Positions 1-39,365 of a stretch of DNA of 39,365 bases are shown here, piece by piece (position 1 is the stretch's first letter; each line of letters opens with the position of its first letter). The DNA lies in the IMG/VR virus record IMGVR_UViG_3300025098_003339, positions 1 through 39,365 of that record; one strand, written 5' to 3'. This DNA is from a virus. Position numbers and translations under genes: made by a program. The notes below the pieces were generated by a model. It worked only from the letters and a program-made list of their open reading frames with translations. It was not told the origin of the DNA and made no database searches.

Positions 1-1
1 T

Positions 2-352
2 GCTTGTAGAGCAAAATTAAGAAATAGCGATATTATCAGTGAATTAGAAACATTAGTAGCATCCAGAGACTTTGAAACTGCTTCGGTCAAAGACAATGAA
101 CCTAAAATAAGTACACCGGACTTATTACCTGACACAGCAGTACTTGCAAGATATAGATATATTGTCGGACAACGCAACTTAGTTTTAACCAAACAGTTAA
201 TTGATAATGTAAAAGGCGGCAGAGGAGCAACATCGCAACAATTAAAAGCATATGCTCCTGCAATGGAAATAATAGATGATATTGTAAAAGCCGGACCAAG
301 TTATATACAACAACTAAGAAACATACATAAACGAGCAAAAAAAGGCTTATAA
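2..352 (+). CDS. 3' end of an unrecognised protein (partial)
   Basis: An open frame enters from the left edge and stops at 350-352, leaving 116 residues. The visible part is helical and charged, with a run ending in KRAKKGL and many Asp/Glu and Lys/Arg residues. No motif is recognised. It lies directly upstream of small virion-type genes and may be a structural or assembly protein, but that is position only. The start lies outside the window. The frame is supported by uninterrupted coding over 350 bases and by codon use like the neighbours. A minus-strand frame over the same stretch is a shadow. Confidence 0.7.
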   Translation, partial: ACRAKLRNSDIISELETLVASRDFETASVKDNEPKISTPDLLPDTAVLARYRYIVGQRNLVLTKQLIDNVKGGRGATSQQLKAYAPAMEIIDDIVKAGPSYIQQLRNIHKRAKKGL

Positions 353-373
353 CACACAATCTTAAGTCAAGAT

Positions 374-381
374 GATAAATA
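374..381 (+). promoter_or_regulatory. late-promoter-like motif GATAAATA
   Basis: GATAAATA followed by C, close to the T4 late promoter TATAAATA. It lies 58 bases before the small gene at 439 and is one of about 15 such motifs in the window, nearly all between genes. Use by a phage late sigma factor is inferred. Confidence 0.55.
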
Positions 382-393
382 CATTTGTAGAAG

Positions 394-412
394 AATTCAC
401 AGAGTGTGAATT
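394..412 (+). promoter_or_regulatory. 5'-UTR hairpin upstream of gene 439
   Basis: AATTCACA and TGTGAATT form a perfect 8-bp stem with a 3-base loop (GAG), between the late-promoter motif and the start of gene 439. There is no U-run, so it is not a terminator. It could stabilise the 5' end of an abundant late mRNA or act as an operator. Confidence 0.5.
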
Positions 413-438
413 TCCATTTTAGATAACAGGAGAAGAAA

Positions 439-690
439 ATGGCAGTAGTATCAAACCCAAACGCAGCAGTAGTTGCAGGTAGTGGCGTAGGCCCAACAAC
501 ATATATCTATGCAGTAGCAACTGGAACAATCACAGTAGCAGCAGCATGTGATTCAATCACAACAACATACGGCGGAACAATCGCAGCAGTTGAAGGTGTA
601 GCAGACGGCAACCACATTGCAGTACAAGGTGGACCAGGCGGCGCAGAAGCAGTATCTGGTATTTCATTAGTAGCAACATTTGTTGCATAA
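439..690 (+). CDS. small Ala/Gly/Val/Thr-rich protein, probable virion component
   Basis: 83 residues with a good RBS (AGGAGAAG) eight bases before ATG. The composition is almost entirely small and beta-prone residues (Ala, Gly, Val, Thr), with little charge and a single Cys (residue 37), which fits a compact beta-sheet virion protein such as a decoration protein. It has its own late-type promoter motif, a leader hairpin and a strong terminator, so it looks like a highly expressed single-gene unit. The family is not recognised. An exported protein is unlikely, because there is no basic N-terminus or hydrophobic core. Confidence 0.75.
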   Translation: MAVVSNPNAAVVAGSGVGPTTYIYAVATGTITVAAACDSITTTYGGTIAAVEGVADGNHIAVQGGPGGAEAVSGISLVATFVA

Positions 691-745
691 AGAATTCTAA
701 CTACCTTAGAATCGTGATTATGGCCTACGGGCAGGCGTCACACTA

Positions 746-777
746 AAAGGGTTCAGTTTTTACTGGACCCTTTTTTT
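746..777 (+). terminator. rho-independent terminator after gene 439
   Basis: GGGTTCAGT and ACTGGACCC form a 9-bp stem (one G-U) around a T-rich loop, followed by seven T. The next start codon (778) follows the T-run directly. Confidence 0.9.
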
Positions 778-1188
778 ATGGCTATAAGTAATAGTATGGA
801 ATTTCGTATTGATACATTAATAGACATTACTGAAACTAATGCTCGACGTCAAGATAATGATAAGTTTGCTTATAAACAACAGGCAAACTTTCAAACAATG
901 TTACAAACACTAGGATTACGAGTTAACATATTTTATGATAATAGTCCAACTTTTGGCGAGATATCAACTAGTAAATTTAGCTTTAGTGATAAATACATAG
1001 GTAAGCAAAACATTTGGACATTCCATTTTTATATAGAATATGAAGGTGGATTAACTTTAGACACGCTTACAAAAGATTTTGATCTTATACCGATCATTAC
1101 AGGCTTAAACGAAACTATAAACATAGACAAGGCATTATTCCGCACAACAGGAAAAGATAAGAATATTATTTTTACTGTTTTGAACTAA
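778..1188 (+). CDS. unknown protein, 136 residues
   Basis: Soluble, mixed alpha/beta, without signal peptide or membrane segment. No family is recognised. The first ATG abuts the T-run of the preceding terminator and has no ribosome-binding site, so translation either starts at Met7 (796) or depends on read-through RNA. The spacing to the terminator is odd: an RNA ending there would contain no part of this gene, so expression needs terminator read-through or a promoter inside the hairpin region. Its place among small virion genes suggests a structural or assembly role, but nothing in the sequence proves it. Confidence 0.7.
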   Translation: MAISNSMEFRIDTLIDITETNARRQDNDKFAYKQQANFQTMLQTLGLRVNIFYDNSPTFGEISTSKFSFSDKYIGKQNIWTFHFYIEYEGGLTLDTLTKDFDLIPIITGLNETINIDKALFRTTGKDKNIIFTVLN

Positions 1189-1244
1189 GGCATTTTAAGG
1201 GCAACTGAGAGTTTACTTAATATACACTTAACGGAGAATAAACA

Positions 1245-1490
1245 GTGTCAGATATAGCAACTACCGATTTAGAAAAGCAAAGCCTAGAAGCACACGTTGA
1301 TCTGTGCGCTCTCCGATATAAAAACCTTGATGATCGTATGACAAAGATTGAAAAGAAGGTAGAAGAAATTCACGAAGATATTACCGAAGGTAATAAGTCA
1401 ATGACAAAGGTCCTAATAGGATCAGCAGGTACAATAGTAGCAGGATTATTATCAACAATCGTTGTACTGCTAATGTCTTTACCGCAATAA
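1245..1490 (+). CDS. small coiled-coil protein with C-terminal membrane anchor (XhlA/holin-like)
   Basis: 81 residues starting at GTG, with ACGGAG eight to fourteen bases upstream. Residues 20-55 form a charged heptad-like helix (LDDRMTKIEKKVEEIHEDI). Residues 57-78 are one hydrophobic segment with glycines (VLIGSAGTIVAGLLSTIVVLLM). This layout matches XhlA-type haemolysin/holin-associated proteins and many small phage membrane proteins. A holin role is possible, but the endolysin lies 22 kb away. An alternative is a membrane tether for a virion or replication protein. Confidence 0.75.
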   Translation: MSDIATTDLEKQSLEAHVDLCALRYKNLDDRMTKIEKKVEEIHEDITEGNKSMTKVLIGSAGTIVAGLLSTIVVLLMSLPQ

Positions 1491-1505
1491 ACACTTCCAT
1501 AAAAA

Positions 1506-1513
1506 ACTAAATA
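1506..1513 (+). promoter_or_regulatory. late-promoter-like motif ACTAAATA before gene 1519
   Basis: Ends six bases before the ATG at 1519. If used like a T4 late promoter, the transcript would start at or within about a base of the start codon, giving an almost leaderless mRNA. No Shine-Dalgarno sequence is visible for this gene. Confidence 0.45.
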
Positions 1514-1518
1514 CATAT

Positions 1519-1800
1519 ATGTTACTAAGAGAACTTACCACAAGCCTTGACGAAAAACGTGTATGGGCAAAGAGCGGAAAGAAAGTTGTCCGCAAATATC
1601 GTTGTTCCGGCGGACGGAGACACGGACGTATTGTATCTAAAATACAACAATGCTTTGCAGCACCTGATATGAAAAAACGTTTTGCTATGAAACGTTTAAA
1701 AGCACGTATTGGTAGTAAGATGTCACGTAAAGCTAGACGAACCAAGCGAGTAAGTCCAGCAAGTAAACGTGTAGCAGCACTGAACAAGAGATCAAGATAA
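1519..1800 (+). CDS. very basic small protein with RKYRC motif (paralogue 1), probable internal head protein
   Basis: 93 residues, roughly a third Arg/Lys. After a short leader (MLLRELTTSLDE) comes a block KVVRKYRCSGGRR.GRIVSK with a second Cys about 14 residues after the first, then a lysine/arginine-rich tail. The next gene repeats the same plan. The leader resembles T4 capsid-targeting sequences, and LDE fits the (L/I)-x-E cut pattern of the T4 prohead protease. A DNA-binding protein packed in the head is therefore likely (inference). No SD is seen and a late-type motif sits just upstream. A minus-strand frame here is a shadow. Confidence 0.8.
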   Translation: MLLRELTTSLDEKRVWAKSGKKVVRKYRCSGGRRHGRIVSKIQQCFAAPDMKKRFAMKRLKARIGSKMSRKARRTKRVSPASKRVAALNKRSR

Positions 1801-2138
1801 TGAGATTTGTTGATTTAGAAGATATTGAATTAGATTTCCTCGAAGAAGGTTACGTTCAAATTGCTGGCCGAAGTGGAAATAAAATTGTTCGTAAGTATAG
1901 ATGCACAACAGGACAACGTCGAGGAAGAATTGTAAGTAAACCTAGTACGTGTAGTGCTCCTGTAAATATTACTAGTAAACAGAATATTAAAAAGGCCAAA
2001 CGAAGCAAAGGTTCATTAATGAAAGTTAAATCATTAAGAACTAAAAGAGCTAGAAAAACAAGTAAACGCTTAGGTACTCTTAATGTACATTCGCGTTCTA
2101 AATTAAAACCTAGAAAGAAAACAGCGAGAAGAAGATGA
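1800..2138 (+). CDS. very basic small protein with RKYRC motif (paralogue 2), probable internal head protein
   Basis: 112 residues; its ATG shares a base with the preceding TAA. The leader MRFVDLEDIELDFLEE is acidic and ends in LEE/G, a plausible prohead-protease site. The core NKIVRKYRCTTGQRRGRIVS then aligns with the preceding protein, including both Cys, followed by a long Lys/Arg tail ending in RKKTARRR. The pair is a tandem duplication that has diverged strongly. The acidic leader against a basic body suggests a propeptide that is removed. The function is inferred as DNA condensation or internal head protein; homologues in marine T4-like phages are uncharacterised as far as I recall. Confidence 0.8.
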   Translation: MRFVDLEDIELDFLEEGYVQIAGRSGNKIVRKYRCTTGQRRGRIVSKPSTCSAPVNITSKQNIKKAKRSKGSLMKVKSLRTKRARKTSKRLGTLNVHSRSKLKPRKKTARRR

Positions 2139-2587
2139 GATTTAACGAGTTTAAAGATAAAAGAGTAGACGAAGAACAGTTAGATGAAATCATTCCGGCG
2201 ATAGCTGGAATAGCTCGCGGCGCAGCAACATTAGGCGCAAAAGCAGCAGGAGGTATTGCAAAAGCAGGCGCAAAAGTAGGCGCTTCGGCAGCAAAGAAAG
2301 TAGGAGCAGCCGCAGTTAAAGGTGCTCAAGGCGTAGGCAAAGGCCTTGCTAAAAAAGTTGCTGCAAAAAATGCACAAGCACTAGCCAAAGCAGTGCTTAA
2401 AAAAGGTCAGTCATTACCAATGCCAACTGACGCTGGCAACACTGCTGACTTTAAAATAGATGATTTAAAGGGTGACGAAGTTACACTAACAAACCCAAAG
2501 CCAAAACCAGGCGAACCAATCAAAACTGTACACAAGACTAAAGAACTAGATCCAATTATACAGCAAATGGTACAAGGACAACAATGA
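2135..2587 (+). CDS. Ala/Gly/Lys-rich amphipathic protein with MRFNEF leader
   Basis: 150 residues, overlapping the previous stop by four bases (ATGA). The leader MRFNEFKDKRVDEEQLDE is followed by residues 22-90, rich in Ala, Gly and Lys with GAKA-type repeats and glycine-zipper spacing. The C-terminal half is more ordinary and ends in Gln. The composition suggests a membrane-active or DNA-associated peptide carried in the head. QLDE/I fits a prohead-protease cut. The same MRFNEFK start recurs in the 467-residue protein at 31779. The function is not known. Confidence 0.75.
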   Translation: MRFNEFKDKRVDEEQLDEIIPAIAGIARGAATLGAKAAGGIAKAGAKVGASAAKKVGAAAVKGAQGVGKGLAKKVAAKNAQALAKAVLKKGQSLPMPTDAGNTADFKIDDLKGDEVTLTNPKPKPGEPIKTVHKTKELDPIIQQMVQGQQ

Positions 2588-2787
2588 AACTGAATGAGTT
2601 GATAGAAGAATTTACTATCTACACAACAAATGAGGAAAAAGAAATACTATCGCAACTAGATAGTATAACTCATCTTGACAGTTTCACTGAAAGACAACAA
2701 GCCATAATTGAGAACTTAATTCGAAAAAGTCTAGTAAGTAAAGTACATAATAAAGGTTCGACTTTGGTGCTGGCAAATGAAATCTAA
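2584..2787 (+). CDS. small helical protein, MKLNEL leader
   Basis: 67 residues, overlapping the previous stop by ATGA. The N-terminus MKLNELIEEFTIY matches the leader pattern of its neighbours (Met, basic residue, hydrophobic, Asn/Asp, Glu, Leu/Phe). It is otherwise charged and helical. The family is not recognised; it sits in a tight run of virion-type genes and is translationally coupled on both sides. Confidence 0.7.
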   Translation: MKLNELIEEFTIYTTNEEKEILSQLDSITHLDSFTERQQAIIENLIRKSLVSKVHNKGSTLVLANEI

Positions 2788-3214
2788 AAAAATAACTCCT
2801 GAATTAGCTAAAGAGCTAGAAGCTTTAATAAACAGAAATCTTGATACAAGTTATTTTCCGTACGTGAAAGGCAAGAGTATACGTATTGGACATATAATAG
2901 TTCGAGAAACACGTTTTGGATTTTTAGTGTTTGATACTAAAAATAACAAGGAGGTTGACAAAATGTTTTGTAAAACTAGTGCAGTAGCACTTGCAAAACA
3001 AGAAACATCGGGTAGTTTGTCAAACCCAATAGAATATATTAGAAAATTAGATAAAGAAATTGAAAAGAACTATAATGATGCTATATTCTATAAACACACA
3101 ATGCGTGTAACAAAAGATGATACAAAATTCTTTGTTGCACAAACAAGATATGATATTGCAGCATCAAAGACAAGATATGCTAAAGAAGAATTAGATAAGT
3201 ATATATATGTTTGA
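2777..3214 (+). CDS. unknown basic protein, 145 residues
   Basis: Overlaps the previous gene by 11 bases in another frame, with the RBS inside that gene. Residues 25-65 look like a small beta domain (YFPYVKGKSIRIGHIIVRET). The C-terminal half (95-145) is a charged helix. There is no signal peptide. Last gene of the run that began at 1519; a likely assembly or head protein by position only. Confidence 0.7.
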   Translation: MKSKKITPELAKELEALINRNLDTSYFPYVKGKSIRIGHIIVRETRFGFLVFDTKNNKEVDKMFCKTSAVALAKQETSGSLSNPIEYIRKLDKEIEKNYNDAIFYKHTMRVTKDDTKFFVAQTRYDIAASKTRYAKEELDKYIYV

Positions 3215-3215
3215 T

Positions 3216-3223
3216 GATAAATA
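3216..3223 (+). promoter_or_regulatory. late-promoter-like motif GATAAATA before gene 3260
   Basis: Lies just after the preceding stop and 36 bases upstream of ATG 3260, with a separate RBS (CAGGAAG) nearer the start. Same motif as at 374, 12280, 29612 and 33493. Confidence 0.55.
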
Positions 3224-3259
3224 ACTATAACAACTTTTAGTCACAGGAAGATTAGACCA

Positions 3260-4099
3260 ATGAATATAAGAGAAATTTCAAAACCAGTTACAGCAAAGTC
3301 GCTGAACGAAAGCCTAGCAAAACGCTTTGGACAACGCATTGCTTTAGAAAACTTTACACTTGAGCAATTAGCTGATGCACGTAATAAGGTGCGCACAACA
3401 CTTAGTCAAATAGAAACTAATGAAAGTTTTAACTCTGTAAAAAATGATACGTATCAAAAATCAAAACTCTTCCTTGATGTACTAAATGCAGAAATTACAG
3501 AGCGTGGGGACGTTGAAGAAGCGGCTAAGCCAGACTTCTTAGATATGGACAAAGATGGCGACAAGAAAGAGCCAATGAAAAAAGCCATTAAAGATAAAAA
3601 GAAAAAGAAACAAGTAAAAGAAGGTGCAGAAGAAGCAGCTGAATTAGTAATGGCGGCAAAAGATATGGTAGACCGCATTACCAGTTGGATGGAAGACACA
3701 GCAGAAATGCAAACTGAAAGTATGTTAGAACTAGCAGACTCAATTCGTGATGAAATGGGATCGGAGCAATCAGAAGCATTTACAAACTCTGTGAAACCAG
3801 CATTGGAAGCATTATACACAGCACTAGAAGCAACACGTGAAGCAACAACAGCAGGCGTTGGTATATTAACAGGCGAAGCAGCTCCTGAAGCACCGATGGG
3901 TGACGAAGAGATGCCAGCAGTTGATGCCGAAATGGAACCAACAGTTGACGCTGAAGTTGACGCTGAAGTACCAGCAGAAGACGATGGTATGGCAGCAGCA
4001 GAACCAGCAGTAGGCGGCGAAGAAGAAGCAGGCCGTGCAAAACGCGAAAGCGTAGAAAGAAGCCGCAAATTAGGTACCATTCTTTCAAAAAAAAAGTAA
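3260..4099 (+). CDS. acidic virion-type protein; zero-frame product of a candidate -1 frameshift
   Basis: 279 residues. It starts MNIREISKPVTAKSLNESLA and has a helical N-terminal domain (to about 80), a DMDKDGDKK calcium-loop-like stretch followed by a lysine run (about 96-120), a helical middle, and an Ala/Glu/Asp/Pro-rich acidic tail (about 200-255) before a basic end (RAKRESVERSRKLG). The tail composition resembles scaffold or linker proteins. I recall similar starts in marine T4-like phages, where such proteins are called structural, but I cannot verify this. The last codons are AAA AAG TAA, preceded by A, giving the slippery heptamer A AAA AAG one codon before the stop. The next open frame is in -1. 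Minus-strand frames here are shadows. Confidence 0.8.
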   Translation: MNIREISKPVTAKSLNESLAKRFGQRIALENFTLEQLADARNKVRTTLSQIETNESFNSVKNDTYQKSKLFLDVLNAEITERGDVEEAAKPDFLDMDKDGDKKEPMKKAIKDKKKKKQVKEGAEEAAELVMAAKDMVDRITSWMEDTAEMQTESMLELADSIRDEMGSEQSEAFTNSVKPALEALYTALEATREATTAGVGILTGEAAPEAPMGDEEMPAVDAEMEPTVDAEVDAEVPAEDDGMAAAEPAVGGEEEAGRAKRESVERSRKLGTILSKKK

Positions 4100-4125
4100 A
4101 TGAAGGTTCAACGCATCTAGCGTTG
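4090..4125 (+). promoter_or_regulatory. candidate programmed -1 frameshift signal (A AAA AAG plus hairpin)
   Basis: The heptamer A AAA AAG at 4090-4096 is in the zero frame of gene 3260, directly before its TAA. After a 12-base spacer comes a perfect 6-bp stem, CAACGC (4109-4114) and GCGTTG (4120-4125), with a 5-base loop. The arrangement resembles the E. coli dnaX frameshift site, which uses the same heptamer and a hairpin at similar distance. An assembly error in the 9-A run is the alternative. Confidence 0.65.
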
Positions 4126-4416
4126 GTCCTACGTAATAGACTCGCTGATGCAAATTTGAAAAAAGAGCCTAGCGAGTTTTCTTTTGACGAACTGAACGTA
4201 TTGATGAAAAATTCAAACAGAGAACAGTTTGATTACAGATCATTTAAAGCAGCATACGACACCGACGAACGTATTAAGTCAATGGTTAAAAACTTTAACC
4301 AAGACGGTATTACCCTTAAAACTGACACAGATGCGGATACAGCAGCGCCACAACAAGATTTAGGTAATAAAGCAGTTAGTCAAATGGCTAAACGTGCTAC
4401 AAATAAACGCCAATAA
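4096..4416 (+). CDS. -1-frame extension of gene 3260 (or separate 97-residue protein from TTG 4123)
   Basis: From the slippery site the -1 frame reads without a stop: V-N-E-G-S-T-H-L-A-L-V-L-R-N-R and on, adding 106 residues to give a 385-residue fusion. Read alone, the only early start is TTG 4123, with no ribosome-binding site and lying in the hairpin; the ATG at 4100 gives only a six-residue peptide. Residues after the junction are helical with a SFDELNVLM...DYRSFKAAYDTD block and an acidic, Gln-rich linker. The function is unknown. The lack of a start is the main argument that it is made by frameshifting or that the two are one gene split by an indel. Confidence 0.65.
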   Translation, partial: VNEGSTHLALVLRNRLADANLKKEPSEFSFDELNVLMKNSNREQFDYRSFKAAYDTDERIKSMVKNFNQDGITLKTDTDADTAAPQQDLGNKAVSQMAKRATNKRQ

Positions 4417-4419
4417 CAC

Positions 4420-4448
4420 TTGACAACTATTAAATATTATCGTATAAT
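4420..4448 (+). promoter_or_regulatory. consensus sigma-70 promoter for gene 4473
   Basis: TTGACA (4420-4425), 17-base spacer, TATAAT (4443-4448): a perfect host-type promoter, in contrast to the late-type motif before structural genes. It suggests early or middle expression of the genes that follow. Confidence 0.85.
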
Positions 4449-4472
4449 AAACAAGATAGTAAAGGAGTCATT

Positions 4473-4787
4473 ATGACAAGACCGAATGAAGAAATTATTG
4501 AACAGATAGAAGGTATAATCGAAACTCAGATTAAACCTGCTGTTGCAAGACACGGCGGAATTATTAACTTTAAAGAGTATAATGACGGTGAGCTAATGTT
4601 AGAACTTAGCGGCGCCTGTGCAGGTTGTGCAGGTAGTAAAGCAACTCTTAAAATGGGCGTTGAGCGCATTATTAAAGCAAATGTACCGGAAGTTGAAATT
4701 GTTGAAGCAGTAGATGACGAGGACAGCGGAGTAGATCCGTACTACGACAAGGGAACAGTGAATGTCCTTAATTACAAAGACGTTTGA
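4473..4787 (+). CDS. NfuA/NifU C-terminal-like Fe-S scaffold
   Basis: 104 residues. Residues 6-75 match the NifU/Nfu domain: IEGIIETQIKPAVARHGG, then a Gly-Ala-Cys-Ala-Gly-Cys motif with C49 and C52, and a TLK.GVERIIK helix. Nfu proteins bind a [4Fe-4S] cluster between two CxxC motifs in a dimer and pass it to client enzymes. Here there is only the scaffold domain plus an acidic 25-residue tail; the A-type N-terminal domain of bacterial NfuA is missing. RBS AAAGGAG and a consensus promoter precede it. The nuclease gene behind overlaps it by 26 bases. It could serve Fe-S loading of a phage or host enzyme during infection (inference). Confidence 0.88.
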   Translation: MTRPNEEIIEQIEGIIETQIKPAVARHGGIINFKEYNDGELMLELSGACAGCAGSKATLKMGVERIIKANVPEVEIVEAVDDEDSGVDPYYDKGTVNVLNYKDV

Positions 4788-5466
4788 TTACGCACCTATA
4801 AGCCGCAAACAAGTTGAAGGTAAACGCAAGTACCTAACTCCAGACGGCAACGCTGTAGCAAGCGTTACTACTATCTTAGACGCCACTAGCGACAAGTCAG
4901 GACTTATTGCTTGGCGCAAACGAGTAGGCGAAACTAAAGCACGAGAAATTACAACGGAAGCCGCAGGCGTGGGTACACGTATGCACAAGTATCTTGAAGA
5001 CTATATAGAGTTTGGCGAGTGGCCTACTCCGGGTAGTAACCCATTTGCTAAGAAAGCTCACGCAATGGCAGAACAAGTACGTGATAATGCAATGGTTGAC
5101 GTAGATGAAATATGGGGCAGTGAAGTTGCACTATATGTTCCGCAACTGTACGCAGGCACAACAGACCTAGTTGGCAAGTACAAAGGCAATCCGTGTATTA
5201 TGGACTTTAAACAGACTAACAAGCCTAAGAAGCTAGAGTATGTACAGAACTACTTTTTACAGTTAGTAGCATACGCAGAAGCACACAACGAAATCTACGG
5301 CACTAACATACGTGAAGGACATATCTTTATGTGTAGCCGCGGAGATGATGGAATGTTGCTAGGCGGCGAAACATATCAACAGTTTGATGTATGGCCACAC
5401 GAATACGACGAATGGCGTAACGAATGGTACAATAGGGTCTATACATACTATGAAAAATATGCATAA
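4762..5466 (+). CDS. RecB-like PD-(D/E)XK exonuclease
   Basis: 234 residues. The motifs of the RecB/Cas4-type nuclease fold appear in order: GTRMHKYLE (H75, E79), E121, GTTD (D135), MDFKQ (D148-x-K150) and the Q-x-x-x-Y motif NYFLQLVAY (Q167, Y171). Such enzymes degrade or trim DNA ends with Mg2+; T4-like marine phages carry similar exonucleases thought to act in recombination or host DNA breakdown. No cysteine cluster is seen, so it is not a Fe-S Cas4 type. The start ATG lies inside the nfu-like gene, with AAGGGA upstream, so the two are probably co-transcribed. Confidence 0.85.
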   Translation: MSLITKTFDYAPISRKQVEGKRKYLTPDGNAVASVTTILDATSDKSGLIAWRKRVGETKAREITTEAAGVGTRMHKYLEDYIEFGEWPTPGSNPFAKKAHAMAEQVRDNAMVDVDEIWGSEVALYVPQLYAGTTDLVGKYKGNPCIMDFKQTNKPKKLEYVQNYFLQLVAYAEAHNEIYGTNIREGHIFMCSRGDDGMLLGGETYQQFDVWPHEYDEWRNEWYNRVYTYYEKYA

Positions 5467-6016
5467 ACATCATATTATTCAAAGATATAAATGTAAGATG
5501 TTAGGCATTGATCCTGACCATCCTGATAACACAGTTAATATTCCTAGAGAAGTACACGCTACCGTTCATTGGGGTTATTTTAAACACGACTTAACACCGT
5601 TGTTAGAATGGTGCTCCCCTCCTCAGTGGATACTTGATAATATTGAACTAGGAAATACAAAAGATGCAGGAGCCGCTTCGCTAATTACTGAACAGCATCA
5701 AGCTGATTATGATCTTTCTGGCAAAAATAATCCTAATTACAAAGACGGCGCACTAGTAGGACAGTACAAAGATCCTAGTATTCGAAAACGTGTAGATAAG
5801 ATACGTAATGCAGAGCGTCATTCAGAGCATAAAGTAGGCAATAGGCATCGTATGTTAGCAAGATACTATCTACAAAGAGACGTATCTAAAGCCAAGGAAC
5901 ATTTTGACAATTGGCAAGACTACAAACGCAATATGCCTGCAAGTAACAAAGGCAATTATATACGCAAGTTTGAAACTTGGGACTCTTGGAAAGCCAAACA
6001 GAGCATAAATACATAA
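5450..6016 (+). CDS. HNH homing endonuclease with NUMOD3-like motif
   Basis: 188 residues from ATG 5450 (Met at 5459 also possible). The frame is open further upstream to 5384, but that part overlaps the nuclease gene and looks non-coding. The N-terminus carries the HNH pattern HKHHIIQRYK...DPDHPDNTVNIPREVHATVHW: His pair, Asn, then His in a zinc-finger-like spacing. A GKNNPNYKDG segment (NUMOD3 DNA-binding motif) follows, then basic helices that probably bind DNA. Free-standing HNH enzymes of this kind insert between phage genes and spread by cutting cognate sites. It overlaps the end of the RecB-like gene, as expected of an inserted selfish gene. Confidence 0.85.
   Translation: MKNMHKHHIIQRYKCKMLGIDPDHPDNTVNIPREVHATVHWGYFKHDLTPLLEWCSPPQWILDNIELGNTKDAGAASLITEQHQADYDLSGKNNPNYKDGALVGQYKDPSIRKRVDKIRNAERHSEHKVGNRHRMLARYYLQRDVSKAKEHFDNWQDYKRNMPASNKGNYIRKFETWDSWKAKQSINT
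6004..6011 (+). promoter_or_regulatory. late-promoter-like motif CATAAATA before fibre gene 6039
   Basis: Overlaps the end of the HNH gene; followed by an AGGAG ribosome-binding site and GTG at 6039. Confidence 0.55.
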
Positions 6017-6038
6017 TAAAGGTGCAGGAGATAAACAA

Positions 6039-7778
6039 GTGGCTGTAGTACAAATATCAAGAATACAAGTTAGACGAGGTAAAAAAGGTGAAACAAATCT
6101 ACCTCAATTAGCTTCAGGTGAACTAGGGTGGGCAATAGACTCACAGGAACTTTATATTGGTAACGGATCGGTAAGCGAAGGTGCACCACAAGTTGGCAAT
6201 ACAAAAATTCTTACTTCAGCTGATAATATCTTTGATATCTCAGATCAGTATGAATATAGAAAGAACGAGTCTATTATTCAAACTGGTGCTACTGCAAGAT
6301 CACCAGTTAGAAAAACACTACAGCAAAGATTAGATGATGAAGTTTATGTTTCAAACTTTGGTGCAGTAAACGATGTTAGTGTTATACAAACGGCTGCACT
6401 ACAACGTGCAATTGATAACTTATTCTTAAACACTAAAACAACACCTGAAAACAGACGTATTATTAAACTTGCTCCTGGCTTGTACAAAATTGATTCAAGC
6501 CTTAAAATACCACCTTACACAACACTAGTTGGTTCTGGAAAAGATAAAACAATTATTGAACAAACAGCAAACTCGCCGATCTTTGTTACAGTAAACGGTT
6601 CAAGTACTGTTGGTAACTATGATGAAACTAGCGGATTAAGTGCATCAAACCAAGCAAAGTATATTTCTATATCAGGAATGACATTAAGATACGAAAATGC
6701 AGTTTCAAATATTTACAATACTGCTATCAATCTTCAAAGTGTTGAAGATGGACACTTTTTTGATTTAAAATTAAAAGGGTACTGGGACGGAGATGGAATC
6801 CAATCAAACTCAATAGGTATTAATATTAAGAGCTTTAGTGGCGCAGTTAGATCAAAAAGAAATTTATTTGAGAATATTGATATTGAAGGATTTGCATACG
6901 GTGTAAACAGTTCTTTTGATATTGAAGATAACACTTTTAGAGACATTACATTTTCAACTTTACTTAACGGTGTGCGTTTAGGTAATAATATGCCAGTAGT
7001 AGACTATACTGACGCCGCTGACCTTGCTGATAAATTAGGTGACGGTGTTGCATACGGTCCTAACAATACACTATTTGAAAATTGTACATTTAAAGAAGTA
7101 TTCGAGCAAGGCTTTATTGTTAATAAAGGTACAGCAAATACTTCTAAGCGAAATAAGTATTTTGATGTTGGTAATGCAGGTGGCACAAGTGCAACTACAA
7201 CATCAAGTATTATAAAGTTTGATACTATAGGTAACGAAACGATTGAAGATTGGTTCGAAAGAACATATGACTTAGGTTACAATCAAGATTATGTTAATGT
7301 TACTAACGTTAATAGTAATAACTCAAACTTAGATTTAGATGGTCCAAAATATATTCCAGAAGTTGAAGGGTTATTTCATTATAGCCAAAGTTTTGTTCAC
7401 AGTATTGTACCAATTAGTACAAACGGAAACTGGGTAACAGGATTTAGACTTCCGGCAAATCAATCAAGATCATTTGAAATACCTTACCAGTACAATTCAA
7501 CACAGGTAAACGGTACAAGACGGGGCACTCTTTACATATTAATTGATAAAGAAAATGATGAAATATCTGTAACTGATGATTTTGAGTTCATAGGTTTAGA
7601 TAATGGCATAAATGGCAACGCAATTAACTTGACATTTAGAGGAAAACTTGTTAATATAACTAGTGGAGACGTAAATGATACAACAGTAGAAACTGCATAT
7701 ATTGAATTTAATAATGCAACTACTGAAAGCTCATTAACACCTCCAAGTTTAACATACACTATAACGTCAAGGTCTTAA
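6039..7778 (+). CDS. tail fibre/spike with beta-helix (pectate-lyase-like) domain
   Basis: 579 residues, GTG start with AGGAG eight bases before. Residues 1-60 (ISRIQVRRGKKGE...LYIGNG) are the N-terminal module common to fibres of marine T4-like phages, which probably joins the fibre to the baseplate. From about 100 the sequence becomes a right-handed beta-helix of the Pectate_lyase_3 kind (NFGAVNDVSVIQTAALQRAI, then LAPGLYKIDSSLKIP and VGSGKDKTIIEQ). The C-terminal part is beta-rich and ends in TYTITSRS. It probably binds or degrades surface polysaccharide. No catalytic residues can be assigned by eye. The giant fibre at 12539 shares its N-terminal plan. Confidence 0.85.
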   Translation: MAVVQISRIQVRRGKKGETNLPQLASGELGWAIDSQELYIGNGSVSEGAPQVGNTKILTSADNIFDISDQYEYRKNESIIQTGATARSPVRKTLQQRLDDEVYVSNFGAVNDVSVIQTAALQRAIDNLFLNTKTTPENRRIIKLAPGLYKIDSSLKIPPYTTLVGSGKDKTIIEQTANSPIFVTVNGSSTVGNYDETSGLSASNQAKYISISGMTLRYENAVSNIYNTAINLQSVEDGHFFDLKLKGYWDGDGIQSNSIGINIKSFSGAVRSKRNLFENIDIEGFAYGVNSSFDIEDNTFRDITFSTLLNGVRLGNNMPVVDYTDAADLADKLGDGVAYGPNNTLFENCTFKEVFEQGFIVNKGTANTSKRNKYFDVGNAGGTSATTTSSIIKFDTIGNETIEDWFERTYDLGYNQDYVNVTNVNSNNSNLDLDGPKYIPEVEGLFHYSQSFVHSIVPISTNGNWVTGFRLPANQSRSFEIPYQYNSTQVNGTRRGTLYILIDKENDEISVTDDFEFIGLDNGINGNAINLTFRGKLVNITSGDVNDTTVETAYIEFNNATTESSLTPPSLTYTITSRS

Positions 7779-8200
7779 TGTATAACAAAAAATATGAAGA
7801 AAGGTTAGCCACCTGGAGCGAGTTTAGGTCTTCTCTTGAGGATTCTAACACTCCATTTTTAGATGTAGTAGAGTTTTACGCTTCTGCACCTAAAACTAGA
7901 TATGCTGTCGATCCCTGGGGACAAAGTACTTGGCCCGATCCTTGGCAGTTATTAGAAGAGAATCTCTACTGTGAGTTCTCTGTCGTATTAGGAATGTGTT
8001 TTTCACTACAGTTAACAGACAAGTTTAGTGGTAGTAATTTTGAGATACATATCAGTACAAACAATAAAAAGGCAGAAACACATTATCTGTTATTTGTAGA
8101 TGACATATGCGTTAACTATAAAGATGGTGTTATTTCAAAGGAGAACTTGCCTGATGCATTATATTCGCAATCGATTTATTCGATGCCAGTGCTTCAATAA
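7778..8200 (+). CDS. unknown protein coupled to the fibre gene
   Basis: 140 residues; its ATG shares one base with the fibre stop (TAATG), so translation is coupled. Rich in aromatic residues, with a Trp/Pro cluster (DPWGQSTWPDPWQLLEENLYC) at about 46-66. No signal peptide. The position right after a fibre suggests a fibre-assembly chaperone or a fibre-associated protein, but the family is not recognised. Confidence 0.7.
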   Translation: MYNKKYEERLATWSEFRSSLEDSNTPFLDVVEFYASAPKTRYAVDPWGQSTWPDPWQLLEENLYCEFSVVLGMCFSLQLTDKFSGSNFEIHISTNNKKAETHYLLFVDDICVNYKDGVISKENLPDALYSQSIYSMPVLQ

Positions 8201-8203
8201 ATA
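8196..8203 (+). promoter_or_regulatory. late-promoter-like motif AATAAATA before nrdA
   Basis: Overlaps the end of gene 7778 and lies about 50 bases before the nrdA start at 8254. An early metabolic gene is an odd place for a late motif, so this copy may be chance or give late top-up expression. Confidence 0.35.
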
Positions 8204-8253
8204 CTCCGTAAATGAAAATAGAAACAATTAATTTAGAGACGAGGAGTCAACAT

Positions 8254-10554
8254 ATGTCTAACGGTATTCACATCGTAAAACGATCCGGCGGCGCTGAGCC
8301 AATTAACATCAACAAAATACACAAAGTAGTAGAACACGCTTGTGAAGGGTTAGCCGGGGTTAGTAGTAGTCAAATTGAAATGAATGCTAACTTACAGTTT
8401 TATGATGGTATGAGTACTAGTGAAATTCAAGAAGTCTTAGTACGTTCAGCTAACGATCTTATTTCATTAGATAATCCAAACTATCAATATGCGGCAGCAA
8501 GGTTATTAACTTACGGACTATACAAGCAAGTATTTGGAGAGTTTTCAGCATTACCATTTAAGGATATAATTAATTTAAATATTGAACGTGGTCTTTATGA
8601 TCCAGCAATACTTGAATCTTACACTGAAGAAGAAATTGAAACTTTAGACAGCTATATTCGTCACAAGCGTGATGAGAACTTTACCTACGCTGGTATGCGA
8701 CAAGTAGTTGACAAATATCTTGTACAAGATCGTTCGTCAGGTGAAATTTTTGAAACACCACAATATATGTATATGATGATTGCGGCAACATTGTTTGCTA
8801 ACTATCCAGCAGAAACACGTATGCACTACGTAAGGAGATACTACGATGCGACCTCACTTTTTAAAGTCAACATACCAACACCAGTTATGGCAGGCGTCAG
8901 GACCCCTGTACGTCAGTTTGCAAGTTGCGTACTTGTTGATAGTGATGACACTCTTGACAGCATTTTTGCTAGTGATATGGCTATCGGCAGGTATACTGCT
9001 CAACGTGCGGGGATTGGCATTAACGCTGGACGCATACGTGGCGTCAATGCGAAAATACGTGGTGGCGAAGTGGCGCACACTGGTATCGTTCCTTTCCTAA
9101 AGAAGTTTGAAAGCACAGTACGTTGTTGTACACAGAACGGAGTACGTGGCGGTAGTGCTACTACACACTTCCCGTTTTGGCATCAAGAGATTGAAGACAT
9201 CCTTGTACTAAAGAACAACAAAGGTACAGAGGACAACAGAGTACGTAAACTAGACTACAGCATACAGTTAAACAAAACTATGTATGAAAGGTTGTTATCT
9301 GGTGGTGATATAACTCTTTTCTCGCCGCACGATGTACCAGGATTGTATGAAGCATACTTTGGCGATGCAGACAAGTTTAAAGAGATGTATGAGAAATACG
9401 AACGTGCCTACAGTATTAAAAAGAAAGTAGTACCAGCAATGGAACTGTTTAGTGCGCTGGTTAAAGAACGTGCTGAAACAGGACGTATCTATATTATGAA
9501 TGTTGATCACTGTAATACACACAGTTCGTTTAAAGACAAAGTTTATATGAGTAACTTGTGTCAAGAAATTACACTTCCAACTAAGCCGCTTAATCATATT
9601 GATGATCCAGATGGGGAAATTGCATTGTGTATTCTTAGTGCTATTAATGTAGGATTGATTAGACAGTTAGACGACTTAGAAGAATTATGTGAATTAGCAG
9701 TTAGAGCATTAGAAGAAATTATTGACTACCAGCGTTACCCAATTAAAGCAGCCGAGATTAGTACTAAAGCAAGACGTAGTTTAGGAGTAGGCTATATTGG
9801 TTTAGCACATTATCTTGCGAAAAACAAAACAAAATATGAAGACCCAGAAAGCTGGAAAGTAGTACACGATCTAACAGAAGCGTTTCAATACTATTTGTTA
9901 AAAGCATCAAACAAACTAGCACAAGAGCGTGGCGCTTGTGATTACTTTGACCGTACTAAATATAGCGATGGCATTTTGCCTATTGACACATATAAAACAG
10001 ATGTTGATACTATTGTGGAGAACAAGCTAAACTATGATTGGGAGGCTTTACGAGTACAGATTAGGGAACACGGCCTTAGGCACAGCACTTTGTCCGCACA
10101 AATGCCTTCGGAGAGCAGTTCCGTTGTGTCGAACGCAACAAACGGAATCGAACCACCTAGAGGTTACTTGTCCGTTAAGAAGTCCAAGAAAGGGCCTCTT
10201 AAGCAGATTGTTCCACAGTATCAAACACTAAAGAATCACTATAGTTTACTATGGGATATGCCAAGTAACGAAGGATATATTAACATTGTTGCAGTTATGC
10301 AAAAGTTCTTTGACCAAGCAATTAGTGGCAACTGGAGTTATAATCCTACACAATACGAGGACAACGAAGTTCCAATGAGTGTTATGATTGGTGACTTATT
10401 AAACACGTATAAGTTTGGTTGGAAAACAAGTTATTATCAAAACACTTACGATTACAAGCAAGATCCAAGTGAAATAGAAGAAGAAGAAAAACAAGTAGAG
10501 TTAGCACCTGGTGAAATAGACGAAGGTGAAGAATGTGAGGCGTGTGCAATTTAG
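8254..10554 (+). CDS. nrdA: ribonucleotide reductase class Ia, large (alpha) subunit
   Basis: 766 residues from ATG 8254, chosen because GAGGAG stands just before it; an in-frame ATG at 8212 has no RBS. The N-terminus is an ATP-cone (HIVKRSGGAEPININKIHKVV). Active-site features: C225 in RQFASCVL, the N-x-C-x-E motif in SNLCQEI (C436), the partner Cys in IALCILS, the SAQMPSESS phosphate loop, TSYYQNTYD (radical-transfer tyrosines) and the C-terminal swinging pair CEAC. It makes dNDPs with NrdB, using the glutaredoxin encoded downstream. Size and motifs are those of the E. coli enzyme, so it looks fully functional. It provides dNTPs for phage DNA synthesis. Confidence 0.97.
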   Translation: MSNGIHIVKRSGGAEPININKIHKVVEHACEGLAGVSSSQIEMNANLQFYDGMSTSEIQEVLVRSANDLISLDNPNYQYAAARLLTYGLYKQVFGEFSALPFKDIINLNIERGLYDPAILESYTEEEIETLDSYIRHKRDENFTYAGMRQVVDKYLVQDRSSGEIFETPQYMYMMIAATLFANYPAETRMHYVRRYYDATSLFKVNIPTPVMAGVRTPVRQFASCVLVDSDDTLDSIFASDMAIGRYTAQRAGIGINAGRIRGVNAKIRGGEVAHTGIVPFLKKFESTVRCCTQNGVRGGSATTHFPFWHQEIEDILVLKNNKGTEDNRVRKLDYSIQLNKTMYERLLSGGDITLFSPHDVPGLYEAYFGDADKFKEMYEKYERAYSIKKKVVPAMELFSALVKERAETGRIYIMNVDHCNTHSSFKDKVYMSNLCQEITLPTKPLNHIDDPDGEIALCILSAINVGLIRQLDDLEELCELAVRALEEIIDYQRYPIKAAEISTKARRSLGVGYIGLAHYLAKNKTKYEDPESWKVVHDLTEAFQYYLLKASNKLAQERGACDYFDRTKYSDGILPIDTYKTDVDTIVENKLNYDWEALRVQIREHGLRHSTLSAQMPSESSSVVSNATNGIEPPRGYLSVKKSKKGPLKQIVPQYQTLKNHYSLLWDMPSNEGYINIVAVMQKFFDQAISGNWSYNPTQYEDNEVPMSVMIGDLLNTYKFGWKTSYYQNTYDYKQDPSEIEEEEKQVELAPGEIDEGEECEACAI

Positions 10555-10557
10555 TGG

Positions 10558-10586
10558 TTGACAAAACCTGCTAGATACGCTAGTAT
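10558..10586 (+). promoter_or_regulatory. sigma-70-type promoter for nrdB
   Basis: TTGACA (10558-10563), 17-base spacer, TAGTAT (10581-10586), directly after the nrdA stop. RBS AGAGGAAA precedes ATG 10617. It lets nrdB-grx be transcribed apart from nrdA. Confidence 0.7.
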
Positions 10587-10616
10587 AAAAGAGCACAGAC
10601 AGAGGAAATAAAACAG

Positions 10617-11720
10617 ATGGCAAAGACAGTTTTTAACAAAGAAAAGGTGGATTTCACCAAACAAAATATGTTCTTCGGAGCAGATCAAAACACACAGAGA
10701 TATGATGTATTCAAATTCCCTGTGTTTGACAAACTTAATCAAACTATGCTTGGTTATTTTTGGCGACCAGAAGAAGTAAGTCTACAAAAAGATCGTGCTG
10801 ACTTTGCTAACTTCCGTCCAGAGCAGAAGCACATTTTTACTTCTAATCTGAAATATCAAACACTACTTGACAGTGTCCAAGGACGTGGTCCGTGCCTAGC
10901 ATTTTTGCCACACGTATCCTTACCTGAACTAGAAGGATGTATTGTTACTTGGGATTTCTTTGAAACAATCCATTCACGTAGTTATACACACATTATGAAG
11001 AACGTGTATGCTGACCCATCAGAAGTGTTTGATACTATTTTAGATGATGAAAAGATCATTGCAAGAGCACAAAGTGTTACCAAACACTATGATGCATTTA
11101 ATGATGCAGTAGACGCATTTCAACATCGCGGCGAAGGCGATATGCACGAAGTCAAGAAGAAACTATATCTTGCAATGCAAACAGTAAACATCTTAGAAGG
11201 CTTGCGTTTTTATGTAAGTTTTGCGTGTACGTTTGCTTTTGGCGAATTAAAACTAATGGAAGGTTCTGCAAAGATTATTTCATTGATTGCTCGAGATGAA
11301 GCACAACACCTAGCACTAAGCACACACGTATTGAAGTTATGGGCTCAAGGCAAAGACGATCCAGAGATGAAGAAGATTGCTAAAGAGTGCGAAGAAGAAG
11401 TATACGACTTATGGCGTGAATGTGTTGCAGAAGAAAAAGATTGGGCTGATTATCTATTTAAAGATGGATCAATGATTGGACTTAATGATACATTGTTACA
11501 TCAGTACGTAGAGTACATTGCTAACAGACGACTCAAGGCGCTGGGAATGGATGCTATATTTGATGCCCCAGTAAATACTAACCCGCTACCGTGGACACAG
11601 CATTGGTTGTCTAGCTCAGGATTGCAAGTTGCACCTCAAGAGACAGAAGTTGAAAGCTATATCGTCGGTGGCATTAAACAAGATGTGAGTAAAGACTCAT
11701 TAAAAGGATTTAGCTTATGA
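10617..11720 (+). CDS. nrdB: ribonucleotide reductase class Ia, small (beta) subunit
   Basis: 367 residues. Diiron ligands by comparison with E. coli NrdB: D85 (LLDS), E116 and H119 with the radical Tyr123 in ETIHSRSYTHI, E194 (LEGLRFYVSF), E228 and H231 (ARDEAQH). The radical tyrosine is present, so this is a standard Fe-tyrosyl type, not a Tyr-less variant. It stores the radical that starts catalysis in NrdA. The last codons overlap the glutaredoxin gene (ATGA). The gene has its own promoter. Confidence 0.97.
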   Translation: MAKTVFNKEKVDFTKQNMFFGADQNTQRYDVFKFPVFDKLNQTMLGYFWRPEEVSLQKDRADFANFRPEQKHIFTSNLKYQTLLDSVQGRGPCLAFLPHVSLPELEGCIVTWDFFETIHSRSYTHIMKNVYADPSEVFDTILDDEKIIARAQSVTKHYDAFNDAVDAFQHRGEGDMHEVKKKLYLAMQTVNILEGLRFYVSFACTFAFGELKLMEGSAKIISLIARDEAQHLALSTHVLKLWAQGKDDPEMKKIAKECEEEVYDLWRECVAEEKDWADYLFKDGSMIGLNDTLLHQYVEYIANRRLKALGMDAIFDAPVNTNPLPWTQHWLSSSGLQVAPQETEVESYIVGGIKQDVSKDSLKGFSL

Positions 11721-11968
11721 TTACTATATATGGCAAACCTGCTTGTCCATCTTGCACAAAGGCAAAAGCACTTTGTGAATCAAGACAGTACAAGTATGAA
11801 TACAAACAACTAGACACCGATTTTACAAGAGAAGAATTGTTTGAACAGTTTCCAACTGCAAGAACGTTTCCACAAATTATTGTAGGAAATGAAAAGGTAG
11901 GCGGTTACGAACAAATGGTTGAATACATTGACAACACCGGATATAACGGAACAGGATTTACATTATAA
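11717..11968 (+). CDS. glutaredoxin, dithiol (CPSC)
   Basis: 83 residues. C10-P-S-C13 near the N-terminus, the cis-proline loop TFPQI and the GGYEQM glutathione-binding turn give a complete glutaredoxin. It is translationally coupled to nrdB (ATGA overlap), so it most likely re-reduces the C-terminal CEAC pair of NrdA. T4 nrdC has a similar role. An extra 10-residue C-terminal tail (NTGYNGTGFT) is present. Confidence 0.93.
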   Translation: MITIYGKPACPSCTKAKALCESRQYKYEYKQLDTDFTREELFEQFPTARTFPQIIVGNEKVGGYEQMVEYIDNTGYNGTGFTL

Positions 11969-11969
11969 T

Positions 11970-12260
11970 ATGTTATTAGAAACCCCATACAAAATTGGAG
12001 ACACTGTCTCTTTTAAGTTAACTTCAGGAGAAGAATTAGTAGCTCGCCTGGAAGAAGAAAACGATAAAACATTTAAACTGCATAAGCCAATGGTTCTTAT
12101 TGCACAGCAACAAGGTCTAGGACTAGCACCGTTTATGTTTGGAGTATCACCAGATGCTAAATTTGTCCTTCAAGCACACGCAGTAAGTTGTGTTGCAAAG
12201 ACTGAAGAAGAAATTGCAAAACAGTATACGTCAACGACTACTGGTATAGCACTAAGTTAA
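11970..12260 (+). CDS. small Sm/SH3-like beta protein, conserved in marine T4-like phages
   Basis: 96 residues from ATG 11970, two bases after the glutaredoxin stop. The frame is open upstream to 11919 but there overlaps the glutaredoxin gene. Residues 6-40 (YKIGDTVSFKLTSGEELVAR) have the strand-turn pattern of an Sm-like fold: G-D-V at the start of strand 1, S-G-E at the strand 2 turn. The ending AKQYTSTTTGIAL is distinctive. I recall close relatives in cyanophages as a hypothetical protein, but cannot check. An RNA-binding role is possible from the fold but not shown. Confidence 0.7.
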   Translation: MLLETPYKIGDTVSFKLTSGEELVARLEEENDKTFKLHKPMVLIAQQQGLGLAPFMFGVSPDAKFVLQAHAVSCVAKTEEEIAKQYTSTTTGIALS

Positions 12261-12279
12261 CACCTCGCTCGTCTAGTCC

Positions 12280-12304
12280 GATAAATACTACAAAGGATTG
12301 TAGT
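12280..12304 (+). promoter_or_regulatory. late-promoter motif overlapping an RBS-loop hairpin before gene 12305
   Basis: GATAAATA (12280-12287) runs into ACTACA (12287-12292), which pairs perfectly with TGTAGT (12299-12304) next to ATG 12305. The loop AAGGAT is the ribosome-binding site. A transcript started by the late motif, at about 12293 on the T4 spacing, would lack the 5' arm. Confidence 0.6.
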
Positions 12305-12535
12305 ATGATTAGACGCGGTGCTCCATTTGACACAAATAACTTCTTTAATATTCCGCCAGTTGATGCCGGCGAACTTAATCCCGGTTATGTATCAAAAGTT
12401 GCAAGGATTGATGGCCAGGCTTTTAGCCATACACCAGCAAATTACTTTGACGGTGGTACTATACCGTTAGCAGGTACAGCATCATACGATCCAAGCATTA
12501 CATACGGACCAGACAGTCCGCTAATAGAGGATTAA
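12305..12535 (+). CDS. small unknown protein before the giant fibre
   Basis: 76 residues, rich in Pro, Asp, Gly and Tyr, with no signal peptide or helix-forming stretch, so probably extended and bound to a larger structure. ATG directly follows a 6-bp hairpin. It ends four bases before the giant fibre gene, which suggests a fibre-attachment or baseplate protein (inference). Family not recognised. Confidence 0.65.
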   Translation: MIRRGAPFDTNNFFNIPPVDAGELNPGYVSKVARIDGQAFSHTPANYFDGGTIPLAGTASYDPSITYGPDSPLIED

Positions 12536-12538
12536 TAG

Positions 12539-15500
12539 ATGTCAGATCCAGAACACGGTAGTATACTTGTTAGGCGTGGCCCAACAGCTGATAGAAAAAC
12601 TTTTACGCCACTTAATGGCGAAGTCATCTATGATACCGAAAACGATCAATTATATATAGGTGATAGCGAAACAGCAGGGGGCAAGCCTGCATTTGGCGAT
12701 AAAATAAAAGTCGATGATGAAGGCAATCTAACAGAACTAACTTTACAAGGCACAGCGGAAAGACCTACTGCATCAAGTGGCCTTTTTAGATATAACACAG
12801 CAACACAAAGTTTAGAATATTCAGATGGCTCAGATTATTATCTAGTAGCAAGCACCCCTTTCCAAACAAGTACTAATGTATTATTTGTTTCTCCTAACGG
12901 ACGTGATGATAATATATTCGGAGTTAAAAGAGGACGCACTCCAGGAACAGCATTTGCTAGTATAAACGCTGCCTGTAGAGAAGCCGAACGTGTAATTAAT
13001 AGAGCTTCAAAAGGATTAGGACCATACCAAAAATGGATCACATACGATAGTCAAGTACAACAACAGCGTTCGTATATTGTATCAATAGGCGATGTTGATG
13101 ATTTTAAAGATATTGCAATATTCAAAGGTGCTAGTGAATTAGATGCTCGAACTGAACTTCGTAGTGGATTTAGAGTAATTGGTCAAACTAGTGGCGCTGT
13201 AGGTATTATTGAAGAATATAATATTAATGCAGGACAAACTGCTGATCAGTTAATTATAAAAGTTGAAGAAGGTACATTTACAACTAACGAACAATTGAAG
13301 TTTGGTAATCCAATTCCAGGTGTTCCGTATAGTGAGTACCAAGCATCTGGTACAGAATATCCTGAAATAACAATTAGAGTTGAAAGTGGAGTTTACTTTG
13401 AACACTTTCCAATTAAGGTACCAAATAACACCTCAATCAAAGGTGACGAATTTAGACGTAGCATTATAAGACCTCGTCCGGGTGCAAGTGCTAGTCCTTG
13501 GGCAAACACTCGATTCAAACGTGGTGCTGAACACTTAAACTTAGATCCGGCAGTTGTTGGTGATAATCCATTTGGCGCACATTATCTAGCTGATCGTACA
13601 AATGATGTTTATACATATGCTATTAATCCCGGTGACTACGACGAAGCATACAAAACGTTGTCTACAATGGCAACAAAAAACACACTACAAGATAGTGTTA
13701 TAAACTTTATTACTACAACTTATCCTAGTTTAGTGTACGATGAAGCAAAGTGTAGACGTGATGTAGGTTACATTGTTGATGCAACAGCGTTAGATATGCT
13801 ATATGGCGGATATCAAGAAACACTATTTGCAGCTCTTACATATCAAGGTCAGTTGCCTGCAGATCAAGTTACAGAAACTGCCGCGGCAATTAATCATTTA
13901 AAGGTACAAGTAAGTGCATTATTAGAAAGTTCAGAACAAAGTGTTGCTGAGGATTTAATTGGCTCTGTAGTAGAAATAATAAACGGAAACTTTAACGCAC
14001 CTAAAGCCAATGACGAGATGGATGTGTTCTTAATGAATGACGCAACCATTATACGAAACATCAGTGTACAAGGACACGGCGGCTTTATGGAAGTATTAGA
14101 TCCAGAAGGACAAATACTTACTAAGTCACCCTACACACAGACAGCATCAAGTTTTTCAAAGTCTATAGCACCAGACATATTATTTGGTGGAGGTATGTTT
14201 ATTGACGGCTTTGTTGGTAACCTAGATGCACGTATCAAACAAGTAAACAGTACAACTGAGATAGTTATTGATAATGTATATCGACAACCACAAACTCCAA
14301 CAAGTTTCTTTATTAACGGCACACGGTTTCAAATAGACAAAGCAGATACAGTTGGCGTAGGTACAGGCGAGTATAGACTATTACTAAACCCTGCAACACC
14401 TTGGCAGCTTTCTTACTATCAAATTGTAAACGAGACTGCTGTAGCGTTGCCTACGGTGCCCTACAACATAGAAATACTTACTGCTGGTAATATCAGTATG
14501 CTCGGTAATGACTTCACACAAGTTAATGATTTAGGTTACGGTGTGTATACAACTAACAATGCACGTTGTGAACTTGTTAGTGTATTCTGTTATTATAATC
14601 ACGTAAGTTATCTAGCAGAGAATGGTTCAGACATACGATCACTAAACGGTTCAACAGCATACGGTGACTTTGCTCTTGTTGCCAAAGGTAGTGATCCGTT
14701 AGAAGTAAGCGACCAAGTATTTGTAGCAGAAGATGTAGTACAAATTGCTACAGTAAAAACAACCGGAGATTATCCTAATCAAAGAGGTGATACGGTAATA
14801 TATATTATCAATCCAGACTATGCACCATTTAACGTAAGTGAAATAGAAATTGATCACAATGGCGCTAATGATATGAATGGTGATCCGGTTTACCTAAACA
14901 GATATGAAGTAACAAATATAACTCCAATTGATGGAACAAATCCTCAAGTTTACTCTCTAAACATTGCTCAAGGTGCTCCAGACAATCCTGGTATACAAGT
15001 AGATATTACCGACGGCACATCTGCTGTTATTCGGGCAAATCAAGTTGTTAAATATGACGGCATTATTGATGTTAATCCAACTCGTCCTAGTACGGCATTA
15101 GTTTATGACGATGATCCAGATAAAGTATACCGTGTACTAGCATATGATGTTGTAGGATTGCCCGAAGGCGAATCACGTATTACACTTCGTGAAAGTTATG
15201 ATTATGTTAAACTAGTACTAGACGATACAGCAGGTAGTGTTGCAGGATCTGGACAAGTCGGTGATACTACTTTACGTTTAGACGTAGACTTTGACGCTAA
15301 TGAAGCATCGAGAATACAAGGTGCAATTGCCAATAGTAAACCATATAAATTTGGTTTCAACGGGACAATACACGAAATAACTGCATATAGAGATAAAGCA
15401 ACTACAGGACAACTTTATGCAGAAGTAGACGTAACACCTGCACTAACGAGATCATTTGGTGTATACCCTGATGCTCCAACAATGCGAGCTGGTGTTCCTG

Positions 15501-18500
15501 CAGATACTGTTGCTAGAATTACTGTAGGTATTAGTACGCTGAGAGTTACAGGTCACGACTTGCTTAGTATCGGTACTGGTAGTTACCAAACATCAAGCTA
15601 TCCAAACGAAATATATGGTGCACCAGAATTTGCTGCTCAACAAGCAAAAGAAGTAGTTGAAGAAGGAAAAGGTCGTGTGTTCTATGTAACCACTGACCAA
15701 GATGGTAACTTTAGAGTTGGTGACTATTTTAAAGTTGATCAAGGAACAGGTACGGTTACATTCTCAGCAAGTATTGCTCTTTCAAACTTAGACGGCATTG
15801 GATTTAAACGTGGTGTTGCAATTAGTGAATTCTCAACTGACGATGCAATGACTGATAATGCTAGTGATACTGTACCAACAGAAAGTGCAGTTCGCAGTTA
15901 TGTAAACAGAAGGCTAGGACTTACACACGCCGGGCAAGTTGTTCCTGCTAAAATTGGACCAGGATATTTAGACTTAACAGCAACACAACCGTTGACTGGT
16001 AATCTTGATATGGCAACTAATCTAATTAATAGAGTTGGGACACCAGTTAGTGGAACAGATGCAGCCAACAAAGATTATGTTGAATCTTATGCCAATAGTA
16101 AAACATTTGAAGTTAATAGTTTAAGTGCAAACGTAGACAATAGTATAACATTAGTAACAGATAATATTGACGAAGGTGTAACACCTACAAATTTATATTT
16201 TACAGACGCAAGAGCCCAAGCAGCTATTAGTGCAACTGATGCTGGTGGAGACGGAAGTTTATCATATGATAACTTAACAGGTGTAATTACCTACACTGGA
16301 CCTAGTGCAACAGAAGTAAGAGCGCATTTTAGTGCAGTTACTACTAGTGACGGTAACGATAGATATGGAGACTTTAGTTACGATAATACTAATGGAGCAT
16401 TCACATACACCGGTATTAGTATAGACGAGATACGTGGTGCATTTACTGTAACAGGTAGTATTACTTATAATGAGGCTACTGGTGAAATAGAATTTGACGA
16501 AAAAACAGATCAAGATATACGTGGTTTGTTTAGTGCTGGAGGCGACTTATCATATAATGCTAACACTGGACAATTTAACATATCAAAGTTTACTACTTCT
16601 AATGCAAGAAGTTCAATAGCAGTTACACAAACAGCAAGTGATGAAGATGAAACATATCTAGGATCGTTAACATATAGTAGTGCAACTGGTATTGCTTTAT
16701 ATACTGGTCCTAGTTTTACTGAAGTTCGAAGTGCAGTTGGAGTAAGTGGTGATTTAAGTTACGATGCTAATACAGGAGTATTTTCTTATTCAAGAACACC
16801 AACTTCTGACATTAGAGAAATGTTTAGTGCAAGTGGCGATATAAGTTACGACAACACAACTGGCGTAATCAGTTTTACCGCAGGAGAAGTTGGTGCTGGC
16901 GATGTACGAGGGTTTATTAGTGCTGCAAATACTGCCGGTATTCGTTATGGTTCTTTAGCATATGATAGTTCAACAGGAGTGTTTACACACACTGGAGTAA
17001 CACCAGCTAATATTAGAGATCAATTTAGTGGCGGTGGCAGCGTATCATACAATAGTGCAACTGGACAATTTATTGGCGGCGACATTCCAACAGCAGTTAG
17101 TGAAATATCTAACGATTCAAATTTTATTGCACTTACAGATCTTAGTGCAACTGGAGATTTATCATACGACAATACTACTGGAGTATTTTCATTTAGTGCT
17201 GATGCACAACGAACAGACGCTGATATACGAGCATTGTTTACTGGTGCAGGCGATATTAGTTATAATAGTATTAGTGGTTCATTTAGTATTGCTAGAACTA
17301 GTGTAGGTATAAGTGGTAGTGAAACTGCTGGAATAATAACACTAGCAGACAGCGGCAGCGTTGATATTACACAAAACGCAAATACAATTACTATAAGTGG
17401 TACTGATACTCAATACTCACTAAATCTTACTAATGATACAGGTGATGCCGCTGCTGATCAAACTAGAATTAGATTATCTGACGGTACTAATAATCAAGAT
17501 GTAATTTTTGCAGGAAGTGACAAGATAGATGTAAACGGAAATGTTTCAGATGGTACAATAACAATATCACATTCTACAAGCACTATACAGGACGTAACTA
17601 ATACTGCTGATGATACTGTTCTTCAAAGTATAGAATTTGACGATTTTGGTCACGTTTCAAGTGTAACATCTAAAACGCTTAGTATTGAAGATTTAGGTAC
17701 ACTTGCTGACTTAGGATACACTGGAGCAACAGATGCTAACAAATATGTATTACCAGCTGATGTTATAAAAGATGCTGAAGTTGTTGGAAATACGCTTACA
17801 TTGCAGAAGAACGATAATACTGAACTTACATTTACAAATACAACTTATTCAACTGCAACAGATTCAACACTAGGACTTGTTAAAATTGGATATACTGAAA
17901 GTGGTAAGAATTATCCAGTCGAATTATCAAGTGGCCAAATGTATGTTAATGTTCCTTGGACGGATACACAAAGAGCTATAACTGATACACCTACTGACGG
18001 AGCAACTACAACAAGTATTAGTTCTAATTGGGCCTTCGATAATGTTAAAACAGCAGTACCAGCAAATGCATTGTTTACAGATACTAATACATTTAGAGCC
18101 ATTAGTAGTACTCCTACAAATGGTGCGACTACTACAAGTATTAGCTCAGACTGGGCATTCGATAATGTTAAAACAGCAGTACCAGCAAATGCATTGTTTA
18201 CAGATACTAATACTGTAACTAGTGTAGGTATAAGCGGAAGCGAAACTAGTGGTACAGTTACTATTGCAGGTTCAGGTACTGTTACAGCAACACAAAGCGG
18301 CAATACAATTACACTAACAGGAAGTGCGGCATCAACACAAATAACAGTAACTGAAGACCGCACTAATGCCGCCACATTCTATCCAGTATTTGCTTCTGGT
18401 AGTACTGGATCTAAAAGTTTAAAAATGGACGATACTTTAACTACTGGTTTAAGTTATGTTCCATCAACATCGACACTTAAAGCAACAACATTTTCTGGTA

Positions 18501-18883
18501 ATGCAACTACAGCTAATTTTGCTGACTTAGCAGAAAAATATACCAGCGATGCTGAGTATGAAGTTGGAACTGTTTTACAGTTTGGCGGAGAAGCTGAAGT
18601 AACTATATCAGAATATGCTTCTACAAAAGTAGCAGGAGTTGTATCAGAAAATCCTGCTTACTTAATGAACTCAGAAATAGACGGAGTTGCAGTAGCGTTA
18701 ACAGGTCGAGTACCTTGTAAGGTATGGGGTCAAGTTAGAAAAGGTGATATGATGATATCTAGTAAATATAAAGGATATGCAGAAGCAAGTCATTTTGTTG
18801 GCGGAGCAATAATTGGCAAGGCACTTGAAGATAAAACTACAGACGGTGAAGGAGTTATCGAAGTAGTTGTAGGGAGATTATAA
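12539..18883 (+). CDS. giant tail fibre with repeat shaft
   Basis: 2114 residues. The N-terminus (residues 1-60, ILVRRGPTADR...GE.IYDTENDQLYIGD) matches the module of the fibre at 6039 and probably anchors it to the baseplate. Residues about 115-320 start like a pectate-lyase-type beta-helix (VLFVSPNGRDDNIFG, later ITIRVESGVYFEHFPIKVP and SIKGDEFRRSIIRP). About 1238-1590 hold many degenerate repeats of the form 'GDLSYDNTTGVFSF...IR..FS'. About 1812-1895 is a near-exact 41-residue duplication. The C-terminal 120 residues (ADLAEKYTSDAEYEVGTVL to the end) form a domain common at the ends of marine myovirus fibres, perhaps an intramolecular chaperone of the Peptidase_G2 kind. It is coupled to the PAAR gene by TAATG. 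Confidence 0.88.
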   Translation: MSDPEHGSILVRRGPTADRKTFTPLNGEVIYDTENDQLYIGDSETAGGKPAFGDKIKVDDEGNLTELTLQGTAERPTASSGLFRYNTATQSLEYSDGSDYYLVASTPFQTSTNVLFVSPNGRDDNIFGVKRGRTPGTAFASINAACREAERVINRASKGLGPYQKWITYDSQVQQQRSYIVSIGDVDDFKDIAIFKGASELDARTELRSGFRVIGQTSGAVGIIEEYNINAGQTADQLIIKVEEGTFTTNEQLKFGNPIPGVPYSEYQASGTEYPEITIRVESGVYFEHFPIKVPNNTSIKGDEFRRSIIRPRPGASASPWANTRFKRGAEHLNLDPAVVGDNPFGAHYLADRTNDVYTYAINPGDYDEAYKTLSTMATKNTLQDSVINFITTTYPSLVYDEAKCRRDVGYIVDATALDMLYGGYQETLFAALTYQGQLPADQVTETAAAINHLKVQVSALLESSEQSVAEDLIGSVVEIINGNFNAPKANDEMDVFLMNDATIIRNISVQGHGGFMEVLDPEGQILTKSPYTQTASSFSKSIAPDILFGGGMFIDGFVGNLDARIKQVNSTTEIVIDNVYRQPQTPTSFFINGTRFQIDKADTVGVGTGEYRLLLNPATPWQLSYYQIVNETAVALPTVPYNIEILTAGNISMLGNDFTQVNDLGYGVYTTNNARCELVSVFCYYNHVSYLAENGSDIRSLNGSTAYGDFALVAKGSDPLEVSDQVFVAEDVVQIATVKTTGDYPNQRGDTVIYIINPDYAPFNVSEIEIDHNGANDMNGDPVYLNRYEVTNITPIDGTNPQVYSLNIAQGAPDNPGIQVDITDGTSAVIRANQVVKYDGIIDVNPTRPSTALVYDDDPDKVYRVLAYDVVGLPEGESRITLRESYDYVKLVLDDTAGSVAGSGQVGDTTLRLDVDFDANEASRIQGAIANSKPYKFGFNGTIHEITAYRDKATTGQLYAEVDVTPALTRSFGVYPDAPTMRAGVPADTVARITVGISTLRVTGHDLLSIGTGSYQTSSYPNEIYGAPEFAAQQAKEVVEEGKGRVFYVTTDQDGNFRVGDYFKVDQGTGTVTFSASIALSNLDGIGFKRGVAISEFSTDDAMTDNASDTVPTESAVRSYVNRRLGLTHAGQVVPAKIGPGYLDLTATQPLTGNLDMATNLINRVGTPVSGTDAANKDYVESYANSKTFEVNSLSANVDNSITLVTDNIDEGVTPTNLYFTDARAQAAISATDAGGDGSLSYDNLTGVITYTGPSATEVRAHFSAVTTSDGNDRYGDFSYDNTNGAFTYTGISIDEIRGAFTVTGSITYNEATGEIEFDEKTDQDIRGLFSAGGDLSYNANTGQFNISKFTTSNARSSIAVTQTASDEDETYLGSLTYSSATGIALYTGPSFTEVRSAVGVSGDLSYDANTGVFSYSRTPTSDIREMFSASGDISYDNTTGVISFTAGEVGAGDVRGFISAANTAGIRYGSLAYDSSTGVFTHTGVTPANIRDQFSGGGSVSYNSATGQFIGGDIPTAVSEISNDSNFIALTDLSATGDLSYDNTTGVFSFSADAQRTDADIRALFTGAGDISYNSISGSFSIARTSVGISGSETAGIITLADSGSVDITQNANTITISGTDTQYSLNLTNDTGDAAADQTRIRLSDGTNNQDVIFAGSDKIDVNGNVSDGTITISHSTSTIQDVTNTADDTVLQSIEFDDFGHVSSVTSKTLSIEDLGTLADLGYTGATDANKYVLPADVIKDAEVVGNTLTLQKNDNTELTFTNTTYSTATDSTLGLVKIGYTESGKNYPVELSSGQMYVNVPWTDTQRAITDTPTDGATTTSISSNWAFDNVKTAVPANALFTDTNTFRAISSTPTNGATTTSISSDWAFDNVKTAVPANALFTDTNTVTSVGISGSETSGTVTIAGSGTVTATQSGNTITLTGSAASTQITVTEDRTNAATFYPVFASGSTGSKSLKMDDTLTTGLSYVPSTSTLKATTFSGNATTANFADLAEKYTSDAEYEVGTVLQFGGEAEVTISEYASTKVAGVVSENPAYLMNSEIDGVAVALTGRVPCKVWGQVRKGDMMISSKYKGYAEASHFVGGAIIGKALEDKTTDGEGVIEVVVGRL
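16240..17300 (+). repeat. degenerate coding repeats in the fibre shaft
   Basis: About a dozen imperfect units of roughly 25-45 codons, each with the core SYDNTTGVF or SYNSATGQF and an I-R/E-V-R-x-x-F-S segment, at least six visible by eye. They encode a repetitive beta shaft. At DNA level they are diverged, so they are old protein repeats rather than recent duplications. Confidence 0.8.
18035..18213 (+). repeat. 56-bp exact direct repeat within the fibre gene
   Basis: 18035-18090 and 18158-18213 are identical over 56 bases, from TTCGATAATG to ACTAATAC, offset by 123 bases (41 codons, in frame). The flanks are similar but not identical. This looks like a recent in-frame duplication or gene conversion that could change fibre length by recombination. 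Confidence 0.9.
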
Positions 18884-19179
18884 TGCCTGAAGTAGTAAGA
18901 ACAAACGTAGACGTACACGAAGGACACGCTTCACCTAGTCCTGGACCATATCATCAAACCAGTTATAACGAAGGATCTCCTAATGTGTTTACTAATAACG
19001 AAGCAACTGTAAGGATAGGAGATACTACGGTTTGTGGTGATCCAGCAGATGCAGGCAGTGCCAATGTATTTGCAAATAACATAGCAGTACACCGTAAAGG
19101 TGATGCAACTGGTGGTCACGGTTCGTGGGTTCCTAATTCTGCAAAAACTGGATCTGACAATGTTTTTGCTAATTCTTAA
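18883..19179 (+). CDS. PAAR-like spike-tip protein
   Basis: 98 residues; ATG shares a base with the fibre stop. It has repeated G-S-x-N-V-F-x-N-N/S units (GSPNVFTNNEATVRIGD, GSANVFANNIAVHRKGD, GSDNVFANS) with His and Cys (HEGHASPSPGPYH, C48) that could bind a metal, the signature of PAAR/DUF4150-type tips that sharpen the central spike of contractile tails (T4 gp5.4 role). The position after the giant fibre fits a baseplate protein. Confidence 0.85.
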   Translation: MPEVVRTNVDVHEGHASPSPGPYHQTSYNEGSPNVFTNNEATVRIGDTTVCGDPADAGSANVFANNIAVHRKGDATGGHGSWVPNSAKTGSDNVFANS

Positions 19180-19250
19180 AAACCACATTTAAGACCCCTT
19201 AAACACACGTTTATTAAATAAAATTACATTAACAAAAAAGGAGAAGTATA

Positions 19251-19427
19251 ATGGCAAATCACGACGAAATCGTACAAGCATTTAACAACTATCTAGCAGA
19301 ACACGAAACATTTGAATCTAAAGGCGTAAAAGCCGCGGCTACACGAGCCAGAAAAGCACTTGGTGATTTAGGCAAACTTACAAAAGAACGCCGTAAAGAA
19401 ATCCAAGAAAAAAAGAACGCTATGTAA
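19251..19427 (+). CDS. histone H1/Hc1-like small basic protein
   Basis: 58 residues. Strong RBS AAGGAGAAG. After an acidic helix comes the diagnostic block FESKGVKAAATRARKALGDL, then GKLTKERRKEIQEKKNAM, which resembles Hc1-type histone-like proteins and short homologues in marine bacteria and phages. Predicted DNA binding, perhaps nucleoid remodelling or genome compaction. TAATG coupling to the next gene. A minus-strand frame across it is a shadow. Confidence 0.75.
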   Translation: MANHDEIVQAFNNYLAEHETFESKGVKAAATRARKALGDLGKLTKERRKEIQEKKNAM

Positions 19428-19636
19428 TGAGCGGACAAAGGCGATGGCTCAGAACTTGGGCTCGCACTGTAGGTATGCCCATTGGGCTTACTGACGACGA
19501 CAAGCCAGAATTCCTTCCTATCACTCAACGTAGTGTAATGAAGGCACTAGCTTTTAGAACTTTCTGGATTATACTTCACGTTGTAACGTGTTGTATGATT
19601 ATTGCAGGTAACACAAAGTTATTATTAGGAGATTAA
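19427..19636 (+). CDS. small membrane protein, 69 residues
   Basis: The N-terminal half is basic (RRWLRTWARTVGMPIG) and residues 38-62 form one hydrophobic helix (ALAFRTFWIILHVVTCCMII). Topology by the positive-inside rule: N-terminus in the cytoplasm. Coupled to the Hc1-like gene. Function unknown; small inner-membrane proteins of this kind recur in marine T4-like phages. Confidence 0.7.
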   Translation: MSGQRRWLRTWARTVGMPIGLTDDDKPEFLPITQRSVMKALAFRTFWIILHVVTCCMIIAGNTKLLLGD

Positions 19637-19637
19637 A

Positions 19638-19847
19638 ATGTTACACCAAAACCTAGTACTACATAAATTTGAAAACGGATTTCGAATTTTACCTCAGAAA
19701 GACTTAGAAGATAAGTTTTTCGTAATCGACGATGTTCAAATTGAAATCGGCTCAGAGTTTAGAGTTGGTCCAAATGGATATTTTGAATATATAGGAAACC
19801 CAAGTGCAGAAATAGCTGCTAGGGCAACTCAAGATGTTGTGGCTTGA
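19638..19847 (+). CDS. small unknown protein, 69 residues
   Basis: RBS TAGGAG precedes ATG. Soluble, probably beta-rich (FRILPQKDLEDKFFVIDDVQ). No family recognised. Overlaps the next gene by 14 bases. Confidence 0.6.
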   Translation: MLHQNLVLHKFENGFRILPQKDLEDKFFVIDDVQIEIGSEFRVGPNGYFEYIGNPSAEIAARATQDVVA

Positions 19848-20067
19848 CTACACTGTAGAAAGTGGGCCCAATGGCTTTACAATTAAAGGTGAATGGCCCG
19901 GAGAAGTAATGGGAGTTGCCAAGGACGGCACACCTAAAGAACATTATCTATACAAGCCCGGAGATGTATTCGTTGTAAATGAATCTGGATGGCTATGTAA
20001 GTCAGATGAACTGTCAGTAATGATATTAAAATACGAAGCGAGCAAAGATGAAGTGCAAACAAGGTGA
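19834..20067 (+). CDS. small unknown protein, 77 residues
   Basis: Starts inside the end of gene 19638. Beta-rich with GPNGFTIKGEWPGEV and YKPGDVFVVNESGWL, the latter like a strand-turn-strand barrel edge. Overlaps gene 20048 by 20 bases. No family recognised; the three small genes form one coupled unit. Confidence 0.6.
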   Translation: MLWLDYTVESGPNGFTIKGEWPGEVMGVAKDGTPKEHYLYKPGDVFVVNESGWLCKSDELSVMILKYEASKDEVQTR

Positions 20068-20371
20068 TTTAGCAGTTATAAAATATAGTGTTAATCCTGA
20101 GAACATTGGACGCATTGTAAAAGTTGCTGAATTTATTGGTCATTTTGAAAGAGGCACACATTTTCATTTTAATGGAATGATGTGCCAGGCTGCTGTCACA
20201 GATAACTTTTGGTGGATTGAAGCAGAAGATCTAAACATTATGCTCGGTCCATCACCACGTGCATATATTGCAGACACTTGGCTAGAACCAATTAAACCTA
20301 AAAAAGATAAAGGCTTAACTGCCGAAGAAATAGAAGATAGAAAGTTTGCAATGGACTTAATCTTAGGTTGA
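20048..20371 (+). CDS. small unknown protein, SH3/KOW-like start
   Basis: 107 residues. The start KQGDLAVIKYS..PENIGRIVKV has the pattern of a small SH3-type barrel. A D-x-W-L-E-P-I-K segment and an acidic helix close the protein. No family recognised. Its TGA lies within the TTGACA box of the tmRNA promoter. Confidence 0.6.
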   Translation: MKCKQGDLAVIKYSVNPENIGRIVKVAEFIGHFERGTHFHFNGMMCQAAVTDNFWWIEAEDLNIMLGPSPRAYIADTWLEPIKPKKDKGLTAEEIEDRKFAMDLILG

Positions 20372-20396
20372 CAAATACATAAGATGACTGTATAAA
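20368..20396 (+). promoter_or_regulatory. sigma-70 promoter for the tmRNA gene
   Basis: TTGACA (20368-20373), 17-base spacer, TATAAA (20391-20396). The same -10 also reads TATAAATA, so it could double as a late promoter. It overlaps the stop of the preceding gene. Confidence 0.82.
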
Positions 20397-20400
20397 TAAT

Positions 20401-20686
20401 ACTGCAACGTTGAAGCAAGCTCAACGACATACTGGACCCGGGGGCGGTACCCGGCGACTCCACCATAAGCGCACTGCAATGTCCTCTAAGGAACAAGCGT
20501 CTAACTTGTGTGTAGTGTGTTTATGATGGGGTCGAAATAGGATCGACAGGTGTTTAATAGGTAAGTGGAGTTGTCCGGCGCAAGCACGGTTATCGCAAGA
20601 AAACAAATAGAAGCAAACGAAAACTTCGCACTAGCAGCCTAAGGGTTGTTACAAGGTAGTTAGGCCTTGTTACCAAACATAGCATT
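20401..20686 (+). ncRNA. ssrA: permuted two-piece tmRNA (alphaproteobacterial type)
   Basis: Acceptor piece (about 20401-20465): hairpin CGTTGA/TCAACG, a T-arm with perfect CCGGG/CCCGG stem (20438-20442, 20450-20454) and 7-base loop, then CGACTCC and encoded A-CCA (20462-20465). Coding piece (from 20528): GGGGTCG, then the tmRNA hallmark GGATCGACAGG and the tag frame. GGGGUCG (20528-20534) pairs over seven bases with CGACUCC (20455-20461), including a G-U at the third pair, the alanine identity pair G3-U70. The pieces are in permuted order with a spacer (20466-20527) to be removed. This rescues stalled ribosomes together with host SmpB. It probably came from an alphaproteobacterial host, where permuted ssrA is the rule. 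The 5' and 3' ends are estimates. Confidence 0.93.
20613..20642 (+). other. tmRNA tag reading frame (ANENFALAA)
   Basis: The resume codon GCA follows ATAGAA, as in bacterial tmRNAs (UAG two bases before GCA). The frame reads Ala-Asn-Glu-Asn-Phe-Ala-Leu-Ala-Ala-stop. With the alanine carried by the tmRNA the tag would be AANENFALAA, ending in the ALAA that ClpXP recognises. Confidence 0.9.
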
Positions 20687-20720
20687 AAAGAGTGTTGCAG
20701 CAATGTAACACTCTTTTTTT
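20687..20720 (+). terminator. rho-independent terminator after the tmRNA
   Basis: AAAGAGTGTT and AACACTCTTT form a 10-bp stem (loop GCAGCAATGT) followed by a T-run. Confidence 0.92.
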
Positions 20721-20753
20721 ATCTTTTACAGATCTGTTAAAATACGCTCTTAA

Positions 20754-20783
20754 CTACATAAAAAATATGTAGAATGCTATAAT
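20754..20783 (+). promoter_or_regulatory. extended -10 promoter with palindrome, before gene 20848
   Basis: TGCTATAAT (20775-20783) is an extended -10 box. In the -35 place lies the perfect inverted repeat CTACATA-AAAAA-TATGTAG (20754-20772), an operator or activator site candidate. The remaining bases to 20847 hold only an RBS (AAGGAAG). Confidence 0.6.
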
Positions 20784-20847
20784 TACTTAGTGAGCAACAA
20801 AAACCCACCCCGCTCGCATTAAAAATAATTATAAGGAAGAATCCAAA

Positions 20848-21228
20848 ATGCGTACAATCGTACTAGCAATGGTAGCCGCAATGGCTACAGCGCCTGCAAT
20901 GGCAGCAGACTTAGGCTCAACAGGCCTAACATTAAACACAGAAGCAGAAGCACAATACAAAGTGGATGCAGAAACAACAACAATTAAACTAACACCAGAA
21001 TTAGGTTATGCTTTTTTAGGTCTTGATCTAACAGCGGCAACAACATTAAATGTATATGACAATGCAGGCGGCTTCACATTAGACGACGAATTTGATCACC
21101 TGCCAACTATTGACCTTGGCGCAAGCTATATGGCAACTGATGCTTTAGAATTAGAACTAGGCACAGCATACAACCTAGAAGCAAAAGAACGTTCAGAAGT
21201 TACTTTAACAGCAACTTTTGCATTCTAA
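20848..21228 (+). CDS. exported small beta-barrel-like protein (OMP type)
   Basis: 126 residues. A signal peptide is clear: basic start, hydrophobic run, then APAMA/ADL with cleavage after about residue 19. The mature part alternates polar and hydrophobic residues in strands and ends ...LTATFAF with a C-terminal Phe, the signal read by the BAM machinery. The mature length (about 107) allows few strands, so it may be a small or multimeric barrel. It has its own promoter and terminator. The function is unknown; a phage outer-membrane protein could block other phages or change permeability. Confidence 0.72.
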   Translation: MRTIVLAMVAAMATAPAMAADLGSTGLTLNTEAEAQYKVDAETTTIKLTPELGYAFLGLDLTAATTLNVYDNAGGFTLDDEFDHLPTIDLGASYMATDALELELGTAYNLEAKERSEVTLTATFAF

Positions 21229-21247
21229 GTTAAACACATAATTAACT

Positions 21248-21273
21248 AAGGCGGCTTTGTGTCGCCTTTTTTT
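21248..21273 (+). terminator. rho-independent terminator after gene 20848
   Basis: AAGGCG and CGCCTT form a 6-bp stem (loop GCTTTGTGT) followed by seven T in total. Confidence 0.9.
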
Positions 21274-21317
21274 ATTTTAATTTTAGTTCACTTTTTGTTA
21301 CATTATTACTCAAGATT

Positions 21318-21348
21318 CATAAATAATAAGTTGAATGTGCAATGCACA
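21318..21348 (+). promoter_or_regulatory. late-promoter-like motif and palindrome before gene 21384
   Basis: CATAAATA (21318-21325) followed by TGTGCA-A-TGCACA (21336-21348), a perfect palindrome around one base. The palindrome covers the expected start region, so it could be an operator or a 5' hairpin. Confidence 0.5.
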
Positions 21349-21383
21349 AAAAAACAAAAATAATATAACTAAGGAAAATTATT

Positions 21384-21986
21384 ATGAAAAATTTATTGAT
21401 GATGGCCGTTTTGGCCCTTTCTTTTTCTGTAAGCAATGCTTCAGCAGAAGATTTTGATAGTCACTCTTATGCAATTAATGCACAAGGAGAAAAGTTTGGA
21501 GTAAGTCTTTTCACAGGATCAAATTTTGATTTTGCAGATGATTCAATAGTGTTTGGTATAAACACAAACGGAAGACCAATTGATTTAGGCATTCAGTATA
21601 TTGAAAAAGATGGATTAGAAGATTACCGTTTTACAGCAAGTAAAGGTGTTTCTTATTCACTGCCTGGAGCGACTCCATATGCATCTTTCGAAGCTCACTA
21701 CACATTAGGTGATAACTATGCTAAAGACGAAGTACGTATTAGTCCTTTCGTTGGTGTTAAAGTACCAGTTGGTAAAGTTGTTCCATTTGTAGAAGCTGGT
21801 TACGACTGGGTTTCATATGAAGGCGACTTCCTAAACATATCAGGAATTGATTCTTATGCTAAACTGGGAGTAGAACTTCCAGTATCTGAAAGATCTAATT
21901 TTGCTGTCGCAATAAGACACGAAATGGATCAAGATTTAAATGAAGCTGAACAACAAATTGAAGTTACATTTAATGTTGCATTTTAA
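21384..21986 (+). CDS. exported outer-membrane beta-barrel-like protein
   Basis: 200 residues. Signal peptide MKNLLMMAVLALSFSVSNASA/ED. The mature protein has repeated amphipathic strands separated by short turns (DLGIQYIEKDG, PYASFEAHYTLGD, PFVEAGYDW, YAKLGVEL) and ends in TFNVAF, a BAM signal. About eight strands seem possible, like small porin or OmpA/OmpW-type barrels. It follows another barrel-type gene but has its own promoter region and terminator. Phage-encoded OMPs can exclude superinfecting phage or alter uptake; which applies here is not known. Confidence 0.78.
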   Translation: MKNLLMMAVLALSFSVSNASAEDFDSHSYAINAQGEKFGVSLFTGSNFDFADDSIVFGINTNGRPIDLGIQYIEKDGLEDYRFTASKGVSYSLPGATPYASFEAHYTLGDNYAKDEVRISPFVGVKVPVGKVVPFVEAGYDWVSYEGDFLNISGIDSYAKLGVELPVSERSNFAVAIRHEMDQDLNEAEQQIEVTFNVAF

Positions 21987-22007
21987 TTAATTGCAACAGC
22001 ATAAATT

Positions 22008-22030
22008 AGGGCCTTCGTGGCCCTTTTTTT
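22008..22030 (+). terminator. rho-independent terminator after gene 21384
   Basis: AGGGCC and GGCCCT with a TTCGT loop, followed by a T-run. Confidence 0.92.
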
Positions 22031-22033
22031 ATG

Positions 22034-22041
22034 ACTAAATA
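22034..22041 (+). promoter_or_regulatory. late-promoter-like motif ACTAAATA before gene 22067
   Basis: Directly after the terminator and 25 bases before ATG 22067. Confidence 0.45.
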
Positions 22042-22066
22042 ATGTTAGCATATTAAGGGCAGGGCA

Positions 22067-22408
22067 ATGCGAGATAAATTACGCAAATGGTTTAACGTTG
22101 ACAACATTATAGACGCAAGTGTTGACCTGTTTTTAATATTGTTTGATGTACTATCTTCGCCTATCCTAATCGTAATGAGATTGGCACGTTTTGTAATAGG
22201 CAACTATCTACTAGGTGGCGTTAAAGCCAAGATAAAAAAAGTAGCACATTGGACAGAAGGCAAGCATATACTAATACAAATTTTAGTATGGGCACTTATA
22301 ATATGTATAGGATTAATTATTCTTACTTTAATGTGGCTCTTTGGAACAGCGTTTGGAGAGTTTATAATGGAAGAATGGGGCGATCAAGCATTAAACTTAG
22401 ATGAATAA
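22067..22408 (+). CDS. membrane protein, 113 residues
   Basis: Two hydrophobic stretches: about 17-45 (SVDLFLILFDVLSSPILIVM and on) and about 68-95 (ILIQILVWALIICIGLIILT). The part between them is basic (KAKIKKVAHW), so it is probably cytoplasmic, with an acidic C-terminus. No family recognised. A holin is possible because the gene lies 1.4 kb before the SleB-type hydrolase, but the two are not adjacent. Confidence 0.7.
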   Translation: MRDKLRKWFNVDNIIDASVDLFLILFDVLSSPILIVMRLARFVIGNYLLGGVKAKIKKVAHWTEGKHILIQILVWALIICIGLIILTLMWLFGTAFGEFIMEEWGDQALNLDE

Positions 22409-22425
22409 ACAACGAGGGAAATAAA

Positions 22426-22917
22426 ATGCAAAAGAATGAATATGACGTAAAAGTCATTAAAGTAGTTGACGGCGACACAGTAGATGTAGATATTGATCTA
22501 GGTTTCGGTGTAACACTAACAGACGAGCGTGTAAGAATTATGGGCATTGATACACCTGAGTCACGCACAAGAGACAAAGTAGAAGACTTGTTTGGCGAAG
22601 CGGCTAAAGCAAGACTTAAAGAACTTATGAAGGACGGTGGTAAACTTATTACTACTGAAGACCGTAAGGGAGAAGATATGAAAGGCAAGTTTGGACGTAT
22701 CTTAGGAGACTTCAAAGTAGAGCGTTGGGAAAATAAACCAGCAGAGCTTGTAACAGATATCCTTATTGAAGAAGGACACGCTGTAGCATACTTTGGTGGA
22801 AGCAAAGAAGAAATCCAATTAAAGCACTTAGCCAATAGAACTAAACTATTACGTGAAGGTGTAATTGCACAAGAAGATTACGATGCCGCTGTTAAATTAA
22901 TGGAAAGCAAAAAGTAA
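22426..22917 (+). CDS. staphylococcal-nuclease-like (thermonuclease) protein
   Basis: 163 residues. The SNase fold motifs are present: VVDGDTVDV (D15, D17), RIMGIDTPES (R37, D42, E45) and GKFGRILGD (R91), matching the catalytic Asp, Arg, Glu and Arg of staphylococcal nuclease. It hydrolyses DNA or RNA with Ca2+. There is no signal peptide, so it acts in the host cytoplasm, perhaps in host nucleic-acid breakdown. The C-terminal third is helical. RBS GAGGGA. Confidence 0.9.
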   Translation: MQKNEYDVKVIKVVDGDTVDVDIDLGFGVTLTDERVRIMGIDTPESRTRDKVEDLFGEAAKARLKELMKDGGKLITTEDRKGEDMKGKFGRILGDFKVERWENKPAELVTDILIEEGHAVAYFGGSKEEIQLKHLANRTKLLREGVIAQEDYDAAVKLMESKK

Positions 22918-22936
22918 TTTTTTGGTAAACTAAAGA

Positions 22937-22965
22937 TTGACATTACAGCCTACCCGTGCTATAGT
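22937..22965 (+). promoter_or_regulatory. sigma-70 promoter for gene 22999
   Basis: TTGACA (22937-22942), 17-base spacer, TATAGT (22960-22965). The start point would be near 22972, inside the loop of the hairpin at 22948-22993. Confidence 0.8.
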
Positions 22966-22993
22966 ATTACTATAATATAGGCACGAGGTAGGC
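22948..22993 (+). promoter_or_regulatory. long inverted repeat masking the RBS of gene 22999
   Basis: GCCTACC-CGTGC-TATA (from 22948) pairs with TATA-GCAC-GGTAGGC on the 3' side (to 22993): about 16 bp with two single-base bulges (G80, A86 of 229xx). The 3' arm holds the RBS GAGG (22985-22988). RNA coming from upstream carries both arms and would hide the RBS; RNA from the embedded promoter lacks the 5' arm. A protein operator is the alternative. Confidence 0.7.
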
Positions 22994-22998
22994 ACATA

Positions 22999-23451
22999 AT
23001 GACAATGCACTTAGCGAGAGGTCTTAGTACCATCAGTACTAAGAAGCGTAAGAAAAAAGCTCTCACACAAAAAGATATCGAAAGATATACTATCGAATGG
23101 CGTAAGCATAACAAAGCAATGCGTCGAGCAAACAATCACTCATTACAGTACGACACAGTAGACGACTATATTGCATATGTTCGCGGCGAGTACAAAGCAC
23201 CTAAGAGAGATAGAGGTACTTACACTCCTGATACTAGTTGGCGTAGAGATGGACCTGTAATTAAGTCTTCAATGGAAGAAGCAATCAAAGCAGGAACGTT
23301 TAATAGAGGTTGTTCGGGTGGTACTAAGAAAGAGACTCCCAAATACACAGGTGACCTCATTGTAGGTATTGCTACAATGCACAAGTCAAATGCTGTTCCT
23401 GTTATGCGTGGAACAGATCAAGCAAAAGAAATTGCAAGGATGAGGAGATAA
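22999..23451 (+). CDS. unknown basic protein, 150 residues
   Basis: A Lys/Arg-rich start (STKKRKKKALTQKDIERY), a Tyr-rich middle (YDTVDDYIAYVRGEY) and the tail block GDLIVGIATMHKSNAVPV, then ...ARMRR. I recall similar hypothetical proteins in marine T4-like phages, especially the 'IATMHKSNAVPV' ending, without a known role. The RBS is inside a hairpin, so expression should depend on its own promoter. It ends two bases before the cell-wall hydrolase gene, so the same switch may control lysis timing. Confidence 0.75.
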   Translation: MTMHLARGLSTISTKKRKKKALTQKDIERYTIEWRKHNKAMRRANNHSLQYDTVDDYIAYVRGEYKAPKRDRGTYTPDTSWRRDGPVIKSSMEEAIKAGTFNRGCSGGTKKETPKYTGDLIVGIATMHKSNAVPVMRGTDQAKEIARMRR

Positions 23452-23453
23452 TT

Positions 23454-23960
23454 ATGAAAAATTTAATCGGAGTAATTGGAATTTGTTTAGCAAGTTTAAG
23501 TTTTGCACAAGCAGGACAGGCTAAAGGGTTATTTACAGCAGAACAACAACCAGAGATGTGGTGTCTAGCACAGAACATTTATTATGAAGCACGAGGAAGT
23601 AATCGTGCTGATCGAATGTCTGTTGCTGATGTTGTATTAAACCGTGTAAAAGATACTCGTTATCCAAATACAATTTGTGACGTGGTAAAACAAGGCAAAC
23701 AGTATGCCGACGGCAGTATGATACGTAACCGTTGTCAGTTTAGTTGGTATTGTGATGGTAAAAGCGACTGGCCAAAAAATATGGATGCTTGGGTGGAAGC
23801 TCAGCAAGTAGCATATAATATGATGACGTTTGGAGACTATGTAGGTATAACTGAAGGATCAACCCACTATCACGCAAAATATGTATCACCTAGTTGGGCA
23901 AGGCACTTTACACTTGTTGGTAGAATTGGTGTACACATTTTTTATCGTTGGGACAAGTAG
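23454..23960 (+). CDS. SleB-type cell-wall hydrolase (probable endolysin) with signal peptide
   Basis: 168 residues. N-terminal signal-like segment (residues 1-20, MKNLIGVIGICLASLSFAQA). The Hydrolase_2 core follows: CLAQNIYYEARGSNR with catalytic Glu45, VADVVLNRVKDTRYPNTICDVVKQ, CQFSWYCDGKSD, and a His/Tyr cluster THYHAKYVSPSWA. The family cuts peptidoglycan glycan strands. Export by the host Sec system would remove the need for a pore-forming holin. It is tightly coupled to gene 22999 and so falls under its RBS-masking control. The only clear lytic enzyme in the window. Confidence 0.88.
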   Translation: MKNLIGVIGICLASLSFAQAGQAKGLFTAEQQPEMWCLAQNIYYEARGSNRADRMSVADVVLNRVKDTRYPNTICDVVKQGKQYADGSMIRNRCQFSWYCDGKSDWPKNMDAWVEAQQVAYNMMTFGDYVGITEGSTHYHAKYVSPSWARHFTLVGRIGVHIFYRWDK

Positions 23961-23974
23961 TTTACCAAAACTGG

Positions 23975-24003
23975 TTGACTTTAACATAGAACCATTGTAT
24001 ACT
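23975..24003 (+). promoter_or_regulatory. sigma-70 promoter before the lipoprotein genes
   Basis: TTGACT (23975-23980), 17-base spacer, TATACT (23998-24003), then an RBS (GGAGG) before ATG 24045. Confidence 0.72.
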
Positions 24004-24044
24004 TTTAGAGTAATGAAACAATAACACAATTTATGGAGGCATAA

Positions 24045-24539
24045 ATGAAAGGCTTAACAAAGGCAATCGCGACAAGCACACTACTAATTGGATTAGGGGC
24101 TTGTTCAACTGTAGAAATCGCAGAACGTGATTCATACGCACAACCTAAATGGTATGCAAGTTGCGCCCAATCAGGTGCAGAAGGCTACTTTTGGTGGAAA
24201 GAAGAATTTGCTTATGCGTGTGGCGCAGGCGAAAGTATTCACCAACAAGCGGCAGAAGAACAAATGTACGCAATCGCAATGAATAACTTTGCCAAGCGTG
24301 TTAACGGACAAGTTAACAGTGAAACAAAATTAGACTTTGTAAACGATGTAAAAACTACACGTACAACTATTGCATACACAGTAAGAAACACAGCAATTAC
24401 ACAGCATCTTGAAGAAGAGCGTGGCACTTATATCTATGCTGGCAAGCATTATACGTTTGTAAAACTTAAAATGCCTAAGGCAGTTTTTGATTCACTAGTA
24501 GCGGAGAATGCAAGTGCGAGAATTGCTTCTAATAACTAG
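24045..24539 (+). CDS. lipoprotein, 164 residues
   Basis: Signal peptide with lipobox LGAC (Cys20), so predicted to be lipid-anchored after cleavage. Mature part: a Trp/Cys-rich stretch (WYASCAQSGAEGYFWWKEEFAYACG), then helix and beta segments ending in KMPKAVFDSLVAENASA. The two later Cys (C40, C59) could form a disulphide. First of three lipoprotein genes in a row. It resembles LPP20-like lipoproteins in general layout (helix, VNGQ.NSET, strand), but I am not sure. Confidence 0.8.
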   Translation: MKGLTKAIATSTLLIGLGACSTVEIAERDSYAQPKWYASCAQSGAEGYFWWKEEFAYACGAGESIHQQAAEEQMYAIAMNNFAKRVNGQVNSETKLDFVNDVKTTRTTIAYTVRNTAITQHLEEERGTYIYAGKHYTFVKLKMPKAVFDSLVAENASARIASNN

Positions 24540-24846
24540 TATTGGTGTATTAGCATTATCAGGTTGTGCGAGTAACAATCAATATGATTATACTCCGCAA
24601 TACTGTTATACTGATCAAACAATAGTTAAACAGGGTAATACCAGTGTCGGTAGTGCAACAGTTGTACAATGCACTGACAGACCTGGACAACAAATGCAAA
24701 TTGCAAGAGCAGGCATCGATAGCAAGTGTGAAGAATTCTTTTACCCTGAACGTCGATGGAATACAACAGTAGAAGTAAGAGGAGTACGTTGTGAGAAACT
24801 TGACGGTAGTTGGGAAATTCTTAATATTAACGGCACTGTTAAGTAG
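24508..24846 (+). CDS. lipoprotein, 112 residues
   Basis: Overlaps the previous gene by 32 bases; GTG 24514 is an alternative start. Lipobox LSGC (Cys20). The mature part is short and rich in Tyr, Gln and Cys (five later Cys), so probably disulphide-bonded in the periplasm. It could be a small envelope protein or outer-membrane spanin; no spanin family is recognised. Confidence 0.75.
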   Translation: MQVRELLLITSIGVLALSGCASNNQYDYTPQYCYTDQTIVKQGNTSVGSATVVQCTDRPGQQMQIARAGIDSKCEEFFYPERRWNTTVEVRGVRCEKLDGSWEILNINGTVK

Positions 24847-25228
24847 CATCACTGCTTGTGGTCATTTACCGCAACAAAGTGAAAGTATTAACAGAAGTGC
24901 GAAATCAAACTATTCACCTGGTGCAAGTTCGGTTACTTTTATAATTGACGTTTTAGATTGGTCAAGGCATACATTAACAGACGAGCAAAAGCGTAAGCAA
25001 AATAGTGCAGTACAAGCCGCATTAGAAAGCGACTATGGGATAGTATACAATTGGTACGAAAACACTGCTAAAGGTAGTGTAAAAGCAGTACACGGGTATC
25101 CTATTAGCAGTGGTTACTGCCGTGTAATTTATAGTATGATTACGGTTAAAGGTAAATCACGGCATTTTGAAGAAACTGCTTGTCAAAGTAGTGGTACACA
25201 GAACGAATGGCGCTGGGTAGGAATATAA
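24791..25228 (+). CDS. lipoprotein, 145 residues, surface-antigen-like ending
   Basis: GTG start within the previous gene. Hydrophobic N-terminus with lipobox ITAC (Cys23). The C-terminal part (RVIYSMITVKGKSRHFEETACQS...EWRWV) resembles the tail of 17-kDa-surface-antigen-type lipoproteins (a beta pattern with 'C..y..t......g....a.C' and a terminal Trp), but the glycine-zipper part of that family is absent. Third of the lipoprotein run under the 23975 promoter. Confidence 0.72.
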   Translation: MRNLTVVGKFLILTALLSSITACGHLPQQSESINRSAKSNYSPGASSVTFIIDVLDWSRHTLTDEQKRKQNSAVQAALESDYGIVYNWYENTAKGSVKAVHGYPISSGYCRVIYSMITVKGKSRHFEETACQSSGTQNEWRWVGI

Positions 25229-25267
25229 GGCTATATAATGAACCACATTAAACAGGTTAAATAGTAT

Positions 25268-26941
25268 ATGTTCTTAGCTATACTAACTCTCATCACTGCC
25301 TTAGCAATTAGTGCAGTGGCAATATACTACTCTGTTGCAGGATTGGTTGCAATCTTTGCGGCGGCGGCCGTTCCCATTATGATTATGGGTGGGGTACTAG
25401 AAATTGGAAAACTTGTCACAGCAGTATGGTTGCACAAATATTGGAAACAAGCCGCTTGGTGGCTTAGAACTTATTTAAGTGTAGCAGTTTTTGTACTAAT
25501 GCTTATTACGTCAATGGGTATTTTTGGCTTCTTGTCAAAAGCACATATTGAACAAACTAGTGCAGGTGAAGAAAGTATTGCAAGAGTTGAAACAATACAA
25601 AATGAAATTGATAGGCAGCTAGGTATTGTTGGTCGTGCAGAAAATAGAGTGCGTCAACTTGAGTCAAGCGAAACAGGTGCTGACGAAAATGTACAAGGTC
25701 AGATTGATAAAGAACAAGAACGTATTGATACAGCATACCAAAGAATTAAACCTGCTATTGCAGAACAAAATGAAATCATTGCAGGTGTTACACAATTATT
25801 TCAAAACGAATTAGATAAAATAGATGCAGACTTAACAACACTACAAGGTTATGTAGACAACGGTGAAGTTAAAAAAGCACAGCAGATGATTGGTGCTAGT
25901 GCAGACGGCATCTTTGGTAAAAAGACAGCAGAAAAAATTGGCGACTGGAAAGAAGCAAAGCAGGCAGAACGTGCTGAATGGCTAACTAAAATACAAGACG
26001 CTGCCAATAGTCCAACAGTTCAAGCGGCACGTAAAGAAATAGTAAGATTACGTGATAATGCTGATAGACAAATTGAACAATCTAATTTATTAATTAATAG
26101 ATTGCGTGATCAGTTAGGCGATACTAGTAATCAAGAAGAGATCCAAAAGAACATAGACGAACAACTAGAGCGTGTTCGAACAGCATCTTCTGAGATAGAA
26201 ACACTAACAGAAGAGAAAATAGGACTAGAAAGCGAATATCGAAAATTAGAAGCAGAAGTAGGACCTATTAAATATATTGCTGAGTTTGTCTATGGCGAAC
26301 AAGCAAACAACAATATGCTTGAAGAAGCAGTACGTTGGGTAATTATAATTATTATCTTTGTGTTTGATCCATTAGCAGTTCTATTACTAATTGCATCACA
26401 ATATACCTTTGAGTTTAGACGTAAACAACTTAAAGATGACAACGGTGAGCGTCTTCGGCAAGAAGAGTTTCGTAAATACGAACAAGCAAGAGCGCAAGCA
26501 ATAGTTGACAACATTCCTCCTGATAATGACCCTGTTGAAACACCTCAAGAGGAAGAAGAAGAAATAAAATTCGAAGATGTTGATCAAGAAACACTAGACA
26601 AAGAGTTCGACGAAGAACCTCAAAAAAAAAGAGTAGAATCTTCGGAAGAATTAAAAGACGTAAGAGTTAAAGAACTAGACGAACAAGAAGAAGATAAAAC
26701 TTGGAGTGATGCTAAACAACGTTGGAAGGATGACAATCCTAATCAAACATTAAAGTTCTTTAAACAATTATACATCAACGGCAAAATTGACGAATTACCT
26801 TGGGCAGGGTATGTAGAAAGTAAGAACTTTATTTCTAAGGAAGGTTCAGTTCAGAAGAAAAAAGAAACACAAGAGGGCTATATACAGAATGAAGAACAAA
26901 AAAATGGCTCTATATGGAACACGATAAAAAACTCAAAATAA
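25268..26941 (+). CDS. large membrane protein with periplasmic coiled coil
   Basis: 557 residues. Residues 1-95 hold about three hydrophobic segments; 100-345 form a long charged coiled coil; 355-380 is a further membrane helix (WVIIIIIFVFDPLAVLLLIA); the remaining 175 residues are very acidic and probably cytoplasmic. Within the coiled coil, GASADGIFGKKTAEKI matches the core of PG_binding_1 peptidoglycan-binding repeats. This suggests an envelope-spanning protein touching the cell wall, perhaps timing lysis or excluding other phages. Weak RBS. I recall relatives in marine myoviruses as hypothetical proteins. Confidence 0.75.
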   Translation: MFLAILTLITALAISAVAIYYSVAGLVAIFAAAAVPIMIMGGVLEIGKLVTAVWLHKYWKQAAWWLRTYLSVAVFVLMLITSMGIFGFLSKAHIEQTSAGEESIARVETIQNEIDRQLGIVGRAENRVRQLESSETGADENVQGQIDKEQERIDTAYQRIKPAIAEQNEIIAGVTQLFQNELDKIDADLTTLQGYVDNGEVKKAQQMIGASADGIFGKKTAEKIGDWKEAKQAERAEWLTKIQDAANSPTVQAARKEIVRLRDNADRQIEQSNLLINRLRDQLGDTSNQEEIQKNIDEQLERVRTASSEIETLTEEKIGLESEYRKLEAEVGPIKYIAEFVYGEQANNNMLEEAVRWVIIIIIFVFDPLAVLLLIASQYTFEFRRKQLKDDNGERLRQEEFRKYEQARAQAIVDNIPPDNDPVETPQEEEEEIKFEDVDQETLDKEFDEEPQKKRVESSEELKDVRVKELDEQEEDKTWSDAKQRWKDDNPNQTLKFFKQLYINGKIDELPWAGYVESKNFISKEGSVQKKKETQEGYIQNEEQKNGSIWNTIKNSK

Positions 26942-27324
26942 ATTTAATTACACCACCCGATAAGTTAAACAACTATAACTTAACATTTGCATTAGTGTAT
27001 CCAACTGACGATACTAAGTCACAGTTTCAAAATTTAATTGAAAACTTTGATCAAGATCTTAATGTATATATGTATGAACAATCAGATAGTGAAATGGAAA
27101 TCAAATGGTTGTTAGACATAGTACATCGAAGTAACTATGTTATTCTTGACATAGACAATTTTTCACCAAAACACATTGATATAGTTTCACATCTATTAGG
27201 ATATTCAAATGTTTTCTGGTTGACAAAGGGTGAGAACCTAGTGTATAATATACTAAGTACGAACAGAATATACAACCTTGATTGGATGTATGAACAAATA
27301 ACAGGAGATAAGTTTGAAGCGTAA
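26914..27324 (+). CDS. unknown protein, 136 residues
   Basis: Overlaps the end of the membrane protein by 28 bases. Alternating strands and helices (LTFALVYPTDD, VIDIVSHLLGYSNVFWL) suggest an alpha/beta fold such as a Rossmann or TIR-like domain, with hydrophobic strand NYVILDIDNF. No motif can be assigned. It overlaps the bS21 gene by 11 bases. Confidence 0.65.
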   Translation: MEHDKKLKINLITPPDKLNNYNLTFALVYPTDDTKSQFQNLIENFDQDLNVYMYEQSDSEMEIKWLLDIVHRSNYVILDIDNFSPKHIDIVSHLLGYSNVFWLTKGENLVYNILSTNRIYNLDWMYEQITGDKFEA

Positions 27325-27610
27325 CTACAACAATAATCGAAGGGTTGAAAGATCCGACGATCAAAAGAAAGGACTTACTGTAGAAGTTCGAAATGGTGAC
27401 TTTAATAAAGCACTGAGAATTTTTAAAAAGAAAGTCCAAGAAGCTGGAGTTGTCCAAGAAGTCAGAGACCGTCAGCAATACATTAAGCCCAGTGAAAAAC
27501 GTGCTAAAGCAAAAGCTGCCGGACGTAAACGTTGGCTTAAAAAAGTACAAACTATGGAAGCAGAAGGATGGGGACCAGCACCATCCGCTAAGAAAAATAG
27601 AAGGCATTAA
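27314..27610 (+). CDS. rpsU: ribosomal protein bS21 homologue
   Basis: 98 residues from a TTG start with GGAG just before it. Residues 20-70 match bS21: VEVRNGDFNKALRIFKKKVQ, EAGVVQEVRDRQQYIKPSEK, RAKAKAAGRKRW. In E. coli the protein is about 70 residues; here N- and C-terminal basic extensions are added. bS21 is a late-assembling 30S protein near the anti-Shine-Dalgarno end. Viral bS21 genes are known, including from Pelagibacter phage HTVC008M; they may bias host ribosomes to phage mRNAs. ATG 27614 of the next gene follows closely. Confidence 0.92.
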   Translation: MKRNYNNNRRVERSDDQKKGLTVEVRNGDFNKALRIFKKKVQEAGVVQEVRDRQQYIKPSEKRAKAKAAGRKRWLKKVQTMEAEGWGPAPSAKKNRRH

Positions 27611-27613
27611 ACA

Positions 27614-28192
27614 ATGGCAATGCACACGGAACTATGGTTTCCTAGTGTAATCTGGAGTTCGGTTATACACGTAGTTGATAACGACGAAGTTAAGTCTTTT
27701 GCTTACAATAAGCAAAAAGAAAATAAAGGTCGCACTATTAGTAACTTTGGTGGCTTTCAAAGTCAAGATATAAAAAGCGGAGAATGTCACGCTGTTGACC
27801 GCCTTGTAAAACTTTTAAATGACGAAATGAATACTTGTGCAAATCAAGTAGGAATGAAAAATTTAGAAATACAAAACCTATGGATTAACATTAATCCTCC
27901 TGGTAGTTACAATCATTTGCATAATCACGTAGGCAGCGTACTAAGCGGCGTCTATTATGTTGAAGCAGGTGATAATCAAGGCAATATTCAGTTTGAAAGA
28001 AATGACGGTGCTGAATATCATATACCTCAAGATATAGCACAGGCAACATATTATACTAGTACTAGAGCAACGTATGCTGCCAAAACAAATGCATTATATA
28101 TTTTTCCTAGTTGGTTAAAACATAGTGTACAAGGTAACTTTAGTGAAACTGATAGAATATCAATAAGTTTTAATTACGGAGAGAAACAATGA
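27614..28192 (+). CDS. 2OG-Fe(II) oxygenase-like protein (TIGR02466 type)
   Basis: 192 residues. Pattern of the phage 2OG-oxygenase family: [34 protein letters not shown], then [12 protein letters not shown] and [10 protein letters not shown]. The likely iron ligands are in HLHNH and the distal His of WLKHSV; the distal Arg (DRISISF) would bind 2-oxoglutarate. The family is frequent in marine T4-like phages; substrates are unknown. It overlaps guaC by four bases (ATGA), so co-translated. The acidic ligand usually found as H-x-D is not obvious, so activity is not proven. Confidence 0.82.
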
Positions 28193-29319
28193 GAATCGAA
28201 GAAGACGTAAAATTAGACTACAAGGATGTTCTTATACGTCCTAAGCGTTCAACACTAGGTAGTCGTAAAGAAGTAGATTTAGAACGTGGATTTACTTTCC
28301 GTAATTACAAACCAGAGTTTCCTGAAAACACAGAGTATAGACACTGGCGCGGCACACCTATTATGGCTGCTAATATGGACGGAGTTGGTACGTTTGAAAT
28401 GGCAGACACACTTGCCAAGCAAAACATTATGACTTGTCTTGTTAAAACTTATAGTGTAAAAGACCTTGTTAATTTCTTTGATACCGACGATTACCTACGT
28501 ACAAACTATGTAGCAATGAGCATTGGTATTACAGAGAAAGACGAACAAAAGTTTCGTGAAGTATACGAACAAGCAGACGGCAATCTAAAATACGTTTGTA
28601 TCGATGTTGCTAATGGATATAGTACAAGATTCCGTGACTTTGTTATGGACTTTAGATTACGTTATCCGCACATTGTAATTATAGCAGGTAATGTAGTCAC
28701 TGGAGAAATGACTGAGGAACTAATCCTTGCAGGAGCAGATATTGTTAAAGTTGGTATTGGACCGGGTTCGGTCTGCACAACACGTATTCAAACAGGCGTT
28801 GGATACCCGCAGTTGTCAGCCGTTATGGAATGTGCTGACGCCGCTCACGGACTGGGTGGGCATATTATTGCTGATGGTGGCTGCACTAGCCCAGGCGATG
28901 TTGCTAAAGCATATGCTGCCGGTGCTGACTATGTGATGCTAGGTGGAATGCTTGCAGGACACGATGAAGGCGGAGGAGAAGTAATTACTAAAAGTTATGT
29001 TACAAACGAAATGAATCACGACGGATCTCCAGTCATAGAAGAAAAACGCTTTGTGCAGTTCTACGGTATGAGTAGTAAAAGTGCAAACGACAAACACTTT
29101 GACGGATTAAAGGATTATCGTTCAAGTGAAGGTAGAACAGTTTTAGTGCCTTACAGAGGCGCAGTAGAGAATACTGTACAAGATATACTAGGCGGTGTGC
29201 GTAGTACTTGTACATATGCAGGTGCAATACGTTTAAAGCATCTAATGCGTTGTACAACATTTGTACGTTGTACACAAACACACAATGGAGTTTACGAAAG
29301 CTCCACAATCGGAAATTAA
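28189..29319 (+). CDS. guaC: GMP reductase
   Basis: 376 residues. Matches GuaC rather than IMP dehydrogenase: start [18 protein letters not shown], no CBS domains, nucleotide loop [12 protein letters not shown] with catalytic Cys196, then [18 protein letters not shown] and [18 protein letters not shown], all close to E. coli GuaC. The reaction is GMP + NADPH to IMP + NH3 + NADP+, allowing guanine nucleotides from degraded host nucleic acid to become adenine nucleotides, which may suit an AT-rich phage. An extra C-terminal stretch has two Cys (RCTTFVRC). Coupled to the 2OG-oxygenase gene. Confidence 0.95.
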
Positions 29320-29322
29320 TAT

Positions 29323-29613
29323 ATGAGCGTACGAGCAATACAAGATAAAGTAATCTTAAAAACATACGAAGCTGAAAAACAAACAACTGGTGGAATTATT
29401 ATAGCAAATGCGTCTAATGATGGTATTACTAAAGCAGAAGTAATATCAGTTGGTCCTGGTGCTTATGACGAAACTGGAAATAAATTTATTGCTACAACTA
29501 CACAAGTAGGTGATAAGATACTGTTTAATCTTGGAGGTGGAGTTAAATTTACCCATCAAGATGAAGAATATGTAACTATTGTCGAAAGTGAAATAATTGC
29601 AGTTGTATCGTGA
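29323..29613 (+). CDS. groES: GroES-type co-chaperonin
   Basis: 96 residues. Cpn10 pattern: VRAIQDKVILKTYEAEKQTTGGIII (mobile loop TTGGIII that docks GroEL), AEVISVGPGAYDETGN, VGDKILF and the closing strand of the fold. The Gly-Gly-Ile-Ile loop is intact. In T4, gp31 replaces GroES to let the host GroEL fold the large capsid protein; this protein is closer to bacterial GroES. It lies before hsp20 and clpS, forming a proteostasis block. Confidence 0.93.
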   Translation: MSVRAIQDKVILKTYEAEKQTTGGIIIANASNDGITKAEVISVGPGAYDETGNKFIATTTQVGDKILFNLGGGVKFTHQDEEYVTIVESEIIAVVS

Positions 29614-29619
29614 TAAATA
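29612..29619 (+). promoter_or_regulatory. late-promoter-like motif GATAAATA before hsp20
   Basis: Overlaps the groES stop and lies upstream of the structured leader of hsp20, so a late transcript would carry the whole leader. Confidence 0.5.
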
Positions 29620-29656
29620 AATGTGTAGAAAGGACTGATTCTTTTTTACATTTAAC

Positions 29657-29704
29657 TGGCACGCCGAAAGGGTGCTAAATTTAATCTTGCTTATTATAAG
29701 GAGA
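29657..29704 (+). promoter_or_regulatory. ROSE-like RNA thermometer candidate in the hsp20 leader
   Basis: First hairpin: GCAC-(G)-CC-GAAA-GG-GTGC, with a GNRA tetraloop and one bulged G. Second hairpin: UCUUGCUU (29685-29692) pairs with AAGGAGA (29698-29704), the ribosome-binding site, around a five-base loop, with G89 bulged. A U-U/C-G-C-U strand with an unpaired G facing the SD is the hallmark of ROSE elements in alphaproteobacterial small-heat-shock genes. Melting would free the RBS. Confidence 0.6.
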
Positions 29705-29709
29705 AAACA

Positions 29710-30162
29710 ATGACAAGACTAACAACTCTAGACCTACCTAACTTCCAACGAGCCACTATTGGCTTTGACAGACTGTTTAATGAACTCGAAAGAGGATTTG
29801 CAAATAGTCCAAACGGAAACGGGTATCCCCCATACAATATTGCACAAATCAACGAAGATGAGTTTATGATCTCATTAGCAGTTGCTGGCTTTGGTATGGA
29901 CAATCTTTCAATTGAAAAAGATAAAAATATCTTAAAAATTGAAGGCACTGCTCCTAAAGGAGATGAAGATGTTAATTACCTACACAAAGGTATTGGCGGA
30001 CGCAACTTCCGTAGAGAGTTTACACTTGCTGAACACGTAGAAGTAGAAAATGCTACACTTGAACTAGGTATGCTAAATGTACATCTAGTACGTGAAGTAC
30101 CAGAAGCACTAAAACCAAAGACTATTAAAATTAACGATAGTTCGGTTATTGAAGGCAAGTAA
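29710..30162 (+). CDS. small heat-shock protein (Hsp20/IbpA type)
   Basis: 150 residues. N-terminal arm with FDRLFNELERGF (IbpA-like), then the alpha-crystallin domain: YPPYNIAQINEDEFMISLAVAGF, LSIEKDKNILKIEGTAP, and the conserved end of the fold, A.LELGMLNVHLVREVPEALKPKTIKI with a V-P-E-A tail. It holds unfolding proteins for refolding. T4-like marine phages often encode such a protein. The leader has a possible thermometer. Next gene ClpS. Confidence 0.93.
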   Translation: MTRLTTLDLPNFQRATIGFDRLFNELERGFANSPNGNGYPPYNIAQINEDEFMISLAVAGFGMDNLSIEKDKNILKIEGTAPKGDEDVNYLHKGIGGRNFRREFTLAEHVEVENATLELGMLNVHLVREVPEALKPKTIKINDSSVIEGK

Positions 30163-30170
30163 AGAGTCTA

Positions 30171-30192
30171 GGGGGAGTGAAATATCTCCCCC
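30171..30192 (+). terminator. strong hairpin between hsp20 and clpS (no U-run)
   Basis: GGGGGAG and CTCCCCC form a perfect 7-bp GC-rich stem with an 8-base loop. No T-run follows, so it is more likely an RNA stabiliser, pause site or 3'-end protector than a full terminator. The clpS RBS (AGGAG) follows it. Confidence 0.45.
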
Positions 30193-30210
30193 AATTATTA
30201 GGAGAAACAA

Positions 30211-30522
30211 ATGAATACTGAATTTATTGAAGATGTTCAAATTGACGAAAGAATTAAAAAAGTAACACAAGAACCAATAAAGTATAAAGTTGTATTACTT
30301 AATGATGATCAGACACCAGTTGATTGGGTAGTTAAAGTACTCACAGAAATTTTTAAACATACAAATGACACAGCAGAAAAGATCACACTAACCATTCATA
30401 ACGAAGGATCAGGTGTTGCTGGCATATATACATTTGAAATAGCTGAACAAAAATCAATTGAAGCTACAACCGCAAGTAGAAATCACGGTTTCCCCTTGCA
30501 GATTAAACTGGAGGAAGAATGA
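30211..30522 (+). CDS. clpS: ClpS-type adaptor (N-end rule)
   Basis: 103 residues. ClpS core: KYKVVLLNDDQTPVDWVVKVL with the N-D-D motif that grips the N-terminal residue, then F.HTNDTAEKITLTIHNEG.GVAGIYTFEIAE with the H and GVAG loop that dock ClpA. Host ClpAP would be redirected by it toward N-degron substrates. In E. coli ClpS also inhibits degradation of ssrA-tagged proteins by ClpAP, and this phage carries its own tmRNA. The ATGA overlap couples it to the heme oxygenase gene. Confidence 0.93.
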   Translation: MNTEFIEDVQIDERIKKVTQEPIKYKVVLLNDDQTPVDWVVKVLTEIFKHTNDTAEKITLTIHNEGSGVAGIYTFEIAEQKSIEATTASRNHGFPLQIKLEEE

Positions 30523-31100
30523 GCAAAATCAAAGAGCTCACTTGGGATCATCACAAAAATGCAGAGAGACAAGAATTCGCAAAATTAATGATGGGTGGCA
30601 AAATGCATCCCGACTTGTACGCAACATACTTATGGAATCAACATAAAAAATACGACCTACTAGAAGCAATGTGTGGAGCACACGGTATATTTGCAGACAT
30701 TGGTCAAAACTTATCACGTAAATTATTAATTGAAGAAGACTTTAGAGAACTGTGGAAACACGACAATGAGCCTCTAATGGTGCAAAGTACCATTGATTAT
30801 CTTCAGCATATGCGAGATATAATGCACGACAAAAATGCGCTTATGGCCCACGTCTATGTTTTGTATATGGGAGATATGAGTGGCGGTCAAATGATAAAAA
30901 AGAAAATTCCAGGCGAAGGTCGAATGTATGATTTTGACGGAGACATACCTGCAATCAAAGATAAAATTAGAGAACTTACTACTGACGAAATGGCAGACGA
31001 AGCCAAGTGGGTATTTGACTCAGCAACACAATTATTTCAACAACTAATGGAGATAGGCCTTGAGCGTACTTTGGAACCATCTGACGCAGTGTCAGAGTGA
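30519..31100 (+). CDS. ho1: heme oxygenase
   Basis: 193 residues. HO-1-type features: TWDHHKNAE near the N-terminus (His11/His12, the proximal heme ligand is His12 by the HxxAE pattern), and AHVYVLYMGDMSGGQMIKK (Gly118-Asp-Met-Ser-Gly-Gly) forming the distal helix over heme. The reaction is heme + O2 + reductant to biliverdin IXalpha + CO + Fe2+. Coupled to clpS upstream and to the bilin reductase downstream, which uses the biliverdin. Cyanophages and some pelagiphage-like viruses carry this gene. Confidence 0.94.
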   Translation: MSKIKELTWDHHKNAERQEFAKLMMGGKMHPDLYATYLWNQHKKYDLLEAMCGAHGIFADIGQNLSRKLLIEEDFRELWKHDNEPLMVQSTIDYLQHMRDIMHDKNALMAHVYVLYMGDMSGGQMIKKKIPGEGRMYDFDGDIPAIKDKIRELTTDEMADEAKWVFDSATQLFQQLMEIGLERTLEPSDAVSE

Positions 31101-31752
31101 TATACTTGACATATTTGAAGAGTATGCAACTGAAATTGCAGAACCAGGACTAGACCACTTTAATAAAGAAGATGGCAGTTGGATTAACCGTGTGTATGCA
31201 AACGACAGTGTACGTAGAGCGCACATAGACGTTGTAGATGCACGTGAGTCTAAAGGCTTATGGATGATGCACGTATGTTGTTTTCCTGTGCTTAATAACG
31301 ATGCGCCTATATACGGCTTTGATGTTATTGCAGGTAAGAATAAAATGACTGGAGCCTTCCACGATTTTAGTCCAAGTGCTACTGTAGATCATATTATGAT
31401 TGACGGATACAAAGAAAGCGTTGAAGACTTTATACCTAAGAAGCAACGTGCTTTACCAGAATGGGCAACTAATATCTTTACAGATAAAATGCTTGCCGCA
31501 GGCAACGTAAGCGACGAAGAAGAAGCGTGTGCTATTATTGACATTGCTCTTAATAATTTACGTGCTTGGTTTGACGAAGTACCACAGTTTGACGGTGCTG
31601 GTAACAGAGATGAAGTTCAAGCGGCACAAGATTACTATTGCCACAATCAGCAACAAAATCCACATACACCAAATGTTATGAAGTCGTTAGGCTTGCCGGA
31701 AGAAGATGTAGAAGTGTTCTGTCGCGATATGCTGTTTCCTAAATTAACATAA
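31060..31752 (+). CDS. pcyX: ferredoxin-dependent bilin reductase, PcyX/PebS-like
   Basis: 230 residues from TTG 31060, with GGAG before it, overlapping the heme oxygenase end. FDBR signature: HVCCFPVLNNDAPIYGFDVIAG (residues 71-92), FHDFSP with Asp102 (PcyA Asp105 place), LPEWATNIF, and a C-terminal YYCHNQQQNPHTPNVM segment like PcyA's YCQQQQKND. At the PcyA Asp220 place there is Pro by my alignment, which fits the phage-encoded PcyX group that makes phycoerythrobilin from biliverdin with ferredoxin. The host has no phycobilisome, so the pigment's use is unknown. PebS is the alternative name. Confidence 0.82.
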   Translation: MSVLWNHLTQCQSDILDIFEEYATEIAEPGLDHFNKEDGSWINRVYANDSVRRAHIDVVDARESKGLWMMHVCCFPVLNNDAPIYGFDVIAGKNKMTGAFHDFSPSATVDHIMIDGYKESVEDFIPKKQRALPEWATNIFTDKMLAAGNVSDEEEACAIIDIALNNLRAWFDEVPQFDGAGNRDEVQAAQDYYCHNQQQNPHTPNVMKSLGLPEEDVEVFCRDMLFPKLT

Positions 31753-31769
31753 ATACTAAAAACATTTAG
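31748..31769 (+). promoter_or_regulatory. late-promoter motif and short hairpin before gene 31779
   Basis: CATAAATA (31748-31755), then CTAAA (31756-31760), loop AACA, TTTAG (31765-31769), with RBS TAGGA overlapping the 3' arm. A start near 31761 would remove the 5' arm. Confidence 0.5.
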
Positions 31770-31778
31770 GAATAATCA

Positions 31779-33182
31779 ATGCGCTTTAATGAGTTTAAAT
31801 CAGTAGGAACAAAATTAGTTGCAGAATCAAAAGGATTCTTTGGCAGAAATGCTGGTGACAAATTTACACATCAAGATGGTAGAGAATATGCTATTGTACA
31901 AGTAGTTGCTTACCCAGATGCACAAACAAGCAAATTTGAAACTCCTGAAGCACGAGACGAATACATTGAATTGTTTAAGAAAGAACACGGCAATGTAGAA
32001 ATTGAATGGGTTAACAAGCCTGCAAAAAATATGCTTTCCTTCGGTATAGCTCAATTAGACGATCAAGACGGCAATCACGTATACTGGGGCAAGTATATGC
32101 AGTCAGTAGGTTTTGATCTTATGGGAAGTTGGGCAAACAAACAAACTCCTCCAGGCTGGGCATTACAAACTAAAGGTGCAAAGAAGTTTGCATCAGGGTT
32201 TGACCCACAGCATTTAATTAGAACTGAAAATAGATTTAAGGGTGTCGATAGTATTATCAACACTGTTGAAAAAAATTCGGAAGAACAAGTTGTAAACGTA
32301 TTTAAAGAAGCACTACAAAATTTAGCACAAGGTCGCGGCGGAATTGTATTTCCACAGATGTACGATCAACAAGCAGCCATTCGTGATTACTTTGGAGAAG
32401 TAATGCAACCAGTTGCACTAATGGGCGGAGTTATTAAAGGTCAAGCAGAAGATGCTAGACAGCAACTAGCAGACGGTGCTGAATGGAGAGACTGTGAAGT
32501 TTATTGGCCAATGGCAATGAACGCTGCTCTATGTGACTCGTTTATGATTGCACCTAATGGCGCACAAATTGGTATTAGTTCAAAAGGCGGACAAGGTGCT
32601 GCTGCAAGTTCAAAAAACTTACACGATGCAGTTCTTAAGGCACGTAAAAATGGTAACGAAATTCTAAACAAAGGCGGAGTAGCAGAATTTGCTGCACAGT
32701 TAGTAAGCACTATCGCTGAAAATAGTCAATATGACGGACCAATTGAAGTTGGTAAAATGCTTGGCATCGAAGGTATTGACGATACCTTAAACGAAGAAAT
32801 TAAGAAATACATCAAAGAAGGTAAAAGTGACTTAGATGGTATGAGTCCACAAGCACAAAAGATTGCCGAACCGTTTGCATTTAAATTAGAAACAAAAGGC
32901 TTTAACACAGGGTATGCGTTATTAAGTGCAGCTAGTAAGACTTGTGCAAAAGTTATTAACGCCGAAGACACTTTTTCAAAAGGTGCTATTGCACTACTAA
33001 ATCAATCCGACATTATTCAATTGTATACTAAGATGGGCAAACGAGGTGATGATGCTGTACTAGGTGAATTCAAAGCAGTTTATCCACCAACATTCTCAGG
33101 CAAGGTATTACTTGAAGGCGGCAAGAACTACTACAGTTCACGTGTCGGCGGCAAGATGGCTTTTGCTATTGGGAAGAAATAA
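31779..33182 (+). CDS. large unknown protein with MRFNEFK leader (possible internal virion protein)
   Basis: 467 residues. It starts MRFNEFKSVGTKLVAESKGFF, the same seven residues as the head-type protein at 2135, so it may be brought into the head and trimmed (LVAE/S). A possible phosphate-type loop appears in ISSKGGQGAAASSKNLHDAV; the middle has AGMGG-like and DCEVYWPMAMNAA blocks; the end, GKNYYSSRVGGKMAFAIGKK, is basic. No enzyme family is recognised. It has no signal peptide. Its 3' end overlaps the Fis-like gene on the other strand by 17 bases. Confidence 0.75.
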   Translation: MRFNEFKSVGTKLVAESKGFFGRNAGDKFTHQDGREYAIVQVVAYPDAQTSKFETPEARDEYIELFKKEHGNVEIEWVNKPAKNMLSFGIAQLDDQDGNHVYWGKYMQSVGFDLMGSWANKQTPPGWALQTKGAKKFASGFDPQHLIRTENRFKGVDSIINTVEKNSEEQVVNVFKEALQNLAQGRGGIVFPQMYDQQAAIRDYFGEVMQPVALMGGVIKGQAEDARQQLADGAEWRDCEVYWPMAMNAALCDSFMIAPNGAQIGISSKGGQGAAASSKNLHDAVLKARKNGNEILNKGGVAEFAAQLVSTIAENSQYDGPIEVGKMLGIEGIDDTLNEEIKKYIKEGKSDLDGMSPQAQKIAEPFAFKLETKGFNTGYALLSAASKTCAKVINAEDTFSKGAIALLNQSDIIQLYTKMGKRGDDAVLGEFKAVYPPTFSGKVLLEGGKNYYSSRVGGKMAFAIGKK

Positions 33183-33444
33183 ACGGAAAGTCGTACTTTT
33201 TCATTTTAGCAATTAAATTAGTTCTACCTATTTTTAATAGTTTAGCAGCTTTAGATTGATTCCCTTCAGTCTTTGCAAGTGCATCACTAATTCTATCACG
33301 TTCTAACATTTCTACCTCATCGGGCAAAGCAGTTTGATATTTAAGTTCTTCGTGATATTCGGCAAGCTCTCCACATATTTTCCAAAGAGCGTCTTGTTCT
33401 TCTCTATTGCGTTGTATTTCTTTTTCTGATATTGTATTGTTCAT
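33166..33444 (-). CDS. Fis-family DNA-binding protein
   Basis: 92 residues, the only minus-strand gene seen. The C-terminal half is a Fis-type helix-turn-helix: ERDRISDALAKTEGNQSKAAKLLKIGRTNLIAKMKKY (residues about 48-84), where GN..kAAkLLkI.R..L is the usual HTH_8 pattern. The N-terminal part is helical and could dimerise. Convergent with gene 31779 and divergent from the curli cluster, whose upstream region holds three palindromes. It may repress or activate that cluster, or itself (inference). No SD is visible; a late-type motif (AATAAATA, minus strand 33456-33449) sits five bases before ATG. Confidence 0.88.
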   Translation of the reverse strand: MNNTISEKEIQRNREEQDALWKICGELAEYHEELKYQTALPDEVEMLERDRISDALAKTEGNQSKAAKLLKIGRTNLIAKMKKYDFPFISSQ

Positions 33445-33448
33445 AATA

Positions 33449-33456
33449 TATTTATT
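33449..33456 (-). promoter_or_regulatory. late-promoter-like motif for the Fis-like gene
   Basis: AATAAATA read on the minus strand, five bases before the ATG, so a transcript would be nearly leaderless. Confidence 0.35.
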
Positions 33457-33468
33457 TTTTATTAACTA

Positions 33469-33488
33469 GGTGTAAAATTTTTTACACC
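33469..33488. promoter_or_regulatory. 20-bp near-perfect palindrome between Fis-like gene and curli cluster
   Basis: GGTGTAAAAT/TTTTTACACC, one mismatch at the centre. A/T-rich core, no GC-rich stem; an operator is more likely than a terminator. Lies in the divergent intergenic region. Confidence 0.6.
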
Positions 33489-33492
33489 AAAT

Positions 33493-33500
33493 GATAAATA
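33493..33500 (+). promoter_or_regulatory. late-promoter-like motif GATAAATA, curli cluster (distal)
   Basis: First of two copies in the 125-base region before csgF. Confidence 0.5.
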
Positions 33501-33508
33501 CAGAAGTA

Positions 33509-33520
33509 ATGTTGCAACAT
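33509..33520. promoter_or_regulatory. 12-bp perfect palindrome ATGTTGCAACAT
   Basis: Perfect twofold symmetry; it covers the region where transcription from the 33493 motif would begin, so it is a good operator candidate. Confidence 0.55.
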
Positions 33521-33530
33521 ATTTAACTTT

Positions 33531-33558
33531 AGTATCGATACTTCATAAATACAGTATC
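33531..33558 (+). promoter_or_regulatory. AGTATC/GATACT half-sites flanking a late promoter before csgF
   Basis: AGTATCGATACT (33531-33542) is a perfect palindrome, and a third half-site AGTATC lies at 33553-33558. GATACT (33537-33542) can pair with that third copy, looping out CATAAATA (33544-33551) with the RBS CAGGAG just after. Half-sites on both sides of a promoter suggest an operator; the RNA hairpin is an alternative. Confidence 0.6.
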
Positions 33559-33569
33559 AGGAGACTATT

Positions 33570-34034
33570 ATGAAAAAAATATTTGGTATGATCGCAATAC
33601 TACTAGCAATGCCTTATTCAGCGAATGCTGATATGGTATGGGGTTTTAAATCTCCAGCTTTCCATTACGGGAATGGCTATTCTACACACGTACTAAGTGT
33701 AGAACAGTTACAACATAATCGTAAAGAAGACTTGCGTAAGGCAGCAGAGGCAGAGGCAAGCAGGTTAGAGCGTGAATTAGAAAATACTACACTAAACAAA
33801 TTTCTTAGAAATGTTGAAAGTAGAATTTATGCTAATCTAAGTAAACAAATGGTAGACGCTATGTTTGCCGATTGTGGAGATACTTGCACTAATACAGGCA
33901 CAGCAACTATTGAAGGATCAACACTTACTTGGGTTAAAGATCCAACATCAGGCACTATTACTTTAACAATCGTTGGTGAGGACGGTAGTATAACCGAAAT
34001 CACAATTCCAGGCGCAGGGGAGTTTAACTTCTAA
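33570..34034 (+). CDS. csgF: curli assembly protein CsgF
   Basis: 154 residues with signal peptide (MKKIFGMIAILLAMPYSANA/D). The mature start DMVWGFKSPAFHYGNGYSTH fits CsgF's T.TFQFRNPNFGGNP segment that plugs the CsgG pore; LNKFLRNVESRIYANLS matches the SQIL..L..N helix, and the C-terminal beta part (TWVKDPTSGTITLTIVGEDG.ITEITIPG) matches CsgF's closing domain. A middle insertion holds a charged helix and CGDTC. CsgF anchors and nucleates curli at the pore. Coupled to csgG by TAATG. Confidence 0.88.
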   Translation: MKKIFGMIAILLAMPYSANADMVWGFKSPAFHYGNGYSTHVLSVEQLQHNRKEDLRKAAEAEASRLERELENTTLNKFLRNVESRIYANLSKQMVDAMFADCGDTCTNTGTATIEGSTLTWVKDPTSGTITLTIVGEDGSITEITIPGAGEFNF

Positions 34035-34975
34035 TGCGAATGATAAAGACGCTTTTAACTATAGGAATTGGGATATTATTTTTACAAGGATGCGCGGTCA
34101 ATCCGAGTCTCCAAGTATTAGAAAGTACTAATGTATCGCCTGTAGTACAAGTTAGTCCGATTGAAGATAGGCTTGCGGCGGTCCCCGCAATAGATGGACC
34201 AAAGATTACTATCGCTGTTTATGGTTTCAGAGATGCAACAGGACAGCGTAAGCCGGCGGACAATATCGCCAACTTGTCGAGTGCAGTAACTCAGGGCTCA
34301 GAAGTATGGGTTATTAAGGCACTCCAAGATGTAGGTAACGGCGTCTGGTTTGAAGTTGTAGAGCGTGTGGGTATGGATAATTTGATTAAAGAACGTCAAC
34401 TTATTCGAAGTACACGAGAAGTTTATGAAAAAGAACTTCCAAACGGTCCTACACCGTTAAAGCCGATGTTGTTTGCAGGGCTTATACTTGAAGGAGGAAT
34501 TGTCGGGTATGATAGCAACACAGCAGTAGGTGGCGTAGGAGCAAGATACTTAGGTGTCGGTGCTCAAACAGAATACAGGGTAGATACTGTAACTGTTGTA
34601 ATGCGTTTAGTAAGTGTTAGCACAGGGAAAGTGCTAATGAGTATAGCAACCGAAAAGACAATCGCGAGCTATAGGTCCGGAGCGGACATATTCAAGTTTT
34701 TTGACTTGGGTACAAAACTTGTAGAAGCTGAAACCGGCTACAGTGTTAACGAACCAGTTAACTATGCAGTACGAGCAGCGATAGAACAAGGAGTAATTGA
34801 AATGGTTCACGAGGGCGAACACAGTGGATTATGGAAATTTAAAGATGTAACGTATACAGGTAAGTTACCTGAAGTAAGGCCATTAGTACTAGAGGAAGCT
34901 CTTAAGAAATGGCCAGATGCAAGATTAAATTGCAGTGCTGATGACTTATGTGTACCAACAAAGGATGATGAATAA
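34034..34975 (+). CDS. csgG: curli secretion pore lipoprotein CsgG
   Basis: 313 residues, lipobox LQGC (Cys20). Clear CsgG: KITIAVYGFRDATGQRKP, WFEVVERVGMDNLIKERQLI, MLFAGLILEGGIVGYDSN, GGVGARYLGVGAQTEYRVD, STGKVLMS, SYRSGADIFKFFD and ETGYSVNEPVNYAVRAAIEQG. It forms the nonameric outer-membrane channel that exports curlins. In the constriction loop the E. coli FKPYPASNFST is RKPADNIANLSS: Tyr51 is not kept, and Phe56 appears to be Leu, so pore chemistry may differ. The extra C-terminal 40 residues include CSADDLC. Confidence 0.95.
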   Translation: MRMIKTLLTIGIGILFLQGCAVNPSLQVLESTNVSPVVQVSPIEDRLAAVPAIDGPKITIAVYGFRDATGQRKPADNIANLSSAVTQGSEVWVIKALQDVGNGVWFEVVERVGMDNLIKERQLIRSTREVYEKELPNGPTPLKPMLFAGLILEGGIVGYDSNTAVGGVGARYLGVGAQTEYRVDTVTVVMRLVSVSTGKVLMSIATEKTIASYRSGADIFKFFDLGTKLVEAETGYSVNEPVNYAVRAAIEQGVIEMVHEGEHSGLWKFKDVTYTGKLPEVRPLVLEEALKKWPDARLNCSADDLCVPTKDDE

Positions 34976-35006
34976 CCAATAAGACGAAAGTCGAGGGCAA
35001 TTAAAA

Positions 35007-35726
35007 ATGAAAAAACTTTTATACATATTACCTTTCTTGTTAACGTCTACAGTCGCTCTGGCTAATGATATATACATTACTCAGGTTGGAGACAACTTAG
35101 ACTTAGATATCGTACAAGACGGGACAGATAACGAAATCGGTAATTCAACTACTGACTTCACAATTAACGGCGACGATATGACATTCAGTATTACACAAAC
35201 AGGTAATACTAATACTATTGCTGCTACTATTAATGGTGCTGATTACACAGGAACTTGGGATTTCTTTGGAGATTCAAATGCTGTAACATTAAACTGTGAT
35301 AGTTTAGGAACAGCAGGATCAGGTAACTGTGAAGATGTACAACTAGACATTGATGGCGATGGCGACGACAACACATATACATTTAACATTGGTGAAACAT
35401 CTGATGCAGGTGGTAGTGTTTTAACGTTTGACATCGACGGTGACAATAATATTTTAAACACTACAATCGACGGTGTTGATGCTAGTGTTACTGTAGTATC
35501 GGACAATAGTGCATCACTAGCAACTACAAGTGCAGCAGGCGACGAAGGTAATGCTATTACTATTAACTCAAGCGGCGGTGCAAGTCTAGACGGTCATACT
35601 ATTAATTTAAACATTACAGGCGGCGGTAGTACATATGATATTACACAAAGCGGTGTTGACGGAAGTACAATAGAAGCAACATTTAGTGGCGATAGTCAAG
35701 ACGTAGATATAACACAGAGAGATTAA
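35007..35726 (+). CDS. curlin-like subunit (divergent)
   Basis: 239 residues, signal peptide ending AL-A-NDIYITQVGDN. It begins with a curlin repeat (IYITQVGDNLDLDIVQDGTDNEIG) and another (FSITQTGNTNTIAA); further on, repeats are looser: D-G-D-(G/N)-D-N and I-x-x-T-I-x-x. A Cys pair (LNCDSLGTAGSGNCEDV) could form a disulphide, unlike E. coli CsgA. It ends DVDITQRD. Probably a nucleator or minor subunit secreted through CsgG, but either role is possible. csgE, csgC and csgD homologues are not visible in the window. Confidence 0.82.
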   Translation: MKKLLYILPFLLTSTVALANDIYITQVGDNLDLDIVQDGTDNEIGNSTTDFTINGDDMTFSITQTGNTNTIAATINGADYTGTWDFFGDSNAVTLNCDSLGTAGSGNCEDVQLDIDGDGDDNTYTFNIGETSDAGGSVLTFDIDGDNNILNTTIDGVDASVTVVSDNSASLATTSAAGDEGNAITINSSGGASLDGHTINLNITGGGSTYDITQSGVDGSTIEATFSGDSQDVDITQRD

Positions 35727-35727
35727 G

Positions 35728-36855
35728 ATGAAAGTCTTCGCTCTAGTAGTCATCGGCCTCTTGGCTTTGAATTCACAAGCTGCTGCACAAATCGGCACAG
35801 TGACAGAGCTTAAAGGCTCTGGTGAGATTGTACGTGAGAGCAATGTAATTGGTGATACTAAAGGCATTCCTCTCGAAGCAATGGACACAGCTAGGACTAA
35901 ACGTGGAAAGATGCGTTTAGACTTCATTGATGAAACTAGAGTAGATGTTATCGATAACAGTATACTAGTCATAGACGACTTTGTATACGACCCGGCATCA
36001 GGCACGGGTAAATTAGATATGCGAGCGGCACTAGGTACAGTGCGTTATGCAAGTGGTCAAATTGCTAAAAACTCAAGACAAAATGTAAGAGTACGCACAC
36101 CAAGTGCAACTATATCTGTGCGTGGTACAGACTTTATTATGGTTGTAGATGAGATCGGTGGCTCAATGGTAACACTATTACCTAGTTGTGATGCTAGTGG
36201 GTATTGTATAACAGGCGAAATCAAAGTTGAAACAGACGAGGGATTTGTTGTAATGAATCAAGCATTTCAGGCAACACAAGTTTCTCACAGTGGGCAACTG
36301 CCATCTCCACCTGTGGTTATAGGTCTAAACGAAGATCAAATTAATAACCTTTTAATTGTACGCAAAAAAACAGTTATTGAGGAAGAAGAAGATCAAATAC
36401 GCAAACGTACCCGTACAATGTTTGAATTCCTTGACATTGACGCTTTGGAGTTTGACGATCTTGACGAAGATGCACTAGTAGAAACAATCAAAGATATCTG
36501 GGTAACAGACTTAGATTATAGTGTAGACTATTACTTAGGTGAGCTATTAGTAGATATGATAGATCAATTAAACTTAGCACTAGCGGCATTGTTTAGAGAC
36601 GAATTAAAAGCATCAAACGATCAAATTTTTGAAGCAGAGTTAGGCGGATATGATGAGACAACACGTATTACACTTAGTATAGAACAAGATAAATGGACTG
36701 TACAAAGAACTAGTACAGACGTAAATAACTATATGAAACTAAATTTAAGTCAAGAAAGTGGTTATCGTATTAATATTGAACAAAGTGATGAAGCAGTATA
36801 CGAATATATGTTAGGTTCAGGAACCAATCAAATAGATATAAAACAAAGACAGTAA
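35728..36855 (+). CDS. FecR-domain protein with curlin-like C-terminus
   Basis: 375 residues, signal peptide (ALVVIGLLALNSQAAA/Q). Residues about 22-150 form the FecR domain: GTVTELKGSGEIVRE, KGIPLEAMDTARTKRGKMRLDFID, TRVDVIDNSILVIDDF, ...VRTPSATISVRGTDF. Middle part acidic (EEEEDQIRKRTRTMFEF). The final 35 residues, LNLSQESGYRINIEQSDEAV...NQIDIKQRQ, look like curlin repeats (I-x-I-x-Q). FecR domains usually sense or bind surface signals with anti-sigma proteins; here there is no sigma factor nearby. It may cap or nucleate the fibre. Coupled to the flanking curlin genes. Confidence 0.85.
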   Translation: MKVFALVVIGLLALNSQAAAQIGTVTELKGSGEIVRESNVIGDTKGIPLEAMDTARTKRGKMRLDFIDETRVDVIDNSILVIDDFVYDPASGTGKLDMRAALGTVRYASGQIAKNSRQNVRVRTPSATISVRGTDFIMVVDEIGGSMVTLLPSCDASGYCITGEIKVETDEGFVVMNQAFQATQVSHSGQLPSPPVVIGLNEDQINNLLIVRKKTVIEEEEDQIRKRTRTMFEFLDIDALEFDDLDEDALVETIKDIWVTDLDYSVDYYLGELLVDMIDQLNLALAALFRDELKASNDQIFEAELGGYDETTRITLSIEQDKWTVQRTSTDVNNYMKLNLSQESGYRINIEQSDEAVYEYMLGSGTNQIDIKQRQ

Positions 36856-38051
36856 TGAAGATAACAGGAACACATTTAGGAATAGCAGTTATACTAACTT
36901 ACTTTGTTAGCCAATCCTGTATGGCCAATGAAATTTATGTAAACCAAGTTGGTGACAATACTAACTTGACTATCACACAAGAAGGTAATGATAATACAAT
37001 TACTGGTCTGTCAGGCGGCACTAGCAAAGCAACAATTAGTGGCAATAATACTAGTACAACATACAATCAAACAGGTGATCGTAATGCTGTAAAAGTTTAC
37101 GTATCTGCAGGCAACGGTATTACCAAAGCAATTCAAACAGGCGACGACAACGAAGCATTTTTAGACTGTCACGGTAATAATTGTGTGCTTGACGTTACAC
37201 AAACAGGCAACGACAACTATGTTTCGGCTGAAGTTGGTAATGGTGGCGACTATGATCAAAGTATTACAGTTACACAAAATGGTGATGATAATTTAGCTGT
37301 AGTTGAAGCGAACGGAGACGACAATACTATTGTTATTGACCAGGACGGTAACAATCATATGGTGTATGGCTACGGTAACACACCACTTACTGGAGACAGG
37401 AATACACTAACACTAACACAAAACGGATCACAGTACGAACAAGCAGAAATTGCTGTTATAGGAAATGACAACACCGTAGATGGTTATCAAGGTGGTGGAG
37501 GCGAAAGCAACTTTGGTAGACTGGTATTAACGGGTGATGATAACAACGTAAAAATGTGGCAAGGCAAGCAGATAGATGGTACTACTGATACGACCGAAGG
37601 TGGCGACCACGACGCATATGTTGCTATTACAGGTAATAACAATGTCTTCCATTCAGCACAAACTGATCAAGCCGCAAACTGTTGTTGGGCATCACACGAA
37701 TTAAACGCTGGTATAATTGGCGACGATAATGAAGTAAACTTATCACAACGTAAAAATGGTGCTCACACAATGTATGTTGACATAGACGGAGACGACAATA
37801 ATGTTGATGTGGCGCAAAATGGAAACCAAGGCTCAACATATCTTGATCTTGACATAGAAGGCGACTACAATCTAGTTGATGTAAATCAACACGGAGGCGG
37901 ATCACACAGTGCAACTATTGACTTGTCAAGTACATATGGGCCAGCATATAACTTTAGTTTAGAACAACACAGCAATTCAGCAAAATCATACACAATGACA
38001 AGTATATGTACTAACCCTAGCGGATGTAGCATTAGCGTAACGCAATACTAA
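36855..38051 (+). CDS. csgA: curlin major-subunit-like protein (CsgA/CsgB type)
   Basis: 398 residues, with signal peptide to about residue 24 (SCMA/NEIYVNQVGDN). About a dozen units of the curlin type follow: G-x-x-N-x-x-x-I-x-Q, for example NLTITQEGNDNTI, LDVTQTGNDNYV, ITVTQNGDDNLAV, DNTIVIDQDGNN, DNEVNLSQ. E. coli CsgA has five, so this fibre unit is much longer. Cys are present in three places (CHGNNC, CC, C...C near the end). It ends in SISVTQY, with a terminal Tyr as in CsgA. It overlaps the FecR gene by one base. Expected to be exported through CsgG and form amyloid. Confidence 0.88.
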   Translation: MKITGTHLGIAVILTYFVSQSCMANEIYVNQVGDNTNLTITQEGNDNTITGLSGGTSKATISGNNTSTTYNQTGDRNAVKVYVSAGNGITKAIQTGDDNEAFLDCHGNNCVLDVTQTGNDNYVSAEVGNGGDYDQSITVTQNGDDNLAVVEANGDDNTIVIDQDGNNHMVYGYGNTPLTGDRNTLTLTQNGSQYEQAEIAVIGNDNTVDGYQGGGGESNFGRLVLTGDDNNVKMWQGKQIDGTTDTTEGGDHDAYVAITGNNNVFHSAQTDQAANCCWASHELNAGIIGDDNEVNLSQRKNGAHTMYVDIDGDDNNVDVAQNGNQGSTYLDLDIEGDYNLVDVNQHGGGSHSATIDLSSTYGPAYNFSLEQHSNSAKSYTMTSICTNPSGCSISVTQY

Positions 38052-38054
38052 ATA
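38047..38054 (+). promoter_or_regulatory. late-promoter-like motif ACTAAATA before gene 38058
   Basis: Overlaps the csgA-like stop; the gene starts at 38058 (GTG) or 38061 (ATG). Confidence 0.4.
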
Positions 38055-38057
38055 TCA

Positions 38058-38258
38058 GTGATGAACGAATATCACTATAAAAACTTCTACTTCAAAAATT
38101 TAAACAGCCGTAGCGTATTATACAAGGACGGTTGGATACTGTTTATGGGCAACAGTTGGAGTGGCATACTAGAGTTTTTAAGAGCAACGGATAATGCACC
38201 AGAAGTACAAGCGATGTTCAAACAACAATTAGAACAACGGGAACAGCCTAGGCACTAA
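38058..38258 (+). CDS. small unknown protein in the curli cluster
   Basis: 66 residues from GTG 38058 or ATG 38061. Aromatic-rich N-terminal half (YHYKNFYFKNLNSRSVLYKDGWILFM), then a charged helix. No signal peptide, so probably cytoplasmic. Its place between the curlin and the CHASE2 gene suggests a regulatory or accessory role, but nothing else supports that. Confidence 0.55.
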   Translation: MMNEYHYKNFYFKNLNSRSVLYKDGWILFMGNSWSGILEFLRATDNAPEVQAMFKQQLEQREQPRH

Positions 38259-38276
38259 ATACTAAAAACGTGTTAG
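38254..38276 (+). promoter_or_regulatory. late-promoter motif and short hairpin before gene 38286
   Basis: ACTAAATA (38254-38261), then CTAA (38262-38265) and TTAG (38273-38276) as a short stem around AAACGTG, with RBS TAGGA overlapping the 3' arm. Same layout as at 31748. Confidence 0.45.
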
Positions 38277-38285
38277 GATCAAAAA

Positions 38286-39365
38286 ATGAAAAGATTACTA
38301 AGCCCTTGGTGGGCATTGATAACACTAGGGATATTGGTATATGCATTTGCAAACCCTAGTAACTTTCTACAAAGTATTAAATTAAATTATTTCGATCAAC
38401 TTATAGTAAGTCAACCCGCAGTTGAAAACAATATCTATGTTGTAGAAATAGACGATGATGCACTAAACAAATACGGGCAGTATCCTTTCCCTCGTAACAT
38501 ATACTCAGACATTATAAAAGACTTATACGACAAAGGTGCAGGCTTAGTTGTATGGAATATAATGATGCCAGAGGTAGATAGGCTGGGCGGTGATGCAGAA
38601 CTAGCAGAAACTATGTTAGCACTACCAGTTATACTAGCAAGCCGTCCTAGTGATAAAACAAAAAACGAACCTATTAATCCTGGTGCGGCAATCATACAAC
38701 CACAGTTCTTAGATCGCATTTTACCCTATAACGGAATTATTGCAAACATACCTATACTAGAAAACAATTCAGTTGGAGCGGGCATTGTAAGCACAGAACC
38801 AGAGATAGATGGAGTAGTAAGGCGTATGCCAACTGTTGCTGTTGTAGACGGCACACTGTATCCAAGTCTAGCACTCGAAACTCTACGTGTTATTGCAGGT
38901 GATCCTAATTTCCAAATCAAACTAAATCAGTTTGGAATTGAGAAAATGCGTATACCACAGTTTGGTATTATACCAACAGACTCAGAAGGGCGTGTATGGA
39001 TAGACTGGAGTCAACGTTCAAAACGTGTAAGCGTAGCAGACTTACCAAACGACTTTGAAGGTGCAGTAGTTATAGTAGATGTAACAGCCGCAGGTATTGC
39101 TAACCCTGCTCCTACAGCAATGGGCAGTGTATATGCAGGTGAAGTACAAGCGGCTGTACTAGGCACAATGTTTGCTGGTACAAACATACAACGTCCTGAT
39201 TGGGCGCCTACAGCAGAGCTTGTAGCACTAGCAGTAGGAGGTTTATTGCTTATCTTATTAAGCCGCTGGATGCTTATAGGGCTTGCTACAACAGTTGTAC
39301 TAATAGGCGGAGTTGTACCCTACAGTATATACACATACACAACAGAGAAGCTGTTATTAGACGTT
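38286..39365 (+). CDS. CHASE2-domain sensor (partial, runs off the right edge)
   Basis: 360 codons seen, still open at the end. One membrane helix near the N-terminus (WWALITLGILVYAFA), then a CHASE2 domain: NIYVVEIDDDALNKYGQYPFPRNIYSDII, ...GAGLVVWNIMMPEVD, EPEIDGVVRRMP, SLALETLRV, VIVDVTAAGIANPAPTAMG. Two or more hydrophobic helices start at about 316. CHASE2 is an extracellular sensor of bacterial kinases and cyclases; the cytoplasmic output domain lies beyond the window. In bacteria CHASE2 proteins are often near FecR proteins, as here, so a signalling link to the curli cluster is likely (inference). Confidence 0.85.
   Translation, partial: MKRLLSPWWALITLGILVYAFANPSNFLQSIKLNYFDQLIVSQPAVENNIYVVEIDDDALNKYGQYPFPRNIYSDIIKDLYDKGAGLVVWNIMMPEVDRLGGDAELAETMLALPVILASRPSDKTKNEPINPGAAIIQPQFLDRILPYNGIIANIPILENNSVGAGIVSTEPEIDGVVRRMPTVAVVDGTLYPSLALETLRVIAGDPNFQIKLNQFGIEKMRIPQFGIIPTDSEGRVWIDWSQRSKRVSVADLPNDFEGAVVIVDVTAAGIANPAPTAMGSVYAGEVQAAVLGTMFAGTNIQRPDWAPTAELVALAVGGLLLILLSRWMLIGLATTVVLIGGVVPYSIYTYTTEKLLLDV

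Follow-up and report, generated by a model that had tools for sequence, protein, structure and literature searches.

Phages that infect the ocean's most abundant bacteria can carry curli genes, which have no known role there, and the locus described here raises the question of what such an operon might do in an infected cell and how its FecR-domain and CHASE2 proteins take part. The analysed DNA (the window) is the entire IMG/VR record IMGVR_UViG_3300025098_003339 (39,365 nt), in which the cluster lies at 33570-39365. An earlier note had read this block as CsgF, CsgG, two curlins, a FecR-domain protein, and a CHASE2 protein, and Pfam confirms every member. The features of the locus are as follows.

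33166..33444, minus strand: DNA-binding protein of the Fis type (HTH_8), 92 aa, encoded divergently to csgF (Pfam HTH_8, E 7.2e-15)
33469..33488, no strand: palindrome GGTGTAAAATTTTTTACACC, predicted from its linkage with the Fis-type gene to be the operator for that gene's product
33493..33500, plus strand: T4-like late promoter box GATAAATA, 5 bp past the palindrome core
33544..33551, plus strand: second late-promoter-like box CATAAATA, recognized by sequence, 26 bp before the csgF start
33570..34034, plus strand: csgF, exported (Pfam CsgF, E 9.6e-11)
34034..34975, plus strand: csgG, outer-membrane lipoprotein pore of curli secretion (Pfam, E 1.1e-49)
35007..35726, plus strand: curlin 1, 239 aa, with signal peptide (Curlin_rpt, E 2.3e-4)
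35728..36855, plus strand: FecR-domain protein, 375 aa (Pfam FecR, E 3.5e-7; alignment; AF2 model)
36628..36852, plus strand: tail of the FecR protein, last 75 aa, curlin-tail-like by sequence (profile test)
36855..38051, plus strand: curlin 2, 398 aa, with signal peptide and many curlin repeats (Curlin_rpt, E 8.3e-19)
38058..38258, plus strand: small ORF, 66 aa, GTG start, between curlin 2 and CHASE2 and absent from the earlier note
38286..39365, plus strand: N-terminal 360 aa of a CHASE2 sensor protein, whose frame runs past the window end (Pfam CHASE2, E 6.6e-35)

The cluster genes mostly abut or overlap by one base. Comparison with other phages finds the same order in ~80 IMG/VR contigs, in Pelagibacter phage HTVC008M, and in Methylophilales phage Melnitz, in keeping with the earlier description of a phage-borne, pelagimyophage-type curli cluster. 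This recurrence rules out a contaminant or chimera as far as sequence allows, and the same junctions between upstream genes and csgF are seen in independent contigs (for example L005, L006, L041, L045, L056, L057, and L061). The 66-aa ORF has no Pfam or PHROG match, and its relatives occupy other positions in some loci. Most records recovered in lineage searches with gp23 and terminase are fragments; separately, NrdA is closest to cyanomyophages (72%).

The CsgG and CsgF proteins are identified by homology as the outer-membrane channel and its partner. CsgG matches CsgG in the PDB (E 1.9e-52) and carries a lipobox Cys conserved in 61 of 61 relatives, and the eyelet Phe of E. coli CsgG is replaced by Leu in all 61 phage sequences. 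Because a PDB search with CsgF returned unrelated matches only, the protein was aligned directly with E. coli K-12 CsgF, and this alignment shows that the N-terminal F-x-x-P-x-F segment is retained. Both exported curlins are assigned as the cargo of this channel; curlin repeats are strongly recognized in curlin 2, with four over the Pfam threshold, and barely above the cut-off in curlin 1, a homologue of which is annotated as curlin-associated in HTVC008M and Melnitz. In E. coli curli, CsgE is the periplasmic cap. The earlier statement that CsgE is not seen holds across 18 phage records, several of them fragments, none of which encodes it. CsgF is not a plug of the kind that the earlier note counted in the set, the E. 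coli cap being the absent CsgE. The search for CsgC and CsgD covered the cluster ORFs only. It is plausible that the gene set would be self-sufficient for pore and fibre.

The FecR protein consists, in order, of a signal peptide, a FecR globular domain whose fold matches PupR/anti-sigma FecR domains, a helical linker, and a beta-rich tail. The domain directly follows the signal peptide, where an anti-sigma part would be, and the FecIRA-type arrangement, in which a cytoplasmic anti-sigma part at the N-terminus is joined to a transmembrane helix and works with a sigma partner, was not found. This architecture identifies an exported protein, and not an anti-sigma factor. A function as iron-responsive regulator of the operon, as implied by the name used by Wittmers et al. 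(PMC9599517), is very improbable: the FecR domain and fold are present, but the anti-sigma part is replaced by a signal peptide and the cluster contains no sigma factor or FecA-like gene, so this role was rejected on architecture. That the complete FecR protein came from bacteria was likewise set aside, as the best genome matches (L084-L087 and L107) contain all of the cluster and resemble phage contigs that ended up in bacterial genome bins.

By profile, the tail of FecR is similar to curlin tails: 41 of 49 FecR tails score against a curlin-tail profile, as against 3 of 1227 other ORFs and 6 of 980 shuffled sequences. An AF2 model gives it six strands (pLDDT 88). Curlin repeats in the tail were nonetheless dropped as a proven fact because Curlin_rpt matches none of 40 members, the predicted fold has no significant match in the PDB, curlins included, and profile-profile scores are marginal.

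The CHASE2 protein is recognizable as a membrane receptor, and its relatives carry a class III cyclase as their last part. The window's own protein is cut before the output region; a full-length relative in L004, 86% identical over the shared part, carries Guanylate_cyc, and each of the seven full-length relatives that were scanned has a class III cyclase output. The catalytic set (two metal Asp, Lys, Asp/Thr, Asn, and Arg) is kept in the phage relatives with the exception of the transition-state Asn: 38 of 39 phage cyclases have Ser at this position, and all 19 bacterial cyclases compared have Asn; the substitution may lower catalysis. A cAMP-receptor domain is found in none of 15 phage records and in only two of 15 SAR11 genomes. 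In S. meliloti, CyaD1 becomes constitutive once its CHASE2 is removed (PMC5498481), and the factors recognized by CHASE2 are stated as not known in PMC5192318.

The earlier suggestion that FecR and CHASE2 form a possible sensing arm finds support in Pfam, phage comparison, and co-variation. Across 36 clusters, variation in the globular domain of FecR follows that in the CHASE2 sensor once the signal common to CsgF, CsgG, and curlin 1 is taken out (partial r 0.36-0.51), a value matched by none of 5000 permutations and stable to pruning, in tests that are exploratory and use sequences related to each other. Co-variation with the sensor is absent for the middle of FecR and for CsgG. Additionally, the CHASE2 sensor class changes three times on the FecR-domain tree and five to eight times on the trees of CsgG, CsgF, curlin 1, the rest of FecR, and the cyclase. 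In the same exploratory tests the tail varies together with curlin 1 (r 0.28-0.32, p <= 0.003), which the middle of FecR does not, and shows no co-variation with the adjoining curlin 2. Outside the phages, 12 of 46 CHASE2 genes in 41 sampled alphaproteobacterial genomes lie <=5 kb from a FecR gene where 0.38 are expected, one of the 12 pairs being in the centre genome, which was picked for having it; such neighbours are thus ~30x commoner than chance in the sampled Alphaproteobacteria. In Burkholderia, biofilm is regulated by an operon of FecR-LysM and CHASE2-kinase genes (PMC5192318). These data are best explained by a type VIII (curli) secretion operon that the phage encodes together with a sensing arm of its own.

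Control of the operon may lie in the divergent Fis-type gene, whose relatives occupy this position in many loci and which has no match among isolated phages. Of the upstream regions that have the Fis gene, 16 of 17 contain the palindrome, which is present at one site in the whole window; none of the 47 regions lacking the gene contains it, and in L040 the palindrome moves together with the gene. At every Fis-linked site the late box lies 4-6 bp downstream of the palindrome, a spacing with a chance of ~0.001 per site. The HTH_8 domain and the linked palindrome as predicted operator make this protein a candidate Fis-type regulator.

From these observations a phage curli operon can be proposed, with slightly less than even confidence, in which a FecR adapter would report curlin export to a CHASE2 cyclase and a late promoter would be under Fis-type control. 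Infected cells would secrete curlin fibres late in infection, with the operon driven from the late promoter and controlled by the divergent Fis-type protein. FecR would act as an envelope adapter whose globular domain docks on the CHASE2 sensor while its tail contacts curlin 1, so that curlin passage or build-up would be signalled across the inner membrane, changing cyclase output. Since the CsgE cap is missing, the most likely use would be the tuning or timing of curlin export. A broader version is more doubtful: that CHASE2 is switched by a partner FecR-domain protein, that the curlin-contacting tail of the phage FecR lets infected cells measure their own curli export, and that the Fis-type protein gates the operon at the late promoter. 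If FecR does link curlin to the CHASE2 cyclase, phage use of curli becomes testable, as does the signal sensed by CHASE2 in the many bacteria that pair it with FecR.

Other accounts concern mainly what the fibres or the pore are for. Sibling capture, put forward by Zaragoza-Solas et al. (PMC7029224, as speculation) and by Wittmers et al. (PMC9599517), would have the fibres keep freshly divided cells attached to one another, leaving new hosts within reach of the released virions; FecR and CHASE2 would then be secondary. Both curlins are kept throughout the loci and this idea, which addresses fibre purpose, is compatible with the adapter model; it leaves the conserved FecR-CHASE2 pair unexplained, however, and cultures with phage Melnitz showed no clumping (PMC9004378), making it possible but rather doubtful as the main account. 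Wittmers et al. (PMC9599517) also list among their options a curlin coat that stops competing phages from adsorbing to the infected cell. A late-expressed export system would fit surface fibres, yet late expression comes late for exclusion, and this function seems unlikely.

For Melnitz, CsgG-CsgF has instead been suggested to be a pore only, a pinholin- or secretin-like lysis timer (PMC9004378). The Leu at the eyelet position and the missing CsgE favour such a timer, which is nevertheless quite improbable given the outer-membrane lipobox of CsgG, the channel-facing N-terminal motif kept by CsgF, and the retention of curlins, FecR, and cyclase with the pore in nearly all loci. That the genes are passengers of no present function would accord with a host without curli genes (PMC9004378); this is scarcely credible, being contradicted by the conservation of open frames, order, and invariant residues across ~80 divergent loci and by transcripts in marine metatranscriptomes (PMC9599517).

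Among known systems, the adapter model can be set against several partial parallels. E. coli csgBAC-csgDEFG has CsgG, CsgF, and curlin repeats in common with the window; the E. coli operon is without FecR or CHASE2, and the phage records are without CsgE. In the Burkholderia BiofilmReg operon (PMC5192318), the gene for an exported FecR protein adjoins that for a CHASE2 receptor, as here, but FecR carries LysM, the output is a histidine kinase, and curli genes are absent. A SAR11 host pair (L148, L119) also places FecR and CHASE2 genes near each other, with a SpoIIE phosphatase output, a FecR protein that stops after its domain, and no curli, unlike the window.

The phage clusters are closer. 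That of HTVC008M (KC465899, 7562-13807) has the same order and a CsgG ~53% identical, and its cyclase, unlike the window's relatives, retains the canonical Asn along with further motifs of the bacterial type. The Melnitz cluster (MZ577098) shares the order, with curlin, FecR, and cyclase annotated, and the motifs of its cyclase are those of the window's relatives; unlike the window, both phages are without the Fis gene or palindrome. The pelagiphage cluster of Wittmers et al. 2022 (PMC9599517) has identical genes and order, CsgF-CsgG-CsgA/B-FecR-CsgA/B-adenylate cyclase, and likewise lacks CsgE; because the whole set including the cyclase was published there, the FecR and CHASE2 partners are not the addition to known phage curli that they had been taken for. 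The podovirus clusters in that study are preceded by a histidine kinase, and its text makes no mention of a palindrome or promoter. What the present analysis adds to the known arrangement is the cyclase Ser, an exported FecR with a putative adapter role, and the divergent Fis-type gene with its palindrome and late box, by which the window differs from the published cluster.

All six genes attributed to this block in the earlier note, csgF, csgG, those for curlin 1, FecR and curlin 2, and the start of the CHASE2 gene, are confirmed in the window by Pfam; the CHASE2 gene is incomplete, extending past the record end. One-base overlaps join csgF to csgG and FecR to curlin 2, and a single base separates curlin 1 from FecR. 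As judged from sequence, the cluster proteins carry signal peptides, with CsgG instead bearing a lipobox Cys (61/61 relatives). Three further features, the two genes among them absent from the earlier note, belong to the same region:

33166-33444, Fis-type HTH gene, divergent from csgF
33469-33488, palindrome GGTGTAAAATTTTTTACACC, between the Fis-type gene and csgF
38058-38258, 66-aa ORF

The 66-aa ORF may be mobile. It is 95% identical in contigs L009-L011, compared with only 34% for the flanking CHASE2, and at other loci its relatives precede the Fis gene.

The 39.4-kb IMG/VR virus fragment also encodes a tail fibre, an exonuclease, a cell-wall hydrolase and ribonucleotide reductase, the NrdA of which is nearest to those of cyanomyophages (72%), making a T4-like marine myophage the likely source. 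Identical gene order occurs in ~80 viral contigs (CsgG identity 66-92%), and the suggested comparison with other phages finds this order in common with Pelagibacter phage HTVC008M and Methylophilales phage Melnitz. As far as sequence can show, the chimera considered at 33.2-33.5 kb is ruled out, because in contigs from other samples csgF is linked to these upstream genes too. In relatives, heme oxygenase and bilin reductase genes usually lie upstream of csgF; in the window the two overlap (30519-31752, the reductase ferredoxin-dependent). A 467-aa protein (31779-33182), without a match in Pfam, PHROG or isolated phages, is retained before csgF in a few relatives. Elsewhere lie an Hsp20 gene and, next after it, one for a ClpS-like adaptor (29710-30522), two tail-type proteins with Mtd_N domains (12539-18883 and 6039-7778), one with a pectate-lyase-like fold, and a permuted alphaproteobacterial tmRNA gene (20353-20733, tag ANENFALAA); Melnitz has a two-piece tmRNA too (PMC9004378). 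Whole or partial phage curli clusters also appear in bacterial genome bins (L084-L087 and L107; Rhodobacteraceae, Pirellulales, Flavobacteriaceae and Pelagibacter), probably as misbinned phage DNA, with a CHASE2 cyclase broken into two frames in L087.

In E. coli, an F-x-x-P-x-F segment of CsgF lines the CsgG channel. Direct alignment shows this segment retained in the window CsgF, which weakens the view that the phage protein has lost its role. Gating of the phage pore would have to differ from that in E. coli, because Leu aligns with the eyelet Phe in 61/61 phage CsgG sequences and CsgE was found in none of 18 phage records, several of them fragments.

Of 17 upstream regions with a Fis gene, 16 contain a palindrome of the GGTGTAAAATTTTTTACACC form, compared with 0/47 lacking the gene; the left arm has decayed in the sole exception, L006. 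A [N][AC]TAAATA box stands 4-6 bp 3' of every Fis-linked palindrome (chance ~0.001 per site). The T4 late promoter is TATAAATA, to which we liken this box. In contig L040 (10171-10560), Fis-type gene, palindrome and late box lie between csgG and curlin 1 rather than before csgF, the palindrome having moved along with the gene. From the palindrome's position, the Fis-type protein is predicted to repress late transcription, with activation as the less likely alternative. A second short perfect palindrome, AGTATCGATACT (33531-33542), directly precedes a second late-type box.

Full-length relatives of the CHASE2 protein, one 86% identical over the shared part, continue into a Guanylate_cyc domain. 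The window protein is expected to end likewise in a cyclase, by homology because the corresponding coding part falls beyond the record end. In the phage cyclases both metal Asp residues are conserved, as are Lys and Arg. At the position of the Asn that usually helps to stabilise the transition state, 38/39 phage proteins have Ser, versus Asn in all 19 bacterial relatives aligning there. Among 36 distinct clusters, the sensor half falls into three discrete classes (gap at 40-50% identity) and the cyclase half is unimodal in similarity, a difference that reads as sensor exchange within the gene.

FecR begins with a signal peptide and, directly after it, the FecR domain, which a helical linker connects to a beta-rich tail (alignment and AF2 model), and the PDB matches of its domain are FecR/PupR signalling domains. 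The tail is missing from ~70 bacterial relatives examined, save for a loose motif within a proline-rich stretch at the end of L152 that looks like chance. A profile of phage curlin C-termini matches 41/49 FecR tails at >=5 bits, against 3/1227 other ORFs and 6/980 shuffled tails. The tail is curlin-like in sequence pattern only, as Curlin_rpt (Pfam) matched 0/40 tails and a confident tail model has no significant match in the PDB.

In exploratory tests on the 36 clusters, with shared ancestry only partly removed by partial correlation, CHASE2 sensor similarity tracks, among the parts tested, only the globular domain of FecR (partial r 0.36 for all clusters; 0.40-0.51 with the set pruned at a CsgG identity of 0.90 or 0.85, 0.44 at 0.80; ~ -0.1 for FecR middle or CsgG). 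Mapped on the FecR domain tree, sensor class shows 3 changes, compared with 5 for CsgG, 6 each for curlin 1 and for FecR outside the domain, 7 for CsgF and 8 for the cyclase. Simple linkage explains the co-variation poorly because the two parts involved lie apart, with curlin 2 and the remainder of FecR in between. The tail tracks curlin 1 (r 0.28-0.32) but not adjacent curlin 2 (r -0.01), and the FecR middle tracks neither. We propose, with slightly less than even confidence, that FecR is an adapter, its globular domain docking on the sensor and its tail contacting curlin 1.

Across 41 alphaproteobacterial genomes, 12/46 CHASE2 domains lie <=5 kb from a FecR domain versus 0.38 expected (11 without the centre genome, picked for having the pair). 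In SAR11 single-cell genomes L148 (6479-10414) and L119, a short FecR and a CHASE2-SpoIIE phosphatase receptor are encoded close together, a Burkholderia biofilm operon combines FecR-LysM with a CHASE2 kinase (PMC5192318), and CyaD1 without CHASE2 gives constitutive cAMP (PMC5498481). From these cases, FecR-CHASE2 looks like a general signalling unit joined to curli in these phages.

The adapter model and the Fis-palindrome-late-promoter cassette are new and testable. The cluster itself is real, conserved and of an already published phage curli type: csgF and csgG were described in pelagimyophages, with sibling capture proposed (Zaragoza-Solas et al. 2020, PMC7029224); Melnitz carries the cluster, for which a lysis-timing pore was put forward and clumping was not seen (Buchholz et al. 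2022, PMC9004378); and the whole set, including FecR and adenylate cyclase, was detected at 65/65 stations and in metatranscriptomes (Wittmers et al. 2022, PMC9599517).
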